Program-made: the position numbers and the translations under genes | Part shown: positions 1 through 64,000 of the stretch, piece by piece | Position numbering within the stretch: position 1 is the stretch's first letter | Layout of the letters: the number at the start of each line of letters is the position of its first letter | IMG/VR virus record: IMGVR_UViG_3300005910_000004 | Coordinates: 1 to 64,000 of that record | Strand: one strand, 5' to 3' | Length of the DNA: 64,000 nucleotides | Origin: a virus | Notes under the pieces: model-generated | The model's input: the letters and a program-made list of their open reading frames with translations, nothing else | The model's database searches: none | Told to the model about the DNA's origin: nothing

Positions 1-332
1 CTGCTTGGTTACTTGCAACTCCGCCACTTTATAGTTTTACAGAAACAGATCCAGTTTTCGCTGCTCATCAAGCAGCAAATATCACTGTAACTGACATCAC
101 AAATCTGGGAAATTTGAGCGGAGAAAATACCGGTGATCAAGATCTATCTGGATATCTGACATTTGAAACAGATCCAGTTTTCGCTGCTTGGTTACTTGCA
201 ACTCCGCCACTTTATAGTTTTACAGAAACAGATCCAGTTTTCGTTGCTCACCAAGCAGCAAATATCACTGCAACTGACATCACAAATCTGGGAAATTTGA
301 GCGGAGAAAATACCGGTGATCAAGATCTTAGT
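1..332 (+). repeat. 183-bp tandem duplication inside the fibre gene
   Basis: Bases 1-149 recur almost unchanged at 184-332 (offset 183 bp, 61 codons, in frame). The few differences include GTA/GCA near 91/274 and GCTGCTCAT/GTTGCTCAC. The first copy may be part of a longer array outside the window. Confidence 0.9.
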
Positions 333-1283
333 TCTTATTGGGAACGTGATGGATCTTCGACTGCAGCTGGCAATTGGGATATTGGAGCTTATGACTTCGC
401 TGCAACTGATGGCGACTTCAGTGGTGATCTAGTAGTTGGTGGAGAAACATTATTCAGCGATAAGATTAAGTTTACCCAAACTGACAGTAATGAATACATT
501 GACAGCCTTGCTAGCGGCTATATGGATTATGGTGCAACGACTGGTCATAGATTCAATCGAGCAGTAACAGTTACCGGAAACATATCCGCTAGCAATCTGT
601 CGGGTACCAACACCGGCGATCAAGATCTGTCGGGTTATTTATTAAACACTACTGATCAATTTGATGGTGATTTAATTATAGATGGTTCAAGTGTGGAAGC
701 ATTATTAGTTAGAAAAGATTCTGACGGCGGAGATGTATTTACAGTAGATACTACAAATTCAAAGATTATAGTAGGTGGTGTATCACATCAAATAGGTTAT
801 ACTGGCGAAGAGGATATGATAGTTTTATCTTCTATCAATGTAACTGTCAATAATGATTTATTTGCTGATAATTTGAGTGGTACTAATACAGGTGATCAAG
901 CTTTGTCAGGTTTAGTACCTTACACTGGAGCAACAGATGATGTTGATCTTGGTGCCAATGATTTAACAGTAGGTGGCGATTTAGAGGTTGCTGGAAGTAT
1001 CAAATCTAGCGGTGGTAGAATAGTTAACACATCCAGGGTCACAACAACTTATACAATTCTTGTTAGTGATCATAGAGTTTTTTGTAATACAGATGGTGGA
1101 GACTTCACTGTAACGCTCCCTGAGGGCATTGACGGACAGGAGTATAGAATCATCAATACGGGTTCAGGTACACTCACAGTAGCTCCTAACAGTGCTGAAT
1201 TGATTGATGGTGTAAATGCATCTAAAACAATGGGAACTGGTATTATAATTTTAACTTATGAAACGACTGAGGGATGGTGGTAA
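1..1283 (+). CDS. Tail-fibre-like structural protein, 3' part (gene enters from the left edge)
   Basis: The reading frame is open from base 3 with no stop, so the gene begins outside the window; a TTG at 114 is only an internal codon. The protein carries repeated NLSG(E/T)NTGDQ motifs (four copies from base 108 on) separated by short beta-rich stretches, a style seen in phage fibre and adhesin proteins. The last ~80 residues (VTTTYTILVSDH..., then TVTLPEG and a Gly/Thr-rich end) look like a small beta-sandwich tip. The first ~330 bases hold a tandem duplication. It is followed by a tight run of other fibre-like genes. The exact role (fibre shaft or receptor-binding tip) is inferred from composition and context only. 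Confidence 0.6.
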   Translation, partial: AWLLATPPLYSFTETDPVFAAHQAANITVTDITNLGNLSGENTGDQDLSGYLTFETDPVFAAWLLATPPLYSFTETDPVFVAHQAANITATDITNLGNLSGENTGDQDLSSYWERDGSSTAAGNWDIGAYDFAATDGDFSGDLVVGGETLFSDKIKFTQTDSNEYIDSLASGYMDYGATTGHRFNRAVTVTGNISASNLSGTNTGDQDLSGYLLNTTDQFDGDLIIDGSSVEALLVRKDSDGGDVFTVDTTNSKIIVGGVSHQIGYTGEEDMIVLSSINVTVNNDLFADNLSGTNTGDQALSGLVPYTGATDDVDLGANDLTVGGDLEVAGSIKSSGGRIVNTSRVTTTYTILVSDHRVFCNTDGGDFTVTLPEGIDGQEYRIINTGSGTLTVAPNSAELIDGVNASKTMGTGIIILTYETTEGWW

Positions 1284-1284
1284 T

Positions 1285-1575
1285 ATGGATATAAATATGA
1301 ATATGGAAGATATAGACCTCCAAAAGTTTATTGAAGAAGAAGAAAATTCTTTAATTGAAACTATCAACAACATTGTTGATAAAAAATTAAAAGATTTTGA
1401 ATATACTAATAACCAAATTGTCAAAATACAATCCTTTATAAATAGTCCTTATACTAATAAAAATCTTAAGAAAAAATTAAATAAAAGAAAAAAGAAATTT
1501 CATAACAATCGTCGGGAAAAATTAGAAAAAGAAATTTTAAAACATAAAATAAAACTGGAAATTAATAATGACTAA
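1285..1575 (+). CDS. Small charged protein between fibre genes
   Basis: Family not recognised. About 96 residues from ATG 1285, chosen because GAGGG at 1269-1273 fits as ribosome binding site; an upstream in-frame ATG at 1258 would overlap the fibre gene by 26 bp. The protein is very rich in Lys, Glu and Asn, and the second half is almost entirely helical and basic. It overlaps the next gene by 8 bp, so it is probably co-translated. Its position between two fibre-like genes would suit a fibre assembly partner, but nothing in the sequence proves this. Confidence 0.6.
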   Translation: MDINMNMEDIDLQKFIEEEENSLIETINNIVDKKLKDFEYTNNQIVKIQSFINSPYTNKNLKKKLNKRKKKFHNNRREKLEKEILKHKIKLEINND

Positions 1576-3082
1576 TATTTCATCATGGACAGATTTAGCA
1601 ACGATTGCTTTAGATTTAACAGAAGATTATATTTTAACAACTGATCTATCATCGGCCGATGCGGATTATATTGGTATTGGTGATGATTGGGAACCAATCG
1701 GAGATCTTGTTGATTATTTTTCCGGAACTCTAAATGGTGATAATCACACCATTTCTAATTTAACAATTAATATCGGCAATCCATCAGTCGCGGAAAATAC
1801 TTATGCAGGATTGTTTGGCGCAATATATGGTGTTGGGGCAAGTGTGACAAATCTCATATTAAAAGACATGGGTGTTGATATATCAAATAATATGGGCATA
1901 TCTTTTGCTGGATGTGTAGCTTGTTATGGTGCATTTAATATGGATAATGTCCATGTCACAGGAAATAGTCATGTAAATTGTATTTATGGTAACCCTCATT
2001 GTTATATGGGTGGTTTAGTTGCGATGTTTTATAAAGATAGTGTTATTGGTCCAAGTTCAACTACAATAACAGTTAATAATTGTAGTTCAACTGCGCATAT
2101 TACAAATGAAGGCACAGTCCGATATGTAATATGTGGAGGTCTTTTTGGACAGATACGAACAAGTGATATTGGTGATTATATAATTGTGAAAAATTGTTAT
2201 TGCACTGGAAATATAGATGTAGGGTATCGCGCATATGATACAAGTGTATCTGCATATTGTATATCCGCCGGCTTTTCAGGTTATGTATTCGCTTATAAAG
2301 CTGGATCTATTACTGTTGACAATTGTCATTGCACTGGAAATGTAACCACTCATGAATTTTATACCAACAATGGAATTAATACTAGTGGTTTCGCAGTTTA
2401 TGTATATGCTTATAAAGTCACAGGTACTCCTGATGCAACAGTTACTAATTGTTATTGCACTGGAAATGTAACTATAACGGACTCCCGTATAAATGGAAAC
2501 GGGGCTTCATATATAGGAGGTTTTTGTGGATTTCATTATACTGTATATTCAGGAGCTACGACATCAATCAATAAATGTTATTGCACTGGTGATATAAACT
2601 ACATAAATTCAACAATGCCTACAAATGGTGATCCTCGTACCGGTGGTTTTTGTGGACATTTAAATGGAAGAGGATTTTCAGAAATCAATGATTGTTATTG
2701 TACGGGAGATATTTCTCCTAATATTGGTACAAGAACCGGAAGATTTCTCGGTTGGGAAGAAAATAATACGTCAATAACTAATTGTGGTGTATTGACCGGA
2801 GGCATAATAAATTATGATATTGGAGCTCCAAGAGACCGAAATTTTACAGCAGGAGAAGGTAGCGCTAACAAAACATCTGACAAAACAGATTTTTATAATA
2901 TAAATTGGAGTATTTATAACAATTGGGACATTATACTTGAGGAAAATCATGATGGATCTGAATCAGCTGCTGTATGGTTTATTAATGGTGTTGATTATCC
3001 CCATCTTTGGTATGAGTATATTATTACAACAAGTTATACAGAATTAATGGGAATTATTATACAAGGATTAACAATTAGTTAA
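1568..3082 (+). CDS. GLUG-repeat-like adhesin or fibre protein
   Basis: 504 residues. The N-terminus (TLNGDNHTISNLTI) is the typical entry into a right-handed beta-helix of GLUG-type adhesins. Repeats follow of the form G-(G/L)-F-x-G ... NCYCTGN, with at least five copies of N-C-Y/H-C-T-G. Cysteine content is unusually high and regularly spaced, which suggests stacking inside a beta-helix. No signal peptide is seen, in keeping with a virion protein rather than an exported one. Likely a receptor-binding or fibre protein by similarity in style and by neighbours; the receptor cannot be inferred. Confidence 0.6.
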   Translation: MTNISSWTDLATIALDLTEDYILTTDLSSADADYIGIGDDWEPIGDLVDYFSGTLNGDNHTISNLTINIGNPSVAENTYAGLFGAIYGVGASVTNLILKDMGVDISNNMGISFAGCVACYGAFNMDNVHVTGNSHVNCIYGNPHCYMGGLVAMFYKDSVIGPSSTTITVNNCSSTAHITNEGTVRYVICGGLFGQIRTSDIGDYIIVKNCYCTGNIDVGYRAYDTSVSAYCISAGFSGYVFAYKAGSITVDNCHCTGNVTTHEFYTNNGINTSGFAVYVYAYKVTGTPDATVTNCYCTGNVTITDSRINGNGASYIGGFCGFHYTVYSGATTSINKCYCTGDINYINSTMPTNGDPRTGGFCGHLNGRGFSEINDCYCTGDISPNIGTRTGRFLGWEENNTSITNCGVLTGGIINYDIGAPRDRNFTAGEGSANKTSDKTDFYNINWSIYNNWDIILEENHDGSESAAVWFINGVDYPHLWYEYIITTSYTELMGIIIQGLTIS

Positions 3083-3094
3083 GAGGTAATGTTT

Positions 3095-4492
3095 ATGAGT
3101 AGATTTAATGATACAGTTATAACGCAAGACGTAAAAGAGGATACTGGTAATTCTAGCACTACTAATCTTGACCCATCTACAACCTTTACAGGAGTAGGTA
3201 AATCTACTTTAGGAGTTAACGGATTACAATGGTCACTAAAAACAACTGAGAACTGTACTGTTTGTATAGAAGAATCAGACTCACAAGATTCCAATTGGGA
3301 TATAAGTTATTGCTTTGATTATATAGCTAGTAAAGGTGGTCGTGGTGAAACAGTACAAGCTACTAAAGCATACTGGCGAGTAACAGTAACTAATCTAGGT
3401 GTAATTGCAACATCTTATTTTAGATTGTCTTCTGTACTTTGTCCTGTGGCATTACCCTTGCCTAGTGACTTAAGTGCTGATGGTAGACTTAAAAGCGAAA
3501 GTACCTTAGTAGGTCGTGAAAATACTAATAGATATGTTTGGATTAATCCCACTAATGAATTAGCTATAAGTCCAGTATATCGTATGGTTGGTACAGCTTT
3601 TGATAATGATGGTAATGCAGGAGCAGTTGATACTAATTTCTGGACAGCGGTTGTAACTAATGCAGGTACAATTGTGCAAGATGGTGGTATAGTTACATTA
3701 AATACTAATGGTACAGCAGGTGGTACTACTAGTCTTACATCAGTAAGAAGAGCAAGGTTTGTTGCAGGTTCCGCTATGTTGTTTCAAGGTGGGTTCGCTA
3801 GTTCAGCTGCAGCAGCAGGTAACACTAGACGTATAGGTGCTTATGATGATGACAATGGTGTGTTTGCTCAATTTGTAAACACTACGTTTAGCATTGGTAC
3901 AAGAAAATATGATGGCACAACAGCAGGAGTTGATACTTTAATAGATTCAGGTGATTTTAATGGTAACCTAGGTGCTTCATTTACACCAGTAGCTGATACC
4001 TATTATAAGTTAACTATTGAGTATTCTCCATTGGCAGTTCATTGGTATATCAATGGTACATTATTGCATAAAATATCTGGTGGTAATTATTCCGACACAA
4101 TGACACTGCCTATAAAAATGGAATGTAATAATGATACAGTAGACACGGCTAATACATTCAAAACCTTTGGTGCTTATATTGCAAGACAAGGTGAAATTAC
4201 AACTAATCCAACAAGTTATTATCATGCTGATGCAACATTACCGGGTGGGGTACAGTTAAAATATGGGTCTGGAATTGTTAGAGGCATAATTTTAAATAAT
4301 GCTACTAGTGGGGCAGTCATATACTTAACTGATAGTACGACCACCACAACACCAGTATTATGGAAAACCACTACTGGTAAGATATTCGATCAACCCGTAG
4401 CATTGGATTTTCACGGCATGCCATTTAGTAATGGATTGAGATTTTATGTTGATACAGGCGATACAGCAAGTGCAACAATAATTTATGAATAA
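3095..4492 (+). CDS. Putative virion/fibre structural protein
   Basis: 465 residues from ATG 3095 (AAGAGG at 3081-3086 is well spaced from it, while the earlier ATG at 3089 lies too close). Family not recognised with certainty. The sequence is rich in Thr, Asn, Gly and Val with almost no charged helices, as is usual for phage beta-structured proteins. A central part (about residues 205-300) reads like a concanavalin/laminin-G type jelly roll (FQGGFASSAAAAG..., YYKLTIEYSPLAVHWYINGTLLHK). Follows the GLUG protein by 12 bp and is likely in the same transcript. Confidence 0.5.
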   Translation: MSRFNDTVITQDVKEDTGNSSTTNLDPSTTFTGVGKSTLGVNGLQWSLKTTENCTVCIEESDSQDSNWDISYCFDYIASKGGRGETVQATKAYWRVTVTNLGVIATSYFRLSSVLCPVALPLPSDLSADGRLKSESTLVGRENTNRYVWINPTNELAISPVYRMVGTAFDNDGNAGAVDTNFWTAVVTNAGTIVQDGGIVTLNTNGTAGGTTSLTSVRRARFVAGSAMLFQGGFASSAAAAGNTRRIGAYDDDNGVFAQFVNTTFSIGTRKYDGTTAGVDTLIDSGDFNGNLGASFTPVADTYYKLTIEYSPLAVHWYINGTLLHKISGGNYSDTMTLPIKMECNNDTVDTANTFKTFGAYIARQGEITTNPTSYYHADATLPGGVQLKYGSGIVRGIILNNATSGAVIYLTDSTTTTTPVLWKTTTGKIFDQPVALDFHGMPFSNGLRFYVDTGDTASATIIYE

Positions 4493-4571
4493 GGAAAATA
4501 AAATAATAAAATGTCTAGAGATAATAGAGAAATATTATTAGAAAAACGTAAGATGTATAAGTAAGTCTTGT

Positions 4572-4590
4572 TATATATTATTATGAATAA
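4572..4590 (+). promoter_or_regulatory. Candidate promoter-like AT motif TATATATTATTATGAATAA
   Basis: This stretch just upstream of the exported LRR gene resembles AT motifs at 14834-14850 and 28356-28377, which also lie in intergenic DNA upstream of genes. All share TATATAT followed by TATGAATA. Proposed as a phage promoter element by recurrence only. Confidence 0.25.
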
Positions 4591-4608
4591 ATAAAAAGGG
4601 GAAGTAAT

Positions 4609-6216
4609 ATGATAAAGAGAATTATATTGATGTGTATTATTATATTTATTACACTCAATAGAAGTAATGCTTCAGAGATATCTGATATTCGATACCATTA
4701 TGATGATTCAGATACCATTATTACTCCGACTAATGTATTTAGTTTCACAGTGTTGAATGATAAAGCTACTATTATGGGTTATACTGGGAGTTATGTTAAT
4801 ATTGTAATTCCATATGAATTTTATAACATTCCTATTACTGCAGTTGGAGATGATGTATTTTATGATGATGATAATATAGAGGTAATAGTTGGTAGTAGAA
4901 ATTTAACATCAATTGGAGATTCTTTTGCCTATAATTGTGATATTTTAACTCGTATCGAATTACCACAAGTAGCATCAATTGGGGATTCTTTTGCTGTTCA
5001 GTGTTATTATTTGAGTAGTATTGAGTTACCGCAAGTAACATCCATTGGAGATTCTTTTGCTGGGTATTGTGGGCATTTGATTCGTGTCGAGTTACCACAA
5101 GCAATTTCAATTGGTGATTCATTTGTCAGTCATTGCTATTATTTACTTGATGTTGAGTTACCTCAAACAAGATCAATCGGGGATTCCTTTGCTTATAATT
5201 GTGATACAATGACTAATATTCGGTTATCTAAAGCAACATCAATTGGAGATTCTTTTGCTGGTAGTTGTTATTATTTAACTCGGGTTGAGTTACCTGAAAT
5301 TATATCCATTGGGAATTCTTTTGTTAGTAATTGTTGGGATTTAACTAGTATAGAGTTTGCAAGAACACCTCCAGTATTATCGGATAATATAATACCATCA
5401 CCAATAACTAATGTTATTACTGATCCACATGTACAAGGATGGGGAAGTGAGTTTGGTGGACAGCCTGTTGTGTTTGACCCACCTCAGATATTTTTAGATT
5501 ATCAAGTTGATGATATGATTGTTTATGGGGGTATTACTCTTGGTGGTATTTTCAGAAATACATGGCCGGATTTAATAAATAATTCATTTTTGGATGCTTT
5601 TATTAATACTTATACTGTTCGAACTAATGATATTTTCACTATTGAACGACCAGATGGTTTTATTGAAGGTGTTTATACAAACGCATTAGAATATTATATT
5701 CGTATTGAAATTCCTTTAAATCCTGGTGGTTATCCTGGTACTTGGACTGATTATGAACTTAAGATATTATTTGTCACTAATTCTGTGGAATCTTGGCCAC
5801 TTAATACTCTAGTTTATTATTATCAGACTATGGGAGATCCATGGGATGGTGTTGATAATCATCAAGAAACTTTGGGTGATAGGGATGCTAGAGTATATTA
5901 TGTAGATGATTATAATGCATCAGATGTTCGTAAATGGATGTTATATCAGAATGTAACTGAGGGTGTTATAGATATTCAATCTTTAGCTTTGCAGTTTATA
6001 AGTCTAAATACAGTGGTGGAAACGGTTTTGCATTTTCCATCTCATGATGGGTGCAGTGTTCCATGGGAGACATGGCAATGGAAACAGAATGAGCATAATT
6101 TAAGGGCTGTATTTGTAAGATATAATTCTTTAGGTCCAGAAATGAATCACAATAGTACTTTACAGAAATGGAATCCTGTTACAATAGATTGGGTTCCGAA
6201 ACGTAAAAGTGAATAA
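4609..6216 (+). CDS. Exported BspA-like leucine-rich-repeat protein
   Basis: 535 residues. The N-terminus has a basic start, a hydrophobic core (IILMCIIIFITL) and a likely cleavage site after residue 22 (SNA/SE), so the product should be exported. Residues ~100-260 hold seven repeats of about 23 residues with the pattern SIGDSFA-x-x-C-x-x-L-x-x-I/V-E-L-P-Q, the BspA/LRR_5 type found in bacterial and protist surface proteins. The C-terminal ~270 residues are aromatic-rich and not recognised. AAGGGGAAG precedes the ATG. It is the first of three signal-peptide genes in a row. A role at the host surface or in the periplasm is inferred. Confidence 0.65.
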   Translation: MIKRIILMCIIIFITLNRSNASEISDIRYHYDDSDTIITPTNVFSFTVLNDKATIMGYTGSYVNIVIPYEFYNIPITAVGDDVFYDDDNIEVIVGSRNLTSIGDSFAYNCDILTRIELPQVASIGDSFAVQCYYLSSIELPQVTSIGDSFAGYCGHLIRVELPQAISIGDSFVSHCYYLLDVELPQTRSIGDSFAYNCDTMTNIRLSKATSIGDSFAGSCYYLTRVELPEIISIGNSFVSNCWDLTSIEFARTPPVLSDNIIPSPITNVITDPHVQGWGSEFGGQPVVFDPPQIFLDYQVDDMIVYGGITLGGIFRNTWPDLINNSFLDAFINTYTVRTNDIFTIERPDGFIEGVYTNALEYYIRIEIPLNPGGYPGTWTDYELKILFVTNSVESWPLNTLVYYYQTMGDPWDGVDNHQETLGDRDARVYYVDDYNASDVRKWMLYQNVTEGVIDIQSLALQFISLNTVVETVLHFPSHDGCSVPWETWQWKQNEHNLRAVFVRYNSLGPEMNHNSTLQKWNPVTIDWVPKRKSE

Positions 6217-6218
6217 TT

Positions 6219-6239
6219 ATGTTTAAATGGTTTAAACAT
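6219..6239 (+). terminator. AT-rich perfect hairpin after the LRR gene
   Basis: ATGTTTAAA-TGG-TTTAAACAT forms a 9-bp stem with a 3-base loop directly after the stop codon, followed by TTTTAT. Weak because it has few GC pairs; it may be a terminator or an mRNA 3'-end stabiliser. Confidence 0.4.
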
Positions 6240-6268
6240 TTTATAATAAAAAACGAGGAGAGATGAAA

Positions 6269-6808
6269 ATGAAAAAATTAATAACGATGGTTATTATGAT
6301 GACGACAATGTTAGCAAATGCTGATATAACTAATGATTTTGATAACGCAGAAGCTCTGTATTTGAATCAGAATTATAATGGAGCTGTGGTTGCATTTGAA
6401 AAGTTGATTACTGATTACCCTACAGCAAATAAGGATATTTTAGCTAGTGCCCAGTATGATATTGGTCAGTGCTATAAATATACTCGAGATTATTCCGCAG
6501 CTGCTATTGCGTATAATAAAGTCATAGCAGATTACCCTGATGCTGAGAATAGTATTTTAGCTCGTGCCCAGTGTGGTATTGGTCATTGTTTAATTGCGCA
6601 GGGAAAAAATGGTGATGAAGCATATCTGGCTATGTTGAAGTACGGAGATAATAATATATTAAGATCTTTAATAGATAAAGTAGCTGCTACTATGTCGGTA
6701 GAAAATTACATCAAGTTCTTAACTAGAGTTTTGATGGTTGTTTCTGCAACCGAGGAGAATTCTGAGTTTCTTGGTAAAGTTAAGTCTAAACTTGAACTGT
6801 TAAAATAA
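6269..6808 (+). CDS. Exported TPR-repeat protein (YbgF-like)
   Basis: 179 residues from ATG 6269, which is 8 bases after GAGGAG; an ATG two codons earlier is too close to that site. A signal peptide is clear (MKKLITMVIMMTTMLANA, cut before DIT). Two tetratricopeptide units follow at ~25-60 and ~65-100: AEALYLNQNYNGAVVAFEKL...DYP and A-Q-x-x-I-G-x-C, the spacing typical of the periplasmic TolA partner CpoB/YbgF. TPRs mediate protein-protein contact, so it may bind an envelope protein or one of the adjacent exported products. Function not known. Confidence 0.6.
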   Translation: MKKLITMVIMMTTMLANADITNDFDNAEALYLNQNYNGAVVAFEKLITDYPTANKDILASAQYDIGQCYKYTRDYSAAAIAYNKVIADYPDAENSILARAQCGIGHCLIAQGKNGDEAYLAMLKYGDNNILRSLIDKVAATMSVENYIKFLTRVLMVVSATEENSEFLGKVKSKLELLK

Positions 6809-6813
6809 ACAAA

Positions 6814-6857
6814 ACATATCATGATATGATATAATATAATATCATATCATGATATGT
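6814..6857 (+). terminator. Long perfect hairpin (19-bp stem) between exported-protein genes
   Basis: The left arm at 6814-6832 is the exact reverse complement of 6839-6857, with the 6-base loop AATATA. GTTTTTG follows, so it can act as a Rho-independent terminator. Each arm contains ATCATGAT palindromes, so a protein-binding role is possible too. Confidence 0.6.
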
Positions 6858-6874
6858 GTTTTTGTGAGGTATAT

Positions 6875-8008
6875 ATGAAACGAATGATATTTATATTATG
6901 TATGTTGATGTTTGGTTTATCTAGTGCTCGGGTGATTGCACCTTTATATGTAGAAGAATCAACTCAGAAATACGATATTGTAACTGCTAAAAATTTATTC
7001 GTTGAAAAATCAAGAGGCGGTATATCAGAAAGTAATATTATTGAAGTTTTGAATGATATTGATATGTTAAGATCATCTGTTGATAATTCAATTATTAATA
7101 AAAAGGTTATGGAATGGTTGGCATGTAATATAAATGATATTGATTTGATAACTGCTGGTAGATTTTTTTCACGTTATGATTTGAGTGCTGATCCAGTTCC
7201 ATCATTGGCTATTAAGGAAATTTCTACTTTATATGATTATTTGTCTGATAATAAAAAAATAGAATTATTACCCATACTTGTTCAACTTAAAACGAAATAT
7301 AATTTACTTAAGACTGAAAATGAGCCAGAAATTATGATGGATGTTGATGGATTAAGTATTCTGGTTGTTGATGTTGATAATATAGATATTCATGTTATAT
7401 CTGTTACTAATATCGTTGATTATAGTTCTAAGATTCATTGGATGAACGTGAATGGCGTCGTTATAAATGGTATATCTGTTAATGGTGTCGTTGATTATGA
7501 CTCGATGGTGAATTGGATGAATATAAATGACGTCGTTATAAATGGTATATCTGTTAACGGTATTGCTGATTATAGTTCAATGGTGAATTGGATGAATGTA
7601 AATGGTATATCTGTTAACGGTATTGCTGATTATAGTTCAATGGTGAATTGGATGAATGTAAATGGTATATCTGTTAACGGTATTGCTGATTATAGTTCAA
7701 TGGTGAATTGGATAGATATTCCTACTAATTCTTTTATAGTAACAAAAATTGATGATTCTACGAATAAAAGAATAAATCAATATCAATCATTATATGATAA
7801 GTTGATTTATAAAGATAATAAAGTTATGGTTATTCCCCATCCTAATTCTTTAATGGGTATGCGTTATAAAGTCATGAATGATAAATTAAAGGCTGCTGGT
7901 TCAGATTGGATATATGATGAAGAGTTAAGAATGGAATGGGAATTATATTGGGAAGAAGTGATATTGATTTATGATAAAATTGATAGAATGAATAAATCTC
8001 GGTTATAA
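6875..8008 (+). CDS. Exported protein with 20-residue tandem repeats
   Basis: 377 residues from ATG 6875 (GTGAGG at 6864-6869); an in-frame ATG at 6854 would start inside the hairpin and is less likely. Signal peptide MKRMIFILCMLMFGLSSA. The N-terminal part (~30-150) is helical. Residues ~185-280 contain tandem repeats of 20 residues with the core NGISVNGI(A)DYSSMVNWM(N). The C-terminus is charged and helical. No family recognised. It is the third consecutive exported protein and precedes the amidase-like gene. Confidence 0.6.
   Translation: MKRMIFILCMLMFGLSSARVIAPLYVEESTQKYDIVTAKNLFVEKSRGGISESNIIEVLNDIDMLRSSVDNSIINKKVMEWLACNINDIDLITAGRFFSRYDLSADPVPSLAIKEISTLYDYLSDNKKIELLPILVQLKTKYNLLKTENEPEIMMDVDGLSILVVDVDNIDIHVISVTNIVDYSSKIHWMNVNGVVINGISVNGVVDYDSMVNWMNINDVVINGISVNGIADYSSMVNWMNVNGISVNGIADYSSMVNWMNVNGISVNGIADYSSMVNWIDIPTNSFIVTKIDDSTNKRINQYQSLYDKLIYKDNKVMVIPHPNSLMGMRYKVMNDKLKAAGSDWIYDEELRMEWELYWEEVILIYDKIDRMNKSRL
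7438..7714 (+). repeat. 60-bp in-frame tandem repeat
   Basis: From 7541 to 7713 the sequence repeats with a perfect 60-bp period (almost three identical copies). Degenerate copies lie upstream to about 7438. Perfect identity at the DNA level points to recent expansion by slippage or unequal recombination. Confidence 0.9.
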
Positions 8009-8076
8009 TTTATATATTGTAAATTCAGTAATAAATAAATTTAAAAAGAATATTAGATTAATTGAGGGGATATAGC

Positions 8077-8601
8077 ATGATAGTTCCATATAAACCTGTT
8101 TATTTCAAGAAAACAACACGAAAGTTTAAATATATTATTATTCATGATCTATCTTGTCGATTTGGAGATTTGGATAGGGCTAAAGTTGATTCTAAGAAAT
8201 CAGTAAGTGCATATCTTAGAAGTTATAATTGGATATTTAATGATGAATTTGATATGCCTTTTCATTTTCTTTGTGATAAAATAGATCAGGATTATGAAAC
8301 TGTAATGTGTACTCCATTTTGTTATCGATGTATATATGATGATATCCCTTCTGAATTTGATGTTTCTATTCATATAGCAATAGCTGGTAATTATTCATTA
8401 GTTCAACCAACACAACGAGCATATCAACAGATAGGTTATCGATCAGTTGCGTCTGTTATGAAATGGTTTTCAATACCTTTTGGGCATATATTTCTTCATA
8501 ATGAAGTATCTCAGGATAAAGATAATGCATGTCCTGGTAAATTCTTTGATAAGCCCAAGTTCATGGCTGCTATTAAACCGATGGTATTAATGAAAGGATG
8601 A
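8077..8601 (+). CDS. N-acetylmuramoyl-L-alanine amidase-like (Amidase_2/PGRP fold)
   Basis: 174 residues from ATG 8077, with GAGGGGA at 8064-8070; a TTG upstream is not needed. The layout follows Amidase_2/T7 lysozyme: a YIIIHDLS strand near residue 25 with the first zinc His, PFHFLCD in the middle, IHIAIAGNYS as core strand, then FLHNEV...ACPGKFF near 145-160 giving the second His and the Cys ligand. These enzymes cleave the amide between muramic acid and the stem peptide, so it may be an endolysin or virion wall hydrolase. No holin was recognised beside it. The fold is well supported; activity is inferred. Confidence 0.7.
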   Translation: MIVPYKPVYFKKTTRKFKYIIIHDLSCRFGDLDRAKVDSKKSVSAYLRSYNWIFNDEFDMPFHFLCDKIDQDYETVMCTPFCYRCIYDDIPSEFDVSIHIAIAGNYSLVQPTQRAYQQIGYRSVASVMKWFSIPFGHIFLHNEVSQDKDNACPGKFFDKPKFMAAIKPMVLMKG

Positions 8602-8650
8602 TAATGAAAAAGAATAAAATTAAATGTATACATTATATAAGGATTAAATT

Positions 8651-9106
8651 ATGAAGACTGATAAACAACTATTAAAAGAAGATTTGCAGACTGTATATCT
8701 GGAATCTAAAGATGAAAGCGGTAATGAGAGAAGCCGAGTTAAACGTTTCTGGAATCGTTTCAGTACTGGATTTAAAGGTGACGTTAGAAAGTTCGTTAAA
8801 TCATTTAAAATATGGTTATGGCCATCATATCTTTGGTCAGATACTGTGAATGCATTTAAAATAATGGCACGTACCGGAACACGTCAAAATAAATCTCTCA
8901 AAATAGATATGACTCGATTAGTTCGTGCTGCTGCCGATGGTAAATTCAAAACTGGTAAAGAATATAATAATGCAATACAGGCTGTTATGAAAAAACATAA
9001 TCTAAGAAAGCAAAGAATGCTCGATCATAAACAGTTTGATATCGCATCAAATGCAACATCTATTTTAGAATCTCGGAGATTGAAAAAAGCAAAAGGTTCC
9101 GGTTAA
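8651..9106 (+). CDS. Unknown basic protein
   Basis: 151 residues, start supported by AAGGA upstream. Not recognised. It is rich in Lys/Arg (about one quarter of residues), with an aromatic, weakly amphipathic stretch at ~50-75 (FKIWLWPSYLWSD) and a helical basic C-terminus. It is the last gene before the convergent terminator, so it ends the rightward virion/lysis transcript. A DNA- or membrane-associated role is possible. Confidence 0.55.
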   Translation: MKTDKQLLKEDLQTVYLESKDESGNERSRVKRFWNRFSTGFKGDVRKFVKSFKIWLWPSYLWSDTVNAFKIMARTGTRQNKSLKIDMTRLVRAAADGKFKTGKEYNNAIQAVMKKHNLRKQRMLDHKQFDIASNATSILESRRLKKAKGSG

Positions 9107-9129
9107 CAATTTAAAATTTGACGTGTAAT

Positions 9130-9159
9130 AGATCCTAGTAAAATTAATTACTAGGATCT
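9130..9159. terminator. Bidirectional terminator between convergent genes
   Basis: AGATCCTAGTA and TACTAGGATCT pair perfectly (11 bp) around an 8-base AT loop. T-rich runs flank both sides. It sits between the rightward gene ending at 9106 and the leftward thymidylate kinase. Confidence 0.75.
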
Positions 9160-9170
9160 TATTTCACGAC

Positions 9171-9776
9171 TTATTTATATAATTCTAGAATCGATAATAC
9201 ATGATCTTCAATTTCATCTGCATCTTTGCCACTTGAATCAATAATCATATGAGGAATTTTTTTACTTTCTAAATAATCAGGAAGTTCTTTAACATATATT
9301 TCTGCTATTCGTTCCATGGTTTTTCGTTCTTTAGTCCATGAACATTTACCATGATCAGGATTCTTCAATCTCTCCTTTTCAACTCTAGAGATTAAAGTAT
9401 CTGAATCAGCTGTTAATATAATAACTAAATCAATTTTTTCTTCTGGGTGGATAGTATATTCCATGAACTTAGCATCCAATCCCTGTAGAACACATTGGTA
9501 GGTATATGTTGATGTCCACCATCTATCAGCAATGATTTGATGTGATTTATCTTTGACTCGTTTAATATATTCATCAAGTCTTGCTGCACTAAATGCTAGA
9601 AACTGAACTGTTTTATCAACTTCTTCCCATGGTTCAGTTCCTCGGCATACAGGTCTAAGAAATTTAGCTAAGTCTGTCCCATTTGGACTTGATAAAGTAT
9701 CATAACCTCTATCTTTTAATTGATTAATCAAAGTTGTTTTGCCCGCGCCATTTGGACCGTCTATGACTATAAACAT
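9171..9776 (-). CDS. tmk: Thymidylate kinase (dTMP kinase)
   Basis: 201 residues, normal length for the family. It starts with FIVIDGPNGAGKTT (P-loop at residues 7-15), has the substrate-side ADRW motif (~85) in place of the usual DRY/DRF, and a lid region rich in Arg and Lys (~130-150). It phosphorylates dTMP to dTDP. It lies 4 bases downstream of an endonuclease gene in the same direction, and its GGAG site lies at the end of that gene. With the dCMP deaminase nearby it forms a dTTP-supply module. Confidence 0.88.
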   Translation of the reverse strand: MFIVIDGPNGAGKTTLINQLKDRGYDTLSSPNGTDLAKFLRPVCRGTEPWEEVDKTVQFLAFSAARLDEYIKRVKDKSHQIIADRWWTSTYTYQCVLQGLDAKFMEYTIHPEEKIDLVIILTADSDTLISRVEKERLKNPDHGKCSWTKERKTMERIAEIYVKELPDYLESKKIPHMIIDSSGKDADEIEDHVLSILELYK

Positions 9777-9780
9777 TATA

Positions 9781-10920
9781 TCATTCTCCGTCTAATTTTG
9801 TTATTATATTTTTGAATTTCTTTATACATTTATTGGGATCATCATCCCAATTGATTTTTTTAATTCTATGGGTTTCATAACCAATTTTTTCAAAATCAGA
9901 ATTCCGCCTCATATCATGTTCCTTATACCATTCTCTAGACTGGTGTTCAGGTTCATCAAATTCAATCACTAAATTAAGTTCATGAATGAATCCATCTGGG
10001 AAGTAACCAATTTTAGTAAAATCTCTATCGATTTTAAATGGGATATGTTTTTCTAATTCATCAAAGCATGGTTTTTCACCACTACCTCTCATCGGATTTA
10101 TCTTATTTCCATTTTCTTTTTTAATTCGTTCAATCAGCATGTTTCTAGATTTCAATCTTGCTATGTAAGTCTTAGCATGATTATCAACTCCAAATTTCAA
10201 CATGCATGTTTCTTTTGATTTATCTTTTACTATTATTGATTGTGAGGCAAATTCCGTACCATATTTTTTAAGACATGATTCTTTGGATTTTTTTTTAATT
10301 TCATCTAATTCAAATACGTTATCTACACCATACCGTTCATTACATGTATGTTTGATTTTCTCTTTGTATTCATCTGTTTCAGAATAATGTTCTACTCCAT
10401 ATTTTTTTAAACATGTTTGTTTTTTCTTTTTCTGTACGATTGGTGATGATCCTGAATATTCTACGCCATATTTTTCTAAACATGTTTCTTTTGATTTTTC
10501 TTGAATTTTTGGATGTTGAAAACAATTATCAACTCCATAATTTTGTCGGAATGTTTGTTTCTTTTTATTTTTTATTTTTTTAGATTGAGATGGATTATCT
10601 ACACCATACCGTTCATTACATGTTTCTTTGGTTTTCTTTTGGATAGATCCATTTCTATAATGAACTTTCATTTTTGATTTTTTTATTTTTTGTAAATCTT
10701 TATCCATCGCAGCACATCTATTACAACAATATGTAATATATCCATTAGTCATACATTGAAATTTGGTTGTTTTTCTGCATGTTTTACAAAAACCTTCATC
10801 TTCTGTTTTATAGTATTTATCATAATAGTCTTTAATTGGTATATTGTGTTTCTGTTTGATATGAATAGATAAATGAAAACTCTTATCAAATTCAGAATTG
10901 CATATTTTACATTTGAGCAT
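9781..10920 (-). CDS. Free-standing homing endonuclease, Vsr/EDxHD-like, with zinc finger
   Basis: 379 residues from ATG 10920, placed just after AAAAGGA. A C2H2-like finger (CKIC...HIKQKH, ~3-25) and a four-Cys cluster (~40-70) are followed by seven repeats of ~22 residues around YGVDNxxQ, probably DNA-reading modules. The C-terminal ~100 residues contain FPDGF and IEFDEPEH, then a C-terminal W-D-D-D region, matching the catalytic layout of Vsr-like EDxHD homing enzymes. It sits between nucleotide-metabolism genes, the usual place for intronless homing. Nuclease activity is inferred from the family. Confidence 0.75.
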   Translation of the reverse strand: MLKCKICNSEFDKSFHLSIHIKQKHNIPIKDYYDKYYKTEDEGFCKTCRKTTKFQCMTNGYITYCCNRCAAMDKDLQKIKKSKMKVHYRNGSIQKKTKETCNERYGVDNPSQSKKIKNKKKQTFRQNYGVDNCFQHPKIQEKSKETCLEKYGVEYSGSSPIVQKKKKQTCLKKYGVEHYSETDEYKEKIKHTCNERYGVDNVFELDEIKKKSKESCLKKYGTEFASQSIIVKDKSKETCMLKFGVDNHAKTYIARLKSRNMLIERIKKENGNKINPMRGSGEKPCFDELEKHIPFKIDRDFTKIGYFPDGFIHELNLVIEFDEPEHQSREWYKEHDMRRNSDFEKIGYETHRIKKINWDDDPNKCIKKFKNIITKLDGE

Positions 10921-10928
10921 AATATTCC

Positions 10929-10942
10929 TTTTAAATTTATTC
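10929..10942 (-). promoter_or_regulatory. GAATAAATTTAAAA element upstream of endonuclease gene
   Basis: On the minus strand this motif directly precedes the AAGGA and start codon at 10920. Close variants occur upstream of several other genes. Candidate promoter core, by recurrence only. Confidence 0.3.
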
Positions 10943-11026
10943 TTTATTCCATCCATCAAAAAAAACGTATGATATAATTACTCTTTACAATAAACATTTA
11001 TTCATCTTTTGAATTAAACTATACTT

Positions 11027-11074
11027 TAAAGAACCTAAACCTCAACTTTAATGTCAAAATAACTAGGTTCTTTA
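11027..11074. terminator. Inverted repeat, possible terminator for the leftward dCMP deaminase operon
   Basis: TAAAGAACCT at 11027-11036 pairs with AGGTTCTTTA at 11065-11074 across a 28-base loop. It lies just beyond the end of the leftward gene at 11095. Confidence 0.4.
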
Positions 11075-11094
11075 TAAAGATATAGACGTCATCT

Positions 11095-11346
11095 TTATTT
11101 GATCTTATAGTCCATTAAAGATTTTTCCATTGGGGCATTCGGAAAGCTAACTGCTGGTGCATCACCTATTTTATAATCTGGTTTTTCATGGTAATGATAT
11201 TTAGTTGCACGACCCCACGTATGATCCAATACACCTTCCTCGACTCTAACAGATGTACTTTTTCGTTTTCCCCAGTCGATCATATCCATACCTTCATCAA
11301 ATTTCTTTTTATTTTTTACTCGACTTCTATCTTCTCTAGTAGACAT
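11095..11346 (-). CDS. Small unknown protein downstream of dCMP deaminase
   Basis: 83 residues. Not recognised; charged, with repeated Asp/Lys and a His-Tyr-His patch near the middle. AGGAGA lies upstream of the ATG, and the gene overlaps the deaminase by 11 bp, so it is translated from the same message. Confidence 0.55.
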   Translation of the reverse strand: MSTREDRSRVKNKKKFDEGMDMIDWGKRKSTSVRVEEGVLDHTWGRATKYHYHEKPDYKIGDAPAVSFPNAPMEKSLMDYKIK

Positions 11347-11896
11347 TATCTTCTTCTCCTGTAGTATTTTTTATGATACCTGATGATACCAGTAATTTAT
11401 TAGATATTTTTACGAATGATTTTTCACATTTTGGAAGAGTATATAGTTGAACATCAGCAGCAATAAACATTCGTTTGGTTGGTTCCCATAAATATTTTCC
11501 ATTTTCTGATGCCTCTCCTTTCTGAGCACATGCCATTATTACTGTTTTAATTCCAGATTGGATGATTGCTCTTGCACAATCAGAACACGGATAATAACCT
11601 CTTTCAGAATATAGATATAATTTACATCCAATTGTTGAGATACCTAATCGAGTGGCATTATATATTGCATTTCTTTCTGCATGTTCTGCATAATCATATT
11701 TTTCAGGTGAAGACCATGGAAAAATATCATCACTGCACCACTCAGGAAATCCATTATATCCAAGCGAAACAACTCTATGGTCATTAGTAGTAATAACACA
11801 TCCATTTTGAGTGTTTGGATCTTTACTTCTATATGAGGCTATAGCAGCCATACTAATAAACATATCATCATAAGATATATGATCTAATCTTTTCAT
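11336..11896 (-). CDS. Deoxycytidylate (dCMP) deaminase
   Basis: 186 residues. The zinc-dependent deaminase motifs are both present: HAERNAI (catalytic Glu, ~71-77) and PCSDCA (~99-104). The early GYNGFP segment and its spacing fit dCMP/ComE-type deaminases rather than cytidine deaminases. It converts dCMP to dUMP, which feeds thymidylate synthesis; thymidylate kinase is encoded just downstream. It overlaps the preceding small gene by 4 bp and the following one by 11 bp, forming a leftward three-gene unit. Confidence 0.88.
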   Translation of the reverse strand: MKRLDHISYDDMFISMAAIASYRSKDPNTQNGCVITTNDHRVVSLGYNGFPEWCSDDIFPWSSPEKYDYAEHAERNAIYNATRLGISTIGCKLYLYSERGYYPCSDCARAIIQSGIKTVIMACAQKGEASENGKYLWEPTKRMFIAADVQLYTLPKCEKSFVKISNKLLVSSGIIKNTTGEEDNVY

Positions 11897-12087
11897 TGAA
11901 CATTCTCATTAGATGGGGTGAAATTGATCGTTAAATTCATTAATTGATTACTACTTTCTAATCGTTTCCATGATATAGTAGATACACTATTTAAATTAAT
12001 TCCCATATTATTAGGAATTACTTTTAATGGTAATGGGGAATCTTTAGATTCAATAAGTTCGTCTATGGTTTTTGTAATAGTTTTCAT
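11893..12087 (-). CDS. Small unknown protein, first gene of the deaminase operon
   Basis: 64 residues, not recognised. The start is well supported by AAGGAG immediately upstream (minus strand), itself preceded by GAATAAAATAAAAA at 12098-12111. Overlaps the deaminase start by 4 bp. Confidence 0.55.
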   Translation of the reverse strand: MKTITKTIDELIESKDSPLPLKVIPNNMGINLNSVSTISWKRLESSNQLMNLTINFTPSNENVQ

Positions 12088-12097
12088 ATAAATCTCC

Positions 12098-12111
12098 TTT
12101 TTATTTTATTC
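12098..12111 (-). promoter_or_regulatory. GAATAAAATAAAAA element upstream of the deaminase operon
   Basis: The motif abuts the ribosome binding site on the minus strand, in the same arrangement as upstream of endonuclease genes at 10929, 29502, 45439 and 52983. Candidate promoter core. Confidence 0.3.
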
Positions 12112-12175
12112 CCTTAATCGGGATTAGAATCTTATGATTTTAATAATCATTATAAAAATTAATAGAATAAATTAT

Positions 12176-13288
12176 ATGAAACCTTTAAAATTATGTCAAA
12201 TATGCAATAAGAAATTTAAACGTCTATCTTCTCATTTGCGTCATATTCATGATATGACTATCAAACAATATTATGATTGTTATCTTCATGATTCTCGTAA
12301 TGGTAAATGTATAGAATGTGGGAATCAATGTAAATTTATTAATATTGATAAAGGTTATAGATTGTATTGTTCAACTAAATGTTCGAATTCATCGGATGCG
12401 GTTCAAATCAAAAAGAAAAATACATGCATGATGAATTATGGAGTAGATCATCCTTCTAAATCTCGGGAATTAAATGACAAGAAGATTAAAAGTTATATTA
12501 ATCATTATGGGGTGGATAACCCATCTAAATCGAAAAAAATTCAAACTCTCAAAAGACAGACTAATATTAAGAACAGAGGAGTTGCATATCCAATGCAATC
12601 TGAAAATGTGAAAATAAAGCAAAGAGAAACTTGTTTTGAACATCATGGAACTGATTATCCGATGCAATCTGAAATAATAAGATCTAAATCTAAATCTTCA
12701 ATTCAATTAAAATATGATGTCTCTAATATTAGCCAGGTGCCTCAAATTAAGGATCAGAAAAGTAAAACATGTATGAAGCATTATGGAGTATTATATCCTC
12801 CCCAATCAAAGATCATTTATGATCGAATAAAGAAGACTACACTTAAAAATCATGGGGTTGAATATTATTTTCAAACTATGGAATCAAGGAAAAGATCTAG
12901 AGAAATGATGATTAAAGCAATTGAAGATGGATTGAAAGATGGTGAAAAATTTAGTCCGAGAAAAGGAAATAATGAATTATCTTTTATTTCTGAGTTACAA
13001 AACCATACTGATTACTTTATTGATAATAATACTAAGATAGATTCTTTATTTCCTGATGGTTATATTAAGGAATTGAAGATTGTTATTGAATTTGATGAAC
13101 CTCACCATAAATCTACCGCATCTCAAAAACATGATAAAATTAAAAATGATACATATCTTTTAAATAATCTTCATATATTTCGATGTTGGGAAGTTGATTG
13201 GTTTAATGATAAAGAAAAATGTATAAAAAAATTCAAGGAATTTGCGCATAAAATAGGGACTTTAGAAATTAATCTAAAGTCCCTTTAA
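12176..13288 (+). CDS. Free-standing homing endonuclease, Vsr/EDxHD-like
   Basis: 370 residues from ATG 12176 (MKPLKLCQIC); an upstream in-frame ATG at 12134 would add 14 residues unlike the relatives, but no clear ribosome site favours either. N-terminal CxxC/HxxH finger (CQIC...HLRHIH), a second Cys cluster, six or seven YGV(D)xPxQS repeats, then the nuclease region with FPDGY and IEFDEPHH, and a final C-W-E-V-D-W segment. Its last codons form half of a terminator hairpin. It is flanked by genes on the opposite strand, so it looks like an independent insertion. Confidence 0.75.
   Translation: MKPLKLCQICNKKFKRLSSHLRHIHDMTIKQYYDCYLHDSRNGKCIECGNQCKFINIDKGYRLYCSTKCSNSSDAVQIKKKNTCMMNYGVDHPSKSRELNDKKIKSYINHYGVDNPSKSKKIQTLKRQTNIKNRGVAYPMQSENVKIKQRETCFEHHGTDYPMQSEIIRSKSKSSIQLKYDVSNISQVPQIKDQKSKTCMKHYGVLYPPQSKIIYDRIKKTTLKNHGVEYYFQTMESRKRSREMMIKAIEDGLKDGEKFSPRKGNNELSFISELQNHTDYFIDNNTKIDSLFPDGYIKELKIVIEFDEPHHKSTASQKHDKIKNDTYLLNNLHIFRCWEVDWFNDKEKCIKKFKEFAHKIGTLEINLKSL
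13255..13284. terminator. Bidirectional terminator inside the end of the endonuclease gene
   Basis: AGGGACTTTAGA pairs with TCTAAAGTCCCT (12 bp, loop AATTAA). It separates the rightward endonuclease from the leftward 476-aa gene and lies within the coding sequence of the former. Confidence 0.75.
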
Positions 13289-13289
13289 A

Positions 13290-14720
13290 CTATAACAAAA
13301 TATCGATCTTTTCTCTAAGATCGTCAAACAAATGCTCCATGCGCCCATCAAAATAATCATTATAAAATTTGATGACATCTATTTCTAATTTGGCTAATGG
13401 AAAATTAACTATTTCTTTATTATTAAGAAATGAGTTATAACTATTTCTGGAGAGTTTTCCGATTACACTGCTATACATATCATAAGGCGTAATATTATTT
13501 TTAAACCCTAGGAATGTTCCAATGGTTTCTGTGAATACATCTATATTTTTAACTTTATACGTGGTCTTTAAAATTGGCTTTTGTTTATTATAATGTAATA
13601 GCATTTTAGACAAAATTGGATATTTAGATTTAAATTCTACTGGCAATAAATAATGAACTAAGAGATTTAATAAATATGAATTCGAAACCGATAAAGTCAT
13701 AAAATGACGATATGGTATATCAAGTACTTTTGATAAAATGGGATACGTTACATAATTCGCAAACAATGAAATTTCTTTTAAACCGGTAATATTATTCTTA
13801 AAAGTTTCAATATTTTTTATACCGTTATTTTCTAATTGATTAAATGAGATGATAAGTAGTTTGCCTAAAGTATCATTTTGTGCAAAACTTGATAACTTAT
13901 CTCGTCCTTGTTGAGTATATACATCTTGCGTGCACACAGTTTCAGAGTAAATAATGGCATCTTTATAAATGTTTTTTAGAATCCATTTAATAGATTCATC
14001 AATAACACTAATTAAATAAGGAATAGGATTTGAATCAATCTTGCAAGTGACTAGAATGTTATTCATAATAAAATTAAAAATGGAAAAAACATGCATATCA
14101 GTTGTTTTACAGTAAATAGTCTTGATGTAATCCCACATGAACCGGTCAGTGTAATTATATTCATACGTCTTACTAGAAACAATTTTGAATAGTTTATAAA
14201 TAATATTAGTATCATTTATATTTTCAATTAACATATTATATGTTTGTTTATGAAATCTATTTGATAATTTCATTTTAGCATCTTGACTGAAAGAAAAATA
14301 AATTTTTAGATAATTAGAAGCTTGAATGATCTTTTTAATCTCATCAGCATCAAAGAAAATACTATTTTTTGAAACTTTAGATCTATTGATGTAATCTTCA
14401 AAGTTGATTCCTACATGTTCAAGATATTGATTACAATAAATTTTTAATTGAGGGATGTTTGCCTTGATTATAGAATAATCATATTTTGAATTTTTATAAT
14501 CTTTAATCATTTTAATATACCAATTATCAAATTCAATTCCGATAGTGTCACTGCAACCTTCTACGAATTCTGTTAAACGGAAAAATTTATTTGTTATTGG
14601 GGAAAAAATTAAATTCATTTCAACGATGATTGTTTTTGGATCTATCTCTTCTGGAATTTCATTACTATCAATATTAAGAATTTGATATTTTCTTTTGCCT
14701 GTTTCGTTAAATCTAATCAT
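13290..14720 (-). CDS. Unknown 476-residue protein
   Basis: Not recognised. A large, Lys/Asn/Ile-rich, mostly helical protein with no signal peptide, membrane segment or obvious catalytic motif. GGAG precedes the ATG at 14720. It is transcribed alone, leftward, from the structured intergenic region. Phage multisubunit RNA polymerases of the AR9/phiKZ kind use a specificity subunit of roughly this size, and the window has no recognisable sigma factor, but this link is only a size and context argument. Confidence 0.5.
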   Translation of the reverse strand: MIRFNETGKRKYQILNIDSNEIPEEIDPKTIIVEMNLIFSPITNKFFRLTEFVEGCSDTIGIEFDNWYIKMIKDYKNSKYDYSIIKANIPQLKIYCNQYLEHVGINFEDYINRSKVSKNSIFFDADEIKKIIQASNYLKIYFSFSQDAKMKLSNRFHKQTYNMLIENINDTNIIYKLFKIVSSKTYEYNYTDRFMWDYIKTIYCKTTDMHVFSIFNFIMNNILVTCKIDSNPIPYLISVIDESIKWILKNIYKDAIIYSETVCTQDVYTQQGRDKLSSFAQNDTLGKLLIISFNQLENNGIKNIETFKNNITGLKEISLFANYVTYPILSKVLDIPYRHFMTLSVSNSYLLNLLVHYLLPVEFKSKYPILSKMLLHYNKQKPILKTTYKVKNIDVFTETIGTFLGFKNNITPYDMYSSVIGKLSRNSYNSFLNNKEIVNFPLAKLEIDVIKFYNDYFDGRMEHLFDDLREKIDILL

Positions 14721-15279
14721 ATTAGCTCCTTATTAGTATATTAACCCTTCTATTTTAATTTATATATATGGACGTTTTTACCATTCAAGATAGATTCTTT
14801 TGTCCACTATGGATGGATTTTTTACTCTATATATATATATTTATGAATAGGAAATAATATTACATTATTTTTATGTTCGCCTTTACGGATAAGCTAAGCT
14901 ATTATATCGAATGATATAATCCGTATGATGTTCATGTCTAACATCATATGATATTTAGCTTATTCCGAAATGGGATTTGTTGAATATCATATGATGTTAA
15001 ACATGTTCTGTTGTGATGGTTTTTCATGTTTTATTAACAGTACAAAAGAAAGCTAGGCTTTAATGTACGAATATAGCATCGACCCGATGACGGGTTTGGT
15101 AATTAATGTCAGACGCCGCTAAGGTTTGATATTAATAATATGGTTTGGTTTAGACAGGCACCATATTATACTTATGTCAAAGATCCAATATAAGACATAT
15201 TAAGATAGTTAGATTTGGTTTGAATGAGTGTTCATTCCATATATAACTTAAAATTGATCTATTTTTTAAGGAGATTCAC
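14721..15279. other. Structured divergent intergenic region (regulatory DNA, ncRNA or origin candidate)
   Basis: About 560 bases with no convincing gene, between divergent transcripts. It holds the AT motif TATATATTTATGAATAG (14834-14850), an 8-bp hairpin at 14901-14920 flanked by TACGGAT/ATCCGTA (14884-14890 and 14919-14925), a perfect 16-bp inverted repeat at 14939-14954/14984-14999, and a short GC hairpin ACCCG-ATGA-CGGGT at 15082-15095. The repeats could form promoter/operator sites, a structured RNA leader or part of a replication origin; the sequence does not decide between them. Confidence 0.5.
14939..14999. repeat. Perfect 16-bp inverted repeat
   Basis: TAACATCATATGATAT (14939-14954) is exactly complementary to 14984-14999, with a 29-base spacer. 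Each arm also contains the palindrome ATCATATGAT, so each could bind a dimeric protein. Confidence 0.85.
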
Positions 15280-15564
15280 ATGATATTATATCATGGTTCA
15301 CGAAATATAATCTCCATTGGGGATTCATTGAAAACCCCAACCGGAATATCACAAATGGACGTGATGTCTGGTGGGATCATCTACCTTACTGATTCTATTG
15401 ATAAGTGTAGAAGATATGGTATAGTTTATAAGGTCGAAGTGACCTCGGCTATACTATACTCCGAGCAGAGAAAAATACAGGGACTTCCTAAAAAGAAGTC
15501 CCGGTATACTAGTGGTGTATGGGTTTCTCTTCCAGAGAATACTCGGATCAAGGAGGTAGTATGA
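15280..15564 (+). CDS. Small ADP-ribosyltransferase-like protein (tentative)
   Basis: 94 residues, with AAGGAG ahead of the ATG. It starts ILYHGSRN, carries GGIIYLTD near 31-38 and YGIVYKVEV near 47-55. This His-Gly-Ser/Thr start with a following Y-L-T strand is the skeleton of small ADP-ribosyltransferase folds and also of the KptA family encoded at 62.6 kb. It is too short to include a full catalytic domain with certainty. The stop overlaps the next start by 4 bp. Confidence 0.45.
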   Translation: MILYHGSRNIISIGDSLKTPTGISQMDVMSGGIIYLTDSIDKCRRYGIVYKVEVTSAILYSEQRKIQGLPKKKSRYTSGVWVSLPENTRIKEVV

Positions 15565-15740
15565 ATCTCTTTGAATATGCCATGAACGAGGGTATTTCAA
15601 TGTCTGAGTTAGGCCAAAGAGGTGGTAGAAAGACCCAGGCAAAGAGACGTGCGAAAGTACGTCAAGAAGATCATGAAGTCGAGAAAAAGGAATGGCTTCA
15701 AACCCATATAGAGGATGGGACAGATTGGTGGAATAATTAA
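15561..15740 (+). CDS. Small Arg/Lys-rich conserved phage protein
   Basis: 59 residues from ATG 15561, directly behind AAGGAGG. It contains ELGQRGGRKTQAKRRAK, a basic motif of a kind I remember from short phage proteins of unknown function. Translationally coupled to the preceding gene. Confidence 0.6.
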   Translation: MNLFEYAMNEGISMSELGQRGGRKTQAKRRAKVRQEDHEVEKKEWLQTHIEDGTDWWNN

Positions 15741-15743
15741 AAT

Positions 15744-15766
15744 CCCCTTTATATTTTATAAAGGGG
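15744..15766 (+). terminator. Hairpin CCCCTTTATA/TATAAAGGGG
   Basis: A 10-bp perfect stem with TTT loop a few bases after the stop codon at 15740. No long T run follows, so termination may be partial. Confidence 0.5.
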
Positions 15767-15857
15767 TTGGATGATGAACGGATGATAAAATCGATTCCGT
15801 GCCATGGTGGTGTATCATATCGTGTTACTAGTAATAACAAAAAAAGGAATAAGTATC

Positions 15858-16238
15858 ATGAACTTATTCACAAAGATTATGGCTAAGAAAGCCAAAAAAG
15901 ACATTGATGACGTAGCTGTACAGATTCACACAGTAGTGAACTCTCTCGAGGGAAAGAGTGATGAAGAAATCGAACGTTATATTATTGCGTTCGGTGAGTC
16001 GGTAATAAATCATGCAGCACTTCTGGTGCCGGTGTATACTTCACTTGTTGAATTGTATTCGATCTTGATCGATCCTGTGATCGGGATTGTTAAATCATGT
16101 ATCGATATGGTACAGATCAGCTCTCGTTCCATGACTCGGTACGAGAAGTCCTTTCAGGTGGCTATAGAAGCCATTATGGCTAATGTTGTCGACATAGTCG
16201 ATGATCCGGTTGAGCATGCGGATAATATTGACGATTAA
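15858..16238 (+). CDS. Unknown small helical protein
   Basis: 126 residues from ATG 15858 (AAAAAGGA upstream). Not recognised. N-terminus basic (MAKKAKKD), the rest acidic and amphipathic-helical; a moderately hydrophobic stretch at ~65-90 is not long enough to call membrane-spanning. Followed by a strong terminator, so it ends the 15.3-16.2 kb unit. Confidence 0.55.
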   Translation: MNLFTKIMAKKAKKDIDDVAVQIHTVVNSLEGKSDEEIERYIIAFGESVINHAALLVPVYTSLVELYSILIDPVIGIVKSCIDMVQISSRSMTRYEKSFQVAIEAIMANVVDIVDDPVEHADNIDD

Positions 16239-16254
16239 GTCATCTGATTGTTTA

Positions 16255-16294
16255 AAACCATTGTCTCTTATTTTTATATAAGAGACAATGGTTT
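16255..16294 (+). terminator. Strong Rho-independent terminator
   Basis: AAACCATTGTCTCTTA pairs over 16 bp with TAAGAGACAATGGTTT, 8-base loop, followed by ATTTTT. Confidence 0.85.
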
Positions 16295-16324
16295 ATTTTT
16301 CTCAATTTAACAGAAAGGTATAAT

Positions 16325-16798
16325 ATGTTTAAAATTGAAGAGTTCCCGATGGAACAATTCAATTCCATCACTAATGCTAAGAAATTTCTCCAAGAAAATG
16401 GAGTAGTTGATTTAGCATATAATCTTCTGAAAAAGGAGATTGATGAAAATTATTACTTCGATCGATTCTTCGTGAAGAAACTAAAAGTTGTCGTTTGCGA
16501 AGTATGTAATTGCATACGACGAGAAGTGATAATAATTGAATCTACAAAAGATTCAACTAAACTCGCAGAGTTGATAGAGAAAAATATTAACTTATGGTTA
16601 CCGGAAGATAAAAAATGTTCCAATCCAATATGTAATGAGTATAAAGATTATTATAATAATGGTTTGTATGCTTTATTGAAATTCCATCAATGGATTGAGT
16701 TATTTGAAATTAAAGGTCGACTTAATGAGTTCGATATTTTAAATAAACTCCGGTTCTATGGTGGAGATCCTGATTGGTTAATAAGGGATGTGAAATGA
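16325..16798 (+). CDS. Unknown protein with two CxxC-type pairs
   Basis: 157 residues, GAAAGG ahead of the ATG. Not recognised. CEVCNC (~58-63) and CSNPIC (~102-107) could jointly bind zinc. Its stop overlaps the start of the CCA-adding enzyme (ATGA), so the two are translationally coupled and may act together on RNA. Confidence 0.55.
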   Translation: MFKIEEFPMEQFNSITNAKKFLQENGVVDLAYNLLKKEIDENYYFDRFFVKKLKVVVCEVCNCIRREVIIIESTKDSTKLAELIEKNINLWLPEDKKCSNPICNEYKDYYNNGLYALLKFHQWIELFEIKGRLNEFDILNKLRFYGGDPDWLIRDVK

Positions 16799-18783
16799 AA
16801 AATTTTATTTGTAATATCTGCGGGATAGAAGTATCTCGCAGAAAATCCTTCCAATATAAGGATGGTAGAGCATGTAAGATCCATCAGGAAGCTAATCAGG
16901 CTAATACGTTGAAGCATGAACATGATATGCTTGAATTGAAGAAGAGAATGGCTAAAAAGAAACGAATTGGTGAATCTACTACTACTCCTCCAGTACCTCG
17001 TTGTTGGGGTTGTCAGGTTGCTGGTACTACCTTACAGGATGTATATGCTCAGATGATTATTTCACTCAAGAAGATTGAATTGAAAACTGCTGAGTCTGAT
17101 GAGAAGATTAATTTCTTTGATCAAATGAATCTTGCCAGAGAAGATGCTGTTCGAGATAATCCTATATTGGTTCCATATCCTCTTGAAAAGGAGGATATCA
17201 AACGGATGTGTAAGATCACAGGTGCTAGCTGGTTCCTAGTCGATCACACACATATTGCCCTTCTATGTAACGAGTGTGCTAAGAAGGCCAATCTAAAGCA
17301 TAAGCCGAGAGAGATCACTCCAGATCAATTGACTCATTGGTCAGTAGTTGCTGGTATGATGGAACCGGCAGTTAAAAAATGGCGGAAGATCAACTTAAAG
17401 ATGAAAGGATTCATGATGAAACTACCTGATTTAGTAATGAGCATTTGCAATATCATTCGTGGTTCTGGTGGATTGACTTATGTTGTCGGTGGTGCTGTGA
17501 GAGATAGCATCATCGGAGCCGAGTTCAAGGATATTGATCTTGAGATTTACAATCTCGATATTGATAGTATCATTGATACCTTGGTAAAAAACGGATTTGA
17601 TATTGATATCGTTGGAAAATCCTTTGGTGTTATTAAGGTCAAACATCATGATATTGATATTTCAATCCCACGACGAGATTCTAAAACTGGGGATGGTCAT
17701 AAAGGTTTTACTATTGAAGGTGATCCATCAATGACCCCTGGAGAAGCTGCATCTCGCCGAGATTTCACAATTAATTCAATGGCATATGATCCGATCAATG
17801 ATATTATCATTGATCCCTTTGATGGGCTTCGTGATCTCCATGCTAAAATTTTACGGCATACATCAAGTGCATTTTCAGAGGATCCTTTACGGGTACTTCG
17901 GGGAATGCAGTTTGTTGCTAGATTTGATTTGGATGTTGATTCATTAACCTTGGAGTTATGTAAAGGGTTGTGTCAATTTGATCTGTCTCGAGAACGCATT
18001 TTAGAAGAATGGAAAAAATTGATCACAAAAGGAATCTATATATCAAAAGCTTTAAAGTTTTTGGTTGATACTGGATGGATTGATTATTATCCAGAACTTC
18101 GTGATTTGATTGGAGTGGAACAAGATTCTGAATGGCATCCTGAAGGTGATGTTTTTATCCATACAGGACTTTGTATGGACGCTTTCGCATCTCTCAGAGG
18201 TATGGAAGATGTTGAAGATCAGATTATATGTGGGTTCGCTGTGTTATGTCATGACTTTGGTAAGCCAGCAACGACTGAATTCATTGATGGTCAAATCAGA
18301 TCAAGACGGCATGAATATGCAGGAAAAGAACCTACTCGCTCATTCATGTCCCGATTGATGGGTTCTAGTAATCAGAAGAAACCAAATTTCATTATTGAAA
18401 GTGTAGTTTCATTGGTTACTAATCATATGGCACCGACAACATTTGCTGCTACAGGGGCTTCCAAATCTGCTATTCGAAGATTGGCAAATAGAGTTGGGAG
18501 AATCGATTGGTTAACTTGGGTTTCAACTTGTGATAAGATGGGTCGAGGACCAGTTGAATCTCATTTTGATTACGCTGAGGATTGGTTGAGAAAACAAGCT
18601 CGAGAATTAGAAGTTTATGATTCAAGACCTAAACGGATCGTTTTCGGCAGGCATTTAATTGATATGGGATTGATTCCAAATAAGACATTTGGGTCCATTC
18701 TACAGAAAATCTATGATGCTCAGATGGATGGGAAGTTTAAAACAGCAGACCAAGGTATCGATTGGTACCAAAAAAATAAGTAA
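16795..18783 (+). CDS. cca: CCA-adding tRNA nucleotidyltransferase with N-terminal zinc-finger extension and HD domain
   Basis: 662 residues from ATG 16795. After an extra ~215-residue N-terminal region with Cys pairs (CNIC, CWGC, CNEC), the class II polymerase head follows: YVVGGAVRD near 230 and DIDLEIY, giving the two metal-binding Asp. Then come SRRDFTINSMAYD and DPFDG, EDPLRVLRGMQFVARF, and an HD phosphohydrolase motif HDFGKP. It adds or repairs CCA ends of tRNA. Most tRNA genes here do encode CCA, but tRNA-Gln at 41.6 kb seems not to, so the enzyme would matter for that gene and for repair. The long N-terminus is unusual and may target RNA or another protein. Confidence 0.88.
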   Translation: MKNFICNICGIEVSRRKSFQYKDGRACKIHQEANQANTLKHEHDMLELKKRMAKKKRIGESTTTPPVPRCWGCQVAGTTLQDVYAQMIISLKKIELKTAESDEKINFFDQMNLAREDAVRDNPILVPYPLEKEDIKRMCKITGASWFLVDHTHIALLCNECAKKANLKHKPREITPDQLTHWSVVAGMMEPAVKKWRKINLKMKGFMMKLPDLVMSICNIIRGSGGLTYVVGGAVRDSIIGAEFKDIDLEIYNLDIDSIIDTLVKNGFDIDIVGKSFGVIKVKHHDIDISIPRRDSKTGDGHKGFTIEGDPSMTPGEAASRRDFTINSMAYDPINDIIIDPFDGLRDLHAKILRHTSSAFSEDPLRVLRGMQFVARFDLDVDSLTLELCKGLCQFDLSRERILEEWKKLITKGIYISKALKFLVDTGWIDYYPELRDLIGVEQDSEWHPEGDVFIHTGLCMDAFASLRGMEDVEDQIICGFAVLCHDFGKPATTEFIDGQIRSRRHEYAGKEPTRSFMSRLMGSSNQKKPNFIIESVVSLVTNHMAPTTFAATGASKSAIRRLANRVGRIDWLTWVSTCDKMGRGPVESHFDYAEDWLRKQARELEVYDSRPKRIVFGRHLIDMGLIPNKTFGSILQKIYDAQMDGKFKTADQGIDWYQKNK

Positions 18784-18860
18784 TCTTAGAACTGGGATTG
18801 CATGGTGTTATTATTCATCTACTAGATAAAACTAAACCATGTATATATTATCCTTAAAGA

Positions 18861-18879
18861 AAGGGCTTCGGCTTTTTTT
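18861..18879 (+). terminator. Terminator with UUCG tetraloop
   Basis: AAAGGGC-TTCG-GCTTTTT, a short stem with G-U pairs and a very stable C(UUCG)G loop, followed by a T run. It separates the CCA gene from the RNA polymerase unit. Confidence 0.75.
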
Positions 18880-18935
18880 GGTTAGCTAAAAGTATCCTTT
18901 ATAATAAATCCGAACAAATAGTAAAAGGATTATTA

Positions 18936-19334
18936 ATGGATACTGACAAAATTTTTACTAGAGTTATTCTTTTTGAGAATTCTGTTTTTGCTGCATCTAG
19001 TGCTGCAAAAGAGATGTTAAAGAAATGCTCTGATAAATGCAGGAAGAGTATTAAAAATGGTCCTGATTATAATTTTCAAGTGAAGGTATGTTCTAGTACC
19101 TGTAGAATGAGAGGTTATACACAGATCATTTCTACATTAAATAAATTAAAGAATGGTTCCGTATCTAAAGGATCATTAAATAAAAAGATAAAATATTTTT
19201 CTATACAATTACAAAAAGAGCGAATGAAATACAAACAATATAGAGAGCAACTGAAGAAGAGACAGACTAAAATTCCTGTTAGTCAATCTTTGAAACCATC
19301 ACCAGAACGATGGGATCCCAAAAAGCTCAACTAG
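18936..19334 (+). CDS. Unknown basic protein upstream of rpoC
   Basis: 132 residues, AAAAGGA upstream. Not recognised. Two Cys pairs (KCSDKC ~31-36 and CSSTC ~53-57) and a Lys-rich helical C-terminal half (KKIKYFSIQLQKERMKYKQY). It precedes the polymerase genes with no terminator between, so it may be a polymerase-associated or structural protein. Confidence 0.5.
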   Translation: MDTDKIFTRVILFENSVFAASSAAKEMLKKCSDKCRKSIKNGPDYNFQVKVCSSTCRMRGYTQIISTLNKLKNGSVSKGSLNKKIKYFSIQLQKERMKYKQYREQLKKRQTKIPVSQSLKPSPERWDPKKLN

Positions 19335-19345
19335 GAGATTTTTTC

Positions 19346-22300
19346 ATGAACCAAATATATCTGTCAGATATTAAAAAAATAACACAATTGATGGACCCAG
19401 TGACCACTCCGGATTATGTTGTTGGCAAAGGTGTAGTATTACATCCTGAAGGTTTATTTTCTGAAAAGATCTTTGGTGCAAAGGATTCCCCTGAACGACG
19501 AAAGACTTTATCATATATTGAATTACATTGTAAAATTATTCATCCAGCATTAGTTAAGCCAATATGGACATTAAATAGAAAAATTATTGAAGCAATTGAA
19601 AGAAAGCAGGCATTTCGATTTGATGATAAAGGAACTTTAATTGCTGATCCTGAAGGTGATATTAATGGGATAACTTCTGTTGTGAAAAATTTTGAGAAAA
19701 TGATTTCAAGGGAAGAAACTGATCAGAAGAGAATTGATGTTAAAAATATGATTATGAATTATTTGAAACATGATATGGTTTTCGTTGATAAGTGCATAGT
19801 TATACCAGCATCATCAAGAGATGCAGAAATTGATGAAATTTCTGGTGGTATGAGAGTTAAACCAATTAATGATTATTATGTTAAAATATTAAGACAGTCC
19901 ATTCAATTGGAATCTATTTCTTTAACGGAAGGTCCGATGTATGATATTCTTGCATCTAAGATGCATGAGTTGGTTAGTGATTTATACAATTATATCATTC
20001 AGAAGATTTCAAAGAAACAGGGTATTGTTCGTCAAAATATATTAGGAAAGAGAATTGATTTTAGTGGTGGGGCTGTCATTACTGGTGCAGCTACAGAGAT
20101 TAAGATTGATGAAATCGGTATCCCTTTTATGATGTTAGTTAAACTATTTGAACCATTTATCATTTATGATATTCATAATAGTGGGAATATTGATCAGAAG
20201 AAATTTGCTGAACTTCTATTAGATTTTAATGGACAAACATTTAGTATCCCATCTACTCGTCGTTTAATGTCTAGTATTAATAAAAAATTTAAGCTCCCAG
20301 ATGAATTAGAAACAATGGTAAAAGCTTCTGTGAATCGAGCAATTGCTGGTAAGGTTGTATTAGCTAAACGTGATCCAGCACTCCATGCAGAGTCTGTTCA
20401 GGGGTTCAAACCGGTAATGGTTGATGGTAATACTATCAAATTAAATATTTTAAAATGTGGAGCTTATAATGCAGATTTTGATGGAGATAGAATGGCCATT
20501 TATGTGCCTATAACAAAAGAATCTATCCAAGAAACTAAAGATAAAATGATAAATTCTGAATCTAAGGATGCAATGGGGACTATCAGTGATGACTTTTCAA
20601 AAGATATGGTTATCGGATTATATGCTCTCACTCAGGATAGTAAATCAGAACGAGCTCCAATAGTCATTAGGGATGATAGGCAATTAACAGAAATGTCTCC
20701 TATTGATATAATAAAATATGATGGTAAGGTCACAACAGTTGGTCGTGTGATGTTTAATAAGGTATTACCTTCTAAAAAATATCATACTAATGTACCAACA
20801 GGAAAAAAAGAAATCAATAAATTAGCAGCTTTAATATATAATGACTATAAACATGAAGATGGGAATCCAACATATGTAAAATTCTGTCATGAGTCTGTTA
20901 AATTGGGTATGAAATATTATACTATTATGGCACCAAGTTTTAGTCTTTCTGATTTTGAGATTCCTGCTCATATAATGAAAATGAAAGATGAGTTAGATAC
21001 TGCTAAAGATCCTGTAGAAGCTAGTCTCATAACAGATAGAATGACCGATGCATTACAAAAGCATGTTGAGGAAAATGGCACTAATATTGGTATTATAGGT
21101 AAGGCTGGAGGATTGAAGAATGGTTATAAACAATCAAGACAGATCTTAGTTGCGAAAGGATTGCTTGTAGATCCAAATGGTGGTATTCGTGTTATAAAAA
21201 ATAGTTATAGTGATGGATTTGAGAGCGATGAATATTTTGAAAGTGGTTATGGTTCGAGAAAAGGTATTATTGATAGGGTATTGAATACTTCGGATACTGG
21301 GTATCTATCACGACAATTGGTATCGGCACTTCAACGAGTTGAAGCCGATCCACGAATTAAAGATTGTAGAACTAAGAGGTTTGTTACGATAAAAGTTGAT
21401 GCAGATATTGCCAGTCGATTAGAAGGTCGATATATCGTTGATGATGAGAGGAAAATTGTCCCTTTCAACAAATCACAGCATATGAACAAAGTGGTTCATC
21501 TGAGATCCCCCATGTATTGTACTACTCCATCACTATGTCGTACTTGTTATGGGGATATGATGATGCGTAACAAAACAAAGTATGTTGGGATTCTAGCAGG
21601 GGAAATATGCGGTGAAAGATTGACTCAGACGATTATGATGACATTCCATACTGGTGGTAGTGTATCTATTAAGACAATGGATATCATGTCTGAGATCTCT
21701 AGAATGTTAGATTCATCACATAAGAGATTATTAGAAAGACATTTCAAACAGACCACATCAGAACTCCATGCTTTAAGTGATGGTTCCATTTATATTTCAA
21801 TGGCTGACTATTTAGATTCTAAAAAGGATATTGAATTAACAAAAACCAGTCTTAATTTAAATTATGGTTATTTTAATTTGAACTATGCTGATACTGTCAC
21901 AAGTGTGACCTTAGATAATAAAATTGAAATTGATTTAACTGATAAGCAAATAAAACAAGATGCTAAGGCTATTATTATTACTTATAAGAAGGGATCGATA
22001 GTATTAAATACTGTACCAACAAATGATGCTTTCTCAGAACAGGTTAAGATCATTGAATCTTTATTTTCTGGTCGAACTCCTTACAAAAACGCTGATCATT
22101 TTCTTATGAAAATTTATGATCAATATTTGACATTGAATACTAATACTGATATGATTCATTTAGAAGTTCTAGCATCCAATCTCCTTAGAGATAAGGGGAA
22201 TCCTGCATATCCTGCAAGATTGAATCCGAATTATGATCCAGTTGTAAGAGGCCCAAAGGCTATTCCGAAATTGGAATCTTGGCTTCAAGCATTGGCATTT

Positions 22301-22393
22301 GAGGATCCGAAAGCTTCCATTACTACTGGATTGATATATGATAGACCCACTGACGAATCTCTTTTAGAGAAACTTGTAACCGGAAATTTTTAG
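19346..22393 (+). CDS. rpoC: DNA-directed RNA polymerase beta' subunit, phage type
   Basis: 1015 residues from ATG 19346 (TAGGAGA upstream). Bacterial hallmarks are present in order: GLFSEKIFGA near the N-terminus, the DFSGGAVITG region, the catalytic metal-binding NADFDGD at 375-381, the CTTPSLCRTCYG zinc site and GERLTQTIMMTFHTGG of the trigger-loop/bridge region. It is far shorter than bacterial beta' (~1400) and lacks the N-terminal zinc ribbon Cys cluster. Unlike phiKZ-type phages the subunit is not split. It stands before rpoB, the reverse of the bacterial order. No alpha, omega or sigma subunit was recognised in the window. Confidence 0.92.
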   Translation: MNQIYLSDIKKITQLMDPVTTPDYVVGKGVVLHPEGLFSEKIFGAKDSPERRKTLSYIELHCKIIHPALVKPIWTLNRKIIEAIERKQAFRFDDKGTLIADPEGDINGITSVVKNFEKMISREETDQKRIDVKNMIMNYLKHDMVFVDKCIVIPASSRDAEIDEISGGMRVKPINDYYVKILRQSIQLESISLTEGPMYDILASKMHELVSDLYNYIIQKISKKQGIVRQNILGKRIDFSGGAVITGAATEIKIDEIGIPFMMLVKLFEPFIIYDIHNSGNIDQKKFAELLLDFNGQTFSIPSTRRLMSSINKKFKLPDELETMVKASVNRAIAGKVVLAKRDPALHAESVQGFKPVMVDGNTIKLNILKCGAYNADFDGDRMAIYVPITKESIQETKDKMINSESKDAMGTISDDFSKDMVIGLYALTQDSKSERAPIVIRDDRQLTEMSPIDIIKYDGKVTTVGRVMFNKVLPSKKYHTNVPTGKKEINKLAALIYNDYKHEDGNPTYVKFCHESVKLGMKYYTIMAPSFSLSDFEIPAHIMKMKDELDTAKDPVEASLITDRMTDALQKHVEENGTNIGIIGKAGGLKNGYKQSRQILVAKGLLVDPNGGIRVIKNSYSDGFESDEYFESGYGSRKGIIDRVLNTSDTGYLSRQLVSALQRVEADPRIKDCRTKRFVTIKVDADIASRLEGRYIVDDERKIVPFNKSQHMNKVVHLRSPMYCTTPSLCRTCYGDMMMRNKTKYVGILAGEICGERLTQTIMMTFHTGGSVSIKTMDIMSEISRMLDSSHKRLLERHFKQTTSELHALSDGSIYISMADYLDSKKDIELTKTSLNLNYGYFNLNYADTVTSVTLDNKIEIDLTDKQIKQDAKAIIITYKKGSIVLNTVPTNDAFSEQVKIIESLFSGRTPYKNADHFLMKIYDQYLTLNTNTDMIHLEVLASNLLRDKGNPAYPARLNPNYDPVVRGPKAIPKLESWLQALAFEDPKASITTGLIYDRPTDESLLEKLVTGNF

Positions 22394-22402
22394 AGGTAAT
22401 TA

Positions 22403-25400
22403 ATGATTGATATAAAGAAACTTAAACTATTCCCCTTCACTACTAAGGATGTGGCATACACTACTTCTGATCAGGGTAAGAATTATAATTTGATTTTTTA
22501 TCCGGAAAATACGAGTTTTTCCAATGCTTTTTCTAAATTAAGAATACGAAGACAATTTGTTAGATTTGGTACAGTTATACCAGCACAAATTCCACGTCTA
22601 GTCGTGAATGCTAATTCTTTATCTTCAATAGTTTCAAATGGGTTGCGTCCAGTTCGGGTGAATAAACCATATATCAAAAATATGTTTGTTGATACTTCAT
22701 TGTATTTAGATATGGTCGATGCTAAATATAAGAAACAATCATATCGCCGACCTATTGTTGCATCTAAGATTAAATCCTATCTAACCTCTACAAAATCAGT
22801 ATATTCTGATCGGGATAATATTCTTATGTATTATGTTGATTTAGATAAACCGATGCCAGAAAATATTTTCGAGAAACGAGCATATATATTATATAGTATG
22901 TTTAGATCTAAAGAAAAAGTTCCTTTTGATTATGTAATGATGGCAGTTAATACCAATGGGGTTATTAAATATTCATTATTAAAGACTCCTACTTCACAGA
23001 TTGCCATTGGTCGATTGTTAAGTCTATTAAAACAGATAAAGACTCGCCCGGTAGATGATGCAATTAATCAAGAAAATGAAGAAATAGAACAGGTGTCTGA
23101 TAGGATTGAAGCTCTTACTAAAACAGAAAAGGATCATAATATTGCAATTGCTGTTAGACAATATATTATGAAGCTTCCTTTTAAAAAGAGATCATCTATT
23201 ATCAATTCTAGTAATCTAAATCCTGAATCTGCAAAAAGATTAGTTGTTAAAGCATCAGTTTATGGGATGACAAAAGATTTAAAGAAGGCAGAGAGAATAT
23301 CAAAGAATATCACGAGTCAGAAATTAGATAGTGCTATAAAAAAGATTAAAAGAGATATAGCTCCTACTATTTTGAAAACAGATTCTTATAGAAATGAATC
23401 TAGAGATCCAGTGTATAAGAAAACGAATATAAATTCAATTAATGAAAATAAAAATCCTAGTGCTGTGATGAGTAAACGTCATGTTGATTTCTCTGAATCA
23501 TTTGAATCTGATTTGCTGAAATCATTCAGTATTCTAAAACGAAAAGATAAATTTCCATTAACAATCTCATCATTCAAAAAGGCATCTGTTCCCGTAGATC
23601 CTGGTGACCTAGAACCAACTAAAATGATCAGATATTCTATAACATTACAAGATGATAATAAGCAAAGTCATGAGGTTGAAATTGACATTCCTGAGATACA
23701 ACCAGATGGAACATTCTTAGTTAATGGTAATAAGAAATATCTTGTTTATCAATCAGTTGTTGATCCGATCTTTTTCTTTAAACCTGGTCAGGCAAAACTA
23801 CAAACCATGTATGCTCCAGTGGCTACGCATTGGAAGGAAACTAAACATAAATCTTATTTTCAATCTCAGATAGGGGGATATTGGTTACCTACTGGATTAC
23901 TATTATCTTATTTTATGGGATTTTCAGAAATGTGTAATTTATTTGGTATGAAACATAATATTCAATTATCTAAGCCAATAGATCATAAGAATTATGTTGA
24001 ATTAGCTGATGGAAAATATTTAGTATTTGAATGGGATGGTGATAAGAAAGAAAATCTAATATTAATTAATTCTTTCAAAGAGATTAATGGTGATTTAACT
24101 AGTGAAGTATTGACTGATAAGAAAAACTTTAAAGATTTGATTATTAAACAGACCGAAAATAGAAATAGTATTTTCCGGATTGATTCGGTATTAGAAAATA
24201 TAATGGAACCTATATCTGTAGAAGTTTTGAAGACAAAGATGCAACCAATTACTTTTGATGGATGTATGATTTATATATGTAAAGGACTTGTTGCTGGTCG
24301 GGTTGATGATCGTAATGATATATCAAAACAAAGAATCAGAAGTGCTGAAATTTTCAATTATCAGATTCAAAAACAGATTTTGAAATCATATAACGTATAT
24401 CTATCTCAGCGTGAGCATGGTGATGATGATTCCGAATTTTATTGTGATACTCGTGAGTTAGTTAAAAATATTGTGAATGATAAATTGGTTCAAAGTATTG
24501 AAAATATTAATCCATTTGAAGAACTATCTAGTTTGACTAAAGTATCCCCTGTTGGACCTGGTGGATTAGCAGATAAAAAGGCAATGACTAAACCATCTAG
24601 AAGTCTACATAATTCATATTATGGTAATTATGATCCAATGGATACACCAGAGAATGATTCAGTTGGTATCATAAATCAATTGACTGTTGATGCTGCCATT
24701 GGAAATATTCGAGGGTCATTTGGGGAGTTTGAAAAGACAACTGCTGCAAAGGCTTCTATATTAAGTACTAGTGCTAGTATTGTACCTTATATTGGTTCAT
24801 GTGATGGATGTCGTGTAATGTTTGGGGCATCTCAGACTCGACAATCTGTTCCGATTATGGGAAATCAACCTCCTATTGCTCAGACTGGTTTTGAAACTAT
24901 CTTAACTACCAATTTAAGTGATTCATATATTAGAAAAAGTCCAGTTGATGGTATAGTTGTTCGAATGAGTGAGAATGCTATTTATGTTAGAGATGTTAAG
25001 AATAAGGTTCATATAATTCCATTGAATACTGAAAAATTAAAATCAGCTCAGGGTAAAAGTTCATTGAATTATTTTCATCCGGTTATTAAAGAGGGCGAGA
25101 AGGTTAAAGAAGGTCAGATATTGGCTGAAGGTAAACATATTAAGAATGGTATTATTTCTGTTGGTCGGAATTTGTTAGCTGCCGTAATGGGATGGAAAGG
25201 ATATTCATTTGAAGATGGATATATTATTTCGGAATCTGTTGCTAATAAATATTTTGTATCACCAGTATATGAAGAGATAACAATTAATATAGATGCGACA
25301 TCTACAATTAAAATGATTGCTGAAGAAGGAGCTGATACTAAAAATGGAGAACCTTTAATTATTAGATCATCTAAAGAGGTTGAAGAATTATTGGAAGTTG

Positions 25401-26512
25401 AAGAAGATGAGTTAGTAGATGGTCAGTTTGTAAAACCATCACCTGGTGGTAAGATTATAGCTATTGAAATATATCCGAATATATCATTGAAGAAATTTCC
25501 AGTACTAATTCCTCAATTCAATAAATTTAAGAAAAGATATGTTGAAATGAAAGGTGAATTCCCGAAGAAGTTCTTGGTGAATGATGCTGGATCTAAAAAA
25601 CCATTTCCGGGTATTCGTATTGTATTTAAAATTGAGAGAATGGATAGATGTCAAGTTGGTGATAAAATCACAAATAACCATGGTGGTAAAGGTGTTTTGA
25701 CTCTTATTGAAAAAGATGAGAATATGCCAATAACTCCGTGGGGTGAGAGAATAGAAGTGATTATTAATGCAATTGCGATCATTAATCGTATGAACCCTAG
25801 TACTTTGTTTGAATTGTATACTGGGTTAATAGGGAAGTTTCTTGCTAAAAGAGTTATTGCATATGGTTATAAAAAGAATGATAAGGCATTGAAATTGTTA
25901 GAATCCGTTTATAAACAAATGGATAATACTGAAGATAAAAAATTATCTGAAAATATTGTCAAATCATATAAGTCTTTATCAGATAACCAATATACTCAAT
26001 ATGTGAAAGATATTAAAGAGAGAGGATTTCTTCCAATATATGTTCCTCCATTTCAAGCCCCAACTAAAGATATGATTAAAAAAGCTCTTAAATTGGTTGG
26101 AGCTAAAGATAAATATGTATTAAAATTACCAGAATATGGAACAGTAACACAAAATCCAGTAACTGTTGGGTGGTTATATTATAAAAAGTTAGAACAGCAA
26201 TCCGAGTATAAAGTTTCTTCTAGGTCTATATCTAAGTATTCAGAGAGTACTGGTCAACCTGTTGCTGGAGCTAAAAATGGCGGTGGACAGCGTTTAGGTG
26301 AGATGGACACTTGGGCAGTTGCTGCACATGGCGCTGAATCGTTATTAAGAGAATTACTCGGGCCCCTATCAGATGATACATCTACTAAAGAAGAAATTAT
26401 ATTTGATGTTATTCAGAATGGAGAAGCTGCATATAGAGAACCGAAGGGTGGTAAAACCAAAGACCTTTTAAATATTTATATGGCTGGTATGATGTTGGAT
26501 GTGAAGGTATAA
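22403..26512 (+). CDS. rpoB: DNA-directed RNA polymerase beta subunit, phage type
   Basis: 1369 residues, 9 bp after rpoC with AGAGG as ribosome site. Recognisable core pieces: YDPMDTPENDSVGIINQL (fork region), FGASQTRQSVPI, GYSFEDGYIISES, CQVGDKITNNHGGKGV, MNPSTLFELYTG, and near the C-terminus GGQRLGEMDTWAVAAHGAE. The N-terminal ~380 residues match no bacterial lobe by eye and are Lys-rich and helical. Together with RpoC this supplies the catalytic centre of a phage-encoded multisubunit polymerase. An endonuclease gene starts 2 bases after its stop codon. Confidence 0.92.
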   Translation: MIDIKKLKLFPFTTKDVAYTTSDQGKNYNLIFYPENTSFSNAFSKLRIRRQFVRFGTVIPAQIPRLVVNANSLSSIVSNGLRPVRVNKPYIKNMFVDTSLYLDMVDAKYKKQSYRRPIVASKIKSYLTSTKSVYSDRDNILMYYVDLDKPMPENIFEKRAYILYSMFRSKEKVPFDYVMMAVNTNGVIKYSLLKTPTSQIAIGRLLSLLKQIKTRPVDDAINQENEEIEQVSDRIEALTKTEKDHNIAIAVRQYIMKLPFKKRSSIINSSNLNPESAKRLVVKASVYGMTKDLKKAERISKNITSQKLDSAIKKIKRDIAPTILKTDSYRNESRDPVYKKTNINSINENKNPSAVMSKRHVDFSESFESDLLKSFSILKRKDKFPLTISSFKKASVPVDPGDLEPTKMIRYSITLQDDNKQSHEVEIDIPEIQPDGTFLVNGNKKYLVYQSVVDPIFFFKPGQAKLQTMYAPVATHWKETKHKSYFQSQIGGYWLPTGLLLSYFMGFSEMCNLFGMKHNIQLSKPIDHKNYVELADGKYLVFEWDGDKKENLILINSFKEINGDLTSEVLTDKKNFKDLIIKQTENRNSIFRIDSVLENIMEPISVEVLKTKMQPITFDGCMIYICKGLVAGRVDDRNDISKQRIRSAEIFNYQIQKQILKSYNVYLSQREHGDDDSEFYCDTRELVKNIVNDKLVQSIENINPFEELSSLTKVSPVGPGGLADKKAMTKPSRSLHNSYYGNYDPMDTPENDSVGIINQLTVDAAIGNIRGSFGEFEKTTAAKASILSTSASIVPYIGSCDGCRVMFGASQTRQSVPIMGNQPPIAQTGFETILTTNLSDSYIRKSPVDGIVVRMSENAIYVRDVKNKVHIIPLNTEKLKSAQGKSSLNYFHPVIKEGEKVKEGQILAEGKHIKNGIISVGRNLLAAVMGWKGYSFEDGYIISESVANKYFVSPVYEEITINIDATSTIKMIAEEGADTKNGEPLIIRSSKEVEELLEVEEDELVDGQFVKPSPGGKIIAIEIYPNISLKKFPVLIPQFNKFKKRYVEMKGEFPKKFLVNDAGSKKPFPGIRIVFKIERMDRCQVGDKITNNHGGKGVLTLIEKDENMPITPWGERIEVIINAIAIINRMNPSTLFELYTGLIGKFLAKRVIAYGYKKNDKALKLLESVYKQMDNTEDKKLSENIVKSYKSLSDNQYTQYVKDIKERGFLPIYVPPFQAPTKDMIKKALKLVGAKDKYVLKLPEYGTVTQNPVTVGWLYYKKLEQQSEYKVSSRSISKYSESTGQPVAGAKNGGGQRLGEMDTWAVAAHGAESLLRELLGPLSDDTSTKEEIIFDVIQNGEAAYREPKGGKTKDLLNIYMAGMMLDVKV

Positions 26513-26514
26513 TT

Positions 26515-27483
26515 ATGAAATGTGAAATATGCGGAAAAGAGTGTAAAGGTCATTCATTGGGCAATCATATAAACAATAAGAATGATGAAGAACATGATAT
26601 TTCATTAAAAGAATATTATGATAAATATCTCAAAAAAGAAGGTGAAGATATATGTGGAGCATGTGGAAATCCAAATAAGTTTGTTAGTTTAACTAATGGT
26701 TATACTCAATCATGTTCTATGGCATGTATTAATCTAAATCCATCCACGATTAGAAAAAGAAAAGAAACTTTGATGAAAAATTATGGAGTGGATAATGCGT
26801 CTAAAAGTTCGGTGATTCAACAAAGGAAAATTTCTACTTATCGTGAAAGATATGGAGTAGATCATCATTATCAGACAAAGAATATACGGGATAAATATAA
26901 ACACACATGTTTAGAAAAATATGGTGTTGAAAATGTATCTCAATTGGATGAAGTGAAAGATAAAAAAGTTAATACCTTAATGAAAAACTATGGTGTGGAT
27001 CATCCTATGTTGATTCCTGGAATGATGGAACAAGTGAATAAAAAAAAGAGAAAAACTTGTTTGGAGAAATATGGTGTTGAAAATATATCTCAAACACTGG
27101 AATGTAGAGAGATATTTCGGAATAATATGATTGATTATTTAGAAGAATGTAAAACAAATGGTGAACCATTATCTCCTTATATTGGGAAGAATGAACCATC
27201 ATTCTTTAAATGGTTACAATTATATACTGATTATTTAATTATTCGACCAGATCGAATGTTTGGATTTTTTCCAGATGGTTATATTAAAGAATTGAGTTTA
27301 GTTATCGAGTTTGATGAACCATGGCATAAACATGATAAGCATAAAACCCATGATCATATAAAAGATCAAACTTACACAAAACATAATTTGAATATTTTTC
27401 GTGTTCCCCAACTAGAATGGGAAGAAAATCCCGAAATAATAAAGAATCGATTTTTATCATTAATAGAGAGTATTGAATTATGA
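26515..27483 (+). CDS. Free-standing homing endonuclease, Vsr/EDxHD-like
   Basis: 322 residues. N-terminal CEIC...H finger (first 20 residues), CGAC...C cluster (~45-65), repeats of YGVDNxSxS/YGVENVSQ (five or six), and the nuclease end with FFPDGY and IEFDEPWH, then VPQLEWEENPE. It begins immediately after rpoB, without its own spacing, and overlaps nothing else. This is the classic location of an intronless homing endonuclease next to a conserved gene. Confidence 0.75.
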   Translation: MKCEICGKECKGHSLGNHINNKNDEEHDISLKEYYDKYLKKEGEDICGACGNPNKFVSLTNGYTQSCSMACINLNPSTIRKRKETLMKNYGVDNASKSSVIQQRKISTYRERYGVDHHYQTKNIRDKYKHTCLEKYGVENVSQLDEVKDKKVNTLMKNYGVDHPMLIPGMMEQVNKKKRKTCLEKYGVENISQTLECREIFRNNMIDYLEECKTNGEPLSPYIGKNEPSFFKWLQLYTDYLIIRPDRMFGFFPDGYIKELSLVIEFDEPWHKHDKHKTHDHIKDQTYTKHNLNIFRVPQLEWEENPEIIKNRFLSLIESIEL

Positions 27484-27496
27484 GAGGTATAATATT

Positions 27497-28105
27497 ATGG
27501 ACAGTCTAGATAAAATGTTATCAGAAATTGTTTCACCATTTGATGAAACTGAAACTGATCAGAGCGATGTTAATGAAAAGCAGTATTTACAATATCGAAA
27601 AAACGCATTAGTACAAGCTATTGGTAAAATAAAAGGATTTCAAGAATTTGATCTTTATTGGGAAGATATATTAAATGAATTAGAACTTGATGATACTAGG
27701 TTATTTTTAACGATATGTTTGCATAGGTTGGCGGAAATATACCCTGTAGATATTTTGATAGATTATATTAATACTGATAATATATTAGAGAATGATTTGG
27801 ATGGAGTTATTAAATTAATTCACTTTTTTGTATATGATGAATGGATGGAATATATTGTTTTGTATATGCCATACATTGATATACCGCTTTTAAAAAGTCC
27901 AAAATTGATCTCAAATAAGGTAAAAGAAGGATATTTTAAAACACAAGAAAAAATATTAAATGATGACAATATTCATTCATTGATTCGATATCACTTTGAA
28001 TTCTGTACTAGGACTCAAGGTGAAAGGACAATTATGATTTGGATAGGTAAGGATATTACTGGGGTTGTATCTAGACAACTCGTATTAAATAAAAAGGAAG
28101 AATAA
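27497..28105 (+). CDS. Unknown acidic protein
   Basis: 202 residues from ATG 27497 (GAGAGG at 27482-27487). Not recognised. Acidic and helical with many aromatic residues in the middle. It shares its final base with the next start (ATAATGA), implying coupling. Its place between rpoB and the SSB candidate suggests a replication/transcription role, unproven. Confidence 0.55.
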   Translation: MDSLDKMLSEIVSPFDETETDQSDVNEKQYLQYRKNALVQAIGKIKGFQEFDLYWEDILNELELDDTRLFLTICLHRLAEIYPVDILIDYINTDNILENDLDGVIKLIHFFVYDEWMEYIVLYMPYIDIPLLKSPKLISNKVKEGYFKTQEKILNDDNIHSLIRYHFEFCTRTQGERTIMIWIGKDITGVVSRQLVLNKKEE

Positions 28106-28338
28106 TGATTACAATTAAGAAAGATGGAAAGATATTTCAGATGCCTAATAATGATTTTATGGCTATCCAGGATACTTCAGATGGGATGTATTTTAGATTT
28201 AAAGATGGTGGTGAGTTGAGGATTTTATGTGCTGTTACTGCTGAGGTTAAAGCAGCTTCTAGTATGTTAATGAATTCTACTGCTACGAACATTACTTTGG
28301 ATTTTAACGCCAAACCATTCATCAGTATAGACGGTTAA
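28105..28338 (+). CDS. Small unknown protein
   Basis: 77 residues, coupled to the preceding gene by a one-base overlap and with GGAAG upstream. Alternating hydrophobic and charged residues suggest a small beta-barrel-like fold. Not recognised. Confidence 0.55.
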   Translation: MITIKKDGKIFQMPNNDFMAIQDTSDGMYFRFKDGGELRILCAVTAEVKAASSMLMNSTATNITLDFNAKPFISIDG

Positions 28339-28536
28339 AATAAAAGTTTATTGCTATATATATTTATATATGAATAGCAGAGAAACATTACTTAATTTTT
28401 ATATTTAAATAGTCTTGAATCATTACGTCTGAACCTAACAATTTGGATTGTAATGATTAAATTACATAGGTTATATTGTCTCAATTCATTCTTTTTTGTT
28501 GAGATAAAAAATTATATTATATGGAGAAATACACAT
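28339..28536 (+). promoter_or_regulatory. Intergenic leader with promoter-like AT motif
   Basis: Holds TATATATTTATATATGAATAG at 28356-28377, within an imperfect hairpin TGCTAT...ATAGCA. The segment through about 28405 resembles 14830-14875 of the other large intergenic region (both continue AAA..ATTAC..A). Likely carries the promoter of the abundant-type gene that follows. Confidence 0.35.
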
Positions 28537-29400
28537 ATGGCATTACTTAATGCATCACAGTATGGGAAACTTGGAGATGTTTCATCTTCTCAGCAGCGCC
28601 GAACACCTGGAAAATTTCATTCAGTGTTTATTACTGGTGCTTCTCGGGAAGGACAGGAAATCGGCAAGTTTCAGGTTATGTCTGATTTAGACAAAGGAAT
28701 ATATTTAAAACAGAATGAATCAGAAGTATTATTCATTCCTTATTTTATTAAACGTATTTGGACAAAGTATACTGAGTCTTTGAATCAGAAAAATGAAAAA
28801 TATTCAAAACTTGTTGCTTTTGGATGGGCGGATGATATTCCGAAACTTGATGATGATTGCAAATATTCTTATATTATTGCTGGTCTTTTATTAGATAAAA
28901 ATGGTCAGGCTATGAAACATGAAATTGATATTGAAGATGCTGGTATTAAAGTTGGTGATCCAGTTTTATGTTATTTTTCATGCGGTGGTATGAAATTTAA
29001 TGGTGCTATGAAATTCATTGATCATATTTCGGATAAAGCTAAGGATCTTCCACCTTTGAGTGATAGTCCTGAATTCGAAAGAACTGTTGTATATCCGCGT
29101 AGGTTTATTTGTAAGGTTATGAAAGGTATAGCCCCATCAAAGCATGGCGATAAAATGGTATTTGATTTTGCAGTGGCAACTCAATTACCAGATAAGGTTG
29201 TTGGAAAAGTTATGGATAGCGCAATGGGATTACTTCCAGAGTTTGAGAAGCAGTTTGATAAAACAGCATTTGTTCGTGGTGGGACTGCATCATCAGTTTC
29301 AACATCAGTAGATTCTGATGCTCCGACATTTACTGAAGCACCAGACCCAGTTCCTGAATCAGATATTGTTACAGATGATGATTTTGATTTGGGTATTTAA
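28537..29400 (+). CDS. Candidate single-stranded DNA-binding protein
   Basis: 287 residues from ATG 28537 (GGAGA). The last ~30 residues form an acidic, flexible tail ending DDDFDLGI, the kind of C-terminal tip by which SSB proteins contact partners. The body is rich in short beta strands with Lys and aromatic residues and has Ser/Thr/Pro-rich linkers before the tail. It has its own leader and a strong terminator, consistent with high expression. No conserved OB-fold signature could be read by eye, so the call rests on tail, length and context beside topoisomerase genes. Confidence 0.4.
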   Translation: MALLNASQYGKLGDVSSSQQRRTPGKFHSVFITGASREGQEIGKFQVMSDLDKGIYLKQNESEVLFIPYFIKRIWTKYTESLNQKNEKYSKLVAFGWADDIPKLDDDCKYSYIIAGLLLDKNGQAMKHEIDIEDAGIKVGDPVLCYFSCGGMKFNGAMKFIDHISDKAKDLPPLSDSPEFERTVVYPRRFICKVMKGIAPSKHGDKMVFDFAVATQLPDKVVGKVMDSAMGLLPEFEKQFDKTAFVRGGTASSVSTSVDSDAPTFTEAPDPVPESDIVTDDDFDLGI

Positions 29401-29427
29401 ATAATCGACCTTCCTTAGGTTACAAGT

Positions 29428-29456
29428 CCCGTCTCACATTATGAATGTGAGACGGG
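29428..29456 (+). terminator. Strong terminator after the SSB candidate
   Basis: CCCGTCTCACATT-ATG-AATGTGAGACGGG, a 13-bp perfect stem followed by CATTTTAAT. Confidence 0.88.
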
Positions 29457-29501
29457 CATTTTAATATAAAAGGAGAACTTAAACATATTTGATTGTATTC
29501 A

Positions 29502-29515
29502 GAATAAAATTAAAA
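29502..29515 (+). promoter_or_regulatory. GAATAAAATTAAAA element upstream of endonuclease gene
   Basis: Directly abuts AAGGATT and the ATG at 29527. It lies downstream of a terminator, so the endonuclease needs its own promoter; this recurrent motif is the best candidate. Confidence 0.4.
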
Positions 29516-29526
29516 GGATTAATTTT

Positions 29527-30423
29527 ATGATATGTTGTGAAAAATGCCATAAAGAATTTCATAGAGATTTTGCATTACAGATGCATTTGATGACTGGTAA
29601 AAAACATAAATCAGAATGTTATCAATATTATATTGATGAGTATAAACATGAGAGTGATTTCCCAACTAGGAAATATTCGAAGACTAAATTAGGAATTAAT
29701 CATATTCAATGTGAGTGTTGTTCGAGAAGATTTAAAAATTTAACTATGCACTTGAATCGATATTCTCCTGATTGTTATAGGTATTATATTGATAAGTATG
29801 GAGATGAAGATAATTTTCCCATGAGAACAATTAATAATAAAGGACAGTGTCTTGATTGTGGATCCAAGACATCTCATTATAGTATAAAATATTGTTCTAA
29901 ATGTTATATAAAGTATCTTCCGCAGAAAACCGATATGAAATTAATTGAATTAATAAGAAAAAAAGTTAAAGAAACTACATCAGATCCAGTATATCGAAAA
30001 AATCTATCAAAAAAAGTAAAAGAATCATTTCGAAAAAATCCAAAATTAGCTGAGAATCAGAGAAAATATATGCTTGAGGGTGGTGCTATAAAAGCATTAC
30101 TTGGTAATAAAAATCCATCTAAACCTCAAATTGAATTCTTTGGATTGGTTTGTGATATCCGAGATGATTCTGTTATGAATCATCCCATTTGGGAATTGAA
30201 TATTTTATTAGATATTGCTATCCCTTCATTGAAATTGAATTTGGAATATGACGGATCTTATTGGCATCAGAATAAAGAATTAGATGATATTAGAGATATG
30301 AATTTAACTAAGATGGGGTGGGTCATATATAGATTTATAGATCGAATTCCTAGTTTGAAGGAATTATCAGAAATAATAAAAAGGACTGAATATGACAGAA
30401 GACATCAAAAAATCGGACTATGA
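29527..30423 (+). CDS. Homing endonuclease-like protein with zinc fingers and Vsr-like C-terminus
   Basis: 298 residues. Two N-terminal fingers (CEKCHKEF...H; CECCSRRF...H) each followed by a Y-x-Y-Y-I-D segment, a CGS...CSKC cluster near 115-135, and a C-terminal nuclease-like part with LDIAIPSLKLNLEYDGSYWHQ, D-x-x-D and WVIYRF. This is the DUF559/Vsr arrangement, related to but distinct from the YGVDN-repeat endonucleases nearby. It overlaps the start of the topoisomerase B gene by 32 bp, so it sits immediately upstream of the fractured gene. Confidence 0.6.
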   Translation: MICCEKCHKEFHRDFALQMHLMTGKKHKSECYQYYIDEYKHESDFPTRKYSKTKLGINHIQCECCSRRFKNLTMHLNRYSPDCYRYYIDKYGDEDNFPMRTINNKGQCLDCGSKTSHYSIKYCSKCYIKYLPQKTDMKLIELIRKKVKETTSDPVYRKNLSKKVKESFRKNPKLAENQRKYMLEGGAIKALLGNKNPSKPQIEFFGLVCDIRDDSVMNHPIWELNILLDIAIPSLKLNLEYDGSYWHQNKELDDIRDMNLTKMGWVIYRFIDRIPSLKELSEIIKRTEYDRRHQKIGL

Positions 30424-32233
30424 CCACAATCAAATACAGACTCTTAGTGAGATTGAGCACCTTCGATTAAACCCAGCGATGTACGTTGGAGAAACTGAAA
30501 CTCCAAACCATTTAATTTATGAAGTATTTGATAATGCATTAGATGAAGCGAATGCTGGTCATGCTGATTTGATAGGGGTGTTTGTAGATAATGCTAAGCA
30601 TGTTTTTACTGTTTCTGATAATGGACGGGGTATTCCTATAACTGGGAATGTTATACCGACAATTGCAACGAAGTTATTTAGTGGTGGTAAATTCTCAAAG
30701 GGGTCTGAGGGGTCCGCATATGGGATTGCTGCTGGTCTACATGGTATTGGACTAGTAGCCGTAACTGCACTAAGTGATTGGGTTGAGATCATAGTGTATA
30801 GAGATAAAAAAAGAGCTTTTTATAGATTTGAAAACACTGTTCTAGCTAAAGAAGAGATTACTGATTATAAAGAAATTCCACCATTCTCAAGTCAAATCTC
30901 ATTTAAGCCTTCTCAGAAGTATTTTGAAACTCTTGATATGGATATTGGTCCTATTCGAGATAGGTTGGAGATTGCATCTGTACATATTCCTAAATTAAAA
31001 TTGATTTTAATGAATAATGGAGAGAAAGAGATAATTAACTGTAACGTTGATGATTTCTTTAAACGAACATTATTGAAAAATAAAACAACGGATGTTACTC
31101 CTATCTTTATAGCTAAAACTAAAGTTAAAGATGAAGAAATATTAGTGAAGTTTGCATGGGATTGTTCAGTACCATCAAGTCCACGACATTTAGGAAGTGT
31201 GAATATATTACCTGTGAATCAGGGAACACATATCAATAAAGTGTATATTGCATTCAAAAATGTATTTACAGCTTATGCTAAAAAAGAAAAGTTAAATTTT
31301 ACTCCTCAAGATTGTTTGGTTGGGTTTCGAGTATTTACTAGTGTGTCGTTATACACACCTGAATATTCAAGTCAGACTAAAGAAAAATTATCTACATCTA
31401 AAGCTAAAATGGATCATTTGTTTAATGGTTTAGAAGATCAAATTGAAGCTATGATTGATAAATATCCATCAGTAAAAACACAGATTCTAGGTTTTTTTGA
31501 AGGGTATAGAAAAAGTTTATCTGTTAATAAAAATATTATAAAGGGTAGTAAGAATGTATCTAGATTTAATCAAATAATAGATTCAAAATTAAAAGATTGT
31601 ACTTCACATGATGTTGCTAGAAGTGAATTGTTTATTACTGAGGGAGCATCTGCTGCCGGGGGATTGGTTCAATGTAGAGATCCGAAGATTCATGCTCTTT
31701 TGGGTTTGAAAGGTAAGATTCCTAATTTGGCTGGGACCAAAAAAGATTTTCTTAAGAATAAGGAAATTGTGGAAATTATTAATGCTTTAGGAACTGGGAT
31801 TGAACCTGATTTTAATTTGGAAACATTAAGGTATGGAAAAATTATGTTCGCTACAGATGCTGATGCTGATGGTTGCGTACCTCGAAATCATACACTCGTA
31901 TATGTTCAAACTAAAAAAGAACAAATTAAAAAGATTAATCTCTCAGAAATAATTGATAATGTAGATCAATTTAAAGATTCTTTTATTTTAGGATATGATG
32001 AAATTGATTTGAAATATATTTGGACTCCTATTTTAAAAATATGGCCTTATAAAATATTTAAAAAATGGTTAGATGTTGAAATGGAAGATGGTTCTATTCT
32101 TACATTAACACATGATCATCTAGTTTTAACTGAAAATAGAGGATGGATCCGATGTGATGAATTAAATAATGGAGATAATATAATAGATGCAAACGAAACC
32201 ATTAAAAATTCAAAAACTCTTTCAGACTTATGA
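30392..32233 (+). CDS. Type II DNA topoisomerase subunit B, N-terminal piece fused to intein N-half
   Basis: 613 residues, AAAAGGA before the ATG. Residues 1-494 are the GyrB/ParE-like extein: GHKL ATPase motifs (DNALDEA, DNGRGIP, GLHGIGLVAV), transducer segment, then Toprim TEGASAAGG and ATDADADG, where it breaks. At Cys495 (codon 31874-31876) an intein N-half begins; it contains the splicing block B TLTHDHL. The host gene continues at 33898. Without trans-splicing the Toprim metal site would be incomplete, so the enzyme should depend on the intein. With the subunit A gene at 36.2 kb it forms the phage topoisomerase. Confidence 0.9.
   Translation: MTEDIKKSDYDHNQIQTLSEIEHLRLNPAMYVGETETPNHLIYEVFDNALDEANAGHADLIGVFVDNAKHVFTVSDNGRGIPITGNVIPTIATKLFSGGKFSKGSEGSAYGIAAGLHGIGLVAVTALSDWVEIIVYRDKKRAFYRFENTVLAKEEITDYKEIPPFSSQISFKPSQKYFETLDMDIGPIRDRLEIASVHIPKLKLILMNNGEKEIINCNVDDFFKRTLLKNKTTDVTPIFIAKTKVKDEEILVKFAWDCSVPSSPRHLGSVNILPVNQGTHINKVYIAFKNVFTAYAKKEKLNFTPQDCLVGFRVFTSVSLYTPEYSSQTKEKLSTSKAKMDHLFNGLEDQIEAMIDKYPSVKTQILGFFEGYRKSLSVNKNIIKGSKNVSRFNQIIDSKLKDCTSHDVARSELFITEGASAAGGLVQCRDPKIHALLGLKGKIPNLAGTKKDFLKNKEIVEIINALGTGIEPDFNLETLRYGKIMFATDADADGCVPRNHTLVYVQTKKEQIKKINLSEIIDNVDQFKDSFILGYDEIDLKYIWTPILKIWPYKIFKKWLDVEMEDGSILTLTHDHLVLTENRGWIRCDELNNGDNIIDANETIKNSKTLSDL
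31874..32230 (+). other. Split-intein N-half (IntN, ~119 residues)
   Basis: It begins with the nucleophilic Cys after extein Gly494 (block A: C-V-P-R-N-H-T-L-V), has block B (T-x-x-H as THDH, followed by G-W-I-R-C-D-E-L) and ends at the stop, with no block F/G. The length is typical of split-intein N parts. Confidence 0.88.
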
Positions 32234-33782
32234 ACAATACATATCTAAAAGGAAACGAGGTTTATTAGCTACTGTTCATACTATAATGAAGGATGTAGAC
32301 GTTCAGAATTGGTTAAATGATAATAATTCAACTGGTCGAGATTTAGATGAAAAATTATATTTGATATATCATTGTCTTGATCATGTTGAATTATGTCCAT
32401 ATTGTAATAAACCTAAAAAATTCACTTTGAAAAAAGAATATGAAATTGATGGGATGAAACATAGAAAATGTAAAAAATTCCCATTCAATCATATCTTTCA
32501 ATCATATGATGAATTTTATGGTATTGAAGAATTTAAAAAAACTACTTATTTTTTATTCATTCAAAAACCAGAAATTCCTTTATTAATAGAAACGTGGAAG
32601 AATAGTCATCCTTTGTTTTATAATTATAATGAACAATACATTCTTCCATTATTTTCATATATAACAAATGAAGAAGATTTAAATCAAATTTCAATATGTA
32701 AATATTGTGGAAAGTTTAAAGCTTCTATAAATTATGATTTGTTTTTGAAACAAAAGAAAATTTATTTTAATGATTATTGTTTTTCATGCGCTGAAATATA
32801 TAGAGGTGAAACGTTTCAAAAATCAGCTCGAAGATTATATGGTGTTGATAATTATAGTCAATTACAATCAGTAAAAAATAAAAAAGTTGAAACATGTCAA
32901 TTGAATTATGGTGTTGATAATCCAATGCAACATGATGATATTAAAGATCGTCATATGAACACATGCATTGATCGATATGGAGTAGAGAATATATCTCAGA
33001 TAGATGATGTGAAAATTAAAAAATTAGAATCTATATTAAAACATTATGGTGATTGTGATACTTTTATAGATATGAGTCTTGGTCATTTTTGTCGAAGTCT
33101 TGGAGTACAAAATGTTTCTCAATTAGATTCAGTTAAAGATAAGAAAATTGAAACATTTTGGTCTAATTATGGAGTAACTAATATTTTTGAGACTTCTGAA
33201 TTTAAAATTTATTTAAAAAAATATAATTTAAAAAAATATGGTGTTGAAAATATATTTCAAAGTGAAGAATTTAAAGAAAAATCTAAATTTACATGTTTGA
33301 AAAAATATGGAGTTGAATATTGGTCTCAATCATTTGAAGGTCGAAAATTTTTACGAGAAACTTTAATTGCAAGAATAGATGATCAGATATTAAATGGGGA
33401 ACCTGTAACACCATTTGTTGGGAATATGGAACGTCCATGTTTGGATACATTGTCTAAAGAATTAGATATATTTATTTTAAGAAATCCTATGTGTATTGGT
33501 TATTTTCCAGATGGTTATATAGAAGAATATAATTTAGTAATTGAATTTGATGAACGTTATCATTTTACTGATAATTATGAAACATATTGTGATCGAGATA
33601 TAAAGAAGAATAAAGATTATAATGAATTTGGATTGAATATTATAAGAATAAAAATGAATGAATGGATGATTGATCCAAAATTAATTATTTTGAATTTAAA
33701 ACGAAAGATATTACAATTTGTTCCGGATCCAAAAATAAAACCAATATTTATTGGAAAAAGATATCGCATAAAAAGGATTTAA
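32187..33782 (+). CDS. Free-standing EDxHD homing endonuclease between the split-intein halves
   Basis: 531 residues, the longest endonuclease here. ATG 32187 overlaps the IntN coding end by 47 bp in another frame, with GGAGAT as ribosome site. The N-terminal ~200 residues carry two Cys clusters (CPYCNK, CKYCGK...CFSC). Six or more YGVDNxxQ repeats follow (~215-400), then the nuclease region GYFPDGY, IEFDERYHF and a C-terminal Ile-Lys-rich end. Probably cuts intein-less topoisomerase genes at the insertion site and spreads the whole cassette by recombination repair; that target is inferred from position. Confidence 0.82.
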   Translation: MQTKPLKIQKLFQTYEQYISKRKRGLLATVHTIMKDVDVQNWLNDNNSTGRDLDEKLYLIYHCLDHVELCPYCNKPKKFTLKKEYEIDGMKHRKCKKFPFNHIFQSYDEFYGIEEFKKTTYFLFIQKPEIPLLIETWKNSHPLFYNYNEQYILPLFSYITNEEDLNQISICKYCGKFKASINYDLFLKQKKIYFNDYCFSCAEIYRGETFQKSARRLYGVDNYSQLQSVKNKKVETCQLNYGVDNPMQHDDIKDRHMNTCIDRYGVENISQIDDVKIKKLESILKHYGDCDTFIDMSLGHFCRSLGVQNVSQLDSVKDKKIETFWSNYGVTNIFETSEFKIYLKKYNLKKYGVENIFQSEEFKEKSKFTCLKKYGVEYWSQSFEGRKFLRETLIARIDDQILNGEPVTPFVGNMERPCLDTLSKELDIFILRNPMCIGYFPDGYIEEYNLVIEFDERYHFTDNYETYCDRDIKKNKDYNEFGLNIIRIKMNEWMIDPKLIILNLKRKILQFVPDPKIKPIFIGKRYRIKRI

Positions 33783-33783
33783 T

Positions 33784-33897
33784 ATGAAAGTTAAAATAAT
33801 AATAGAACGAAAATCTGATGAAGATGAATTATTTTGTGATTTAACAACTGGTACTGGTAATTTTGTTTTGGCTAATTCTGGTTGTGTTATACATAAT
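33784..33897 (+). other. Split-intein C-half (IntC, 38 residues)
   Basis: Starts with its own ATG; blocks F and G are intact and end in His-Asn immediately before Ser. Comparable in size to known split-intein C parts. Confidence 0.88.
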
Positions 33898-34242
33898 AGT
33901 CATATTACTGCATTGTTAATGGTTATGGCTTTGAAATTAGTTCCGGCATTACTCAGAGAACAGAAACATATATATAGAGCGATCATGCCATTGTATGGTG
34001 CGACGGTCAAGAAGAAGTTTATACCATTATTTACAGATGAAGATCTTGAGAAATTTAAAATAACTAATCCAAATCAGAAAATTCAGAGATATAAAGGGTT
34101 GGGGGAAATGAATCCAGATCAATTAAAGGTATGTCTTTTAGATAAAGATACACGAAGATTGGAATTGATTAAATATCCTACAAATCCAGGAGATATCTTT
34201 AAATTGATGACAAGTGCTGAACTCAAACGAGATCTTATTTAA
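33784..34242 (+). CDS. Intein C-half fused to the C-terminal piece of topoisomerase subunit B
   Basis: 152 residues from ATG 33784 (AAAAGGA). Residues 1-38 are an intein C-half: LFCDLTTGTGNFVLANSG (block F) and CVIHN (block G, terminal His-Asn). Ser39 is the +1 extein residue, followed by HITALLM, which continues the Toprim SHIRTLL motif of GyrB, and QRYKGLGEMNPDQL, the conserved tail motif. Joined to the N-extein (494 residues) this gives a 608-residue subunit without gap or overlap. It is translated from its own start, so splicing must occur in trans. Confidence 0.9.
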   Translation: MKVKIIIERKSDEDELFCDLTTGTGNFVLANSGCVIHNSHITALLMVMALKLVPALLREQKHIYRAIMPLYGATVKKKFIPLFTDEDLEKFKITNPNQKIQRYKGLGEMNPDQLKVCLLDKDTRRLELIKYPTNPGDIFKLMTSAELKRDLI

Positions 34243-34246
34243 GTTA

Positions 34247-34260
34247 GAATAAATTAAAAT
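34247..34260 (+). promoter_or_regulatory. GAATAAATTAAAAT element
   Basis: Lies 15 bases upstream of the ATG at 34276, directly after the topoisomerase piece. One of the recurrent GAATAAA(W)TAAAA sites. Confidence 0.3.
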
Positions 34261-34275
34261 AATGAGGATTTTATC

Positions 34276-35175
34276 ATGGACGGATTTCAGATTATCAATA
34301 ATTTATTAAATGAATCGAGGGGAGAATTCCTTGAATTTGAAGCTGAATATAAAAGTTGGTGGAAGACTTTAAAGAATCACATGAAAGGTAAGAAAGAAAT
34401 TATCTTCCTTGAAAAATGTCCTCGATTTCCATCTGAAGAAAAGCTGATAAAAAAATCATTTAAGAATATTGATGTTGAGGTTCGTTTAAGTTCAAGTTGG
34501 GAAATTGATATATTTACAATGCCTGGCATTCAAAGTATGAGTGATAAAAAACGAATGGATATGTATGGATGGGCATATTGGGTTTCTTATAGTATACCTG
34601 CTTTAATGAAATTGAATATTGGTGGTGTTAAACCGGGACCAAGACCGAATACTGCTATTTTTCCAGCTAACAAATGTAAATTTATTATATTCGTATCTAA
34701 AGGTGCATTAACTGAATTAGAACCAGAAGAGCGTCTTGCTGTTTATTTACATGAGATTGGTCATTGGCATCATACAGCTCAATCTATTCCTTTTCAGATG
34801 AGAGAATTCTATGAACGAGAAGGTCGACCATATACTATAGCTTATTTTTTAACTGCGCTTGGTATTTACTTACAAAGGTATGAAGAATATGATAGTGATT
34901 TATTTTCTATTAAAGCAGGATTTGGTTTACAATTAAGTAATGCTTTTCGGAAAATGAGTAAGGTTCGAGATAAAAGTGTAGCGAATTGGTGGATTCAAAA
35001 ATCTGATGAAGCTACTAAACGTGCAATTGAATATCATAATAGAATTGAAGATGAGAGTCATGGAAATGGATCTTATCCATCTATGAATAACAGAATTAGG
35101 CAAGCAAATGAATACAGAAATAATGAAGAATTCAGGAAAAGGGCCGATAAACACATCGATTCCAGATCTGGATAA
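34276..35175 (+). CDS. HEIGH-type zinc metallopeptidase-like protein
   Basis: 299 residues, GAGG upstream. The zinc-binding HEIGHWHH helix (~160-167) and a downstream Glu-rich helix (YEEYDSDLFSIKAGFG) fit gluzincin peptidases such as M48. No transmembrane segments are seen, unlike HtpX. The substrate is unknown; processing of virion or host proteins is possible. A second, diverged HEIGH protein follows, so the two are likely paralogues by duplication. Confidence 0.6.
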   Translation: MDGFQIINNLLNESRGEFLEFEAEYKSWWKTLKNHMKGKKEIIFLEKCPRFPSEEKLIKKSFKNIDVEVRLSSSWEIDIFTMPGIQSMSDKKRMDMYGWAYWVSYSIPALMKLNIGGVKPGPRPNTAIFPANKCKFIIFVSKGALTELEPEERLAVYLHEIGHWHHTAQSIPFQMREFYEREGRPYTIAYFLTALGIYLQRYEEYDSDLFSIKAGFGLQLSNAFRKMSKVRDKSVANWWIQKSDEATKRAIEYHNRIEDESHGNGSYPSMNNRIRQANEYRNNEEFRKRADKHIDSRSG

Positions 35176-35256
35176 ACCATCCATATTAGAAAAGATGAGA
35201 TATAAATTAACTATGAAAAAGATTAATAAAGAAAGAAGGAAAGGTAGGATATAATA

Positions 35257-36105
35257 ATGTCAGATAGAATTCTTGGGAGAAATGTAATTTCTAAATCTGT
35301 GAATTCTATATTGTATGAGTTTGAATGGGATAATATGACCAGACCTCGGGATGTGATAGCTAGTACTGTTGTTGAGGTGATACTGATGGCAACTATAAAA
35401 GCATCAGTCAATTCAATGATTAAAAAGTCAAATATTGATCGTGATCTATCAAGAGAAATATCATCGATAGTTGGTGAAAATATGACTGTTCGAGTTCTTT
35501 TTGATAATAGAGTATTCTCATTTAATGCTAAAAAGGTTTTATGGATTTCTCAGGGGGTTATAAAATTATTAAATCGAGAAGAATTGATTGGTTTATTACT
35601 TCATGAAATTGGTCATGGCGAAGAGAAAATAAAAATCTTATATGATCATTTTACAAAGAACCCAAAGAACCCAAAAGAATTAAAAAGATTATTTTGTATT
35701 TTTGGAAAATTACTTAAGAAAAGAGGAGTTGTATCTGATTGGAAGACAATGAGTCGTGTTTATTTATTAACTTATATATTATATGTTGATGTCATCGGTA
35801 ATCCATATAAGGGGTTATATAAATGGTCATATTCAGATTTAGCAATCCAGTATGGTTATTGGGATGATTATGAGAGTGCTTTATATAAAATAAATAAATA
35901 TATTAAGAAACAAGAGAAATCAAAAATAGCTCTTGAAATTGCTAAACAAGAAGTAAAGAATCCTGGGGCATTTGAACATATTGAAATAAAAATATTAAAA
36001 TCTGCTAATAGTGATAGTGATAATATACAGAATGAGATTAGTAAATTATCAAAAGATAAACCAAAACCTGCTTTTATTCGAAATTATTTAAGAAGTCTTT
36101 TTTAG
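35257..36105 (+). CDS. Second HEIGH-type zinc metallopeptidase-like protein
   Basis: 282 residues, AAAGG upstream of ATG 35257. Carries LLLHEIGHGEEK (~120-131) and YVDVIGNPYKG further on. It shares the strand-HEIGH layout with the preceding protein but little else. Lies between the two topoisomerase subunit genes. Substrate unknown. Confidence 0.6.
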   Translation: MSDRILGRNVISKSVNSILYEFEWDNMTRPRDVIASTVVEVILMATIKASVNSMIKKSNIDRDLSREISSIVGENMTVRVLFDNRVFSFNAKKVLWISQGVIKLLNREELIGLLLHEIGHGEEKIKILYDHFTKNPKNPKELKRLFCIFGKLLKKRGVVSDWKTMSRVYLLTYILYVDVIGNPYKGLYKWSYSDLAIQYGYWDDYESALYKINKYIKKQEKSKIALEIAKQEVKNPGAFEHIEIKILKSANSDSDNIQNEISKLSKDKPKPAFIRNYLRSLF

Positions 36106-36112
36106 ACTTTCT

Positions 36113-36125
36113 GAATAAAATAAAA
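36113..36125 (+). promoter_or_regulatory. GAATAAAATAAAA element
   Basis: Recurrent motif in the gap upstream of topoisomerase subunit A, followed by GGAGTT. Confidence 0.3.
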
Positions 36126-36184
36126 GGAGTTATATTATTGTATATGTTATGATAATTTAAATAATAGAATTTTGAAGGAATAAT

Positions 36185-37492
36185 ATGAAGGAACAGATAT
36201 CTGATTTATACCGAGTATATGGTAAATATGTAAATAAATTTCGAGCTTTCCCTTTGACATATGATGGATTGAAAATAGTAGAGAGAAGATTATTATATTC
36301 TCTTTATGAAGTTGCAAGGGAGAATTATACAAAATCAGCTAAAGTTATTGGTCATTGTATTGGTAACTATCACCCTCATGGAGATCAGAGTGCTTATGGT
36401 TCACTTGCTGCATTAGTTAATGGTGATATGGCTATGGGTCAAGGTAACTGGGGATGTAGTAGTGGAATAGTATCAGAATCTCAAGCAGCTATGCGATATA
36501 CTGAAGCTCGTTGTGATAAGTCCATATTGGATATGGCATTCGAGTATATAAAATATGTCAAGAAAGAAAAATTAGAATTAGATGAAGAACCTCTATTTCT
36601 TCCTACTAAATTACCACTATGCCTCATCAATAAGAATTATTGCCAAGGAATTGGTTTTGGTAGTAGAACAATAATCCCATCATATTCAATTCGGGATTTG
36701 GTAAAACGTCTGAGTTGGCTTCTTGGTTACACTGAAAAGGAACCAGTTATTAAACCGATTACTGATTGTACTTATATTAGCAAGAAGGTTGATTTTCAAG
36801 AATTGCTAACAACTGGAAAAGCTAAAATAGATTATCGAGGAGTGGCAACAATTGATTATACATCAAAAAGTATCGTCGTTACTGCAATACCGCCAAGTAA
36901 AAGTTTTATTACTATTTTAAAAAAATTAGAAAAAGATATTCAAGTTAATAAGACCATTGGGTTTATTGATGAATCATCAAGTGAAACATCAGTTCGATTT
37001 GTTAGTTTGAAGAGATCTCTCACATTAGATAATTTGGCTAAAAAAATAAATGCTAATTTAACAGGATCATATACTTTTGAGTGTAATATGTGTGATTTAG
37101 AAGGTAATGTAGTTTTGTCCTCAATTGATAATATGTTATTGAATGTATATAACAATTATAAAGAGATCGTGGAGGTTGTTTTAAGATCTAATATTAAGAA
37201 ATTACAAGACCATATAGATGAATTAGCTTTAATTGCTAGATTGAAAGTTCATCTTCCTAAATGGTTGAGATCTAATCCTAATGATTCTGATATTGTTATA
37301 GAGGGATTGCATACGGACACTGAAATTCCAACTAAAATAATTAAAGAATTGTTTGATAAATACACATTGAGTCGAATATTAAAGATTAAAACGGACACAG
37401 ATGAATTGATGATTCAGAAAGCTAAATTAGAAATTAACCTTGCTGATTTATCAAATTTTATTTGGACTACTAAATACATACAATACTTATAG
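36185..37492 (+). CDS. Type II DNA topoisomerase subunit A (T4 gp52-like)
   Basis: 435 residues, AAGGA before ATG 36185. GyrA/ParC breakage-reunion features: DGLKIVERRLLYSL, GNYHPHGDQSAYGSLAALV and SQAAMRYTEARCD containing the catalytic Tyr, then a GIGFGSRT-like segment. The length matches phage-type subunits of about 440 residues and lacks the C-terminal beta-propeller of gyrase, so it likely relaxes rather than supercoils DNA. It works with the split-intein subunit B encoded 2 kb upstream. Confidence 0.9.
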   Translation: MKEQISDLYRVYGKYVNKFRAFPLTYDGLKIVERRLLYSLYEVARENYTKSAKVIGHCIGNYHPHGDQSAYGSLAALVNGDMAMGQGNWGCSSGIVSESQAAMRYTEARCDKSILDMAFEYIKYVKKEKLELDEEPLFLPTKLPLCLINKNYCQGIGFGSRTIIPSYSIRDLVKRLSWLLGYTEKEPVIKPITDCTYISKKVDFQELLTTGKAKIDYRGVATIDYTSKSIVVTAIPPSKSFITILKKLEKDIQVNKTIGFIDESSSETSVRFVSLKRSLTLDNLAKKINANLTGSYTFECNMCDLEGNVVLSSIDNMLLNVYNNYKEIVEVVLRSNIKKLQDHIDELALIARLKVHLPKWLRSNPNDSDIVIEGLHTDTEIPTKIIKELFDKYTLSRILKIKTDTDELMIQKAKLEINLADLSNFIWTTKYIQYL

Positions 37493-37500
37493 GAGAATTT

Positions 37501-37971
37501 ATGTTTTGTAATTTATATGTTTTTTATGATGGGACATCTATCCCCCTTCACGAGAGAGAAAAATGTTCTAAGGAATGTCAGTATTATTCTAATGGTTGCA
37601 CTATTGGATATAAGAGGGCTGAAAAATTAAGCACTACATGTAAATATGGATGGATGCTTCAACAGGTTTTGTTTTTATATAATTATCATTTTGTTAGTAG
37701 AAGTGGTAGTACTAAGTATTTGGCTGCTCTATCTATGACACATCCAGCATCAGAAGATGTATGGATCGTTAAATGTGAGAGATTGAAGGATGATAAATGG
37801 ATTCCTGTATTTAGATTTCATCAAGGTCATGAAGGTACTGAATTTGATGACCTTGATTCTCTCAATAAATGGATAATACATAACATATCATATGATGGTA
37901 GAAAATTAACACTAGATGATTTCAAACAACAAGAGGAAAAAATAGATGCATCAAATTCGACGGAAGTATAA
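37501..37971 (+). CDS. Unknown Cys-containing protein
   Basis: 156 residues, AGGAG upstream. Not recognised. The first third holds CSKECQYYSNGC...C, possibly a zinc site; the rest is beta-rich with several Trp. It overlaps the QueD gene by 26 bp. Confidence 0.5.
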   Translation: MFCNLYVFYDGTSIPLHEREKCSKECQYYSNGCTIGYKRAEKLSTTCKYGWMLQQVLFLYNYHFVSRSGSTKYLAALSMTHPASEDVWIVKCERLKDDKWIPVFRFHQGHEGTEFDDLDSLNKWIIHNISYDGRKLTLDDFKQQEEKIDASNSTEV

Positions 37972-38374
37972 AATATCATATGCTCATCAGTTATCATCAG
38001 CATACACAAAGGAATGTTTTGAGACTATACATGGTCACACTGGAGTAATAGAAATTTTCTTAAGTGATATGGTATTGAATAAGGATGGTATGCTTATTGA
38101 TTTTAGTTCACTAGATGATATTCTGGGATCTGTGATTTTAAAGTATGATCACGCACTCCTAATGCCTAAATCAATGGATTCTGATTATTTGGATATGTTA
38201 TCAAAGCATAATAAAAAATTAGTATTATTTGATAGGAGTCCTACAGCAGAGATTTTAGCTGAACATATTTTTGGAGAAGTTAGATATATTATGAAATCCT
38301 TTCCGAATATTGAAGTTGATAAAGTTCGATTTCATGAAACTGAAGATGGATATGCAGAGTATAAAATAGGTTAA
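37946..38374 (+). CDS. queD: 6-carboxytetrahydropterin synthase (QueD/PTPS family)
   Basis: 142 residues, GAGGA ahead of the ATG. Family marks: SYAHQL (first zinc His), CFETIHGHTG with the zinc His pair and nearby Cys, DFSSLDD, DHALL and a C-terminal HETEDGYAEY. The enzyme makes carboxytetrahydropterin on the route to 7-deazaguanine (queuosine or modified DNA). The Cys is four rather than the usual three residues before HGH, so the catalytic Cys spacing is slightly off. No other genes of that pathway were seen in this window. Confidence 0.82.
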   Translation: MHQIRRKYKISYAHQLSSAYTKECFETIHGHTGVIEIFLSDMVLNKDGMLIDFSSLDDILGSVILKYDHALLMPKSMDSDYLDMLSKHNKKLVLFDRSPTAEILAEHIFGEVRYIMKSFPNIEVDKVRFHETEDGYAEYKIG

Positions 38375-38382
38375 ATATATAA

Positions 38383-39768
38383 ATGAATTTAATAAAAACA
38401 TCATGTATCAGGATTCCCGAACATTTTGAGAAGGAACCCTGGTGTCAATCAATATTACAAGATTTGACACGCACCGGATCTAGTTTTGATGATCCGACCG
38501 TAACAATAACTACTCGGTACTATGAAAAATTAGATGGACATATACTAATACCGAGATATTATGAAATATATAGATGCGGACATGATGTTTTAAATTATAC
38601 TCCAGAAGGAGAGGATATACATATAAAGTTTAAGTGTGAATGGAGGAACGATCTTCAACGTAAAGGCTTTGCTATGTTAACCGAAAATGACCATGGTATT
38701 TTAAAATTACCACCAGGTGAGGGAAAAACTGTGATATCAATTGGGGCTATATGTCACATTGGGAAAAAAACTATAATTTTTGTTCATAAAGATTCATTAG
38801 TTACTCAATGGCGAGATAGATTTTTAGAGCATTCAGATATAACTATCGATGATATTGGGATTCTTAAGACTAGTAAATGTAGAGAGATGATTAAAAAACC
38901 GATAGTATTGACAACGGTACAAACATTTAATAGTATGATTGAGAGAGTTCCTGATTTTCAGCATTTGATATTAAATGCTCATTTTGGAGTTGGTATATGG
39001 GATGAATGTCATACGACTACAGGTGCACCTCAATTTTCAAGAACATCAATGCATCTACCTTGTAAAAGGGTTTTCGGATTGAGTGCAACTCCAGGAAGAG
39101 CTGATCAAAATCATGATATAATATGGAAACATCTTGGGTTGGTTTATGCACCTGAAGGTGAAACTAATACTATGAAACCGAAAGTGGTTGTGTTGAAATT
39201 TAGTCATGGTGCTAGTTATGCTAAACAATATGTGTATTGGGGTGCTAGAGATGGCAATGGTAATACTAAATTGAAATATCCTCGATTTGATAACATTAGA
39301 TATTATTCAATTTTGACATCTAAAAAAAATACTAAATATTATCCAATGATGCAAAAGATTGTTAAAAAGGTTTATGATGCTGATCGAACAACATTATTCA
39401 TTTCAGATAGAATTAAAGTATTGGATGCTGTATCGAAGGTAATACCAAAACATGATGTTGGGTTTTTTATACCTCGGAGTAAAGATAAGAGAGATGAAGC
39501 ATTACTTCAAAAGTTTGTATTTAGTACACCTGGAAGTTCTAGAGATGGTACTGATAGGAAAGAACTTGATTGTTTAGTAATGGCAAATTCCATATCAAAT
39601 ATTGAACAGGCTGTTGGTCGAGTGTGTAGATATGCAGCAAACAAAAAACAACCAATCATATTTGATTGTGTTGATACTGATTTTGATGAATTAGTTAGTC
39701 GTTATACATATAGAAAGAAAGTTTATGATGAAAAGGGATGGGAAGTAGAAGAAAAGTATCTTAAATAA
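38383..39768 (+). CDS. SF2 DNA/RNA helicase (UvsW/Rad25-like)
   Basis: 461 residues. Helicase motifs in order: LPPGEGKTV (Walker A, ~111), motif Ia IIFVHKDSLVTQW, WDECHTT (Walker B, DECH), LSATPGR (motif III), and SNIEQAVGRVCR (motif VI). The compact size and DECH box resemble phage UvsW-type enzymes that process recombination and replication intermediates. No strong ribosome site is seen upstream, so coupling to queD 8 bp before is likely. Confidence 0.82.
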   Translation: MNLIKTSCIRIPEHFEKEPWCQSILQDLTRTGSSFDDPTVTITTRYYEKLDGHILIPRYYEIYRCGHDVLNYTPEGEDIHIKFKCEWRNDLQRKGFAMLTENDHGILKLPPGEGKTVISIGAICHIGKKTIIFVHKDSLVTQWRDRFLEHSDITIDDIGILKTSKCREMIKKPIVLTTVQTFNSMIERVPDFQHLILNAHFGVGIWDECHTTTGAPQFSRTSMHLPCKRVFGLSATPGRADQNHDIIWKHLGLVYAPEGETNTMKPKVVVLKFSHGASYAKQYVYWGARDGNGNTKLKYPRFDNIRYYSILTSKKNTKYYPMMQKIVKKVYDADRTTLFISDRIKVLDAVSKVIPKHDVGFFIPRSKDKRDEALLQKFVFSTPGSSRDGTDRKELDCLVMANSISNIEQAVGRVCRYAANKKQPIIFDCVDTDFDELVSRYTYRKKVYDEKGWEVEEKYLK

Positions 39769-39780
39769 AGGAATTTATTA

Positions 39781-39933
39781 ATGGATGGAATTATGAGATG
39801 GTTTATCGAATGGGATTCTGATATGAGACGATATACTGTTAAACAGGGTGGGTTTTGTGCAGATAGATTTGAGAATCCATAAGATGCTAGAGATTTACGA
39901 GATGAACTTAATGAAGAAGATAAAAGGATATAA
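39781..39933 (+). pseudogene. Small gene interrupted by in-frame TAA
   Basis: From ATG 39781 (AAAGGA upstream) the frame gives 33 residues ending ADRFENP, then TAA at 39880-39882, and continues in the same frame with DARDLRDELNEEDKRI to TAA at 39931. The downstream part is a plausible continuation (helical, charged), so a single base change broke a ~50-residue protein. Sequencing error or stop readthrough are alternatives. Confidence 0.5.
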
Positions 39934-39934
39934 A

Positions 39935-40279
39935 ATGAAAAAATTAATAATGGTAATGAGTTTAATGTTGTGTTGCTTTTGTATGAATGGATGTTTATCA
40001 TATATGTCATATAAAGCATCTGAGAATGAAATTTATTCTAGACAAATTGTTGATACTAAAAATCCATTATATATAAAACAATTGGACTTAGGAATCCCTT
40101 CACGACGGGTTTTCCAATCAATTACCAAACCCGGAATGTATGGAATAGGGGTTAATCTGTTAGCTATTGATGTTATTCAAGAACATCCATGGCGGCAATT
40201 TGGTGCTGTTGTTGCTGATGCGGCTGCAACATATTTTGCGATAGATCAGATTAATATTAATGTTACAATTAATAATTAA
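39935..40279 (+). CDS. Small putative lipoprotein
   Basis: 114 residues from ATG 39935 (AAAAGGA). Signal sequence MKKLIMVMSLMLCCFCMNGC with a plausible lipidation Cys at the end of the hydrophobic core, although the -3 residue (Met) is not ideal. The mature part is mixed with a weakly hydrophobic C-terminal helix (GAVVADAAATYFAI). It may be an envelope lipoprotein; a spanin role is possible but nothing specific supports it. Confidence 0.55.
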   Translation: MKKLIMVMSLMLCCFCMNGCLSYMSYKASENEIYSRQIVDTKNPLYIKQLDLGIPSRRVFQSITKPGMYGIGVNLLAIDVIQEHPWRQFGAVVADAAATYFAIDQININVTINN

Positions 40280-40289
40280 AGGAATTATT

Positions 40290-40709
40290 TTGTCTAAACA
40301 ATATTGTTTAAAACTAACAGAAAAGCAAATTAATATATTAATGCTGGCAATGGAGACATATTTTAGATTTGGGATCGGACAATTGGAAAATGTAATTGGG
40401 GATTTACCTTTCAATCAATATGATACCTTTAAAGATAAATCGGAAATGATACATTGTGATGAAGACTTACATAATGCAATTGAAATAATCAAACAAAAAA
40501 TATTCAATTGTTATGGAGTTCATAGTTCAAATTCGATTTCATCAAATGAAGTTGATTCTGATTTTCGGTTGATTTATGAAATGTATCAAAAAATTAGACA
40601 GCAATTATCGATAGATAAAGCATCTGGAGATGAATCATCAGTACATTTTCGTGAACCTAATAAATACACAGATGAACCATTAGTGGAGCTGGAAATAAAA
40701 GAGGTATGA
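40290..40709 (+). CDS. Unknown phage protein, TTG start
   Basis: 139 residues. AAAGGA precedes TTG 40290, giving MSKQYCLKLTEKQIN; the upstream ATG would overlap the previous gene without a site. The KLTEKQINILMLAMETYFRFGIGQ opening is of a type I remember from conserved phage proteins of unknown function. Confidence 0.6.
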   Translation: MSKQYCLKLTEKQINILMLAMETYFRFGIGQLENVIGDLPFNQYDTFKDKSEMIHCDEDLHNAIEIIKQKIFNCYGVHSSNSISSNEVDSDFRLIYEMYQKIRQQLSIDKASGDESSVHFREPNKYTDEPLVELEIKEV

Positions 40710-40710
40710 T

Positions 40711-41137
40711 ATGAAAATTTTAATACTTGAAGATAATGAAGAGAGAAACAAACAGTTTCGTAAAAATTTAGTTGGTGCGGATATTAGTATTATGGATGAC
40801 GTAGAGGAACTAAAAACTCTTCTTTTGGGTGATGTATGGGACGTTTTATTCCTTGATCATGACCTTGGGGGGAGAAGTTTATGTTGATACTAAAAGAGCT
40901 GATACTGGATCAGAAGCTGCTCGGTGGATAAGTGAACAATCTTTCAAACAACCTAATATGATATTCCTTCATAGTTTAAATGGACATGGACGTGAAAATA
41001 TGAAAGCATTATTACCAAATTCCGTAGGTGCACCTTTTGTATGGGAAAATATTACAGTTGAGATTTTGAATGATTCTGAATTTAAAGAGGAATTTCATGA
41101 AACATCTAGAAGACAAAGACAATTAGGAATATGTTAA
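40711..41137 (+). pseudogene. Frameshifted receiver-like gene (cyclic-phosphate receiver, cREC type)
   Basis: ATG 40711 opens MKILILEDNEERNKQF...DVLFLDHDLGG, then reads into TGA at 40885. After the run of six G at 40867-40872 the +1 frame continues LGGEVYVDTKRADTGSEAARWI...NMIFLHSLNGHGREN to 41137. Five G would make one uninterrupted ~141-residue protein. The LDHDLGG plus H-S-L-N pattern is that of the phage cREC receiver-like family, linked to cyclic-phosphate or RNA processing. Homopolymer slippage, assembly error or programmed frameshifting are possible. Confidence 0.65.
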
Positions 41138-41138
41138 T

Positions 41139-41573
41139 ATGAAAATATTTGGATTTACAGGAACCCGAAAAGGGATGACTGATAAACAGAAGAAAGTTGT
41201 TTCTGATTATTTTAAAGGAAATCACCCCTTTGAGTTTCATCATGGTGATTGTGTAGGTGCTGATAAAGAAGCTGGTGACCTGGCTAATATCAACAATGTT
41301 TCTCAGATCATTTTGCATCCACCAAACAATCCAAGATTTAGAGCATTTTGTAGTGCAGAAGTGATAATGCCTGAAAGGACTTATACTGCCCGTGATCATG
41401 ATATAGTAGATTCATGTCAGACCATGTTAGCGACTCCGAGAGGATTTGTTGAAGAGTTGAGATCTGGAACATGGGCAACTATACGTTATTCTAAGAAAAC
41501 GAATAGACATATCGTCATTATATTTCCGGATGGATCTACAGAAGAATTAAATAAAAATGACTTAACATTTTAG
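41139..41573 (+). CDS. SLOG-domain protein (YspA/DUF1273-like)
   Basis: 144 residues. GFTGTRKGMT (nucleotide-binding turn), FHHGDCVGADKEA, HPPNNPRFRAF, RDHDIVD...LATP and RSGTWATIRY are the ordered SLOG motifs. SLOG domains bind nucleotide-derived ligands or ADP-ribose/NAD-like molecules. It follows the broken receiver gene by 1 bp. Its function in phages is not known. Confidence 0.7.
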   Translation: MKIFGFTGTRKGMTDKQKKVVSDYFKGNHPFEFHHGDCVGADKEAGDLANINNVSQIILHPPNNPRFRAFCSAEVIMPERTYTARDHDIVDSCQTMLATPRGFVEELRSGTWATIRYSKKTNRHIVIIFPDGSTEELNKNDLTF

Positions 41574-41580
41574 ATTATAA

Positions 41581-41652
41581 TGCCCTCTAGCACAACGGTA
41601 GTGCACCACACTTTGACTGTGGCTATGATCAGTTCGATTCTGACGGGGGCAT
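41581..41652 (+). tRNA. tRNA-Gln(TTG)
   Basis: TGCCCTC/GGGGGCA acceptor (with a G-U pair), D stem GCAC/GTGC, anticodon stem CCACA/TGTGG with loop CTTTGAC, T arm with TTCGATT loop and one mismatch. The CCA end does not seem to be encoded, unlike most other tRNAs here. Confidence 0.85.
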
Positions 41653-41707
41653 CACCACTTTGATCGAGTAGAAGATTTTCATAAATTAAAAATATTGGAG
41701 TTGATAA

Positions 41708-42103
41708 ATGAATACTGAAGAATTCATAGTTTTTCATATTGAATTCTTTCGCAATCTGGCAGATTGTGAGAAAGTTATTGCTGATAATTTATTTGATGCA
41801 ATCTATGATAATGTTCCGCAAGATACATTGGATGGATTGTATAGGAAGTGGAGTACCTCACATATAGTAAAATTAGATTATAAAAAACTCGAAGGAACTG
41901 ATTTTGTCATCTTGGATGGTGATGAAGAATTGTATATAGTTGGGAGAAAATGCAAACAGTTTATATATGCAACTGCTTTTGAGTGTGTGATAGATGGTGG
42001 AAACTCTATATTATATGATGATAATATGAGATTGATATATCGTACACATCATATGGAAAATTTTACTATCGAGTTGAAAGACAAATGGGAGTATGCCAAA
42101 TGA
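41708..42103 (+). CDS. Unknown protein
   Basis: 131 residues, TTGGAG upstream. Not recognised; acidic, alpha/beta by appearance, no motifs. Overlaps the membrane protein start by 4 bp (ATGA). Confidence 0.5.
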   Translation: MNTEEFIVFHIEFFRNLADCEKVIADNLFDAIYDNVPQDTLDGLYRKWSTSHIVKLDYKKLEGTDFVILDGDEELYIVGRKCKQFIYATAFECVIDGGNSILYDDNMRLIYRTHHMENFTIELKDKWEYAK

Positions 42104-42333
42104 CAGGATTAATGGTATTGGGGTGGCTGGTCATATTAGTAATAGTCTTATTCGTTAGTGTGTTATTTATCGCAAACGTATGGTTTTATTATTGTTGGTG
42201 TGGTTTACATTGGTCACATTGGTTGGTTGTTATTGTTATTACAATTTTACTTGTTGTTGGGTGGATATGGACATTTAACATATGTCCACTAAGAATTGAC
42301 ATGACAGAACAATATGAAATCACTAAAGAATAA
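42100..42333 (+). CDS. Small membrane protein, two transmembrane helices
   Basis: 77 residues from ATG 42100. Two hydrophobic segments (~4-28 and ~38-58) flank a W/C/H-rich loop (WFYYCWCGLHWSHW). Short acidic C-terminus. Holin-like topology is possible but not diagnostic. Confidence 0.6.
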   Translation: MTGLMVLGWLVILVIVLFVSVLFIANVWFYYCWCGLHWSHWLVVIVITILLVVGWIWTFNICPLRIDMTEQYEITKE

Positions 42334-42344
42334 ATAATAAATAT

Positions 42345-42419
42345 TGCGGGATAGATCATCGGTAGATCGCGAGATTCATAACCTCGTCGTGATGGGTTCG
42401 ACTCCCATTCCCGCTACCA
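42345..42419 (+). tRNA. tRNA-Met(CAT), CCA encoded
   Basis: Acceptor GCGGGA/TCCCGC, D arm AGATC...GATC, anticodon loop TTCATAA on stem CGAG/CTCG, T arm ATGGG/CCCAT with TTCGACT, then A-CCA. The first pair is T-T, and the anticodon stem lacks the GGG/CCC of initiators, so elongator Met or Ile2 (CAT) are both possible. Confidence 0.85.
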
Positions 42420-42439
42420 TTTTTAAAAGGAACTTATAA

Positions 42440-42586
42440 ATGTTAAATTATCTATGTGTAGAACCAATGACTTTAGTATGGATATTTGTTGGATGTGTTA
42501 TTCTTATTCTATTCGTAATTATATTAAAGTTAGTCCTTAAACTGATAGATCATATTAGAGGATTAAAAAATAAAAGGAAAAAGTAA
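42440..42586 (+). CDS. Small single-pass membrane protein
   Basis: 48 residues, AAAAGGA upstream. A hydrophobic helix (LVWIFVGCVILILFVIILKLVL) is followed by a Lys/Arg-rich tail (RGLKNKRKK). Shares its last base with the next start. Confidence 0.6.
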   Translation: MLNYLCVEPMTLVWIFVGCVILILFVIILKLVLKLIDHIRGLKNKRKK

Positions 42587-42738
42587 TGATTACTATTGAA
42601 GAGATTAAATTATATTCGATTGTTGGTGGAGGTTTATTGATTGGTGTTGTCGTTGTGATTGCTAATTGTTCATGGATTTCTGATATTCTTGTAATGATAG
42701 AAAAATTCTTGAAAGGAGATAAACATATCCATGAGTGA
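42586..42738 (+). CDS. Small membrane protein
   Basis: 50 residues; the ATG overlaps the preceding TAA. One hydrophobic helix near 13-30 (VGGGLLIGVVVVIA). Overlaps the phosphoesterase by 8 bp. Confidence 0.55.
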   Translation: MITIEEIKLYSIVGGGLLIGVVVVIANCSWISDILVMIEKFLKGDKHIHE

Positions 42739-43438
42739 AACATTCGTAGTGGCAGATACCCATATTAATCATTATGGTGTAGTTTTGCATTGTAATCGAT
42801 CCGAATTTATATATGAGAATCCAGATTTTGATCCGTCTAAGCCCAAGCATATGAAAAAGAATTGGCCAGTAAAGGTTAATTTGGAAGCACATGATGAATA
42901 CATAATAAATAAATGGAATAGTACTGTTACTCGAAATGATCGAATTTGGATTCTAGGGGATCTTGCATGGAAGAATCATGCTCATTACATCCAGAGATTA
43001 GCAGGTAAGAAATTTCTTATTCGAGGGAATCATGATAAGATGAACCAGGAAGCGTTCAGGCTGTTTCAAAAAATTGATGGTGCTCATTATCAATATAGTT
43101 ACTATACTAAGATACATGGTCGCAGGGTGATGTTTGCTCATTGTCCTTATGCTACATGGTTCTCTTCATGTCATGGTAGCTGGCATTTCTATGGGCATTG
43201 TCATGGTAGACGGGAAGAGATTCCTTGGGTCTTATCATGTGATTGTGGATGGGATGTGTGGGGTGGTTTAATCCCATGGAACATACTTGAGACAAAAATG
43301 CTCGATAAGGAAAGAATCCGAAAAGAGTACTTCTCAACACTTGGTGATGAACCAGGTGAAGCTGACCGGTTTGTTTTACAAAACAAAGCTATCAATCAGC
43401 AATATCTTGATGGTAAGAAACATGTATTGGAGTTATAG
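42731..43438 (+). CDS. Calcineurin-like metallophosphoesterase
   Basis: 235 residues, AAAGGAG upstream. Metal-binding motifs: VADTHINH (D-x-H), ILGDLAW (GD), LIRGNHDK (GNHD), FAHCP and FYGHCHG. Residues 25-60 form an insertion before the GD motif. The family hydrolyses phosphoesters in nucleotides, cyclic nucleotides or proteins; substrate unknown. Many phages carry such an enzyme among accessory genes. Confidence 0.82.
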   Translation: MSETFVVADTHINHYGVVLHCNRSEFIYENPDFDPSKPKHMKKNWPVKVNLEAHDEYIINKWNSTVTRNDRIWILGDLAWKNHAHYIQRLAGKKFLIRGNHDKMNQEAFRLFQKIDGAHYQYSYYTKIHGRRVMFAHCPYATWFSSCHGSWHFYGHCHGRREEIPWVLSCDCGWDVWGGLIPWNILETKMLDKERIRKEYFSTLGDEPGEADRFVLQNKAINQQYLDGKKHVLEL

Positions 43439-43852
43439 ATGTTAACACCAAATTTGAGTAGAGTGGAGGAATGGGACTGGGTCTGTCCTGAGTGTAATCA
43501 CTGGAACAGAACGATAAAACCAAATAGTACATTAGAATGCCAGGATTGTAATTCTCAATGGAATAGTTTTACAACATCAGATGATGATTGTTCAATATCA
43601 ACTCCTGAAAAGGATTTGAATGAAATTAAGAAATTGCTGATAATTGAATTCCAAAAATATGGAATTGAACCTCCATATAAAGATGTCACTGTTAAAGGTG
43701 TAATATATGCACCTAACTATTTATTCGGTTATTCAAATTTGGTAATATCAGCACCATCTGTTATGGATATGACTGTATCAGAATTGGATAATAAAATTTA
43801 TGAAACAGTGCTGTTATTAAAAAAGCTTATCAATGCCAGCTGGATGGAATGA
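43439..43852 (+). CDS. Zinc-ribbon protein
   Basis: 137 residues starting right after the phosphoesterase stop. The N-terminus has WVCPECNHW...LECQDCNSQW, a four-Cys zinc ribbon (~15-40). The remainder is helical and not recognised. Nucleic-acid or protein binding is likely. Confidence 0.6.
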   Translation: MLTPNLSRVEEWDWVCPECNHWNRTIKPNSTLECQDCNSQWNSFTTSDDDCSISTPEKDLNEIKKLLIIEFQKYGIEPPYKDVTVKGVIYAPNYLFGYSNLVISAPSVMDMTVSELDNKIYETVLLLKKLINASWME

Positions 43853-43880
43853 TGGCTGAATTTAAAAAGGAGTATATCAA

Positions 43881-44069
43881 ATGCGATGGACAATGACTGA
43901 ATTCAAACCTGAGAATTATGGTGATATTAGAAGAATAGCAGTATTTTTATTATTTCCTCGTAATATCAATGGTGAATGGAGATGGTTAGAACATGTGATA
44001 ATACAACAAAGAAATATCAGTAAGGATCTTTTCAATTATTGGTTGGATGAAAAATGGATAGATGGATGA
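43881..44069 (+). CDS. Small conserved-looking phage protein
   Basis: 62 residues, AAAAAGGAG upstream. Two short beta segments with a Gly-Glu-Trp-Arg-Trp-Leu core. Not recognised further. Overlaps the next, interrupted gene by 4 bp. Confidence 0.55.
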   Translation: MRWTMTEFKPENYGDIRRIAVFLLFPRNINGEWRWLEHVIIQQRNISKDLFNYWLDEKWIDG

Positions 44070-44329
44070 CAGCAAAAAAACTTCTTAAAAATCTTGGTGT
44101 AACAGCCAGATTAGGAAAAGTACAACGATGTTGTGAATGTTGTAGATGTATTAGAATTCAGATGCCTTGACGTCTTGGTGTAATCTATGATGGATGTGAT
44201 TATGCAACTAATGAGAAACAATATTGGTTATGTTTAAAACCACATAAAGATTATAACAAGACAGTTCTTCAACGTATTCATTTTGATAATAAGGTGGACT
44301 TTGAAAAAATAAGAACGACAACATTTTAA
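44066..44329 (+). pseudogene. Cys-rich small gene interrupted by in-frame TGA
   Basis: ATG 44066 gives TAKKLLKNLGVTARLGKV, a Cys cluster QRCCECCRCIRIQMP, then TGA at 44168-44170. The same frame continues RLGVIYDGCDYATNEKQYWLCLKPHKDYN to TAA at 44327. Both parts read as one protein of ~87 residues with paired Cys, so a CGA-to-TGA change is likely. UGA readthrough cannot be excluded. Confidence 0.55.
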
Positions 44330-44345
44330 AAAAGAATAAAAAGTA

Positions 44346-44477
44346 ATGAGAAAGAGATATAAAAATAAGAAGAAATGTTGCGGATTATGTAAACCTCATA
44401 AAAGAGGTTGGCAGAAACGTTTCACCTCTAAAGAAGAAGCTAAATTAAAAGAATTTGAGAAAGATATGTCCCGGTAG
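44346..44477 (+). CDS. Small basic CxxCKPHK protein
   Basis: 43 residues: a Lys-rich start, CCGLCKPHKRGWQKRF and a helical EEAKLKEFEKDM tail. I remember this CxLCKPHK form from short phage/bacterial proteins. The last 11 bases overlap the tRNA-Glu gene. Confidence 0.6.
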   Translation: MRKRYKNKKKCCGLCKPHKRGWQKRFTSKEEAKLKEFEKDMSR

Positions 44478-44542
44478 AGGAACTGGTTAACTCACAGCAC
44501 TTTCACTGCTGAGACTCGGGGTTCGAGACCCCGTCGGGATAC
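44467..44542 (+). tRNA. tRNA-Glu(TTC)
   Basis: TGTCCCG/CGGGATA acceptor, anticodon arm CAGCA-CTTTCAC-TGCTG, T arm CGGGG-TTCGAGA-CCCCG. CCA does not appear encoded (ACACTC follows). The 3' part is overlapped on the opposite strand by the endonuclease gene. Confidence 0.85.
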
Positions 44543-45429
44543 ACTCTTATATTACGAGAAATGCCTGCACATCTTCGACTACAATATTTTATGATGGCAG
44601 GTTTTCCGCATATTAAACATTTATTATTTCTTTTGTTGTGGGGGTTCCCTTCATATAATTTTATGAAATCAGTACCATATTTAGCAATTGAATAATCTAA
44701 ATATTTATTGATATCATTACCTGTAATTAAAATCAATTGTTTATTTTTAGGAAAATATTTAAATTTAGCTTGATCTTTATCAGTCAAGAAACCTTTAGTT
44801 TCTATATAGATTGAATTTTGAATAAAATCTGGATAATATTTGAGTGTTTGATTTTCGAATTGATAAGAAAATGATTCTGAATTTCTGATGAATGAGATTT
44901 TGTGTTCTAAATTGAATATAACATATGCCAATTCATAGCTACTATCACACCAATATCCTTTGTACCATCCCGATTTTCCTCGCCCAGATCCTCTTCTATA
45001 TCCGCCAGAATGTGGATTTTTAGCAAAGTTATATCCATTCTTTTGATCGATATATAAACATTTGCGAGAACAGAAAATCCCTGGATGTGTTTTGAATGTT
45101 TTAAAGTATGTATGGCATATAGGGCATTCTATATCAATTCTAGAATCTGCATTTAGATTCCATGGTATATTTCCTTTATTAGATTTAGAAATTTTCATTT
45201 TAGTTTGTTCAGAATGGATTCTGCCTCTGGTATTATATCCTCCTGCACATTTTGAACTACAGAATTTATTTTTACGTTTTTCAAATTTCAAAATTCCATT
45301 ACATTCTGGGCATATTTTTGGATGTTGATAGTATATTTTTTCACATTCAATCTTTTGTATTTTTAATTGAATAAAATAGGGAGAAGTTTTAACACGTTCT
45401 GAAATTTTATGTTTGGTTATATCATTCAT
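44503..45429 (-). CDS. PD-(D/E)xK homing endonuclease-like protein
   Basis: 308 residues from ATG 45429 (AAAGGAAT upstream); a longer frame upstream runs into tRNA-like DNA and is rejected. Cys pairs CPECNG/CSSKC, a NUMOD-like GRIHSEQTKMKISKSNKG, CPIC, and a nuclease core CDSSYELAY...YYPDFIQNSIYIETKG giving the E...PD...ExK triad. Its last ~12 residues (YPDGVSNPESQQ) are translated from the antisense strand of tRNA-Glu. It interrupts a tRNA cluster and lies opposite to all neighbours. Confidence 0.7.
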   Translation of the reverse strand: MNDITKHKISERVKTSPYFIQLKIQKIECEKIYYQHPKICPECNGILKFEKRKNKFCSSKCAGGYNTRGRIHSEQTKMKISKSNKGNIPWNLNADSRIDIECPICHTYFKTFKTHPGIFCSRKCLYIDQKNGYNFAKNPHSGGYRRGSGRGKSGWYKGYWCDSSYELAYVIFNLEHKISFIRNSESFSYQFENQTLKYYPDFIQNSIYIETKGFLTDKDQAKFKYFPKNKQLILITGNDINKYLDYSIAKYGTDFIKLYEGNPHNKRNNKCLICGKPAIIKYCSRRCAGISRNIRVYPDGVSNPESQQ

Positions 45430-45438
45430 AATGATTCC

Positions 45439-45451
45439 TTTTATTTTATTC
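45439..45451 (-). promoter_or_regulatory. GAATAAAATAAAA element
   Basis: Minus-strand copy of the recurrent motif, abutting AGGAATC and the endonuclease ATG at 45429. No other promoter source is near on this strand. Confidence 0.4.
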
Positions 45452-45467
45452 AGAATTAAATCAAGAT

Positions 45468-45503
45468 AACCTGACCGGAGTTCAACTCTCCGTCGAGGTG
45501 CCA
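45468..45503 (+). pseudogene. tRNA remnant (T arm and 3' acceptor only)
   Basis: CGGAG-TTCAACT-CTCCG is a complete T arm, followed by TCGAGGTG-CCA. The D and anticodon arms and a matching 5' strand are missing; an ACCTGA just before may fold against TCGAGGT. It adjoins the endonuclease promoter, so the tRNA was probably truncated when that gene inserted. Confidence 0.7.
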
Positions 45504-45551
45504 TTTTTAACTCATTGAGCATTCTTAACTGATGTCAGACTTGAAGGAGCT

Positions 45552-45580
45552 GAGGTTGCCGTCTGGGTAACCTCCATTTT
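45552..45580 (+). terminator. Hairpin terminator after tRNA remnant
   Basis: GAGGTTGCC-GTCTG-GGTAACCTC, 9-bp stem with one G-U, followed by CATTTTT. Confidence 0.65.
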
Positions 45581-45590
45581 TACGTCCTCA

Positions 45591-45603
45591 CTACCATGTG
45601 TGG
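45591..45603 (+). other. CTACCATGTGTGG motif between a tRNA-like region and a terminator
   Basis: Near-copy of CTACCATGTGTAG at 50124 and 50282. All three stand downstream of a CCATTTT-type end and upstream of a hairpin. Confidence 0.5.
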
Positions 45604-45615
45604 TGTTGGCATTAG

Positions 45616-45648
45616 ATCCCGTTTTAATTTTAAAGCGGGATTCGTTTT
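45616..45648 (+). terminator. Hairpin terminator upstream of tRNA-Pro
   Basis: ATCCCG/CGGGAT stem enclosing an AT-rich stretch, then TCGTTTT. Confidence 0.65.
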
Positions 45649-45650
45649 AA

Positions 45651-45727
45651 CGGTGTGTAGGAAAGTCTGGGATTCCATCTGCTTTGGGAGCAGAAAATCG
45701 TGGGTTCAAATCCCACCTCACCGACCA
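45651..45727 (+). tRNA. tRNA-Pro(TGG), CCA encoded
   Basis: CGGTGTG/CTCACCG acceptor (one mismatch), anticodon arm TCTGC-TTTGGGA-GCAGA, T arm GTGGG-TTCAAAT-CCCAC, then A-CCA. Confidence 0.88.
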
Positions 45728-45752
45728 TTTAAGTCAAATAAGGATTATGTAT

Positions 45753-46064
45753 ATGACAAAAAAAGAGTTTAAGGCATTTTTATATGATGTATGTTCTGAT
45801 TGTGATTGCCATAGAGATAACAAATATTGTACATTGATCGAATTTTTATGTGGACCGAATAATTCTCACAGAACTATCATTCAATTGAAATGTGTTGAAA
45901 AATTGAGATATGAACGTCATGAAGATTTATCATGGGATGAGTCGTTTAAAATATGGATTGATAAAGGGTATGCAGAAACTTTTGCTGAAGTATATGATGA
46001 GAAACTCAATGTATGGAATATGTATCAAAAAGTAATAAAAGCAAATTCAAAAAAGCGATCTTAA
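45753..46064 (+). CDS. Unknown Cys/Asp-rich small protein
   Basis: 103 residues from ATG 45753, 8 bases after AAGGA. Contains SDCDCHRDNKYC near 15-25, possibly metal-binding; otherwise helical. The end overlaps the tRNA-Asp gene by about 10 bases. Not recognised. Confidence 0.5.
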   Translation: MTKKEFKAFLYDVCSDCDCHRDNKYCTLIEFLCGPNNSHRTIIQLKCVEKLRYERHEDLSWDESFKIWIDKGYAETFAEVYDEKLNVWNMYQKVIKANSKKRS

Positions 46065-46131
46065 TTCAGTCTGGTAGAATGCTGCACTGTCGATGCAATC
46101 GTCGCGGGTTCGAATCCCGCAGGTCGCGCCA
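46055..46131 (+). tRNA. tRNA-Asp(GTC), CCA encoded
   Basis: GCGATCT/AGGTCGC acceptor, D stem ATTC/GAAT, anticodon loop CTGTCGA on TGCA/TGCA, T arm GCGGG-TTCGAAT-CCCGC, discriminator G, CCA. Confidence 0.88.
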
Positions 46132-46156
46132 CTATCATTTCATGTAGGACAATAAG

Positions 46157-46726
46157 ATGGAAAAAATTGTTGAATACAGAAACCAATTAAAGGAATTTTT
46201 AAGTGATCGAGGGTTGATATGGTGTAGGATGTATACTGAAAGTAATAAAAGAGTAAGTATTAAATTTTATAGCGTATTGGAGAAATCTCGTAAACTACCG
46301 TTCACTCACTCCCGTGTTTTATCTAGAAAAACGATGGAGATACATGCAAAGAAAATGAAATCACAATTTGATTTCATTGATGAAGTTAAACTATGTGATT
46401 CAACACCGACTTATATGAAGTCTTATTATTCATTTCGTGTTTATATTAAACCGGAAATGGTTCCTGAAATGTTATATCCTAAATTTTATATGATTTTTCA
46501 TGCTGAGAAAGTTTTGTCACATCTATCACATAAAAATGGATGTTCGTTTGGAGAATTGTATGATGGAAAGCAATATATTAAACGATCAGAAGCATTACAT
46601 GATTATAGATCTTTATTAGAAGCTCTTAAATGGACTAAAGGGGAAAGAGTAGCTAATCAATTAAAATGCTATAAGATGTATCATACAGATAAGTATAAAT
46701 TTCAAATATTCGAAGAATGCAAATAG
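46157..46726 (+). CDS. Unknown protein
   Basis: 189 residues. Not recognised; basic and rich in Lys, Tyr and His, alpha/beta by appearance. No clear ribosome site (ACAATAAG upstream). It precedes the 676-residue protein by 36 bp. Confidence 0.5.
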   Translation: MEKIVEYRNQLKEFLSDRGLIWCRMYTESNKRVSIKFYSVLEKSRKLPFTHSRVLSRKTMEIHAKKMKSQFDFIDEVKLCDSTPTYMKSYYSFRVYIKPEMVPEMLYPKFYMIFHAEKVLSHLSHKNGCSFGELYDGKQYIKRSEALHDYRSLLEALKWTKGERVANQLKCYKMYHTDKYKFQIFEECK

Positions 46727-46762
46727 AACACAAACAAATCATCTAATTAAAGGAATAGAAAG

Positions 46763-48793
46763 ATGACGTTTAATCAAATGAAACCTATATTAGAATCACA
46801 TGTAAACGAAATGTTTAAAAAATGTGATACACTCTTTACTGTCACATTTGATAAAGATGTTATGTGGGACATATATCTTGACAGTTTCCCAATCGGAACT
46901 AATGAGATATATCAGGAACGACGAGAGCATGATTGTCAGCATTGTAAGCAGTTTGTTCGAGCTATTGGAAATGTTGTTATCATCAAGAATAGTAATACTC
47001 TTATCAGTGTATGGGATTGTATGTTTGACGATGATGTTTACGGTCCTGTGTTCAAGGCCCTTTCAGACTTCGTTAAATCCCATGTTGTCACCAATCGATT
47101 CATTACTAATTTGACTTGTGCTGGTGTGGATCATAACATGGGTCAGAAACCTGATGGATCCGTTCGTCGATGGAATCATATGTATGCTAAGATCCCAGTA
47201 GCTTATCAGAATAAAAATCGTATTGTTTCATGTGAAACTCTCATGGATAAAGATAGAAGTTGCAAGGATGTATTGAAAAGATCACTCGAAACTATCTCAT
47301 TGGATTCAGTTGATATGGTATTAGACTTGATCAATAGCGACTCTATCTATAAAGGTGTTGAATGGAAGGGTTTACTGGAAAGCTTCCAGAAACTCCAGAA
47401 ACAATATGCTCAAATTGCAGTTGGTCCGTCACAGGATAACTTCTGCTGGCTCAAATCTGGAGATTCAGGAGCAGTAAGTAAAATAAGAAATAATCCAATT
47501 GGAGTATGTCTTACTAATATCACCGAAGGTATGGATCTTGATGTTGCTATTAGTAAATATGAATCAATGGTTGCACCCACAAATTATAAACGACCAAAAC
47601 CGGTATTCACTCAGAAGATGTTGTCTGATGCAAAAGATACGGTTGAGCGGTTGGGATTCACAAGATCTCTTCGTAGACGGTTTGCGACAATTGATGATAT
47701 TACGGTTAATAATGTTCTATTCGCAGATAGGACTTCTACTAAACGTATGAGTGGTGATGATATCTTTGAAGAACTCGGAGGTAGTATCCCAACTAATGTA
47801 AAACAGTTTACTCGTGCTACTGAAATATCAATTGATAAGTTTATAGCTGATGTATTGCCTTCACTGACTAAGATGGAAATCTTGTTGGAGAATCGTCATC
47901 GTGCTAATATTGTATCCTTAATTGCTCCAGCTCATGCTGATAGTAAACCAATGTTCAAGTGGGGTAATAACTTCTCATGGGCATATTCTGGTAATATCAC
48001 TGATTCTATGAAGGAACGAGTTAAAGCTGCTGGTGGTAACACTAATGGAGTTCTCCGTTTTAGTATTCAATGGAATGAGAATGATGACAATAAGAACGAC
48101 TTTGATGCCCATTCAATTGAGCCAAAGAATCGTATATCTTATCCTATAAAGGCTTGTAGACAACCATCAAGTGGTATGTTGGATGTTGATATTGTGAATC
48201 CTCGCGGAATTGCAGTTGAGAATATTATATATACTGATCTTGATAAAATGCCTAATGGTATTTATGAATTCGGGGTTGATGTATATTCTTATCGTGGTGG
48301 TAATAGTGGGTTCAGAGCAGAGATAGAATTTGATGGTAACATATTCAATTATAATATCGTTGAAGGTACTCGGTCTGGATTTGTCACTGTCGCTAAGATA
48401 AAGAAGTCTGATGGTAAACTCGAGATGATGGATGATAATGGTGGAACTGTTAATTATTCAGAAGTATGTAATTTAAAGATTAATAGTTTGAACCCAGTAA
48501 CAGTATGTATGTTATCACCCAATTTCTGGGATGGTAATGCTACCGGTAATAAGCATTTTATGTTTATGCTGCAAGATTGTGTGAACGATGAATGTCCTAA
48601 CGGGTTTTTCAATGAGTTCTTACAGCAGGAATTGATGGACCATAAACGGGTATTTGCTGCATTAGGAAATAAGATGAAAGTCGAACCTACTGATATGCAA
48701 TTATCAGGTTTGGGATTCAGTTCAACTAAGCGAGATCATATTCTTATGAAGGTTGAAGGTCACACTTCTCGCATGTTAAAAGTTATGATCTAA
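46763..48793 (+). CDS. Large unknown protein of the vWA module
   Basis: 676 residues, AAAGGAA upstream. No catalytic motif recognised. An N-terminal region with HDCQHC (~54-59), a helical centre (~180-370), and a C-terminal beta-sandwich-like part (~430-560: LRFSIQWNEND, NDFDAHSIEP, GMLDVDIVNPRG, GIYEFGVDVYSYRGGNSGFRAEIEFDG) reminiscent of secreted DUF2135/YfaP-like domains. It precedes a small acidic gene and a von Willebrand A protein; together these look like one functional unit of unknown role. Confidence 0.55.
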   Translation: MTFNQMKPILESHVNEMFKKCDTLFTVTFDKDVMWDIYLDSFPIGTNEIYQERREHDCQHCKQFVRAIGNVVIIKNSNTLISVWDCMFDDDVYGPVFKALSDFVKSHVVTNRFITNLTCAGVDHNMGQKPDGSVRRWNHMYAKIPVAYQNKNRIVSCETLMDKDRSCKDVLKRSLETISLDSVDMVLDLINSDSIYKGVEWKGLLESFQKLQKQYAQIAVGPSQDNFCWLKSGDSGAVSKIRNNPIGVCLTNITEGMDLDVAISKYESMVAPTNYKRPKPVFTQKMLSDAKDTVERLGFTRSLRRRFATIDDITVNNVLFADRTSTKRMSGDDIFEELGGSIPTNVKQFTRATEISIDKFIADVLPSLTKMEILLENRHRANIVSLIAPAHADSKPMFKWGNNFSWAYSGNITDSMKERVKAAGGNTNGVLRFSIQWNENDDNKNDFDAHSIEPKNRISYPIKACRQPSSGMLDVDIVNPRGIAVENIIYTDLDKMPNGIYEFGVDVYSYRGGNSGFRAEIEFDGNIFNYNIVEGTRSGFVTVAKIKKSDGKLEMMDDNGGTVNYSEVCNLKINSLNPVTVCMLSPNFWDGNATGNKHFMFMLQDCVNDECPNGFFNEFLQQELMDHKRVFAALGNKMKVEPTDMQLSGLGFSSTKRDHILMKVEGHTSRMLKVMI

Positions 48794-48830
48794 TTGATCA
48801 AAATTCACTAAACAAACAAAGGAAGATACA

Positions 48831-49253
48831 ATGATTACATCTAAACAGTTGGAAAAAGCACTTCGCGATAAATTCCGCTTCAATTACAATGGTCAGATCG
48901 CAATTGAGGATCTTTATGATATTGGACCAATACAGCTTAATACTATTTATGTTAAGTTGAGCAAAAATAAGAAGGATACTGAAGTTGATAGTCTTATTAA
49001 TTCAAATGTTGATAAGACATTAGAGTTGAAGTTGGCTATTGTGAAGCATGTATTCGATGTTAAGATTGAGGAAGCTCAGAAGGTTAAGTTGGCAGGTGCT
49101 AAGAGACTCCGCAAACAGAAGATCCTTGAGATCAAGGAGAAGAAGTCTGATGATGCACTCGAGGATAAGTCATTGGAAGAACTCGATGCTTTGCTTCTTG
49201 AGGATGAAGATGGTCTTTCAGTCGATGATGCTTCTGATACTGAAAATGCTTAA
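48831..49253 (+). CDS. Small charged helical protein of the vWA module
   Basis: 140 residues, AAAGGAAG upstream. N-terminal ~65 residues mixed, then a Lys/Arg-rich helix (~80-105) and a very acidic C-terminus (LEELDALLLEDEDGLSVDD). Not recognised. Followed by a hairpin. Confidence 0.55.
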   Translation: MITSKQLEKALRDKFRFNYNGQIAIEDLYDIGPIQLNTIYVKLSKNKKDTEVDSLINSNVDKTLELKLAIVKHVFDVKIEEAQKVKLAGAKRLRKQKILEIKEKKSDDALEDKSLEELDALLLEDEDGLSVDDASDTENA

Positions 49254-49261
49254 TTAATTAT

Positions 49262-49286
49262 GAGTGGGTACATTTTGTGCCCACTC
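49262..49286 (+). terminator. Hairpin GAGTGGG/CCCACTC
   Basis: 7-bp GC-rich stem extended by weaker pairs, directly after the stop. No T run, so it may attenuate rather than terminate before the vWA gene. Confidence 0.45.
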
Positions 49287-49305
49287 AAACTATAAAAGGA
49301 AATAT

Positions 49306-49971
49306 ATGAAAAAAGATTATACACATATTACATTTATACTTGATCGGTCTGGTTCAATGAATTCAATTAAAATGGATACTATTGGTGGATTTAATACTTT
49401 TATTGATGACCAGAAAAAGGTTGATGGTGATTGCACTATGACGCTTGTTCAGTTTGATAGTGTGGAGGCATACAAAGTTCTTAATGACTTTGAGTCTATG
49501 GATAAAGTGGAGAAACTATCAACTGATAACTTTGTTCCTAGAGGCGGTACTCCTTTGCGAGATGCTGTTGGTCGTGGAATCAATGAAACTGGTGCTAAAC
49601 TGGCAGTCATGAAAGAAGAAGATCGACCCGAAAAGGTTATCTTTGTAATTCTTACTGATGGTGAAGAAAATTCATCAACTGAATTTACTCAGGATTCTCA
49701 GATTGAGAAAATGATTACTGTACAAGAAAAGGATTTCAATTGGAAATTTGTATTCCTTGGTGCTAATCAGGATGCTATGGTTGTAGCACGGGGTATGGGT
49801 ATTAGTTCAAACAATACTCTTAGTTTTGGTGCCACTGTTAAAGGAACCAAGAATGCATTTAAGTCTGTTTCTGATAATATGACCTATTATCGAGGTATGT
49901 CACAGGATCAGGCTCAGTGTTCAAGTTATTTCATGGACGTCGATCGTGATGCTCAGAAGTCTGAAATCTAA
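49306..49971 (+). CDS. von Willebrand factor A domain protein
   Basis: 221 residues from ATG 49306 (AAAAGGAA). MIDAS motif: FILDRSGSM (DxSxS, ~9-17), conserved Thr/Gly in RGGTPLRDAVG (~81-91) and VILTDGEEN (~122-130). No signal peptide, so it acts in the cytoplasm, where such domains bind metal and partner proteins (chaperone, ATPase or stress systems). It lies downstream of the 676-aa and 140-aa genes. Confidence 0.8.
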   Translation: MKKDYTHITFILDRSGSMNSIKMDTIGGFNTFIDDQKKVDGDCTMTLVQFDSVEAYKVLNDFESMDKVEKLSTDNFVPRGGTPLRDAVGRGINETGAKLAVMKEEDRPEKVIFVILTDGEENSSTEFTQDSQIEKMITVQEKDFNWKFVFLGANQDAMVVARGMGISSNNTLSFGATVKGTKNAFKSVSDNMTYYRGMSQDQAQCSSYFMDVDRDAQKSEI

Positions 49972-50035
49972 TAAATAAATTAGAATAAATAAAAAACCAT
50001 GGTGAATATAAGAAATTGTAATCATCATGTATTAG

Positions 50036-50111
50036 GCTGGTGTAGCTCAGTAGGTAGAGCGCGTGATTTGTAATCTCGATGTCGGGGATTCGATTTCCTC
50101 CATCAGCTCCA
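50036..50111 (+). tRNA. tRNA-Thr(TGT), CCA encoded
   Basis: GCTGGTG/CATCAGC acceptor, D arm GCTC/GAGC, anticodon loop TTTGTAA on stem CGTGA/TCTCG (one mismatch), T loop TTCGATT, discriminator T, CCA. Confidence 0.87.
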
Positions 50112-50123
50112 TTTTTTACTCAA

Positions 50124-50136
50124 CTACCATGTGTAG
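50124..50136 (+). other. CTACCATGTGTAG motif downstream of tRNA-Thr
   Basis: 13-base motif, 12 bases after the encoded CCA, able to fold as CTAC/GTAG. Repeated at 50282 and, with one or two changes, 45591. Confidence 0.55.
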
Positions 50137-50148
50137 GATAGAGTTTTA

Positions 50149-50178
50149 GGGAACGTCATTCGTGACGTTCCTCGTCTT
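50149..50178 (+). terminator. Terminator with TTCG loop after tRNA-Thr
   Basis: GGAACGTCA-TTCG-TGACGTTCC (9-bp stem) followed by TCGTCTTT, ending at the start of the next tRNA. Confidence 0.8.
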
Positions 50179-50179
50179 T

Positions 50180-50266
50180 GCCGGAATACCTCAGTTGGTC
50201 AGAGGATGTGACAAGCTTAATAGCGGAATCATACAGTCGTAGGTTCAAATCCTGCTTCCGGCTCCA
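50180..50266 (+). tRNA. tRNA-like gene with aberrant anticodon arm (isotype undetermined)
   Basis: Acceptor GCCGGAA/TTCCGGC is perfect, D arm CCTC/GAGG, T arm GTAGG-TTCAAAT-CCTGC and CCA are all present. Between D and T arms are 33 bases instead of ~23. The best fold pairs TGTGA with TCATA and leaves a 17-base loop containing a small GCT/AGC helix, with no T33-anticodon-purine arrangement. It may be a decayed tRNA, a class II tRNA with a poor anticodon stem, or a tRNA with an insertion. Confidence 0.6.
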
Positions 50267-50281
50267 TTTTCATAAGTTCAG

Positions 50282-50294
50282 CTACCATGTGTAG
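50282..50294 (+). other. CTACCATGTGTAG motif downstream of the aberrant tRNA
   Basis: Exact copy of the motif at 50124, 15 bases after the CCA end, upstream of the next hairpin. Confidence 0.55.
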
Positions 50295-50308
50295 AACAGA
50301 ACATTATT

Positions 50309-50341
50309 GGGTGGTCAACTTAGTTGACCACCCATGCTTTT
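50309..50341 (+). terminator. Strong hairpin terminator
   Basis: GGGTGGTCAAC-TTA-GTTGACCACCC, 11-bp perfect stem, followed by ATGCTTTT. Confidence 0.85.
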
Positions 50342-50358
50342 ATAATAGGAGAAGAGTC

Positions 50359-50547
50359 ATGTCAGAATATCCAGTTTTCAATATGGAAGATGTTAGAGAC
50401 ATCACCTGCGATCTAGATAATTTGGTTGGTAAACGACTTAAGGAATTTAATATAGTTTTATCTGCCAGACAGGAAGACTTAATACATAATTCTATATGGA
50501 AAGTATGTGAAGAAGTTAGTACTGGTAATTATAAACATCATCACTAA
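50359..50547 (+). CDS. Small unknown protein
   Basis: 62 residues from ATG 50359 (AGGAGAAG). Acidic helical body with a C-terminal HHH. Not recognised. Confidence 0.5.
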   Translation: MSEYPVFNMEDVRDITCDLDNLVGKRLKEFNIVLSARQEDLIHNSIWKVCEEVSTGNYKHHH

Positions 50548-50561
50548 GTCCCGTTGAAGAA

Positions 50562-50637
50562 GCACCCATAACTTAATTGATAGAGTACTGTCCTTTTAAG
50601 ACAGGAATTGAGGGTTTGAGTCCCTCTGGGTGTACCA
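50562..50637 (+). tRNA. tRNA-Lys(TTT), CCA encoded
   Basis: GCACCCA/TGGGTGT acceptor, perfect anticodon stem CTGTC/GACAG with loop CTTTTAA, T arm GAGGG-TTTGAGT-CCCTC, A-CCA. Confidence 0.9.
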
Positions 50638-50661
50638 TTGCATATAATGTGTATTACTCTA

Positions 50662-50674
50662 GAATAAATTAAAA
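50662..50674 (+). promoter_or_regulatory. GAATAAATTAAAA element
   Basis: Copy of the recurrent motif at the head of the endonuclease remnant, where the 5' part of that gene is missing. Confidence 0.3.
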
Positions 50675-50946
50675 CTACGAATGAGATAGATGGAATAGTA
50701 TGTCTCTGTGCTTATAATAGGGGACCTAATAATTATGAAAAACGATATGATGATAAACATGTTGATGTTTTTGCGATTGTAGTATTAAATACAAATACCA
50801 TTATGTATATTTCAAAACGAGAAGTTTCTGATCGTGGAGTAGTAACTTTTAGAAAAAACCCACCAAAAAATAATCAGAAAAAAGGTGTTCATATGATAGA
50901 AGATTATCTGGATTTTGAGAAGGCAATAATTTCATGCGATATATGA
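50668..50946 (+). pseudogene. 5'-truncated PDDEXK endonuclease-like gene
   Basis: The frame runs from the motif to TGA 50944 with no proper start codon: it reads KTTNEIDGIVCLCAYNRGP, then HVDVFAIVVLNTNTIMYI and RKNPPKNNQKKGVH. This resembles the C-terminal half of group I intron-type PDDEXK_5 endonucleases, in which a QVKTT strand is followed by Y..VD.FA.Y and PPKNNQ. The N-terminal half with most active-site residues is gone, so it is a remnant. Confidence 0.55.
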
Positions 50947-50970
50947 TAGTACCAATCTAAGGAGATTGCC

Positions 50971-51093
50971 ATGAAATTATTAGAATACTGGTTTAATGAT
51001 ATTCTACCGTTCATATGGGTGTGTGGTATTATATTTTGGGTTGCCTGGAAATGGGCAGTTAAAAAAGGAGCTGAAGATGAGACTTATCAGTAA
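50971..51093 (+). CDS. Small membrane protein
   Basis: 40 residues, AAGGAG upstream. One hydrophobic Trp-rich segment (ILPFIWVCGIIFWVAWKWAV) with a charged C-terminus. Overlaps the next gene by 17 bp. Confidence 0.55.
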   Translation: MKLLEYWFNDILPFIWVCGIIFWVAWKWAVKKGAEDETYQ

Positions 51094-51808
51094 GTTTCAC
51101 GATTATTATGACGGAGTTACTAAAACTACTGGTCATGATAAATCATATACATTTGTAAGACATACAAAGGCAATTCGTAAGATTGATTGTAGGATTCTAC
51201 GTAAAATGGATTTTGAAACTAAGAGAAATAGAATATATGTAACTGGTGAATTAATTGGTTTCTGTGGGAAATTATATCCATGTGTCAAAATATCAACTAC
51301 TCAAGAATCATGTATGGGTTATACTATGATACCTGATATATATTTATATGAATGGGAAGATGTTCAGAAACACATTCAATTTGATAAAGTTGTTGATTCT
51401 CGGTTTAGATTTACTTCTGGGAATGAAGGGGAACCAATTAAGAATTGGTTGAAATATGGCAAGTCTGGATACTCATGGTTCACTAAAGATGATCCTAGTA
51501 TTCTAACTGATTCTAAAATACTAAATATTTTTCAAGATGATAATGTTGCATATTTCAGAATTCATAAGGATCCCGAATATTGTTGTGATATGATTGAAGC
51601 ATATCCCAATTTAAAAGAATTAAGTTTCTTCAAAATATTTGATACTTTTACATGCTTTCAAATTATCGAACAGTTTTTGACTAATGATTTAGTCAGACCT
51701 GATCGAATAGACATTCCAATCTCAGATGTACTAAAGGCGGAAACTCATGGGTTTGATAAATTATCTTTTAGAAAAGATAAAGGAAAAAAAAGAAGAAAAA
51801 GAAACTGA
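51077..51808 (+). CDS. Conserved-looking phage protein of unknown function
   Basis: 243 residues from ATG 51077 (GGAG 8 bases before). Opens MRLISKFHDYYDGV, an opening I remember from unannotated phage proteins. Mixed alpha/beta; the basic C-terminal tail (KDKGKKRRKRN) overlaps the next gene by 62 bp in another frame. Confidence 0.6.
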   Translation: MRLISKFHDYYDGVTKTTGHDKSYTFVRHTKAIRKIDCRILRKMDFETKRNRIYVTGELIGFCGKLYPCVKISTTQESCMGYTMIPDIYLYEWEDVQKHIQFDKVVDSRFRFTSGNEGEPIKNWLKYGKSGYSWFTKDDPSILTDSKILNIFQDDNVAYFRIHKDPEYCCDMIEAYPNLKELSFFKIFDTFTCFQIIEQFLTNDLVRPDRIDIPISDVLKAETHGFDKLSFRKDKGKKRRKRN

Positions 51809-52184
51809 TAATCATATTGTTAAAGCTATAAACATATTTGCGAATGAGAATATGAATGAGGGATTGAAGTGGAATTATCCAACTATAAGAACATGTATAA
51901 ATGGACATTCATGGCTTGCTGGGAGAGTTCACAAACAATTAAAAGATGGAAGCAGTGCATCTTGGACAGTTGGGGTGAACTGTCCTATATGTAAAAGACC
52001 ATCTAACATGGAAAAATTGTTATATGATTCAGAAGTGTATAGGACAATTTATACATTGAGGGATGAGGGATTATCTTTCGATCAAATAGTAATACATATA
52101 AATTTAACAACTGGATATTCAGATGATGTTGTGAGATCTTGTCTGGATCAAATAAAGAGGGTAGAAGATGGTACTGATCAATAA
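51747..52184 (+). CDS. Unknown zinc-binding-like protein
   Basis: 145 residues from ATG 51747, inside the end of the preceding gene. Contains CINGH...CPICKRP (~49-85), a likely zinc knuckle, and a helical C-terminus. The long overlap suggests translational coupling. Confidence 0.5.
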   Translation: MGLINYLLEKIKEKKEEKETDNHIVKAINIFANENMNEGLKWNYPTIRTCINGHSWLAGRVHKQLKDGSSASWTVGVNCPICKRPSNMEKLLYDSEVYRTIYTLRDEGLSFDQIVIHINLTTGYSDDVVRSCLDQIKRVEDGTDQ

Positions 52185-52344
52185 TAAATTAAATATAACT
52201 GAAAAAGAGATTATGGCAACTTCTGTTGAAAGTCGTGATTTTGATGATGGATTATTCCCTAATTGGACTGATGCTAATATATGGGATGGTGCCTTTCTAG
52301 CAGGAGTAAATTTTGCTCTCGGAAAGGTTGAGGAGGTGTTGTAA
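52168..52344 (+). CDS. Small unknown acidic protein
   Basis: 58 residues; starts inside the previous gene and ends one base into the next ATG (TAATGG). Aromatic/Asp-rich centre (FDDGLFPNWTDANIWDGAFLAG). Not recognised. Confidence 0.5.
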   Translation: MVLINNKLNITEKEIMATSVESRDFDDGLFPNWTDANIWDGAFLAGVNFALGKVEEVL

Positions 52345-52955
52345 TGGCATGTATAACATCAAGGCTCATTCAACAGAAGTTAATAACTCCACCTAAATTC
52401 TTAGCAACTAATATTCAATATGAGACGATGATGGGTAGTGTTGCTTATGGAGTATCAAGTGATACTGCTGATCTTGATATCTATGGATTCTGTATCCCAC
52501 CAAAGGATGTAATTTTTCCACACTTGGATGGTGTTATTGGTGGATTCGGAAGTCAGATTAAAAGATTTGATCAATATCAGCAACACCATATTATAGATCC
52601 TACTTTGAGAGGTGGTAAAGGTCAAGAGATTGATGTAGCAATTTATAATATAGTGAAGTACTTTCAATTATGTATGGAAAATAACCCAAATATGATTGAT
52701 TCTTTATTCACTCCACTCAGAGCAATTCTTCATATAACCGAAGTTGGTAATATGGTGAGAGGACGTCGGAAGATATTTCTTCACAAAGGATGTTGGAATA
52801 AATTTAAAGGTTATGCTTATTCTACTTTGCATAAAATAAAAACCAAATATCACCCACATGTGGAACCAGTTAAAAAATTTGAATTTTTACATAACATATC
52901 ATCCAATGTTCAGTTATTAGATATTGAACAAGAACTGAAGAAGAGAAAATTATAA
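52344..52955 (+). CDS. RlaP-like nucleotidyltransferase, N-terminal piece of a split gene
   Basis: 203 residues, GAGGAGG upstream. The minimal nucleotidyltransferase core is clear: MMGSVAYGVSSDTADLDIYGF (G-S...D-x-D). It continues with EIDVAIYNIVKYFQLCMENNPNMIDSLF and KIFLHKGCWNKFKGYAYS and stops after ELKKRKL. Relatives as I know them continue into a helical region (KFAYHIVRL...), which here is encoded separately from 53909. An endonuclease gene lies between. It may work as a two-polypeptide enzyme; substrate unknown. Confidence 0.75.
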   Translation: MACITSRLIQQKLITPPKFLATNIQYETMMGSVAYGVSSDTADLDIYGFCIPPKDVIFPHLDGVIGGFGSQIKRFDQYQQHHIIDPTLRGGKGQEIDVAIYNIVKYFQLCMENNPNMIDSLFTPLRAILHITEVGNMVRGRRKIFLHKGCWNKFKGYAYSTLHKIKTKYHPHVEPVKKFEFLHNISSNVQLLDIEQELKKRKL

Positions 52956-52958
52956 TAA

Positions 52959-52988
52959 TTCAAAGGTTATGCTTCTTCATTGGAATAA
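52959..52988 (+). repeat. In-frame echo of the upstream NTase coding sequence (FKGYASSLE then stop)
   Basis: Right after the N-piece stop codon the same frame reads F-K-G-Y-A-S-S-L-E-TAA. AAAGGTTATGCTT (52962-52974) is identical to 52806-52818, where FKGYAYS is encoded. Looks like a fragment of a second copy of this gene left by recombination. Confidence 0.6.
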
Positions 52989-52995
52989 ATTAAAA
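52983..52995 (+). promoter_or_regulatory. GAATAAATTAAAA element upstream of endonuclease
   Basis: Abuts GGATG and the ATG at 53005, same arrangement as at 29502 and 45439. Confidence 0.4.
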
Positions 52996-53004
52996 GGATG
53001 AAGT

Positions 53005-53940
53005 ATGAGTACATTTATATTATCAAGCGATGAATTAAAACAGTATATAGATGAAGGATTATCAGCTGAGAATATTTCTATTATATATGATTGTAAAAAA
53101 CGAAAGATCCTAGAATTATCTAAAAGATATAATTTAGAAATTCCACCGAGATTCTCATATAAATCGGGTAAAAACAAAGCTGGTAGAAAAAAAGGATGCA
53201 AATGGACGGATAGGCAAAAACTATTAATGAAGGGTAAATTTATTGGTGAAGATAATCCATTTTGGGGAAGATCACACTCTGATAAGACAAAAAAACAAAT
53301 GTCTAAAAATCATGCAGATTTTACTGGAGATAGAAATCCATTTAGACAATCTATTTTATCATCGGATGATAATAGAAAGGCTCATTCTGATAGATGTTTT
53401 AAATTATGGATGGGTCGTGATAAAACTTGGAGAAAGAAATTTGCTGAGAAATTAAGTAAATCGATGGCCGGGACTGATAAATTAAAAAATAATTCGGTCC
53501 ATAAAAATTATGATTGTGGTTTCATAGAAACGATAAAGGCCGGAAAAATATATTGCAGGAGTTCATGGGAAAAGATTGTAGCTAAATTATTAGATTCAAA
53601 TTCATTAGTAGTGAAATTTCAACTGGAACCTTTTACCATCCCTTTTTATGATCATGTTAAGAATATGGTTCGGTATACTAGAATAGATTTCTTTGTTGAA
53701 TTTCAAAGTGGTTACGTAGCAATATTAGAAGTCAAACCGTTAGGGATTTGTAAATTGATTGATTCTAAAATGAAACTATCAGCTTATAAGAAATATTGTG
53801 TACAAAATAATTTATTATTTGGTATTCTTAGTGATCCTGAAATTGAAATTCCGGAACGAATTAATATTATTAATAAAATATTTAAATCTTTTAATAATGG
53901 AAAAAATTATGACTCAAATTTTAAACTTATCACATCTTAG
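53005..53940 (+). CDS. PD-(D/E)xK homing endonuclease splitting the nucleotidyltransferase gene
   Basis: 311 residues, AAAAGGATGAAG upstream. N-terminal helix-turn-helix-like region (SSDELKQYIDEGLSAENISIIYDC), NUMOD-like repeats (GEDNPFWGRSHSDKTKKQMSKN; GDRNPF), and a nuclease core CRSSWEKIVAKLL...TRIDFFVEF...AILEVKPLG giving E, D and ExK. It ends 32 bp inside the next gene piece. Similar in design to the endonuclease at 44.5-45.4 kb. Likely cuts uninterrupted copies of the nucleotidyltransferase gene. Confidence 0.72.
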   Translation: MSTFILSSDELKQYIDEGLSAENISIIYDCKKRKILELSKRYNLEIPPRFSYKSGKNKAGRKKGCKWTDRQKLLMKGKFIGEDNPFWGRSHSDKTKKQMSKNHADFTGDRNPFRQSILSSDDNRKAHSDRCFKLWMGRDKTWRKKFAEKLSKSMAGTDKLKNNSVHKNYDCGFIETIKAGKIYCRSSWEKIVAKLLDSNSLVVKFQLEPFTIPFYDHVKNMVRYTRIDFFVEFQSGYVAILEVKPLGICKLIDSKMKLSAYKKYCVQNNLLFGILSDPEIEIPERINIINKIFKSFNNGKNYDSNFKLITS

Positions 53941-54379
53941 CGATGAACAATTATTAGAATATCATTCATTATATAAAACTATGTTGGATCATAGTAAGAG
54001 AACACAATCAATCCATGATCATGGACTCGATTGTAAATTCGCATATCATATCGTCCGATTGATTAATGAAGTTGAGCAAATTCTTGTTAATGGTGATTTA
54101 GATATCACTCAAAACAGAGAGCAATTGAAATCTATACGTCGGGGAGAATGGACTGAGAAAGATATTCGATCATGGTTTGAGGAAAAAGAGACTGCACTTG
54201 AGAAAATGTATGTTGAATCTAAACTACAAAATAGACCAGATGAATCCTTGATTAAAGAACTTTTACTTGATTGTTTAGAGCATCATTATGGTAGTTTATC
54301 TAAATGTGTTACTATTGTTGATTCTTCTTTATTAGCATTAAAACAAATAAAAGAGATTTTAGATAAAAACGGAATATAA
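53909..54379 (+). CDS. RlaP-like nucleotidyltransferase, C-terminal piece of a split gene
   Basis: 156 residues from ATG 53909; an upstream in-frame ATG at 53798 lies deep in the endonuclease gene and is unlikely. LDHSKRTQSIHDHGLDCKFAYHIVRLINEVEQIL and REQLKSIRRGEWTEKDI are the conserved C-terminal part of the family, continuing the fold of the N-piece at 52344-52955. No intein residues or splice-site motifs are seen on either side. The ribosome site is weak (ATGGAAAAA). Confidence 0.75.
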   Translation: MTQILNLSHLSDEQLLEYHSLYKTMLDHSKRTQSIHDHGLDCKFAYHIVRLINEVEQILVNGDLDITQNREQLKSIRRGEWTEKDIRSWFEEKETALEKMYVESKLQNRPDESLIKELLLDCLEHHYGSLSKCVTIVDSSLLALKQIKEILDKNGI

Positions 54380-54386
54380 TTAAAAT

Positions 54387-54462
54387 GGGCCCGTGGCCAA
54401 GTGGTTACGGCGACAAACTCATAATTTGTGTATCGGCGGTTCGATCCCGTCCGGGCCCACCA
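54387..54462 (+). tRNA. tRNA-Met(CAT), CCA encoded
   Basis: GGGCCCG/CGGGCCC acceptor, D arm GCC/GGC, anticodon arm ACAAA-CTCATAA-TTTGT, T arm with TTCGATC, A-CCA. The second CAT tRNA of the window; one may be Ile2-type. Confidence 0.88.
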
Positions 54463-54468
54463 TTTTAA

Positions 54469-54496
54469 AGCACATCTATCTTTTGATAGGTGTGCT
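54469..54496 (+). terminator. Hairpin after tRNA-Met
   Basis: AGCACATCTATC-TTTT-GATAGGTGTGCT, 12-bp stem with one G-U pair, followed by TATT. Confidence 0.7.
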
Positions 54497-54522
54497 TATT
54501 ACACGTCAAAAGGAGATTCATA

Positions 54523-54780
54523 ATGAATGACAAATTTAAACCGGACTTGATATTAGAATTTTTAAATGAAGACAAGGTGCAATTTAGAGATATGTCAGAA
54601 GAAGTAACTGCAGTTATGTGTCAATATGACTTATGGCAAAAAGTTGAATGGTATAGTCAGGACGCATGTAGATGGGTACCTAATTGGGTATGCCCGAGAC
54701 AATGGAATAAAGAAGCATATAGATTACCATTATCAGCATTTAAGGAGGATAAGAATGAAACAGTTCCTAAAGAAACATAA
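54523..54780 (+). CDS. Small unknown protein
   Basis: 85 residues from ATG 54523 (AAAGGAG). Acidic, Trp-rich centre (QKVEWYSQDACRWVPNWVCPRQW). Not recognised. Confidence 0.5.
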   Translation: MNDKFKPDLILEFLNEDKVQFRDMSEEVTAVMCQYDLWQKVEWYSQDACRWVPNWVCPRQWNKEAYRLPLSAFKEDKNETVPKET

Positions 54781-54898
54781 AAAAATAATGATACCGTTAG
54801 GTATATTATTAGTGATATTGAGCATATTCAGTATTTCTTCTTTTCTATCATCATCAGAAGTGGGGGATATAAGTAATCTCTCAGTTTCATATTATTAA
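54755..54898 (+). CDS. Small single-pass membrane protein
   Basis: 47 residues from ATG 54755 (AAGGAGG). Basic start MKQFLKKHKK then a hydrophobic helix (IMIPLGILLVILSIFSI). Overlaps the previous gene by 26 bp. Confidence 0.6.
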   Translation: MKQFLKKHKKIMIPLGILLVILSIFSISSFLSSSEVGDISNLSVSYY

Positions 54899-54920
54899 TG
54901 AAGATGCAGCTCAGATAATA

Positions 54921-55214
54921 ATGGAAGCGATCACTTATGGTGTTCCTAATATGAAGGGTGATATGTATATCAAGAATTATAAAAAGTTTTTGATAGAAAC
55001 ACTTATGATTGTTCCAGTAACCAAAGAGAATGCTGATTTTATATGTAAAATCAAGAATAAACTTGATTGGTTGAATGCGTTATCATCTAATAATGATTTG
55101 AAAATCAATCATAATCAACCAGAGAAAGATAAGGATGAAAATGGTTTTCCATGGGGATCAATAATTTCGGTTAGTATTGGTTTCATCTTTCTTAAAAATA
55201 TGTTCTTTGATTAA
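54921..55214 (+). CDS. Small membrane-anchored protein
   Basis: 97 residues from ATG 54921, with no good ribosome site; in-frame sequence upstream of the ATG (NEDAAQII) reads like protein, so a frameshift with the preceding small gene is conceivable. The C-terminus holds a hydrophobic segment (WGSIISVSIGFIFLKNMFF). Not recognised. Confidence 0.45.
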   Translation: MEAITYGVPNMKGDMYIKNYKKFLIETLMIVPVTKENADFICKIKNKLDWLNALSSNNDLKINHNQPEKDKDENGFPWGSIISVSIGFIFLKNMFFD

Positions 55215-55227
55215 AGGAAATTAAATT

Positions 55228-55404
55228 ATGGCTAAAACTGGATATAAGAACCCTGATGGAACAGATCAATTAGAATGCCAAGTAAAGAAATCATTTTGGT
55301 GTAAGATCGGAATCCATTGGCATAGACAAAGAATTGATATTGGATATAAGAATCATCCATGCATCGTAAAAAGATGTATTAAATGTAACCACTTAAAGAA
55401 CTGA
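55228..55404 (+). CDS. Small Cys/His protein
   Basis: 58 residues, AAAGGAA upstream. CQVKKSFWCKIGIHWH and CIVKRCIKCNH suggest a compact zinc-binding domain. Not recognised. Confidence 0.55.
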   Translation: MAKTGYKNPDGTDQLECQVKKSFWCKIGIHWHRQRIDIGYKNHPCIVKRCIKCNHLKN

Positions 55405-55420
55405 ATCATAGGAGATTAAC

Positions 55421-55999
55421 ATGAAATACTTATCAATAGATATAGAGACAACTGGACTGGATGTACAAAGATGCGACTTATTAGAATTCGCAGCAATCAT
55501 TGATGATACTGAACACCCGGAAGTTCATGTTAATAACCTTCCACGTTATCATTGTTACAATGTAAAGAATACTTATGAAGGTGAACCATATGCATTATCG
55601 CTACATGGTGAGATTTTCAGAAGGATCCATGAAAGGACTCTAGGTTATGTATATTGTGAAGATGGTGAGTTTGGAGAGGATTTCAATCTCTTTTTAGAAG
55701 ATAATGGTTACTCAACAAGCAAGAAGGCACTTCAATGTGCTGGTAAGAATTTTGGGGCGTTTGACCTTCAATTCCTAAGGTATACTGATCTTGGTGATTA
55801 TGGGATTGATCTAGGTCATCGTTTCATTGATCCAGCTTCAATGCTCATGAGACCAGATGATCCAGACTTGCCTGACTCAAAAGAGTGTATGAGACGCTGC
55901 GGAATAACTGGTCAAGTTGCTCATACTGCAATGGCTGATGCATTAGTAGTTATAAAAATGATTCGGTTTGTAATGGCAGAAAGGATTAAAAATGTTTGA
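55421..55999 (+). CDS. DEDDh 3'-5' exonuclease (DnaQ-like)
   Basis: 192 residues, AGGAG upstream. ExoI motif SIDIETTGLD (Asp/Glu at 6-8), ExoII-type region AGKNFGAFDLQFL, and ExoIII HTAMADALVV (His and Asp). All four acidic residues and the His are present. It could proofread, degrade host nucleic acid or trim RNA; no polymerase domain is attached. Confidence 0.82.
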   Translation: MKYLSIDIETTGLDVQRCDLLEFAAIIDDTEHPEVHVNNLPRYHCYNVKNTYEGEPYALSLHGEIFRRIHERTLGYVYCEDGEFGEDFNLFLEDNGYSTSKKALQCAGKNFGAFDLQFLRYTDLGDYGIDLGHRFIDPASMLMRPDDPDLPDSKECMRRCGITGQVAHTAMADALVVIKMIRFVMAERIKNV

Positions 56000-56174
56000 T
56001 CTCAGGAATGCTCGAAGACAGAAACGCAGACGATTAATTATAATTATGGTTATTGCGGCATTCTTTATTTTTAAAGGTCCCCAATTAATCGAGAATATGT
56101 GGAAGCAATTCACATCAAGTACAGAGGTCGTAACAGATACATCACAATTCTCATCTGAAAACTATAGGAGATAA
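55992..56174 (+). CDS. Small membrane protein
   Basis: 60 residues, overlapping the exonuclease by 8 bp. Very basic start (NARRQKRRR), one hydrophobic helix (LIIIMVIAAFFIF), soluble Ser/Thr-rich tail. Confidence 0.6.
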   Translation: MFDLRNARRQKRRRLIIIMVIAAFFIFKGPQLIENMWKQFTSSTEVVTDTSQFSSENYRR

Positions 56175-56176
56175 AT

Positions 56177-57235
56177 ATGAGTATTATATTATTTCAAAGA
56201 TTTAAAGATAATGAAGTTAGACAAGAACTGAATATCCCAATGGGTATCATAGATGATTGTTTACGTAAATGGTATGAGCATCATAGATATTACCATGATA
56301 TAACTCATCTAAAATCTCTTATTAAATCAATTGATGTGATTAAAGATAAAGTGATGAGGGATGAGTTGGATCTAGTTGCTATATTCCATGATGTGATATA
56401 TGATCCTCATTCTACAATTAATGAAGAGGAATCAGCAAAATATTTCATAAAACATGTTGATGAATCGAAGCGGGAATGTGAAGAATGTATCAGGATATAT
56501 GATGCGATTATGGATACAGAATATAACTTCCCATTAAAAGATCCTTCTTCTGATATGTCTATGATATTCAGAGGGTTTGATTTTGATATCATGTTTCGTC
56601 TTCCTACTCATGCTTTAATTAGTAATGGTATGAAAATAATGAAGGAATATCAGTATGTATCATATCCATCATTCGTTCAGGCACGAGTTGATTTCATAAC
56701 TGAAGCTATTAAAAATACCCCGTCTAATGCAGGCGTTGATAACTTGATTCAGTATAGAGAAGCATTGAAAACATATCGTCCAAAGATTGGTGTTTATGCT
56801 GGTTCATTTAAACCATTCCATATTGGTCATTTGAATATCCTTGAACAAGCTGAGAGGATATTTGATAAAGTTATAATATTGGCTGCTAAGAATCCAGATA
56901 AAGCAGAAGATACTCAATGGGACGATGAATTGAGACGCTCACTCCCATTTCATGAAATAGTATTCCATGAGGGGTTGACAACTGACTATCTAAAAGAGGT
57001 TAATGAGTATGCTGATGTTACTTTGGTTCGGGGTCTGCGTGATGGTTATGACCTTCGATATGAAGCTAACCTGAGACGTTTTATGGAGGAGATGGGTGAA
57101 TGTAATATAGCTTATTTCCAAAGTGGGTTAACTTATCAACATATCTCTAGCTCGGATCTAAGGGGTTTGAAATTAATTAGTCCATTAAATTATAAGAAGT
57201 ACCTTTCAACTAAATACGATTATTATAAAGGATAG
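56177..57235 (+). CDS. HD phosphohydrolase fused to a CoaD/NMNAT-type adenylyltransferase
   Basis: 352 residues, AGGAG upstream. N-terminal ~190 residues: YHDITHL and AIFHDVIYD (HD motif) of small phosphohydrolases. C-terminal ~160 residues: GVYAGSFKPFHIGHLNIL (HxGH nucleotidyltransferase signature), LVRGLRDGYDLRYE and QHISSSDLRGL, closest to phosphopantetheine adenylyltransferase, although NMN adenylyltransferase is an alternative. Fusion of the two activities suggests cofactor turnover or salvage (CoA or NAD precursors). Both domains seem intact. Confidence 0.8.
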   Translation: MSIILFQRFKDNEVRQELNIPMGIIDDCLRKWYEHHRYYHDITHLKSLIKSIDVIKDKVMRDELDLVAIFHDVIYDPHSTINEEESAKYFIKHVDESKRECEECIRIYDAIMDTEYNFPLKDPSSDMSMIFRGFDFDIMFRLPTHALISNGMKIMKEYQYVSYPSFVQARVDFITEAIKNTPSNAGVDNLIQYREALKTYRPKIGVYAGSFKPFHIGHLNILEQAERIFDKVIILAAKNPDKAEDTQWDDELRRSLPFHEIVFHEGLTTDYLKEVNEYADVTLVRGLRDGYDLRYEANLRRFMEEMGECNIAYFQSGLTYQHISSSDLRGLKLISPLNYKKYLSTKYDYYKG

Positions 57236-57238
57236 ATT

Positions 57239-57460
57239 ATGTCATTATGCGATTTTCGGTATAGTAGACAACATGATTGGAAGACTAAACAGTTAAGTAT
57301 AAGTGTCATGAACGGTAATGCATCATCAACCATTACTTTAGATCATAAAGATATTTCCGGATTGAAACGGATATTATATGATGTTGGTGAAGTTGATGAT
57401 CTTTGTATAGATGAGATTGAAGATAAGCCGATTGTTAAGTTATTTGTAGTAGTAGATTAG
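57239..57460 (+). CDS. Small unknown protein
   Basis: 73 residues, three bases after the preceding stop (AAAGGA upstream). Beta-rich; no motif recognised. Confidence 0.5.
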   Translation: MSLCDFRYSRQHDWKTKQLSISVMNGNASSTITLDHKDISGLKRILYDVGEVDDLCIDEIEDKPIVKLFVVVD

Positions 57461-57568
57461 TTTTAAAATAAATAGAATAAAATACAAACCGTAGGAGAAA
57501 TAACATGAATGTATACAGATGGTCGTTGAAAGTTTTCTAGTTAGGCTTAACCTAATAGGAGACATAAT

Positions 57569-57901
57569 ATGAGTAGAACATATAGAAATATAGAAGATTG
57601 GTATTATCACGCCAAGGATAAATTTTGGGCGGATGAAGAATTTAATGAATATTATAAAGATGAATGGGCGAAATTTAAACCCAGAGTTCGAGGTAATTGG
57701 TGTATTCCATGTTGTGGATGGATACTGAAGGCTCATTATCATAATAAAGGTCGAGATAGAAAACCTCGCAACAAACCACCAAAATGGTTTAAGCAGGATA
57801 ATCGTCACTTGGAACGTGCGAAAGTTCAAAAATGCATGGTTCACGAAGACTATGATAATATCCCAATATTTAAAAATTCAGATCAATGGTTGTGGGACTA
57901 A
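57569..57901 (+). CDS. Unknown Trp/Lys-rich phage protein
   Basis: 110 residues, AGGAG upstream. Pattern WYYHAKDKFWADEEF..., WCIPCCGWI and KPPKWFKQDNRHLERAKV; two Cys pairs could bind zinc. Not recognised. The 108 bases before it hold a possible 11-codon leader (57505-57540) followed by TTAGG/CCTAA, too slight to call. Confidence 0.5.
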   Translation: MSRTYRNIEDWYYHAKDKFWADEEFNEYYKDEWAKFKPRVRGNWCIPCCGWILKAHYHNKGRDRKPRNKPPKWFKQDNRHLERAKVQKCMVHEDYDNIPIFKNSDQWLWD

Positions 57902-58029
57902 AATATGTTATTGTATAATCAATCATAAGTGGTGTAGATTAAAACCGATGTGATCGAGGCATGCGTATTTTTTCATTCGGAGAAGAGAATGTGGCGCGTA
58001 TGAAGGGATTGATTATATTCTTTTGATAA

Positions 58030-58115
58030 TCTAGTGTAAGAAAATTGGTAACCCTACCGGACTGTTAATCCGACGCAGCAATGCACTACAGGTTCGAATC
58101 CTGTCACTAGAGCCA
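58030..58115 (+). tRNA. tRNA with Asn anticodon (GTT) but long variable arm
   Basis: TCTAGTG/CACTAGA acceptor is perfect, anticodon stem CGGA/TCCG with loop CTGTTAA, T arm ACAGG-TTCGAAT-CCTGT, discriminator G and CCA. The variable region is 14 bases with a GCA-GCAA-TGC hairpin, and the D arm is weak (GAAAATTGGTAAC, as in class II tRNAs). Canonical bacterial Asn tRNAs have a short variable loop, so charging identity is uncertain. Confidence 0.75.
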
Positions 58116-58136
58116 TATAAATTAAAGGAGTTTTTA

Positions 58137-59201
58137 ATGAGTATGATAGACTATGGGGATTATCTACGATCTTCGACTAATTCATCTGATTGTGATGATC
58201 ATATGAAAGCTATGTTATATGAATTATCTATATTGTCAGATAGCAGAACATCATCACCAATGTATGATACTGTATTGACGACCGGACCAAATATAGAATA
58301 TAATAATAGAAGAGAAGATAATTATAATATGACCGTTCAAAAAAATAGAGAATGTACTATTGAATACAATAATCGATATTATATGGATATGGAAGGTATG
58401 CCGGATTCAGAAGAAGCTAGACGTGAATATGAATATTTGCAGAGGGCAAGATTACATGCCCATCAGATGTCTAATACTATTATTGGGGGTATGGAAGATG
58501 AAATGTTCCGTCGATATGCAGTTCCAACAACAAGAGAACCTAGATTTGTTGGTGGTCCATTAGATGGTCAGTTATTATCAGAAGATCAACAAGCAAGTTA
58601 TACTTTAGTATGGAAAACTTCTGAGTGTATACATGAACATCGTAGATTTAATTCTAGTTATTTTGGTTCATATACTGATTCTGAATATCCAGGGTTTCGA
58701 TATACTGAACATGTTTATCATAGACAAGCAGATGGAAATTATCATTTAGAAGTTCCGAAAGATTACGTTCAGAGTGATGAAGATCTGATTCGAGAGACTA
58801 AAAGTGATAAGTGGACAATGGTTGATAGAAAAGCAATGAAAGATTTGGTGAATAATGATGAATGGCAACTTGTCAGGAAGAATCTTCTAAAACAATGGAA
58901 GAGTCGACCGGAATGGTGCTGTGATCGATTGTTCGGTTATTTAGGTGATATGGATAGAACTACGAATGATAAATTAAGAATTGTAATGAATTATTTGACA
59001 AATACTGCATTTAGGACTGGTCAAATACAACATTATAGAATAACGAATCTTCGTAAAGGCATATCATTACAAATAGCTAAAAGAAAAAAGAAAAATATGT
59101 GGGAACCAACTTCTTCATATACCACTACAAGAAATAATAATATTCAATTTTATAGTACACCTACAGATAGGTGGAGTTTTTGGTATGATCGATTCGAATA
59201 G
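58137..59201 (+). CDS. Unknown 354-residue protein
   Basis: Start at ATG 58137 or the nearby 58143, AAAGGAG upstream. Not recognised. The N-terminal ~115 residues are helical and Asn/Tyr-rich; FVGGPLDGQLL (~137-148) is a turn motif I remember from short phage proteins; the C-terminal half is basic. Several small domains may be fused. Confidence 0.5.
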   Translation: MSMIDYGDYLRSSTNSSDCDDHMKAMLYELSILSDSRTSSPMYDTVLTTGPNIEYNNRREDNYNMTVQKNRECTIEYNNRYYMDMEGMPDSEEARREYEYLQRARLHAHQMSNTIIGGMEDEMFRRYAVPTTREPRFVGGPLDGQLLSEDQQASYTLVWKTSECIHEHRRFNSSYFGSYTDSEYPGFRYTEHVYHRQADGNYHLEVPKDYVQSDEDLIRETKSDKWTMVDRKAMKDLVNNDEWQLVRKNLLKQWKSRPEWCCDRLFGYLGDMDRTTNDKLRIVMNYLTNTAFRTGQIQHYRITNLRKGISLQIAKRKKKNMWEPTSSYTTTRNNNIQFYSTPTDRWSFWYDRFE

Positions 59202-59269
59202 CATTATGTTATTGGGTTTACATGATCTTGTGACTTGGAAGAAAGTTTTAGAAATGGAGGAGTTATCTT

Positions 59270-59722
59270 ATGGAAAATAAAAAAGTATTGAGAGTTGGAT
59301 TGGATTATCATGGAGTTATTACGCGTCATTCAGGATTCTTTACTCGATTATCGAAAGCATTATTGGATGCTGGGCATCATGTTTATATTCTAACTGGACA
59401 GACTCAGAAAGAGGCTGAAGAACTAGTTACTCAACATGGTGTTAAATTCAATCACTTCTATTCAATCGTTGATTTCCATTATAATGCTGGGACTGAGATG
59501 ACTAGAAAGAATGGTTATTGGTATTTGCCGGATGAGGTATGGGATAGTTCAAAAGGGAAATATGCAATGAGACAGGGTCTCGACATTCATTTTGATGACT
59601 GTGAACAATATTTCAAATACTTCCCGAAATCATGTCATTGTATATTGGTTGATGATAACTTTGAGAATATGATTAAGATGATAGAAACTATGATACCTTT
59701 ATCAGAGGGTTCTGTATTATGA
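59270..59722 (+). CDS. HAD-like phosphatase / nucleotidase
   Basis: 150 residues, GGAGG upstream. GLDYHGVIT near the N-terminus matches the DxDGT/V nucleophile motif with His in place of the second Asp, ILTGQT is motif II and LVDDNFENM is motif IV. Dephosphorylates a small substrate; nucleotide salvage is plausible beside the kinase/deaminase set, but the substrate is unknown. It overlaps the next start by 4 bp. Confidence 0.65.
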   Translation: MENKKVLRVGLDYHGVITRHSGFFTRLSKALLDAGHHVYILTGQTQKEAEELVTQHGVKFNHFYSIVDFHYNAGTEMTRKNGYWYLPDEVWDSSKGKYAMRQGLDIHFDDCEQYFKYFPKSCHCILVDDNFENMIKMIETMIPLSEGSVL

Positions 59723-59892
59723 GTAAGATAATGGTATTGAATGATGGTACTACATTTTCGAATCTTTCCGGATGTCAAATATTTGAAGCAGGTGATCTAA
59801 CTACTGATGAAGTTGAAGAGTATTTAGGATTTGCAACTGATTATAAAGTTCACCCGGATTTAATATTACTGAAAACCTTTGATGCTGGTTAA
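59719..59892 (+). CDS. Small unknown protein
   Basis: 57 residues, coupled to the HAD-like gene (ATGA). Acidic; no motif recognised. Confidence 0.55.
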   Translation: MSKIMVLNDGTTFSNLSGCQIFEAGDLTTDEVEEYLGFATDYKVHPDLILLKTFDAG

Positions 59893-59901
59893 GGAAAATA
59901 T

Positions 59902-60060
59902 ATGGATAAATATAGAGTTAAAGTTTGTGACCGTATAAACGACATATGGATTATACAGAAGAGGTTTCTTCTAGTGTTCTGGAATTTTGAAGATGCCGGA
60001 TCATATTCAGAGGCTCATAGAATGTGTGATAATTTAAACAAAGGAAAAGCAAATGGCTAA
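59902..60060 (+). CDS. Small unknown protein
   Basis: 52 residues, AAGGAAAA upstream. Aromatic and basic (YRVKVCDRINDIWIIQKRF). Overlaps the next gene by 8 bp. Confidence 0.5.
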   Translation: MDKYRVKVCDRINDIWIIQKRFLLVFWNFEDAGSYSEAHRMCDNLNKGKANG

Positions 60061-60547
60061 TTATAGAGTATTGCGTATATGTAATAATAGAAAGATTAAA
60101 GTTAGATATGATAAAGATAAGAATCATATTATCATTGAAACACCTGATGGTGGTATTGTTGATGGGACACCAAATGAAGTCCTTTCTAACATATTGAAAT
60201 TAACAAACATAATCCAATCAATGATCCCAGAAGATTGTAGTGATAGTGGTTGCAACATTGAAGATCGAATAGTTGAATCTGAGGTAGAGAATATCATACC
60301 TGTGAATGGATCAACAGTTAAATCAATAGTCCATGAACTGGCTAATATGAAAGTTCAATCGGGATTCAATAGAACACTATCACCTGGTCGGACAGCCATA
60401 AAGGTGAGAGTTCCAAGTTACTGCCCAGAAGATGCTGCTGATCTCATAGAGGAACATGTTGATAGTGCGACTACTTCATTTCAGAAGGATATCACAGATT
60501 GGGCAATCGAATCTGAGAAACAATTGATTGGAAACTATGGAAAATAA
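60053..60547 (+). CDS. Unknown protein
   Basis: 164 residues, AAAGG upstream. A short beta N-terminus (to ~45) and a helical C-terminus. Not recognised. Confidence 0.5.
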   Translation: MANYRVLRICNNRKIKVRYDKDKNHIIIETPDGGIVDGTPNEVLSNILKLTNIIQSMIPEDCSDSGCNIEDRIVESEVENIIPVNGSTVKSIVHELANMKVQSGFNRTLSPGRTAIKVRVPSYCPEDAADLIEEHVDSATTSFQKDITDWAIESEKQLIGNYGK

Positions 60548-60833
60548 AAAATATATTATTCCTGATGATTTGGAAAATTATACTGAAGGGATGGGTTGCC
60601 AATGTGGAGCTCATGCAAGTATTGAATGTGGATGTGATGTAGATTGGACACCGAAAGAGGTATATGAATTACAATCTAAAATTAATGATTTAACTCCAAT
60701 GGCTTCTTTAGCTGAAGAGATTATAACTAAAAAACGAGATTGGTTATTATCTTTAGCATTTTCTAGTCTTATTGATTATGATATCACAGAGAATGCATTT
60801 AAGAGTATGGGGCAAGAAATGAAAAGTTATTAG
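60537..60833 (+). CDS. Small Cys-rich unknown protein
   Basis: 98 residues from ATG 60537; a TTG at 60528 is an alternative. CQCGAHASIECGCDVDW (~22-38) may bind metal; helical C-terminus. Overlaps the preceding gene by 11 bp. Confidence 0.5.
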   Translation: MENKKYIIPDDLENYTEGMGCQCGAHASIECGCDVDWTPKEVYELQSKINDLTPMASLAEEIITKKRDWLLSLAFSSLIDYDITENAFKSMGQEMKSY

Positions 60834-60856
60834 AACAATATAAAAGTAATGATAAT

Positions 60857-61222
60857 GGGAGCGTCTGGATTCGACCTTTCAATTGGAATCATTTCTGCGT
60901 GTCGAGGTATGGTAAGGTTGGCCTCGTAAAAAGCCTTCTAAGAATAAGTGGTAACACTGAATTCGCAATGGCAGCTTAATTGAAGCCCATGAACGCATCG
61001 AGATAATCTTGGTAGATGTTATTAGTGTCGATTACTAAGGTAGATCCCCTGGTTGTCTGGGTAAAAGACAATAACGAGGGAACTGAGTGTGGTATAACAA
61101 CCCTCTTGAAGAGATTCTCAGTGCGGCTATGTTTCAGCAAAAGAAAATAGAGACTACACACGTGAACGAAGGTATGATGAATACTGATTGGGACGGGAGT
61201 TCAATTCTCCCCGCTTCCACCA
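60857..61222 (+). ncRNA. ssrA: tmRNA (ssrA)
   Basis: 5' end GGGAGCGTCTGGATTCGAC pairs with CGCTTCC-A-CCA at 61212-61222 and has the conserved tmRNA start; the 3' T arm GGGAG-TTCAATT-CTCCC is intact. Resume codon GGT at 60950 opens a tag G-N-T-E-F-A-M-A-A ending TAA at 60979. The region between holds several hairpins consistent with pseudoknots. Phage-encoded tmRNA would rescue stalled ribosomes and mark proteins for ClpXP-type degradation; the tag ends MAA instead of the common LAA. Confidence 0.93.
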
Positions 61223-61238
61223 TTATTAGAGGAGTCAA

Positions 61239-61451
61239 ATGACATCAAAAGAATGGAATGAGAAATATCCAAAAGGAACCAGAGTTTCATATCATCCAAT
61301 TTTATCATCTAAGGATTTACCAATATTCACCAAAACTAGATCTGAGTCTTGGGAATTAGGGCATGGTGAACCGGTGGTTTTAATAGAAGGAATATCTGGC
61401 GGTGTTCTATTAAGTCATTTAAATGTCCTTGGAGAATTAAAAGGACTATGA
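61239..61451 (+). CDS. Small conserved-looking phage protein
   Basis: 70 residues, GAGGAG upstream. The shape W-x-x-K-Y-P-x-G-T-R-V-x-Y-x-P then T-R-S-x-x-W-x-L-G-x-G-x-P-V-V fits a small beta-barrel protein of a kind I recall from phages; role unknown. Confidence 0.6.
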   Translation: MTSKEWNEKYPKGTRVSYHPILSSKDLPIFTKTRSESWELGHGEPVVLIEGISGGVLLSHLNVLGELKGL

Positions 61452-61546
61452 AATGGGTTATAAAACATTAACTGAACAGATTTTTGAGTACATTTTCATG
61501 TATTCTTAGACGATCATCAAGTTTCATAGATTATATTAAATTATAC

Positions 61547-61637
61547 GGAAGTACAACCCGATAGCTGACGACGGGGACTGTCTTGAAAATAGTTGAGCTG
61601 AAAGGCCTTGGGAGTTTGACCCTCTCTACTTCCGCCA
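61547..61637 (+). tRNA. tRNA-Ser(TGA), CCA encoded
   Basis: GGAAGTA/TACTTCC acceptor, anticodon stem ACTGT/ATAGT with loop CTTGAAA, long variable arm (TGAGCTGAAAGGCCTTG), T arm GGGAG-TTTGACC-CTCTC, discriminator G, CCA. Confidence 0.88.
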
Positions 61638-61659
61638 TTTTAAAAGGAGTTTATTGATT

Positions 61660-61809
61660 ATGGCTAAACCAAAAATTATAGCCAAGAAATATCAAGGTGA
61701 TGATTGTTATTCATGGGCAGTTTTTCGTGATGGCGATCCATTTATTACTGGTCTTAGCCGATCAGAAGCGAAGTATTACCGAGATGAAGAAAAAAAGAAA
61801 TATACCTAA
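61660..61809 (+). CDS. Small conserved-looking phage protein
   Basis: 49 residues, AAAAGGAG upstream. Single small beta-sheet type: YSWAVFRDGDPFITGLSRSEAKYYRDE. Not recognised. Confidence 0.6.
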   Translation: MAKPKIIAKKYQGDDCYSWAVFRDGDPFITGLSRSEAKYYRDEEKKKYT

Positions 61810-61916
61810 CGTTGATGGTATAAAAGGATGAATTTAAAATTTTTAAAGAGAGTTGTTGGTAATTATAATCAACAACCATTCTTTAAAGACTTTAACGTAA
61901 ACAAAAGGAGTTTTAT

Positions 61917-62234
61917 ATGAACAAGAATAAAGTTGAACATATTAATATATCAGATGCTATGAAGATATTAACTACAGCTATTGGTATTTATGGGTCTCGA
62001 CGTGATATCCCGATTACTATTGAATGGGGTAATGGTATAATATTGAGTGAAGATGGGATAGAACTTGCTGATGGGCATGCGGAATGTGTAGATGCGATAT
62101 ATAATTTTGATTCAAATATGAGTCTTAGTGAAATAGATCATTTAAAACTAGAGAATCAGAAACTCAAAGAAATGATTCATCTATTAAATGAAAAATTAGA
62201 GGCTGTAGATATTTTAATACATGGGCTAGAATAA
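61917..62234 (+). CDS. Unknown protein with coiled-coil end
   Basis: 105 residues, AAAGGAG upstream. Residues ~75-102 form a heptad-like Leu-rich helix (LKLENQKLKEMIHLLNEKL). The 107-base gap before it contains GTTGTTG/CAACAAC, a hairpin that may affect expression. Confidence 0.55.
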   Translation: MNKNKVEHINISDAMKILTTAIGIYGSRRDIPITIEWGNGIILSEDGIELADGHAECVDAIYNFDSNMSLSEIDHLKLENQKLKEMIHLLNEKLEAVDILIHGLE

Positions 62235-62243
62235 GGATCTAAA

Positions 62244-62477
62244 ATGATTTTGGAATTTGCAATAGAAGGTACACTTGATCACACTGGAGAAAAAAAAGGT
62301 AAATCTTTAATCATTCCTCCCAAAGGTTCTATGATACTCTATAAGACATTTGAAGGTGCGAATGTTAAAGGTCGAGTTAAAGATGTTTCTATAGATTATG
62401 TATCAAATACTTCTATGGTGTTTATCACAATTTGTAAAACTCACCATAAAATATTACACGAGGTTATTTTACGATGA
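62244..62477 (+). CDS. Small unknown protein
   Basis: 77 residues, beta-rich, GGATC upstream. Overlaps the next start by 4 bp. Not recognised. Confidence 0.5.
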   Translation: MILEFAIEGTLDHTGEKKGKSLIIPPKGSMILYKTFEGANVKGRVKDVSIDYVSNTSMVFITICKTHHKILHEVILR

Positions 62478-62596
62478 GTGATATTAAAACAGAAGTTGGT
62501 TTAATTATGCAAGGTAAATCTGAACTGAGTGAGAAATCTCAGAAATGGGTTATATCTAAGTATAATCAATTTTTAGCAAGAATTGAAAGGGAATAA
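62474..62596 (+). CDS. Small unknown protein
   Basis: 40 residues, helical, ATGA-coupled to the preceding gene and one base before KptA. Possibly a translation-coupling gene for KptA. Confidence 0.5.
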   Translation: MSDIKTEVGLIMQGKSELSEKSQKWVISKYNQFLARIERE

Positions 62597-62597
62597 C

Positions 62598-63122
62598 ATG
62601 GACGATATAAAAGCTTCAAAATTCTTAAGTTTAGTTTTGAGACATGATCCATCTAAAGCTAGCATCGATTTAGATAAGGAAGGATGGGGTAGTGTTCAGA
62701 AATTAATCAAGAACACTGATTTGACGTTTGAACAGATAGAAAGAGTTGTATTAAATAACAATAAACAACGATTTGCCTTTAATGTCTCTAAGACTAAAAT
62801 CAGAGCTAATCAAGGCCATTCAATTGATGTTGATTTAAAATTGATGCCACTCATGCCTCCTGCTCTTTTATATCATGGGACAGCAACAAGATTCTTAACT
62901 TCTATCTATCATAAAGGGATCCAGAAGCAGAAGAGGAATCATGTTCATTTATCATATCTTATATCCACAGCAAGAATTGTTGGATCTAGACATGGTAAAT
63001 GTGCGGTATTGGAGATTGATTCTATGACAATGTATTTAGATGGAAAACAATTCTATCAGTCAGATAATGGTGTATGGTTAACAGATGAAGTTCAACCAAA
63101 GTACATAAGGGGTTTACTATGA
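62598..63122 (+). CDS. kptA: RNA 2'-phosphotransferase (KptA/Tpt1)
   Basis: 174 residues from ATG 62598 (AAAGGG). Family motifs: KFLSLVLRHDP (~8-18), IRANQGHS (~69-76), LYHGTATRFL (~94-103) and KRNHVHLS (~115-122), then a conserved C-terminal beta sheet. The enzyme removes internal 2'-phosphates from RNA with NAD, as after certain ligation pathways. In phages it would fit repair of cleaved tRNA. It stands near tRNAs and tmRNA. Confidence 0.88.
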   Translation: MDDIKASKFLSLVLRHDPSKASIDLDKEGWGSVQKLIKNTDLTFEQIERVVLNNNKQRFAFNVSKTKIRANQGHSIDVDLKLMPLMPPALLYHGTATRFLTSIYHKGIQKQKRNHVHLSYLISTARIVGSRHGKCAVLEIDSMTMYLDGKQFYQSDNGVWLTDEVQPKYIRGLL

Positions 63123-63589
63123 AAGTACCAGTATGGGTTAATATGAGTGAAGAAGAATTGGTATCTAAGAATGCTGATGAATTACATGTATTGTTTGGTT
63201 GTAGTATAAAATTGTTTGAAACATTTTGTGAACAATCAGATGTATCATTTGATGTGAAGAAGAAAGTTGCAACATGGGGTACTTGTGGCCTAAATGGAAA
63301 TAAACATCCATTGACGCAGATAAAATTGATTGATTGTGATTCGGATCAGCTTCGAGCTATTCGTGAAGAAAGATATTGGATTGATTTTTATGATGATATC
63401 ATTATGGGGATATTGTTTGATCGTGGTGAAGTTGATACTTGTGAAAATTGTAAATTCTTAATTTTCGATGAAACAGATGAAGGTAAGACTTATGAATGTC
63501 CTTATCGTGATGCTGGTGAACGATCAGAGGTAACTATCCGTTATAAATGTGGTAACTGGGAGGAAAAGTTGGGAGATAAAAATGATTAA
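63119..63589 (+). CDS. Unknown protein with zinc-ribbon-like end
   Basis: 156 residues, ATGA-coupled to kptA. C-terminal CENCKF...YECPYRD...YKCGNW gives four Cys for a zinc site (~109-149). N-terminal part unrecognised. Coupling to KptA suggests a joint role in RNA, not proven. Confidence 0.55.
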   Translation: MKVPVWVNMSEEELVSKNADELHVLFGCSIKLFETFCEQSDVSFDVKKKVATWGTCGLNGNKHPLTQIKLIDCDSDQLRAIREERYWIDFYDDIIMGILFDRGEVDTCENCKFLIFDETDEGKTYECPYRDAGERSEVTIRYKCGNWEEKLGDKND

Positions 63590-63788
63590 TCTACTTAATG
63601 ATAAAGAGCAAGAAGTAATGGATTGTTTAGCTGATGCTTATAATAAATTTAGTTTATTATAAGTATTGCATCCAGATGAACAAAGGTCTTTTACTGATTT
63701 TATTCATATAGCTCAGCATTATGTAATGGCTAGACCAGTTAGAAGATATTATCATAATGAGAGAAATTTGGTTAGATCCTTTTCATAA
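63582..63788 (+). pseudogene. Small gene interrupted by in-frame TAA (helical, HPDE...IH...MARP type)
   Basis: ATG 63582 gives MINLLNDKEQEVMDCLADAYNKFSLL, TAA at 63660-63662, then VLHPDEQRSFTDFIHIAQHYVMARPVRR to TAA 63786. Together this forms one helical-hairpin protein. The HPDE-F-IH-Q-VMARP pattern is one I recall from small phage proteins, some grouped with Acb2/Tad1-like signal-nucleotide sponges, but that assignment is uncertain. A point mutation in a Glu/Gln/Lys codon would explain the stop. Confidence 0.55.
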
Positions 63789-63895
63789 TAGAAAAGAATA
63801 AATAAAGATAACCATATAAGTCTCGTTTTAGGTAAGTACTTCAGAGTATTCTGATGTGAAAGCTTTATGTTATCCGAGAATGTGATTATATAATA

Positions 63896-63971
63896 GCAAG
63901 TGTAACTCAATTGGAAGAGCATTTGATTTCCAATCAGATTGTTGCGTGTTCAAGTCACGTCTCTTGCTCCA
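63896..63971 (+). tRNA. tRNA-Gly(TCC), CCA encoded
   Basis: GCAAGTG/CTCTTGC acceptor (one mismatch), D arm with ATTGGA loop, anticodon loop TTTCCAA on TTTGA/TCAGA, T arm with TTCAAGT, discriminator T typical of Gly, then CCA. Confidence 0.85.
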
Positions 63972-64000
63972 TTTTACGGGGGTTCCAATGCAAAGGATAA

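What the first reader, a model, noticed from the sequence alone, without database searches (positions are those of the whole stretch)
32187..33782. Endonuclease probably targets the intein insertion site
The nuclease gene between the halves has the YGVDN repeat array and the EDxHD layout of the neighbouring free-standing enzymes, but its position means that cutting an intein-less topoisomerase gene at ...GATGGT/AGTCAT... and repairing from this genome would copy IntN, nuclease and IntC together. Seven such genes in one window suggest strong pressure from homing competition among co-infecting phages.
Basis: partly seen in the sequence, partly recalled or inferred. Interest (0 to 1): 0.7.

Follow-up and report, generated by a model that had tools for sequence, protein, structure and literature searches.

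The report
Homing nuclease splitting a phage topoisomerase
A phage's topoisomerase gene is cut in two by a split protein-splicing element that carries a DNA-cutting enzyme gene between its halves, an arrangement that very likely lets the whole package copy itself into related phages; this is a new example of a known kind.

Summary
Window 31874-33897 is a 2,024-bp insert in a phage type II topoisomerase large-subunit gene. It consists of a 119-residue N-intein, a separate 531-residue nuclease ORF and a 38-residue C-intein, and ends exactly at GATGGT|AGTCAT. Joining the exteins gives 608 residues, colinear with intein-free relatives of 601-613. The site is uninterrupted in all five nearest relatives found and in 79 of 80 related viral loci. 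The nuclease has eight YGVxN units (Pfam DUF7487) and a C-terminal domain whose predicted fold best matches I-Bth0305I, the EDxHD type enzyme (Z 13.5).

The interpretation, homing into the intein-less gene, is the best explanation but untested. The arrangement is the published "fractured gene" type (Dassa 2009, seen only as a citation), and I found further examples in other phages. The toprim motif is hit repeatedly: cis inteins at the same site, a split intein two codons upstream, and a 284-nt intron-like insert at the identical position. The nuclease's nearest relative is free-standing, and free-standing enzymes often cut far from their gene, so the cleavage site is not established. Only four of the seven nuclease genes share its layout. 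New member of a known kind.

The parts
30392..31873 (+). N-extein: topoisomerase II large subunit residues 1-494, ending ...TDADADG
   Evidence: phrog_543 E 1.2e-88; junction translation
31874..32233 (+). N-intein (119 aa plus stop): C1, block B LTHDH; last 47 bp overlap the nuclease ORF
32171..32174 (+). GGAG, possible ribosome-binding site 12 nt before the nuclease ATG
   Evidence: read directly; not tested
32187..33782 (+). Free-standing-type homing endonuclease ORF, 531 aa
   Evidence: PHROG 'homing endonuclease' families E 3e-22 and 3e-20; DUF7487
32838..33377 (+). Eight YGVxN units, mostly 23 residues apart (DUF7487), probable DNA-contacting array
   Evidence: helical units in the model; DNA contact is inferred
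33399..33725 (+). Vsr/EDxHD-type nuclease domain (residues 405-513) with conserved E415, D442, E453, H459, D471
   Evidence: invariant in 7 of 7 rows; 3r3p Z 13.5
33773..33777 (+). AAGGA, possible ribosome-binding site 6 nt before the IntC ATG
   Evidence: read directly; not tested
33784..33897 (+). C-intein (38 aa) ending in HN
   Evidence: TIGR01443 at its cut-off
33898..34242 (+). C-extein (114 aa), +1 residue Ser, plus stop
29527..30423 (+). Free-standing EDxHD-like gene overlapping the topoB start; 53% identical to the gene in the same place beside intein-less topoB of L011

Best explanation
Window 31874-33897 is a composite homing element. The split intein (IntN 119 aa, IntC 38 aa) trans-splices the two topoisomerase halves, so the insertion costs the phage little. 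The 531-aa EDxHD-type nuclease, translated separately, cuts an intein-less topoisomerase gene of a co-infecting relative at or near ...GATGCTGATGGT|AGTCAT.... Repair from this genome then copies IntN, nuclease and IntC together with some flanking codons, including the Ser codon at +1 that splicing needs. Shown from sequence: the anatomy, the uninterrupted sites in relatives, intact splicing and nuclease residues, the fold match. Inferred: trans-splicing, cleavage, target position, homing.
For: Exact, in-frame insertion: joined exteins give 608 aa aligned end to end with relatives of 609, 613, 613 and 601 aa, and the site is uninterrupted in 5 of 5 nearest loci. C1, block B TxxH, terminal HN and Ser+1 are present. 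The nuclease domain matches I-Bth0305I 3r3p (Z 13.5, 97 aligned, 2.5 A) and Vsr 1cw0/1vsr (Z 11.7/11.4); Foldseek prob 1.00 for 3r3p, E 3.7e-3. IntN, nuclease and IntC share low GC3 (0.118, 0.119, 0.053) against exteins 0.209/0.272 and gyrA 0.200, fitting one acquired unit. The same arrangement occurs elsewhere: G008 topoB with a 330-aa DYWH-type nuclease between the halves (ATDED|CDGQHI), a G008 AAA gene, G009 polB, S16 uvsW, KP13-7 nrdA, and PolB of phage MIJ3 with an HNH enzyme (PMC6892783 passages). Convergent insertions at the same toprim site: cis inteins in L032 and L033 and a 284-nt non-ORF insert at the identical position in L122.
Against: No cleavage or splicing data. The nearest relative of the nuclease (L035, 42% over 312 aa) is free-standing, so the family is not tied to this site. 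No second copy of this intein or cassette was found (0 of 80 topoB loci; the IntN scan gave no relative), so no transfer is seen. The insertion site is not unusually conserved in DNA: 17% of 20-bp and 35% of 60-bp windows of the gene are as conserved or more. In four of the five nearest loci +1 is Ala, so the intein could settle there only by converting that codon. Block F lacks the usual His (TGTGNF; 'usual' is recalled). The nuclease model is poor overall (mean pLDDT 65.5) and good only over the repeats and the nuclease domain.
Confidence: 0.62

Rival explanations
1. The nuclease is a member of the free-standing pool that moved into the intein as a safe harbour. It cuts a site far away (elsewhere in topoB or in a neighbouring gene) and spreads by long conversion tracts, as T4 Seg enzymes do; the intein is a passenger.
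For: Nearest relative free-standing; own start and stop, and a family of mostly free-standing genes; free-standing T4 enzymes cut hundreds to thousands of bp from their gene (PMC2988022 section 7).
Against: Intron-encoded enzymes in T4 cut within 25 bp of the insertion site (same section); other phages keep different nuclease types in the same IntN-IntC slot, which fits selection for cutting the intein-less site but does not prove it.
Confidence: 0.22
2. Collaborative homing: the abutting free-standing gene 29527-30423 cuts topoB and moves the intein, while the nuclease inside serves another target or is idle.
For: 29527-30423 overlaps the first ATG of the topoB ORF by 32 bp and has a 53% identical counterpart in the same place next to intein-less topoB in L011; collaborative homing is described for phage introns (PMC10448857 passages; PMC2988022 section 16).
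Against: L011 keeps the counterpart without the intein, so its presence does not bring the intein with it; no target data.
Confidence: 0.08
3. The nuclease is inactive or repurposed and the intein is now fixed.
For: No other copy of the cassette is visible.
Against: Intact 531-aa ORF with all five conserved nuclease positions; intein-less relatives still exist as targets.
Confidence: 0.08

Closest known systems
'Fractured genes': split inteins with a free-standing EDxHD homing endonuclease between the halves (Dassa et al. 2009; only its citation seen)
   Same: Gene in two ORFs, split intein, separate nuclease ORF between; closest solved intein is NrdJ-1, which I recall as one of that set
   Different: Host gene is the topoisomerase II large subunit (not on the list I recall); nuclease carries a DUF7487 YGVxN array
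I-Bth0305I, EDxHD homing endonuclease (Taylor et al. 2011; not held)
   Same: Nuclease domain fold, Z 13.5
   Different: Here the gene sits inside a split intein rather than an intron (intron location recalled), with a DUF7487 array whose counterpart in I-Bth0305I I did not compare
Phage MIJ3 PolB split intein with HNH endonuclease (PMC6892783 passages)
   Same: IntN - endonuclease ORF - IntC in a phage replication gene
   Different: Other host gene and other nuclease family
T4 mobA insertion in topoisomerase large-subunit gene 60 (PMC2988022 passages)
   Same: Homing endonuclease gene splits the phage topoisomerase large subunit
   Different: HNH enzyme, no intein; the halves work as separate polypeptides
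cis GyrB inteins at the same toprim site (L032, L033)
   Same: Same codon junction DG|S
   Different: Continuous; in L032 with a possible internal HNH region (motif recalled)

Membership tests
Fractured gene arrangement | Host gene split into two ORFs by intein halves | tested here: met
Fractured gene arrangement | Separate endonuclease ORF between the halves | tested here: met
   own ATG and stop, different frame from IntN
Fractured gene arrangement | Halves trans-splice | not testable with these tools
   only residues checked
Fractured gene arrangement | Intein-less alleles exist as homing targets | tested here: met
   5 of 5 nearest loci uninterrupted; 79 of 80 uninterrupted
EDxHD homing endonuclease | Vsr-like nuclease fold | tested here: met
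   3r3p Z 13.5, 1cw0 Z 11.7
EDxHD homing endonuclease | Conserved E, D, x, H, D positions | tested here: inconclusive
   E415, D442, E453, H459, D471 invariant in 7 of 7, but pairing with the named I-Bth0305I residues is recalled, not aligned residue by residue
EDxHD homing endonuclease | Site-specific DNA cleavage and homing | not testable with these tools
   needs bench work
DUF7487 (PF24308) | Score above Pfam gathering cut-off | tested here: met
   97.2 bits, cut-off 27
Class 1 intein | C1, block B TxxH, terminal HN, C/S/T at +1 | tested here: met
Group I intron (for the L122 insert) | Match to an Rfam group I model | tested here: inconclusive
   no Rfam match at E 0.1; fold z -4.4; T before the 5' end and G at the 3' end

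The most novel reading that the evidence does not exclude
The DxDxDG toprim codons of phage topoisomerase II act as one shared landing site, reached independently by cis inteins, two different split-intein cassettes (this site and one two codons upstream in G008) and an intron-like RNA insert (L122). The cassette here formed when a free-standing DUF7487 nuclease already able to cut that sequence entered the intein, i.e. a natural end product of collaborative homing.
Probability: 0.35. Interest if true: 0.55.

Novelty: new member of a known kind. Interest (0 to 1): 0.4.

Why it matters
It adds the topoisomerase large subunit to the genes seen with this arrangement and gives a defined system (cassette, intein-less alleles, a free-standing relative of the nuclease) for testing how free-standing nucleases and inteins join into one mobile element. 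The split intein may also be useful for protein ligation.

Tried and rejected
Searching IMG/VR with the nuclease alone found no pattern match. The IntN scan gave 4 pattern stretches, none a relative. Plasmids held no relative of the nuclease. A genome-contig scan with A4 gave none. The second intein-family signal in the record at 93962-94099 (E 0.018) lies in an ORF without an intein block A or G, judged by eye, and was rejected as chance. Site conservation as evidence for targeting was tried and is weak. A co-conversion footprint in sliding identity against L009, L010, L011 and L013 was looked for and not seen. A tree of 15 nuclease domains has one well-supported inner branch of 12 and cannot order the family. 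Pfam gave no family for three of the other split-intein nucleases (two in L066, one in L067) and for the second one of L014. In one search, 42, 2 of 5 loci are topoisomerase cis inteins, 1 (L030) is an intein-less gene with Cys at +1, and 2 (L031, L034) are not topoisomerase frames. One search kept the best 80 of 89 loci; the set is chosen by KKDFLKN/TDADADG and contains the contigs of L009-L013 again. A PMC search for split intein + topoisomerase + phage + homing endonuclease gave 4 papers, only the listing read; the library lacks Dassa 2009 and Taylor 2011, so a printed topoisomerase case is not excluded.

Full report
What is there. The window is part of a 141,546-bp virus record. A topoisomerase II large-subunit gene (phrog_543, E 1.2e-88) is interrupted at 31873/33898. 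Upstream ORF 30392-32233 ends in a 119-residue N-intein; ORF 32187-33782 (531 aa, other frame, 47-bp overlap) follows; ORF 33784-34242 starts with a 38-residue C-intein and continues into the C-extein. Joined exteins give 608 aa, aligned over their length with four relatives of 609, 613, 613 and 601 aa.

Intein. C1, LTHDH, terminal HN and Ser+1 are present. NCBIfam intein_Nterm scores 22.6 (cut-off 24.5) and intein_Cterm 15.6 (cut-off 15.6). The best solved match is NrdJ-1 (8ubs, E 2.3e-5). Among the inteins I compared, KP13-7 nrdA (34% over 104) and S16 uvsW (35% over 95) are nearest; the cis intein at the same site (L032) is not close (26% over 38).

Nuclease. DUF7487 (E 1.8e-27) and PHROG homing endonuclease families. 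Eight units start with YGVxN or a variant, mostly 23 residues apart. The AlphaFold model is weak over the first 220 residues and good over repeats and nuclease domain; its best structural relatives are I-Bth0305I (Z 13.5) and, near it, 3hrl (12.8) and Vsr (11.7, 11.4). Foldseek itself put four mitoribosomal chains above 3r3p by E-value, with low TM-scores. E415, D442, E453, H459 and D471 are invariant in 7 of 7 rows of A1; in the 15-row A3, E415 and D442 stay invariant and H459/D471 do not, being absent from the two L045 rows among others.

Empty sites. Five nearest loci (53-67% identical) all have an uninterrupted site; +1 is Ala in four and Ser in one. Of 80 wider loci none has an intein there; 79 read through (L114 read by continuing its frame) and L122 is interrupted. 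In L122 the insert 3742-4025 is 284 nt, begins after GGT and ends in G before TCACACATC, carries no ORF of 60 aa of its own and folds better than shuffles (z -4.4, stretch with some flank); no Rfam model matches, so 'group I intron' is a guess from its ends and a recalled core motif.

Composition. GC of IntN, nuclease and IntC is 0.255, 0.243, 0.254 against exteins 0.330 and 0.322. Against windows of 19 other genes or gene parts of the window, 0.6% are as low as IntN, 0 of 326 as low as the nuclease, and 6% as low as IntC. GC3 is 0.118, 0.119, 0.053 against 0.209 and 0.272. The free-standing nuclease genes are also AT-rich (0.27-0.30), so this supports one unit but not strongly.

Same arrangement elsewhere. 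In the 405-kb record G008 a topoB is split two codons upstream (ATDED|CDGQHI) with a 330-aa nuclease between the halves, and a DUF7487 gene abuts topoB; an AAA gene in the same record has a 25-aa IntN, a 301-aa nuclease and a 116-aa IntC; G009 polB has a 387-aa nuclease. These nuclease calls in G008 and G009 are by eye (no Pfam family). KP13-7 nrdA has a GIY-YIG enzyme in one split intein and another protein (HNH by eye) in a second; S16 uvsW has a NUMOD3/TnsA-like one, both scores below Pfam cut-offs. These were found opportunistically, not by a census. One further KP13-7 signal (352565-354277) was not examined.

Origin of the nuclease. Nearest is L035, free-standing beside a tail-sheath gene (annotation by eye): 42% over 312 residues, 52% over the nuclease domain. 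The slot downstream of rpoB holds DUF7487 genes in both the window and L011 (30% identical, not sisters in a weak tree) and is empty in L009: the slots are polymorphic and the occupants probably turn over. L010 has a DUF7487 gene between topoB and gyrA, where L009, L011 and L013 have none.

Mechanism. The simplest reading is a homing cassette. Papers seen in part: PMC2988022 (passages, sections 7 and 16), PMC10448857, PMC2814812, PMC3943268, PMC12350094, PMC6892783, PMC7090010, PMC9403480, PMC11879112, PMC3229294 (passages only). They give T4 intron enzymes cutting within 25 bp of the insertion site, free-standing ones far away, mobA splitting T4 topoisomerase gene 60, inteins and group I introns preferring conserved sites, and EDxHD targets near 60 bp. 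Because this enzyme looks like a free-standing one that sits inside an intein, both distances remain possible; I favour the junction at 0.62.

Competition claim. Seven nuclease-like ORFs are present in the window, of at least two kinds; one record elsewhere has 16 DUF7487 matches. The count shows heavy colonisation, not its cause.

Noticed in passing
L122:3742-4025: 284-nt non-ORF insert at exactly the same toprim junction of another phage topoB, preceded by T and ending in G, well folded (z -4.4): possible group I intron without an Rfam match.
   Followed up: partly
L066:5309-8013 (-): AAA ATPase gene with an atypically short 25-aa N-intein, a 301-aa nuclease ORF and a 116-aa C-intein.
   Followed up: partly
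L154:2906-5593 and L156:2837-5335: Genes ending in a 15-16 aa block-A-like stub after GGTG, followed by DUF7487 nucleases; a distant ORF (L171, L172) has intein block-B-like sequence without blocks A or G. Broken or multi-piece intein; no C-intein found.
   Followed up: partly
window 60857-61222: Phage-encoded tmRNA (Rfam 118 bits, tag GNTEFAMAA) plus ten tRNAs by ARAGORN, eleven by Rfam.
   Followed up: no
window 19310-26512: Two large ORFs that look like RNA polymerase beta' and beta subunits (by eye, no family search), with a DUF7487 nuclease directly downstream.
   Followed up: no
window 28453-30423 versus L009, L010, L011, L013: A radical-SAM-like gene (by eye) just upstream of topoB in the relatives is missing here; a nuclease gene occupies the gap.
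   Followed up: no
L010:4400-5428: DUF7487 nuclease between intein-less topoB and gyrA, a slot without a gene in L009, L011 and L013.
   Followed up: partly
L045:3490-4530 and 5645-6589: DUF7487 arrays joined to a nuclease domain lacking the His and Asp of the EDxHD pattern (IEIK instead), so the array pairs with more than one nuclease type.
   Followed up: no

Follow-up and report, generated by a model that had tools for sequence, protein, structure and literature searches.

How can the gene of a phage enzyme that is split by a homing endonuclease gene (HEG), with neither an intron nor an intein, still give a working protein? A review of T4-type phages describes the reassembly of enzymes split by HEGs as a fascinating open question (PMC2988022). 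The locus considered here lies in a stretch of 64,000 nucleotides (hereafter the window) at the start of the virus record IMGVR_UViG_3300005910_000004 from IMG/VR, which has 141,546 bases. It carries the gene of RlaP, the RNA ligase-associated pol-beta nucleotidyltransferase (PF10127), whose role has been discussed elsewhere (PMC7824862). An earlier note on this DNA had described an RlaP-like gene cut by an endonuclease gene into pieces of 203 and 156 residues. We propose that the HEG is free-standing and belongs to a splitting cassette that also provides a paired docking module: a tail at the end of the upstream half and a head at the beginning of the downstream half. These probably hold the halves together so that RlaP stays active without splicing.

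The N-terminal piece (52344-52955, 203 aa) matches PF10127 (E-value of 9.9e-13; 48.8 bits for a cut-off of 23) and positions 32-198 of phrog_388 (9.4e-22), and the C-terminal piece matches the remaining third of phrog_388 (3.2e-20). The likelier start of the C piece is the ATG at 53909 (156 aa), which has GGA 8 nt upstream; the alternative ATG at 53897 (160 aa) has no evident ribosome site. Either start lies inside the end of the nuclease gene, with an overlap of 32 nt or 44 nt respectively. Relatives from named phages, for instance Caulobacter phage CcrSC, Rhizobium phage RHph_I1_18 and Xanthomonas phage XacN1, encode RlaP as one intact gene. In these proteins, the equivalent of N residue ~168 runs directly into that of C residue 27-33. 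Therefore, rlaP is truly interrupted in the window and the arrangement is not due to chance. Furthermore, residues 169-203 of the N piece (the tail) and the first ~30 residues of the C piece (the head) are extra sequence (Table 1). Outside them, the N part shows 34-54% identity to the closest intact proteins of named phages and 44-66% to most IMG/VR relatives, and the C part mostly 39-57% to intact relatives. The Pfam and phrog_388 matches and the intact relatives thus agree with the earlier note on the split, and the ATG that it had assigned to the second piece, within the end of the endonuclease gene, is the likelier start. However, it overlooked the tail (~35 aa) and the head (~30 aa), which are not RlaP sequence, and the related splits described below. 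In the nuclease, the DNA-binding motif NUMOD3 (1.8e-5) and the N-terminal TnsA-like domain (1.9e-6) both score above the Pfam cut-off. Relatives found at the same break conserve D228 as well as the E-V-K stretch, of which K244 is the last residue.

Table 1. Features of the split rlaP locus (positions in the window)
Feature	Position	Strand	Description
RlaP nucleotidyltransferase, N part proper (residues 1-168)	52344..52847	+	GS, DxD and third active-site Asp; PF10127
Tail of the N piece (residues 169-203)	52848..52952	+	Homologues in all ten split genes, none in ordinary intact relatives
Degenerate copy of exon stretch 52801-52841 (FKGYAYSTLHKIK)	52957..52995	+	Score of 41 versus <=30 in 300 shuffles
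Homing endonuclease gene	53005..53940	+	311 aa; NUMOD3 and PD-(D/E)XK (TnsA-like) domain (Pfam)
Head of the C piece	53909..53992	+	Homologues in all ten split genes, from both sites A and B; begins within the 3' end of the nuclease gene
RlaP nucleotidyltransferase, C part proper	53993..54379	+	Helical domain, RRGEW motif; phrog_388 positions 225-341

In total, 118 distinct rlaP loci were collected by scanning IMG/VR and prokaryote genomes. The earlier note had envisaged relatives in which the two parts would be unrelated proteins; instead, 103 relatives have both in one frame, as an intact gene with a short linker. Eight genes are split at the site of the window (site A: window, L003, L005, L017, L030, L039, L053 and L111) and two distinct genes at another one (site B: L070, and the identical L071, L072 and L073). 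Three others (L031, L048 and L069) are single-frame genes with an insert of 50-75 aa at site A. The remaining two are L402, which is interrupted by a group II intron, and L068, which is cut off at a contig end. Scanning with the C piece gave no new locus, nor did the window nuclease alone as a query; L111 was found with an alignment of four nucleases. Insertion at site B occurred after QWQEH, in a hairpin loop ahead of the third catalytic Asp. Hence, in these genes, the two pieces each hold part of the active site.

Homologous tails and heads are present in every one of the ten split genes, irrespective of the occupant of the gap, and have no counterpart in ordinary intact relatives. The tails follow the pattern ..F....NI....SL..VE.EM..R.L, ending at the stop codon, and the heads the pattern M..L..LSD.EL.EY..L.K. 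With a model built from site-A tails only, site-B tails come out top among the non-members of 7651 ORF ends (E-values of 0.0079 for L071-73 and 0.23 for L070). Likewise, when 18,692 starts are ranked with the head model from site A, the heads of site B come near the top. L111, which was found via its nuclease, has a tail and a head that match models blind to it (34 and 28 bits). To control for helical bias, the site-A set was used to score 3000 natural pairs, each made of the end of an ORF and the start of the next one. The maximum of this null was 45.3, versus 64 for the site-B pairs of tail and head and 58-97 for the site-A pairs, each left out in turn. Outside rlaP, the module was found neither in 2 Mb of loci nor in 14 whole virus records; tblastn of one tail against named phages gave no match, and comparison with known families and structures gave none that was convincing. 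We also considered that the tail and the head might be duplicated flanking rlaP sequence. Only weak look-alikes were found, and the same pair occurs at site B despite other flanks, which speaks against such an origin.

The splits arose repeatedly, and recently. A tree built from the core, with 116 rows and without tail and head, requires eight changes to account for the eight site-A splits, and well-supported branches force four or more of these changes. The AU test rejects a tree in which these splits form one clade (p-AU of 0.0009, with a log-likelihood lower by 187). Split L030 and intact L011 share 86% identity, and L070 and L071 stand beside intact L018. DNA alignments of both sets (L030/L011 and L070/L071/L018) show homologous flanks with the insert between them. 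Since the tails and heads are homologous in independent insertions, they must travel with the cassette or be exchanged with it, and were not formed anew each time. The scattered distribution and the presence of a closely related empty site may reflect homing, by which the nuclease would enter intact alleles.

How the two parts give one enzyme is the next point. No intron family of Rfam was detected in 52300-54480 even at an E-value of 10, the only hits being a tRNA and weak chance matches, and none was found at curated thresholds in nine further split loci. The same library detected the group II intron of L402, where the relative's gene is broken at a third place, which provides a positive control. 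Similarly, no intein family appears among the Pfam matches of the pieces at E-values up to 1, and the tail (35 aa) and the head (30 aa), inspected by eye, lack the constant Cys/Ser and Asn junction residues. These results bear out, for the locus in the window, the absence of intron and intein that the earlier note had proposed. An unrecognised intron, a split intein or a programmed bypass could nevertheless rejoin the parts: HEGs often sit in introns or inteins, rlaP of L402 does contain a group II intron, and the HEG of T4 gene 60 is linked to ribosomal bypass. We consider such rejoining highly improbable in view of these searches, of the location of the N and C pieces in different frames, more than 900 nt apart with stops between them, and of the conservation of the tail and the head as protein, which spliced-out or bypassed sequence would not need.

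The split genes also show the marks of selection on both halves. The split gene of the window retains the active-site residues GS...DxD...D, as do the other nine, and the eight conserved positions that were checked are kept in all ten, bar one conservative E-to-D change. Between split L030 and intact L011, dN is 0.09 for the N part and 0.11-0.14 for the C part, with dS saturated or equal to 1.3; intact L009 and intact L011 differ by 0.04 and 0.10, respectively. Judging from these sequence comparisons, the split pieces evolve about as slowly as their intact relatives and are under strong constraint. For L070 and L072, dN is 0.12 and 0.16 in the core, where dS is likewise saturated or above 1, and reaches 0.57 in the tail (dS of 1.25) and 0.61 in the head. 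The tail and the head thus change much faster than the core and are under weaker constraint. It could be argued that a gene interrupted by a selfish element and left with two separate start sites is dying or dead, and that the tail and the head are incidental read-through. This is very unlikely, given the catalytic positions kept throughout, the dN of about 0.1 with saturated dS as in intact kin, the homology of tails and heads across independent splits and, by eye, the ribosome-site-like sequences that precede the N and C pieces alike. Thus, the alternative left by the earlier note, two polypeptides or an inactive enzyme, is better resolved in favor of two polypeptides, and inactivity is disfavored. 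Activity of the N piece alone, the C piece being a by-product, seems scarcely plausible: at site A, all three catalytic acids are indeed in the N piece, but the C piece retains its motif and evolves under constraint, and the site-B genes have the same tail and head although their active site is divided. No RNA ligase partner was found in this record with PF09414, the search with PF09511 having lacked a positive control.

Predicted structures of single-chain relatives suggest how the tail and the head could fit together. The model of L069 has a mean pLDDT of 94.5, and its insert is predicted to form three helices (165-176, 185-194 and 199-214; block means of pLDDT of 91-94). This model matches A0A292GK16, a phage protein of 287 aa without insert, with a TM of 0.93 by the length of the latter and an rmsd of 2.0; therefore, the insert would leave the core unchanged. 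The model of L048 has the same order of helices, with a less sure insert (block means of 52-92). The insert of L069 resembles the tail plus the head of L039 (0/400 shuffles). If so, the tail would give two helices and the head a third one, with the break in the loop between them. Compared with the natural pairs, the three single-chain inserts give marginal results (35, 83 and 35 of 3000), and the link of inserts to tail and head, which is weak for L048 and L031, comes mainly from the comparison of L069 with L039.

The gap between the pieces has various occupants. PD-(D/E)XK nucleases are found in the window, L005 and L030 and, by homology, in L039 and L111. Those of L005, L030 and L039 show 26-34% identity to the window nuclease over the whole alignment, and that of L111 is 40% identical to it. 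L017 carries an HNH-like ORF (by eye, no Pfam match), L053 a GIY-YIG nuclease gene on the opposite strand, and the site-B loci (L070-L073) a GIY-YIG nuclease gene. In L003, only 128 nt separate the pieces and the tail and the head are still present. One frame of this spacer can be aligned to residues 285-317 at the C-terminus of the nuclease of L030, which has 329 residues (0/500 shuffles). This indicates that the nuclease decayed whereas the split stayed. Hence, the tail and the head of the cassette are associated with three classes of nucleases and survive the loss of the nuclease. These data also bear on another role for them: the halves might assemble via the ordinary RlaP interface, and the tail and the head might serve the cassette otherwise, as nuclease target, in nuclease regulation or in nuclease binding. 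Their weaker constraint would fit this, as would the predicted structure, in which site A is flanked by two helices of the C-terminal domain, so that native contacts might be enough by themselves. We nevertheless regard it as unlikely, since the tail and the head persist in L003 beside a mere remnant of the nuclease, are the same across nuclease classes and with the opposite-strand nuclease of L053, and keep their protein sequence at both sites, although the flanking DNA differs.

Docking through the tail and the head therefore remains our preferred explanation, and the following course of events can be proposed. The nuclease would cut intact rlaP at a conserved codon stretch in a loop, and repair would bring in the tail, a stop, the nuclease gene, a start and the head. 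The upstream half would thereby gain a tail of ~35 residues with a stop codon, and the downstream half a head of ~25-30 residues with its own start codon. The start of the C piece overlaps the end of the nuclease gene by 4-53 nt in the window, L005, L017, L030, L039, L070 and L072, which suggests coupled translation. The two helices of the tail would then pair with that of the head, holding the two polypeptides in the native RlaP arrangement. The RNA-repair nucleotidyltransferase would thus reassemble as two chains, without RNA or protein splicing, and the nuclease could later be replaced or lost.

Phage enzymes that are split by HEGs and work in pieces are already known. The split NrdA of Aeromonas phage Aeh1, encoded by nrdA-A / mobE / nrdA-B, has been reported to be functional as two polypeptides (PMC2988022). 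As in split rlaP, the enzyme gene is interrupted by a HEG with neither intron nor intein, the upstream half gains a C-terminal tail and the downstream half an N-terminal head. These tails of NrdA are reportedly needed for assembly. By analogy, Aeh1 NrdA may be viewed as a precedent in principle for the docking of two chains in RlaP. However, its tail and head score below 0 bits against those of rlaP, which does not support a common origin. To our knowledge, the Aeh1 split is a single event, whereas the rlaP pair recurs in ten splits, at two sites and with three nuclease classes. Without the module, our finding would be one more Aeh1-like split gene. Other phage enzymes whose halves work together, split with a HEG or an insert in between, are T4 topoisomerase 39/60 with mobA and DNA polymerase 43A/43B of phages 25 and 44RR (PMC2988022), but they concern other genes, and no shared mobile tail/head module has been reported for them. 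The split gene is like the RlaP family in sequence and active-site pattern, and differs from it by its two chains. The so-called fractured genes, in which split inteins surround a free-standing HEG, are said to have the same order of gene half, HEG and gene half, with matching extra segments that bring the halves together. However, these segments are split inteins that splice, whereas those of rlaP are short and predicted to be helical, have no intein features and would not splice. The recurrent homologous tail/head pair would be the new part; we found no report of such a pair in the literature searched, which included few subscription papers.

The presence of this pair in ten split genes makes the question of reassembly testable. 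There is about an even chance that it reveals a third general lifestyle of HEGs beside introns and inteins, i.e. a mobile splitting cassette that carries a heterodimerising module, enters several sites, is associated with unrelated nucleases and outlives them. If the docking proposal is true, it would explain how the catalytic palm can tolerate being split (site B), and would add a non-splicing answer to those of introns and inteins. It would also provide a small natural module for deliberate protein splitting in the laboratory.

Several sequences close to the breaks deserve mention. The exon stretch that adjoins the break of the window on its upstream side has its degenerate copy in the spacer before the nuclease. 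Part of this copy pairs with the start region of the nuclease gene in a weak hairpin, with an RNA fold z of only -1.15. An operator-like copy of the target is known for I-TevI; the copy in the window may be of this kind or may be a trace of insertion. As a general feature, an exon copy upstream of the nuclease was rejected, being significant only in the window and suggestive at site B, and not elsewhere. Between the stop of the N piece and the GIY-YIG gene, L070 and L072 have very stable hairpins (L070:3023-3053 and L072:3235-3275; z of -4.5 and -5.2), which hold a look-alike of the exon end EQWQ. From their sequence and position, these hairpins are candidates for a terminator or for translation control of the nuclease.

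Other mobile elements occur in or near rlaP. In L402 (IMGVR_UViG_3300017388_000001, a virus contig of 436 kb; 3400-4000), rlaP is broken after NPNMI by an insert with a domain of a group II intron at its end (RF00029 of Rfam, 60.6 bits). Group II introns have long been believed to be absent from phages (PMC12350094). In Rhizobium phage RHph_I1_18 (L074:3358-6352), the gene of a Seg-like endonuclease extends into the start of intact rlaP and is accompanied by a GIY-YIG gene downstream of rlaP, which indicates that the rlaP region draws endonucleases repeatedly. The virus of the window has four more NUMOD3-bearing ORFs (45157-45225 on the minus strand, 80409-80654, 84529-84591 and 108246-108500), none of them flanked by the tail/head module; one adjoins an ORF at 105861-107936 that, by eye, is RNA polymerase beta'-like. 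A tRNA gene (54387-54459, anticodon apparently CAU) lies directly downstream of the C piece in the window. Around the split rlaP of L017, eight tRNA genes are found within 8.6 kb, a cluster that fits a role of RlaP in tRNA repair. Finally, a single frame of 747 codons in L364 (3710-5950) fuses RlaP to a sequence that, by eye, resembles nucleotidyltransferases of the CCA-adding type.
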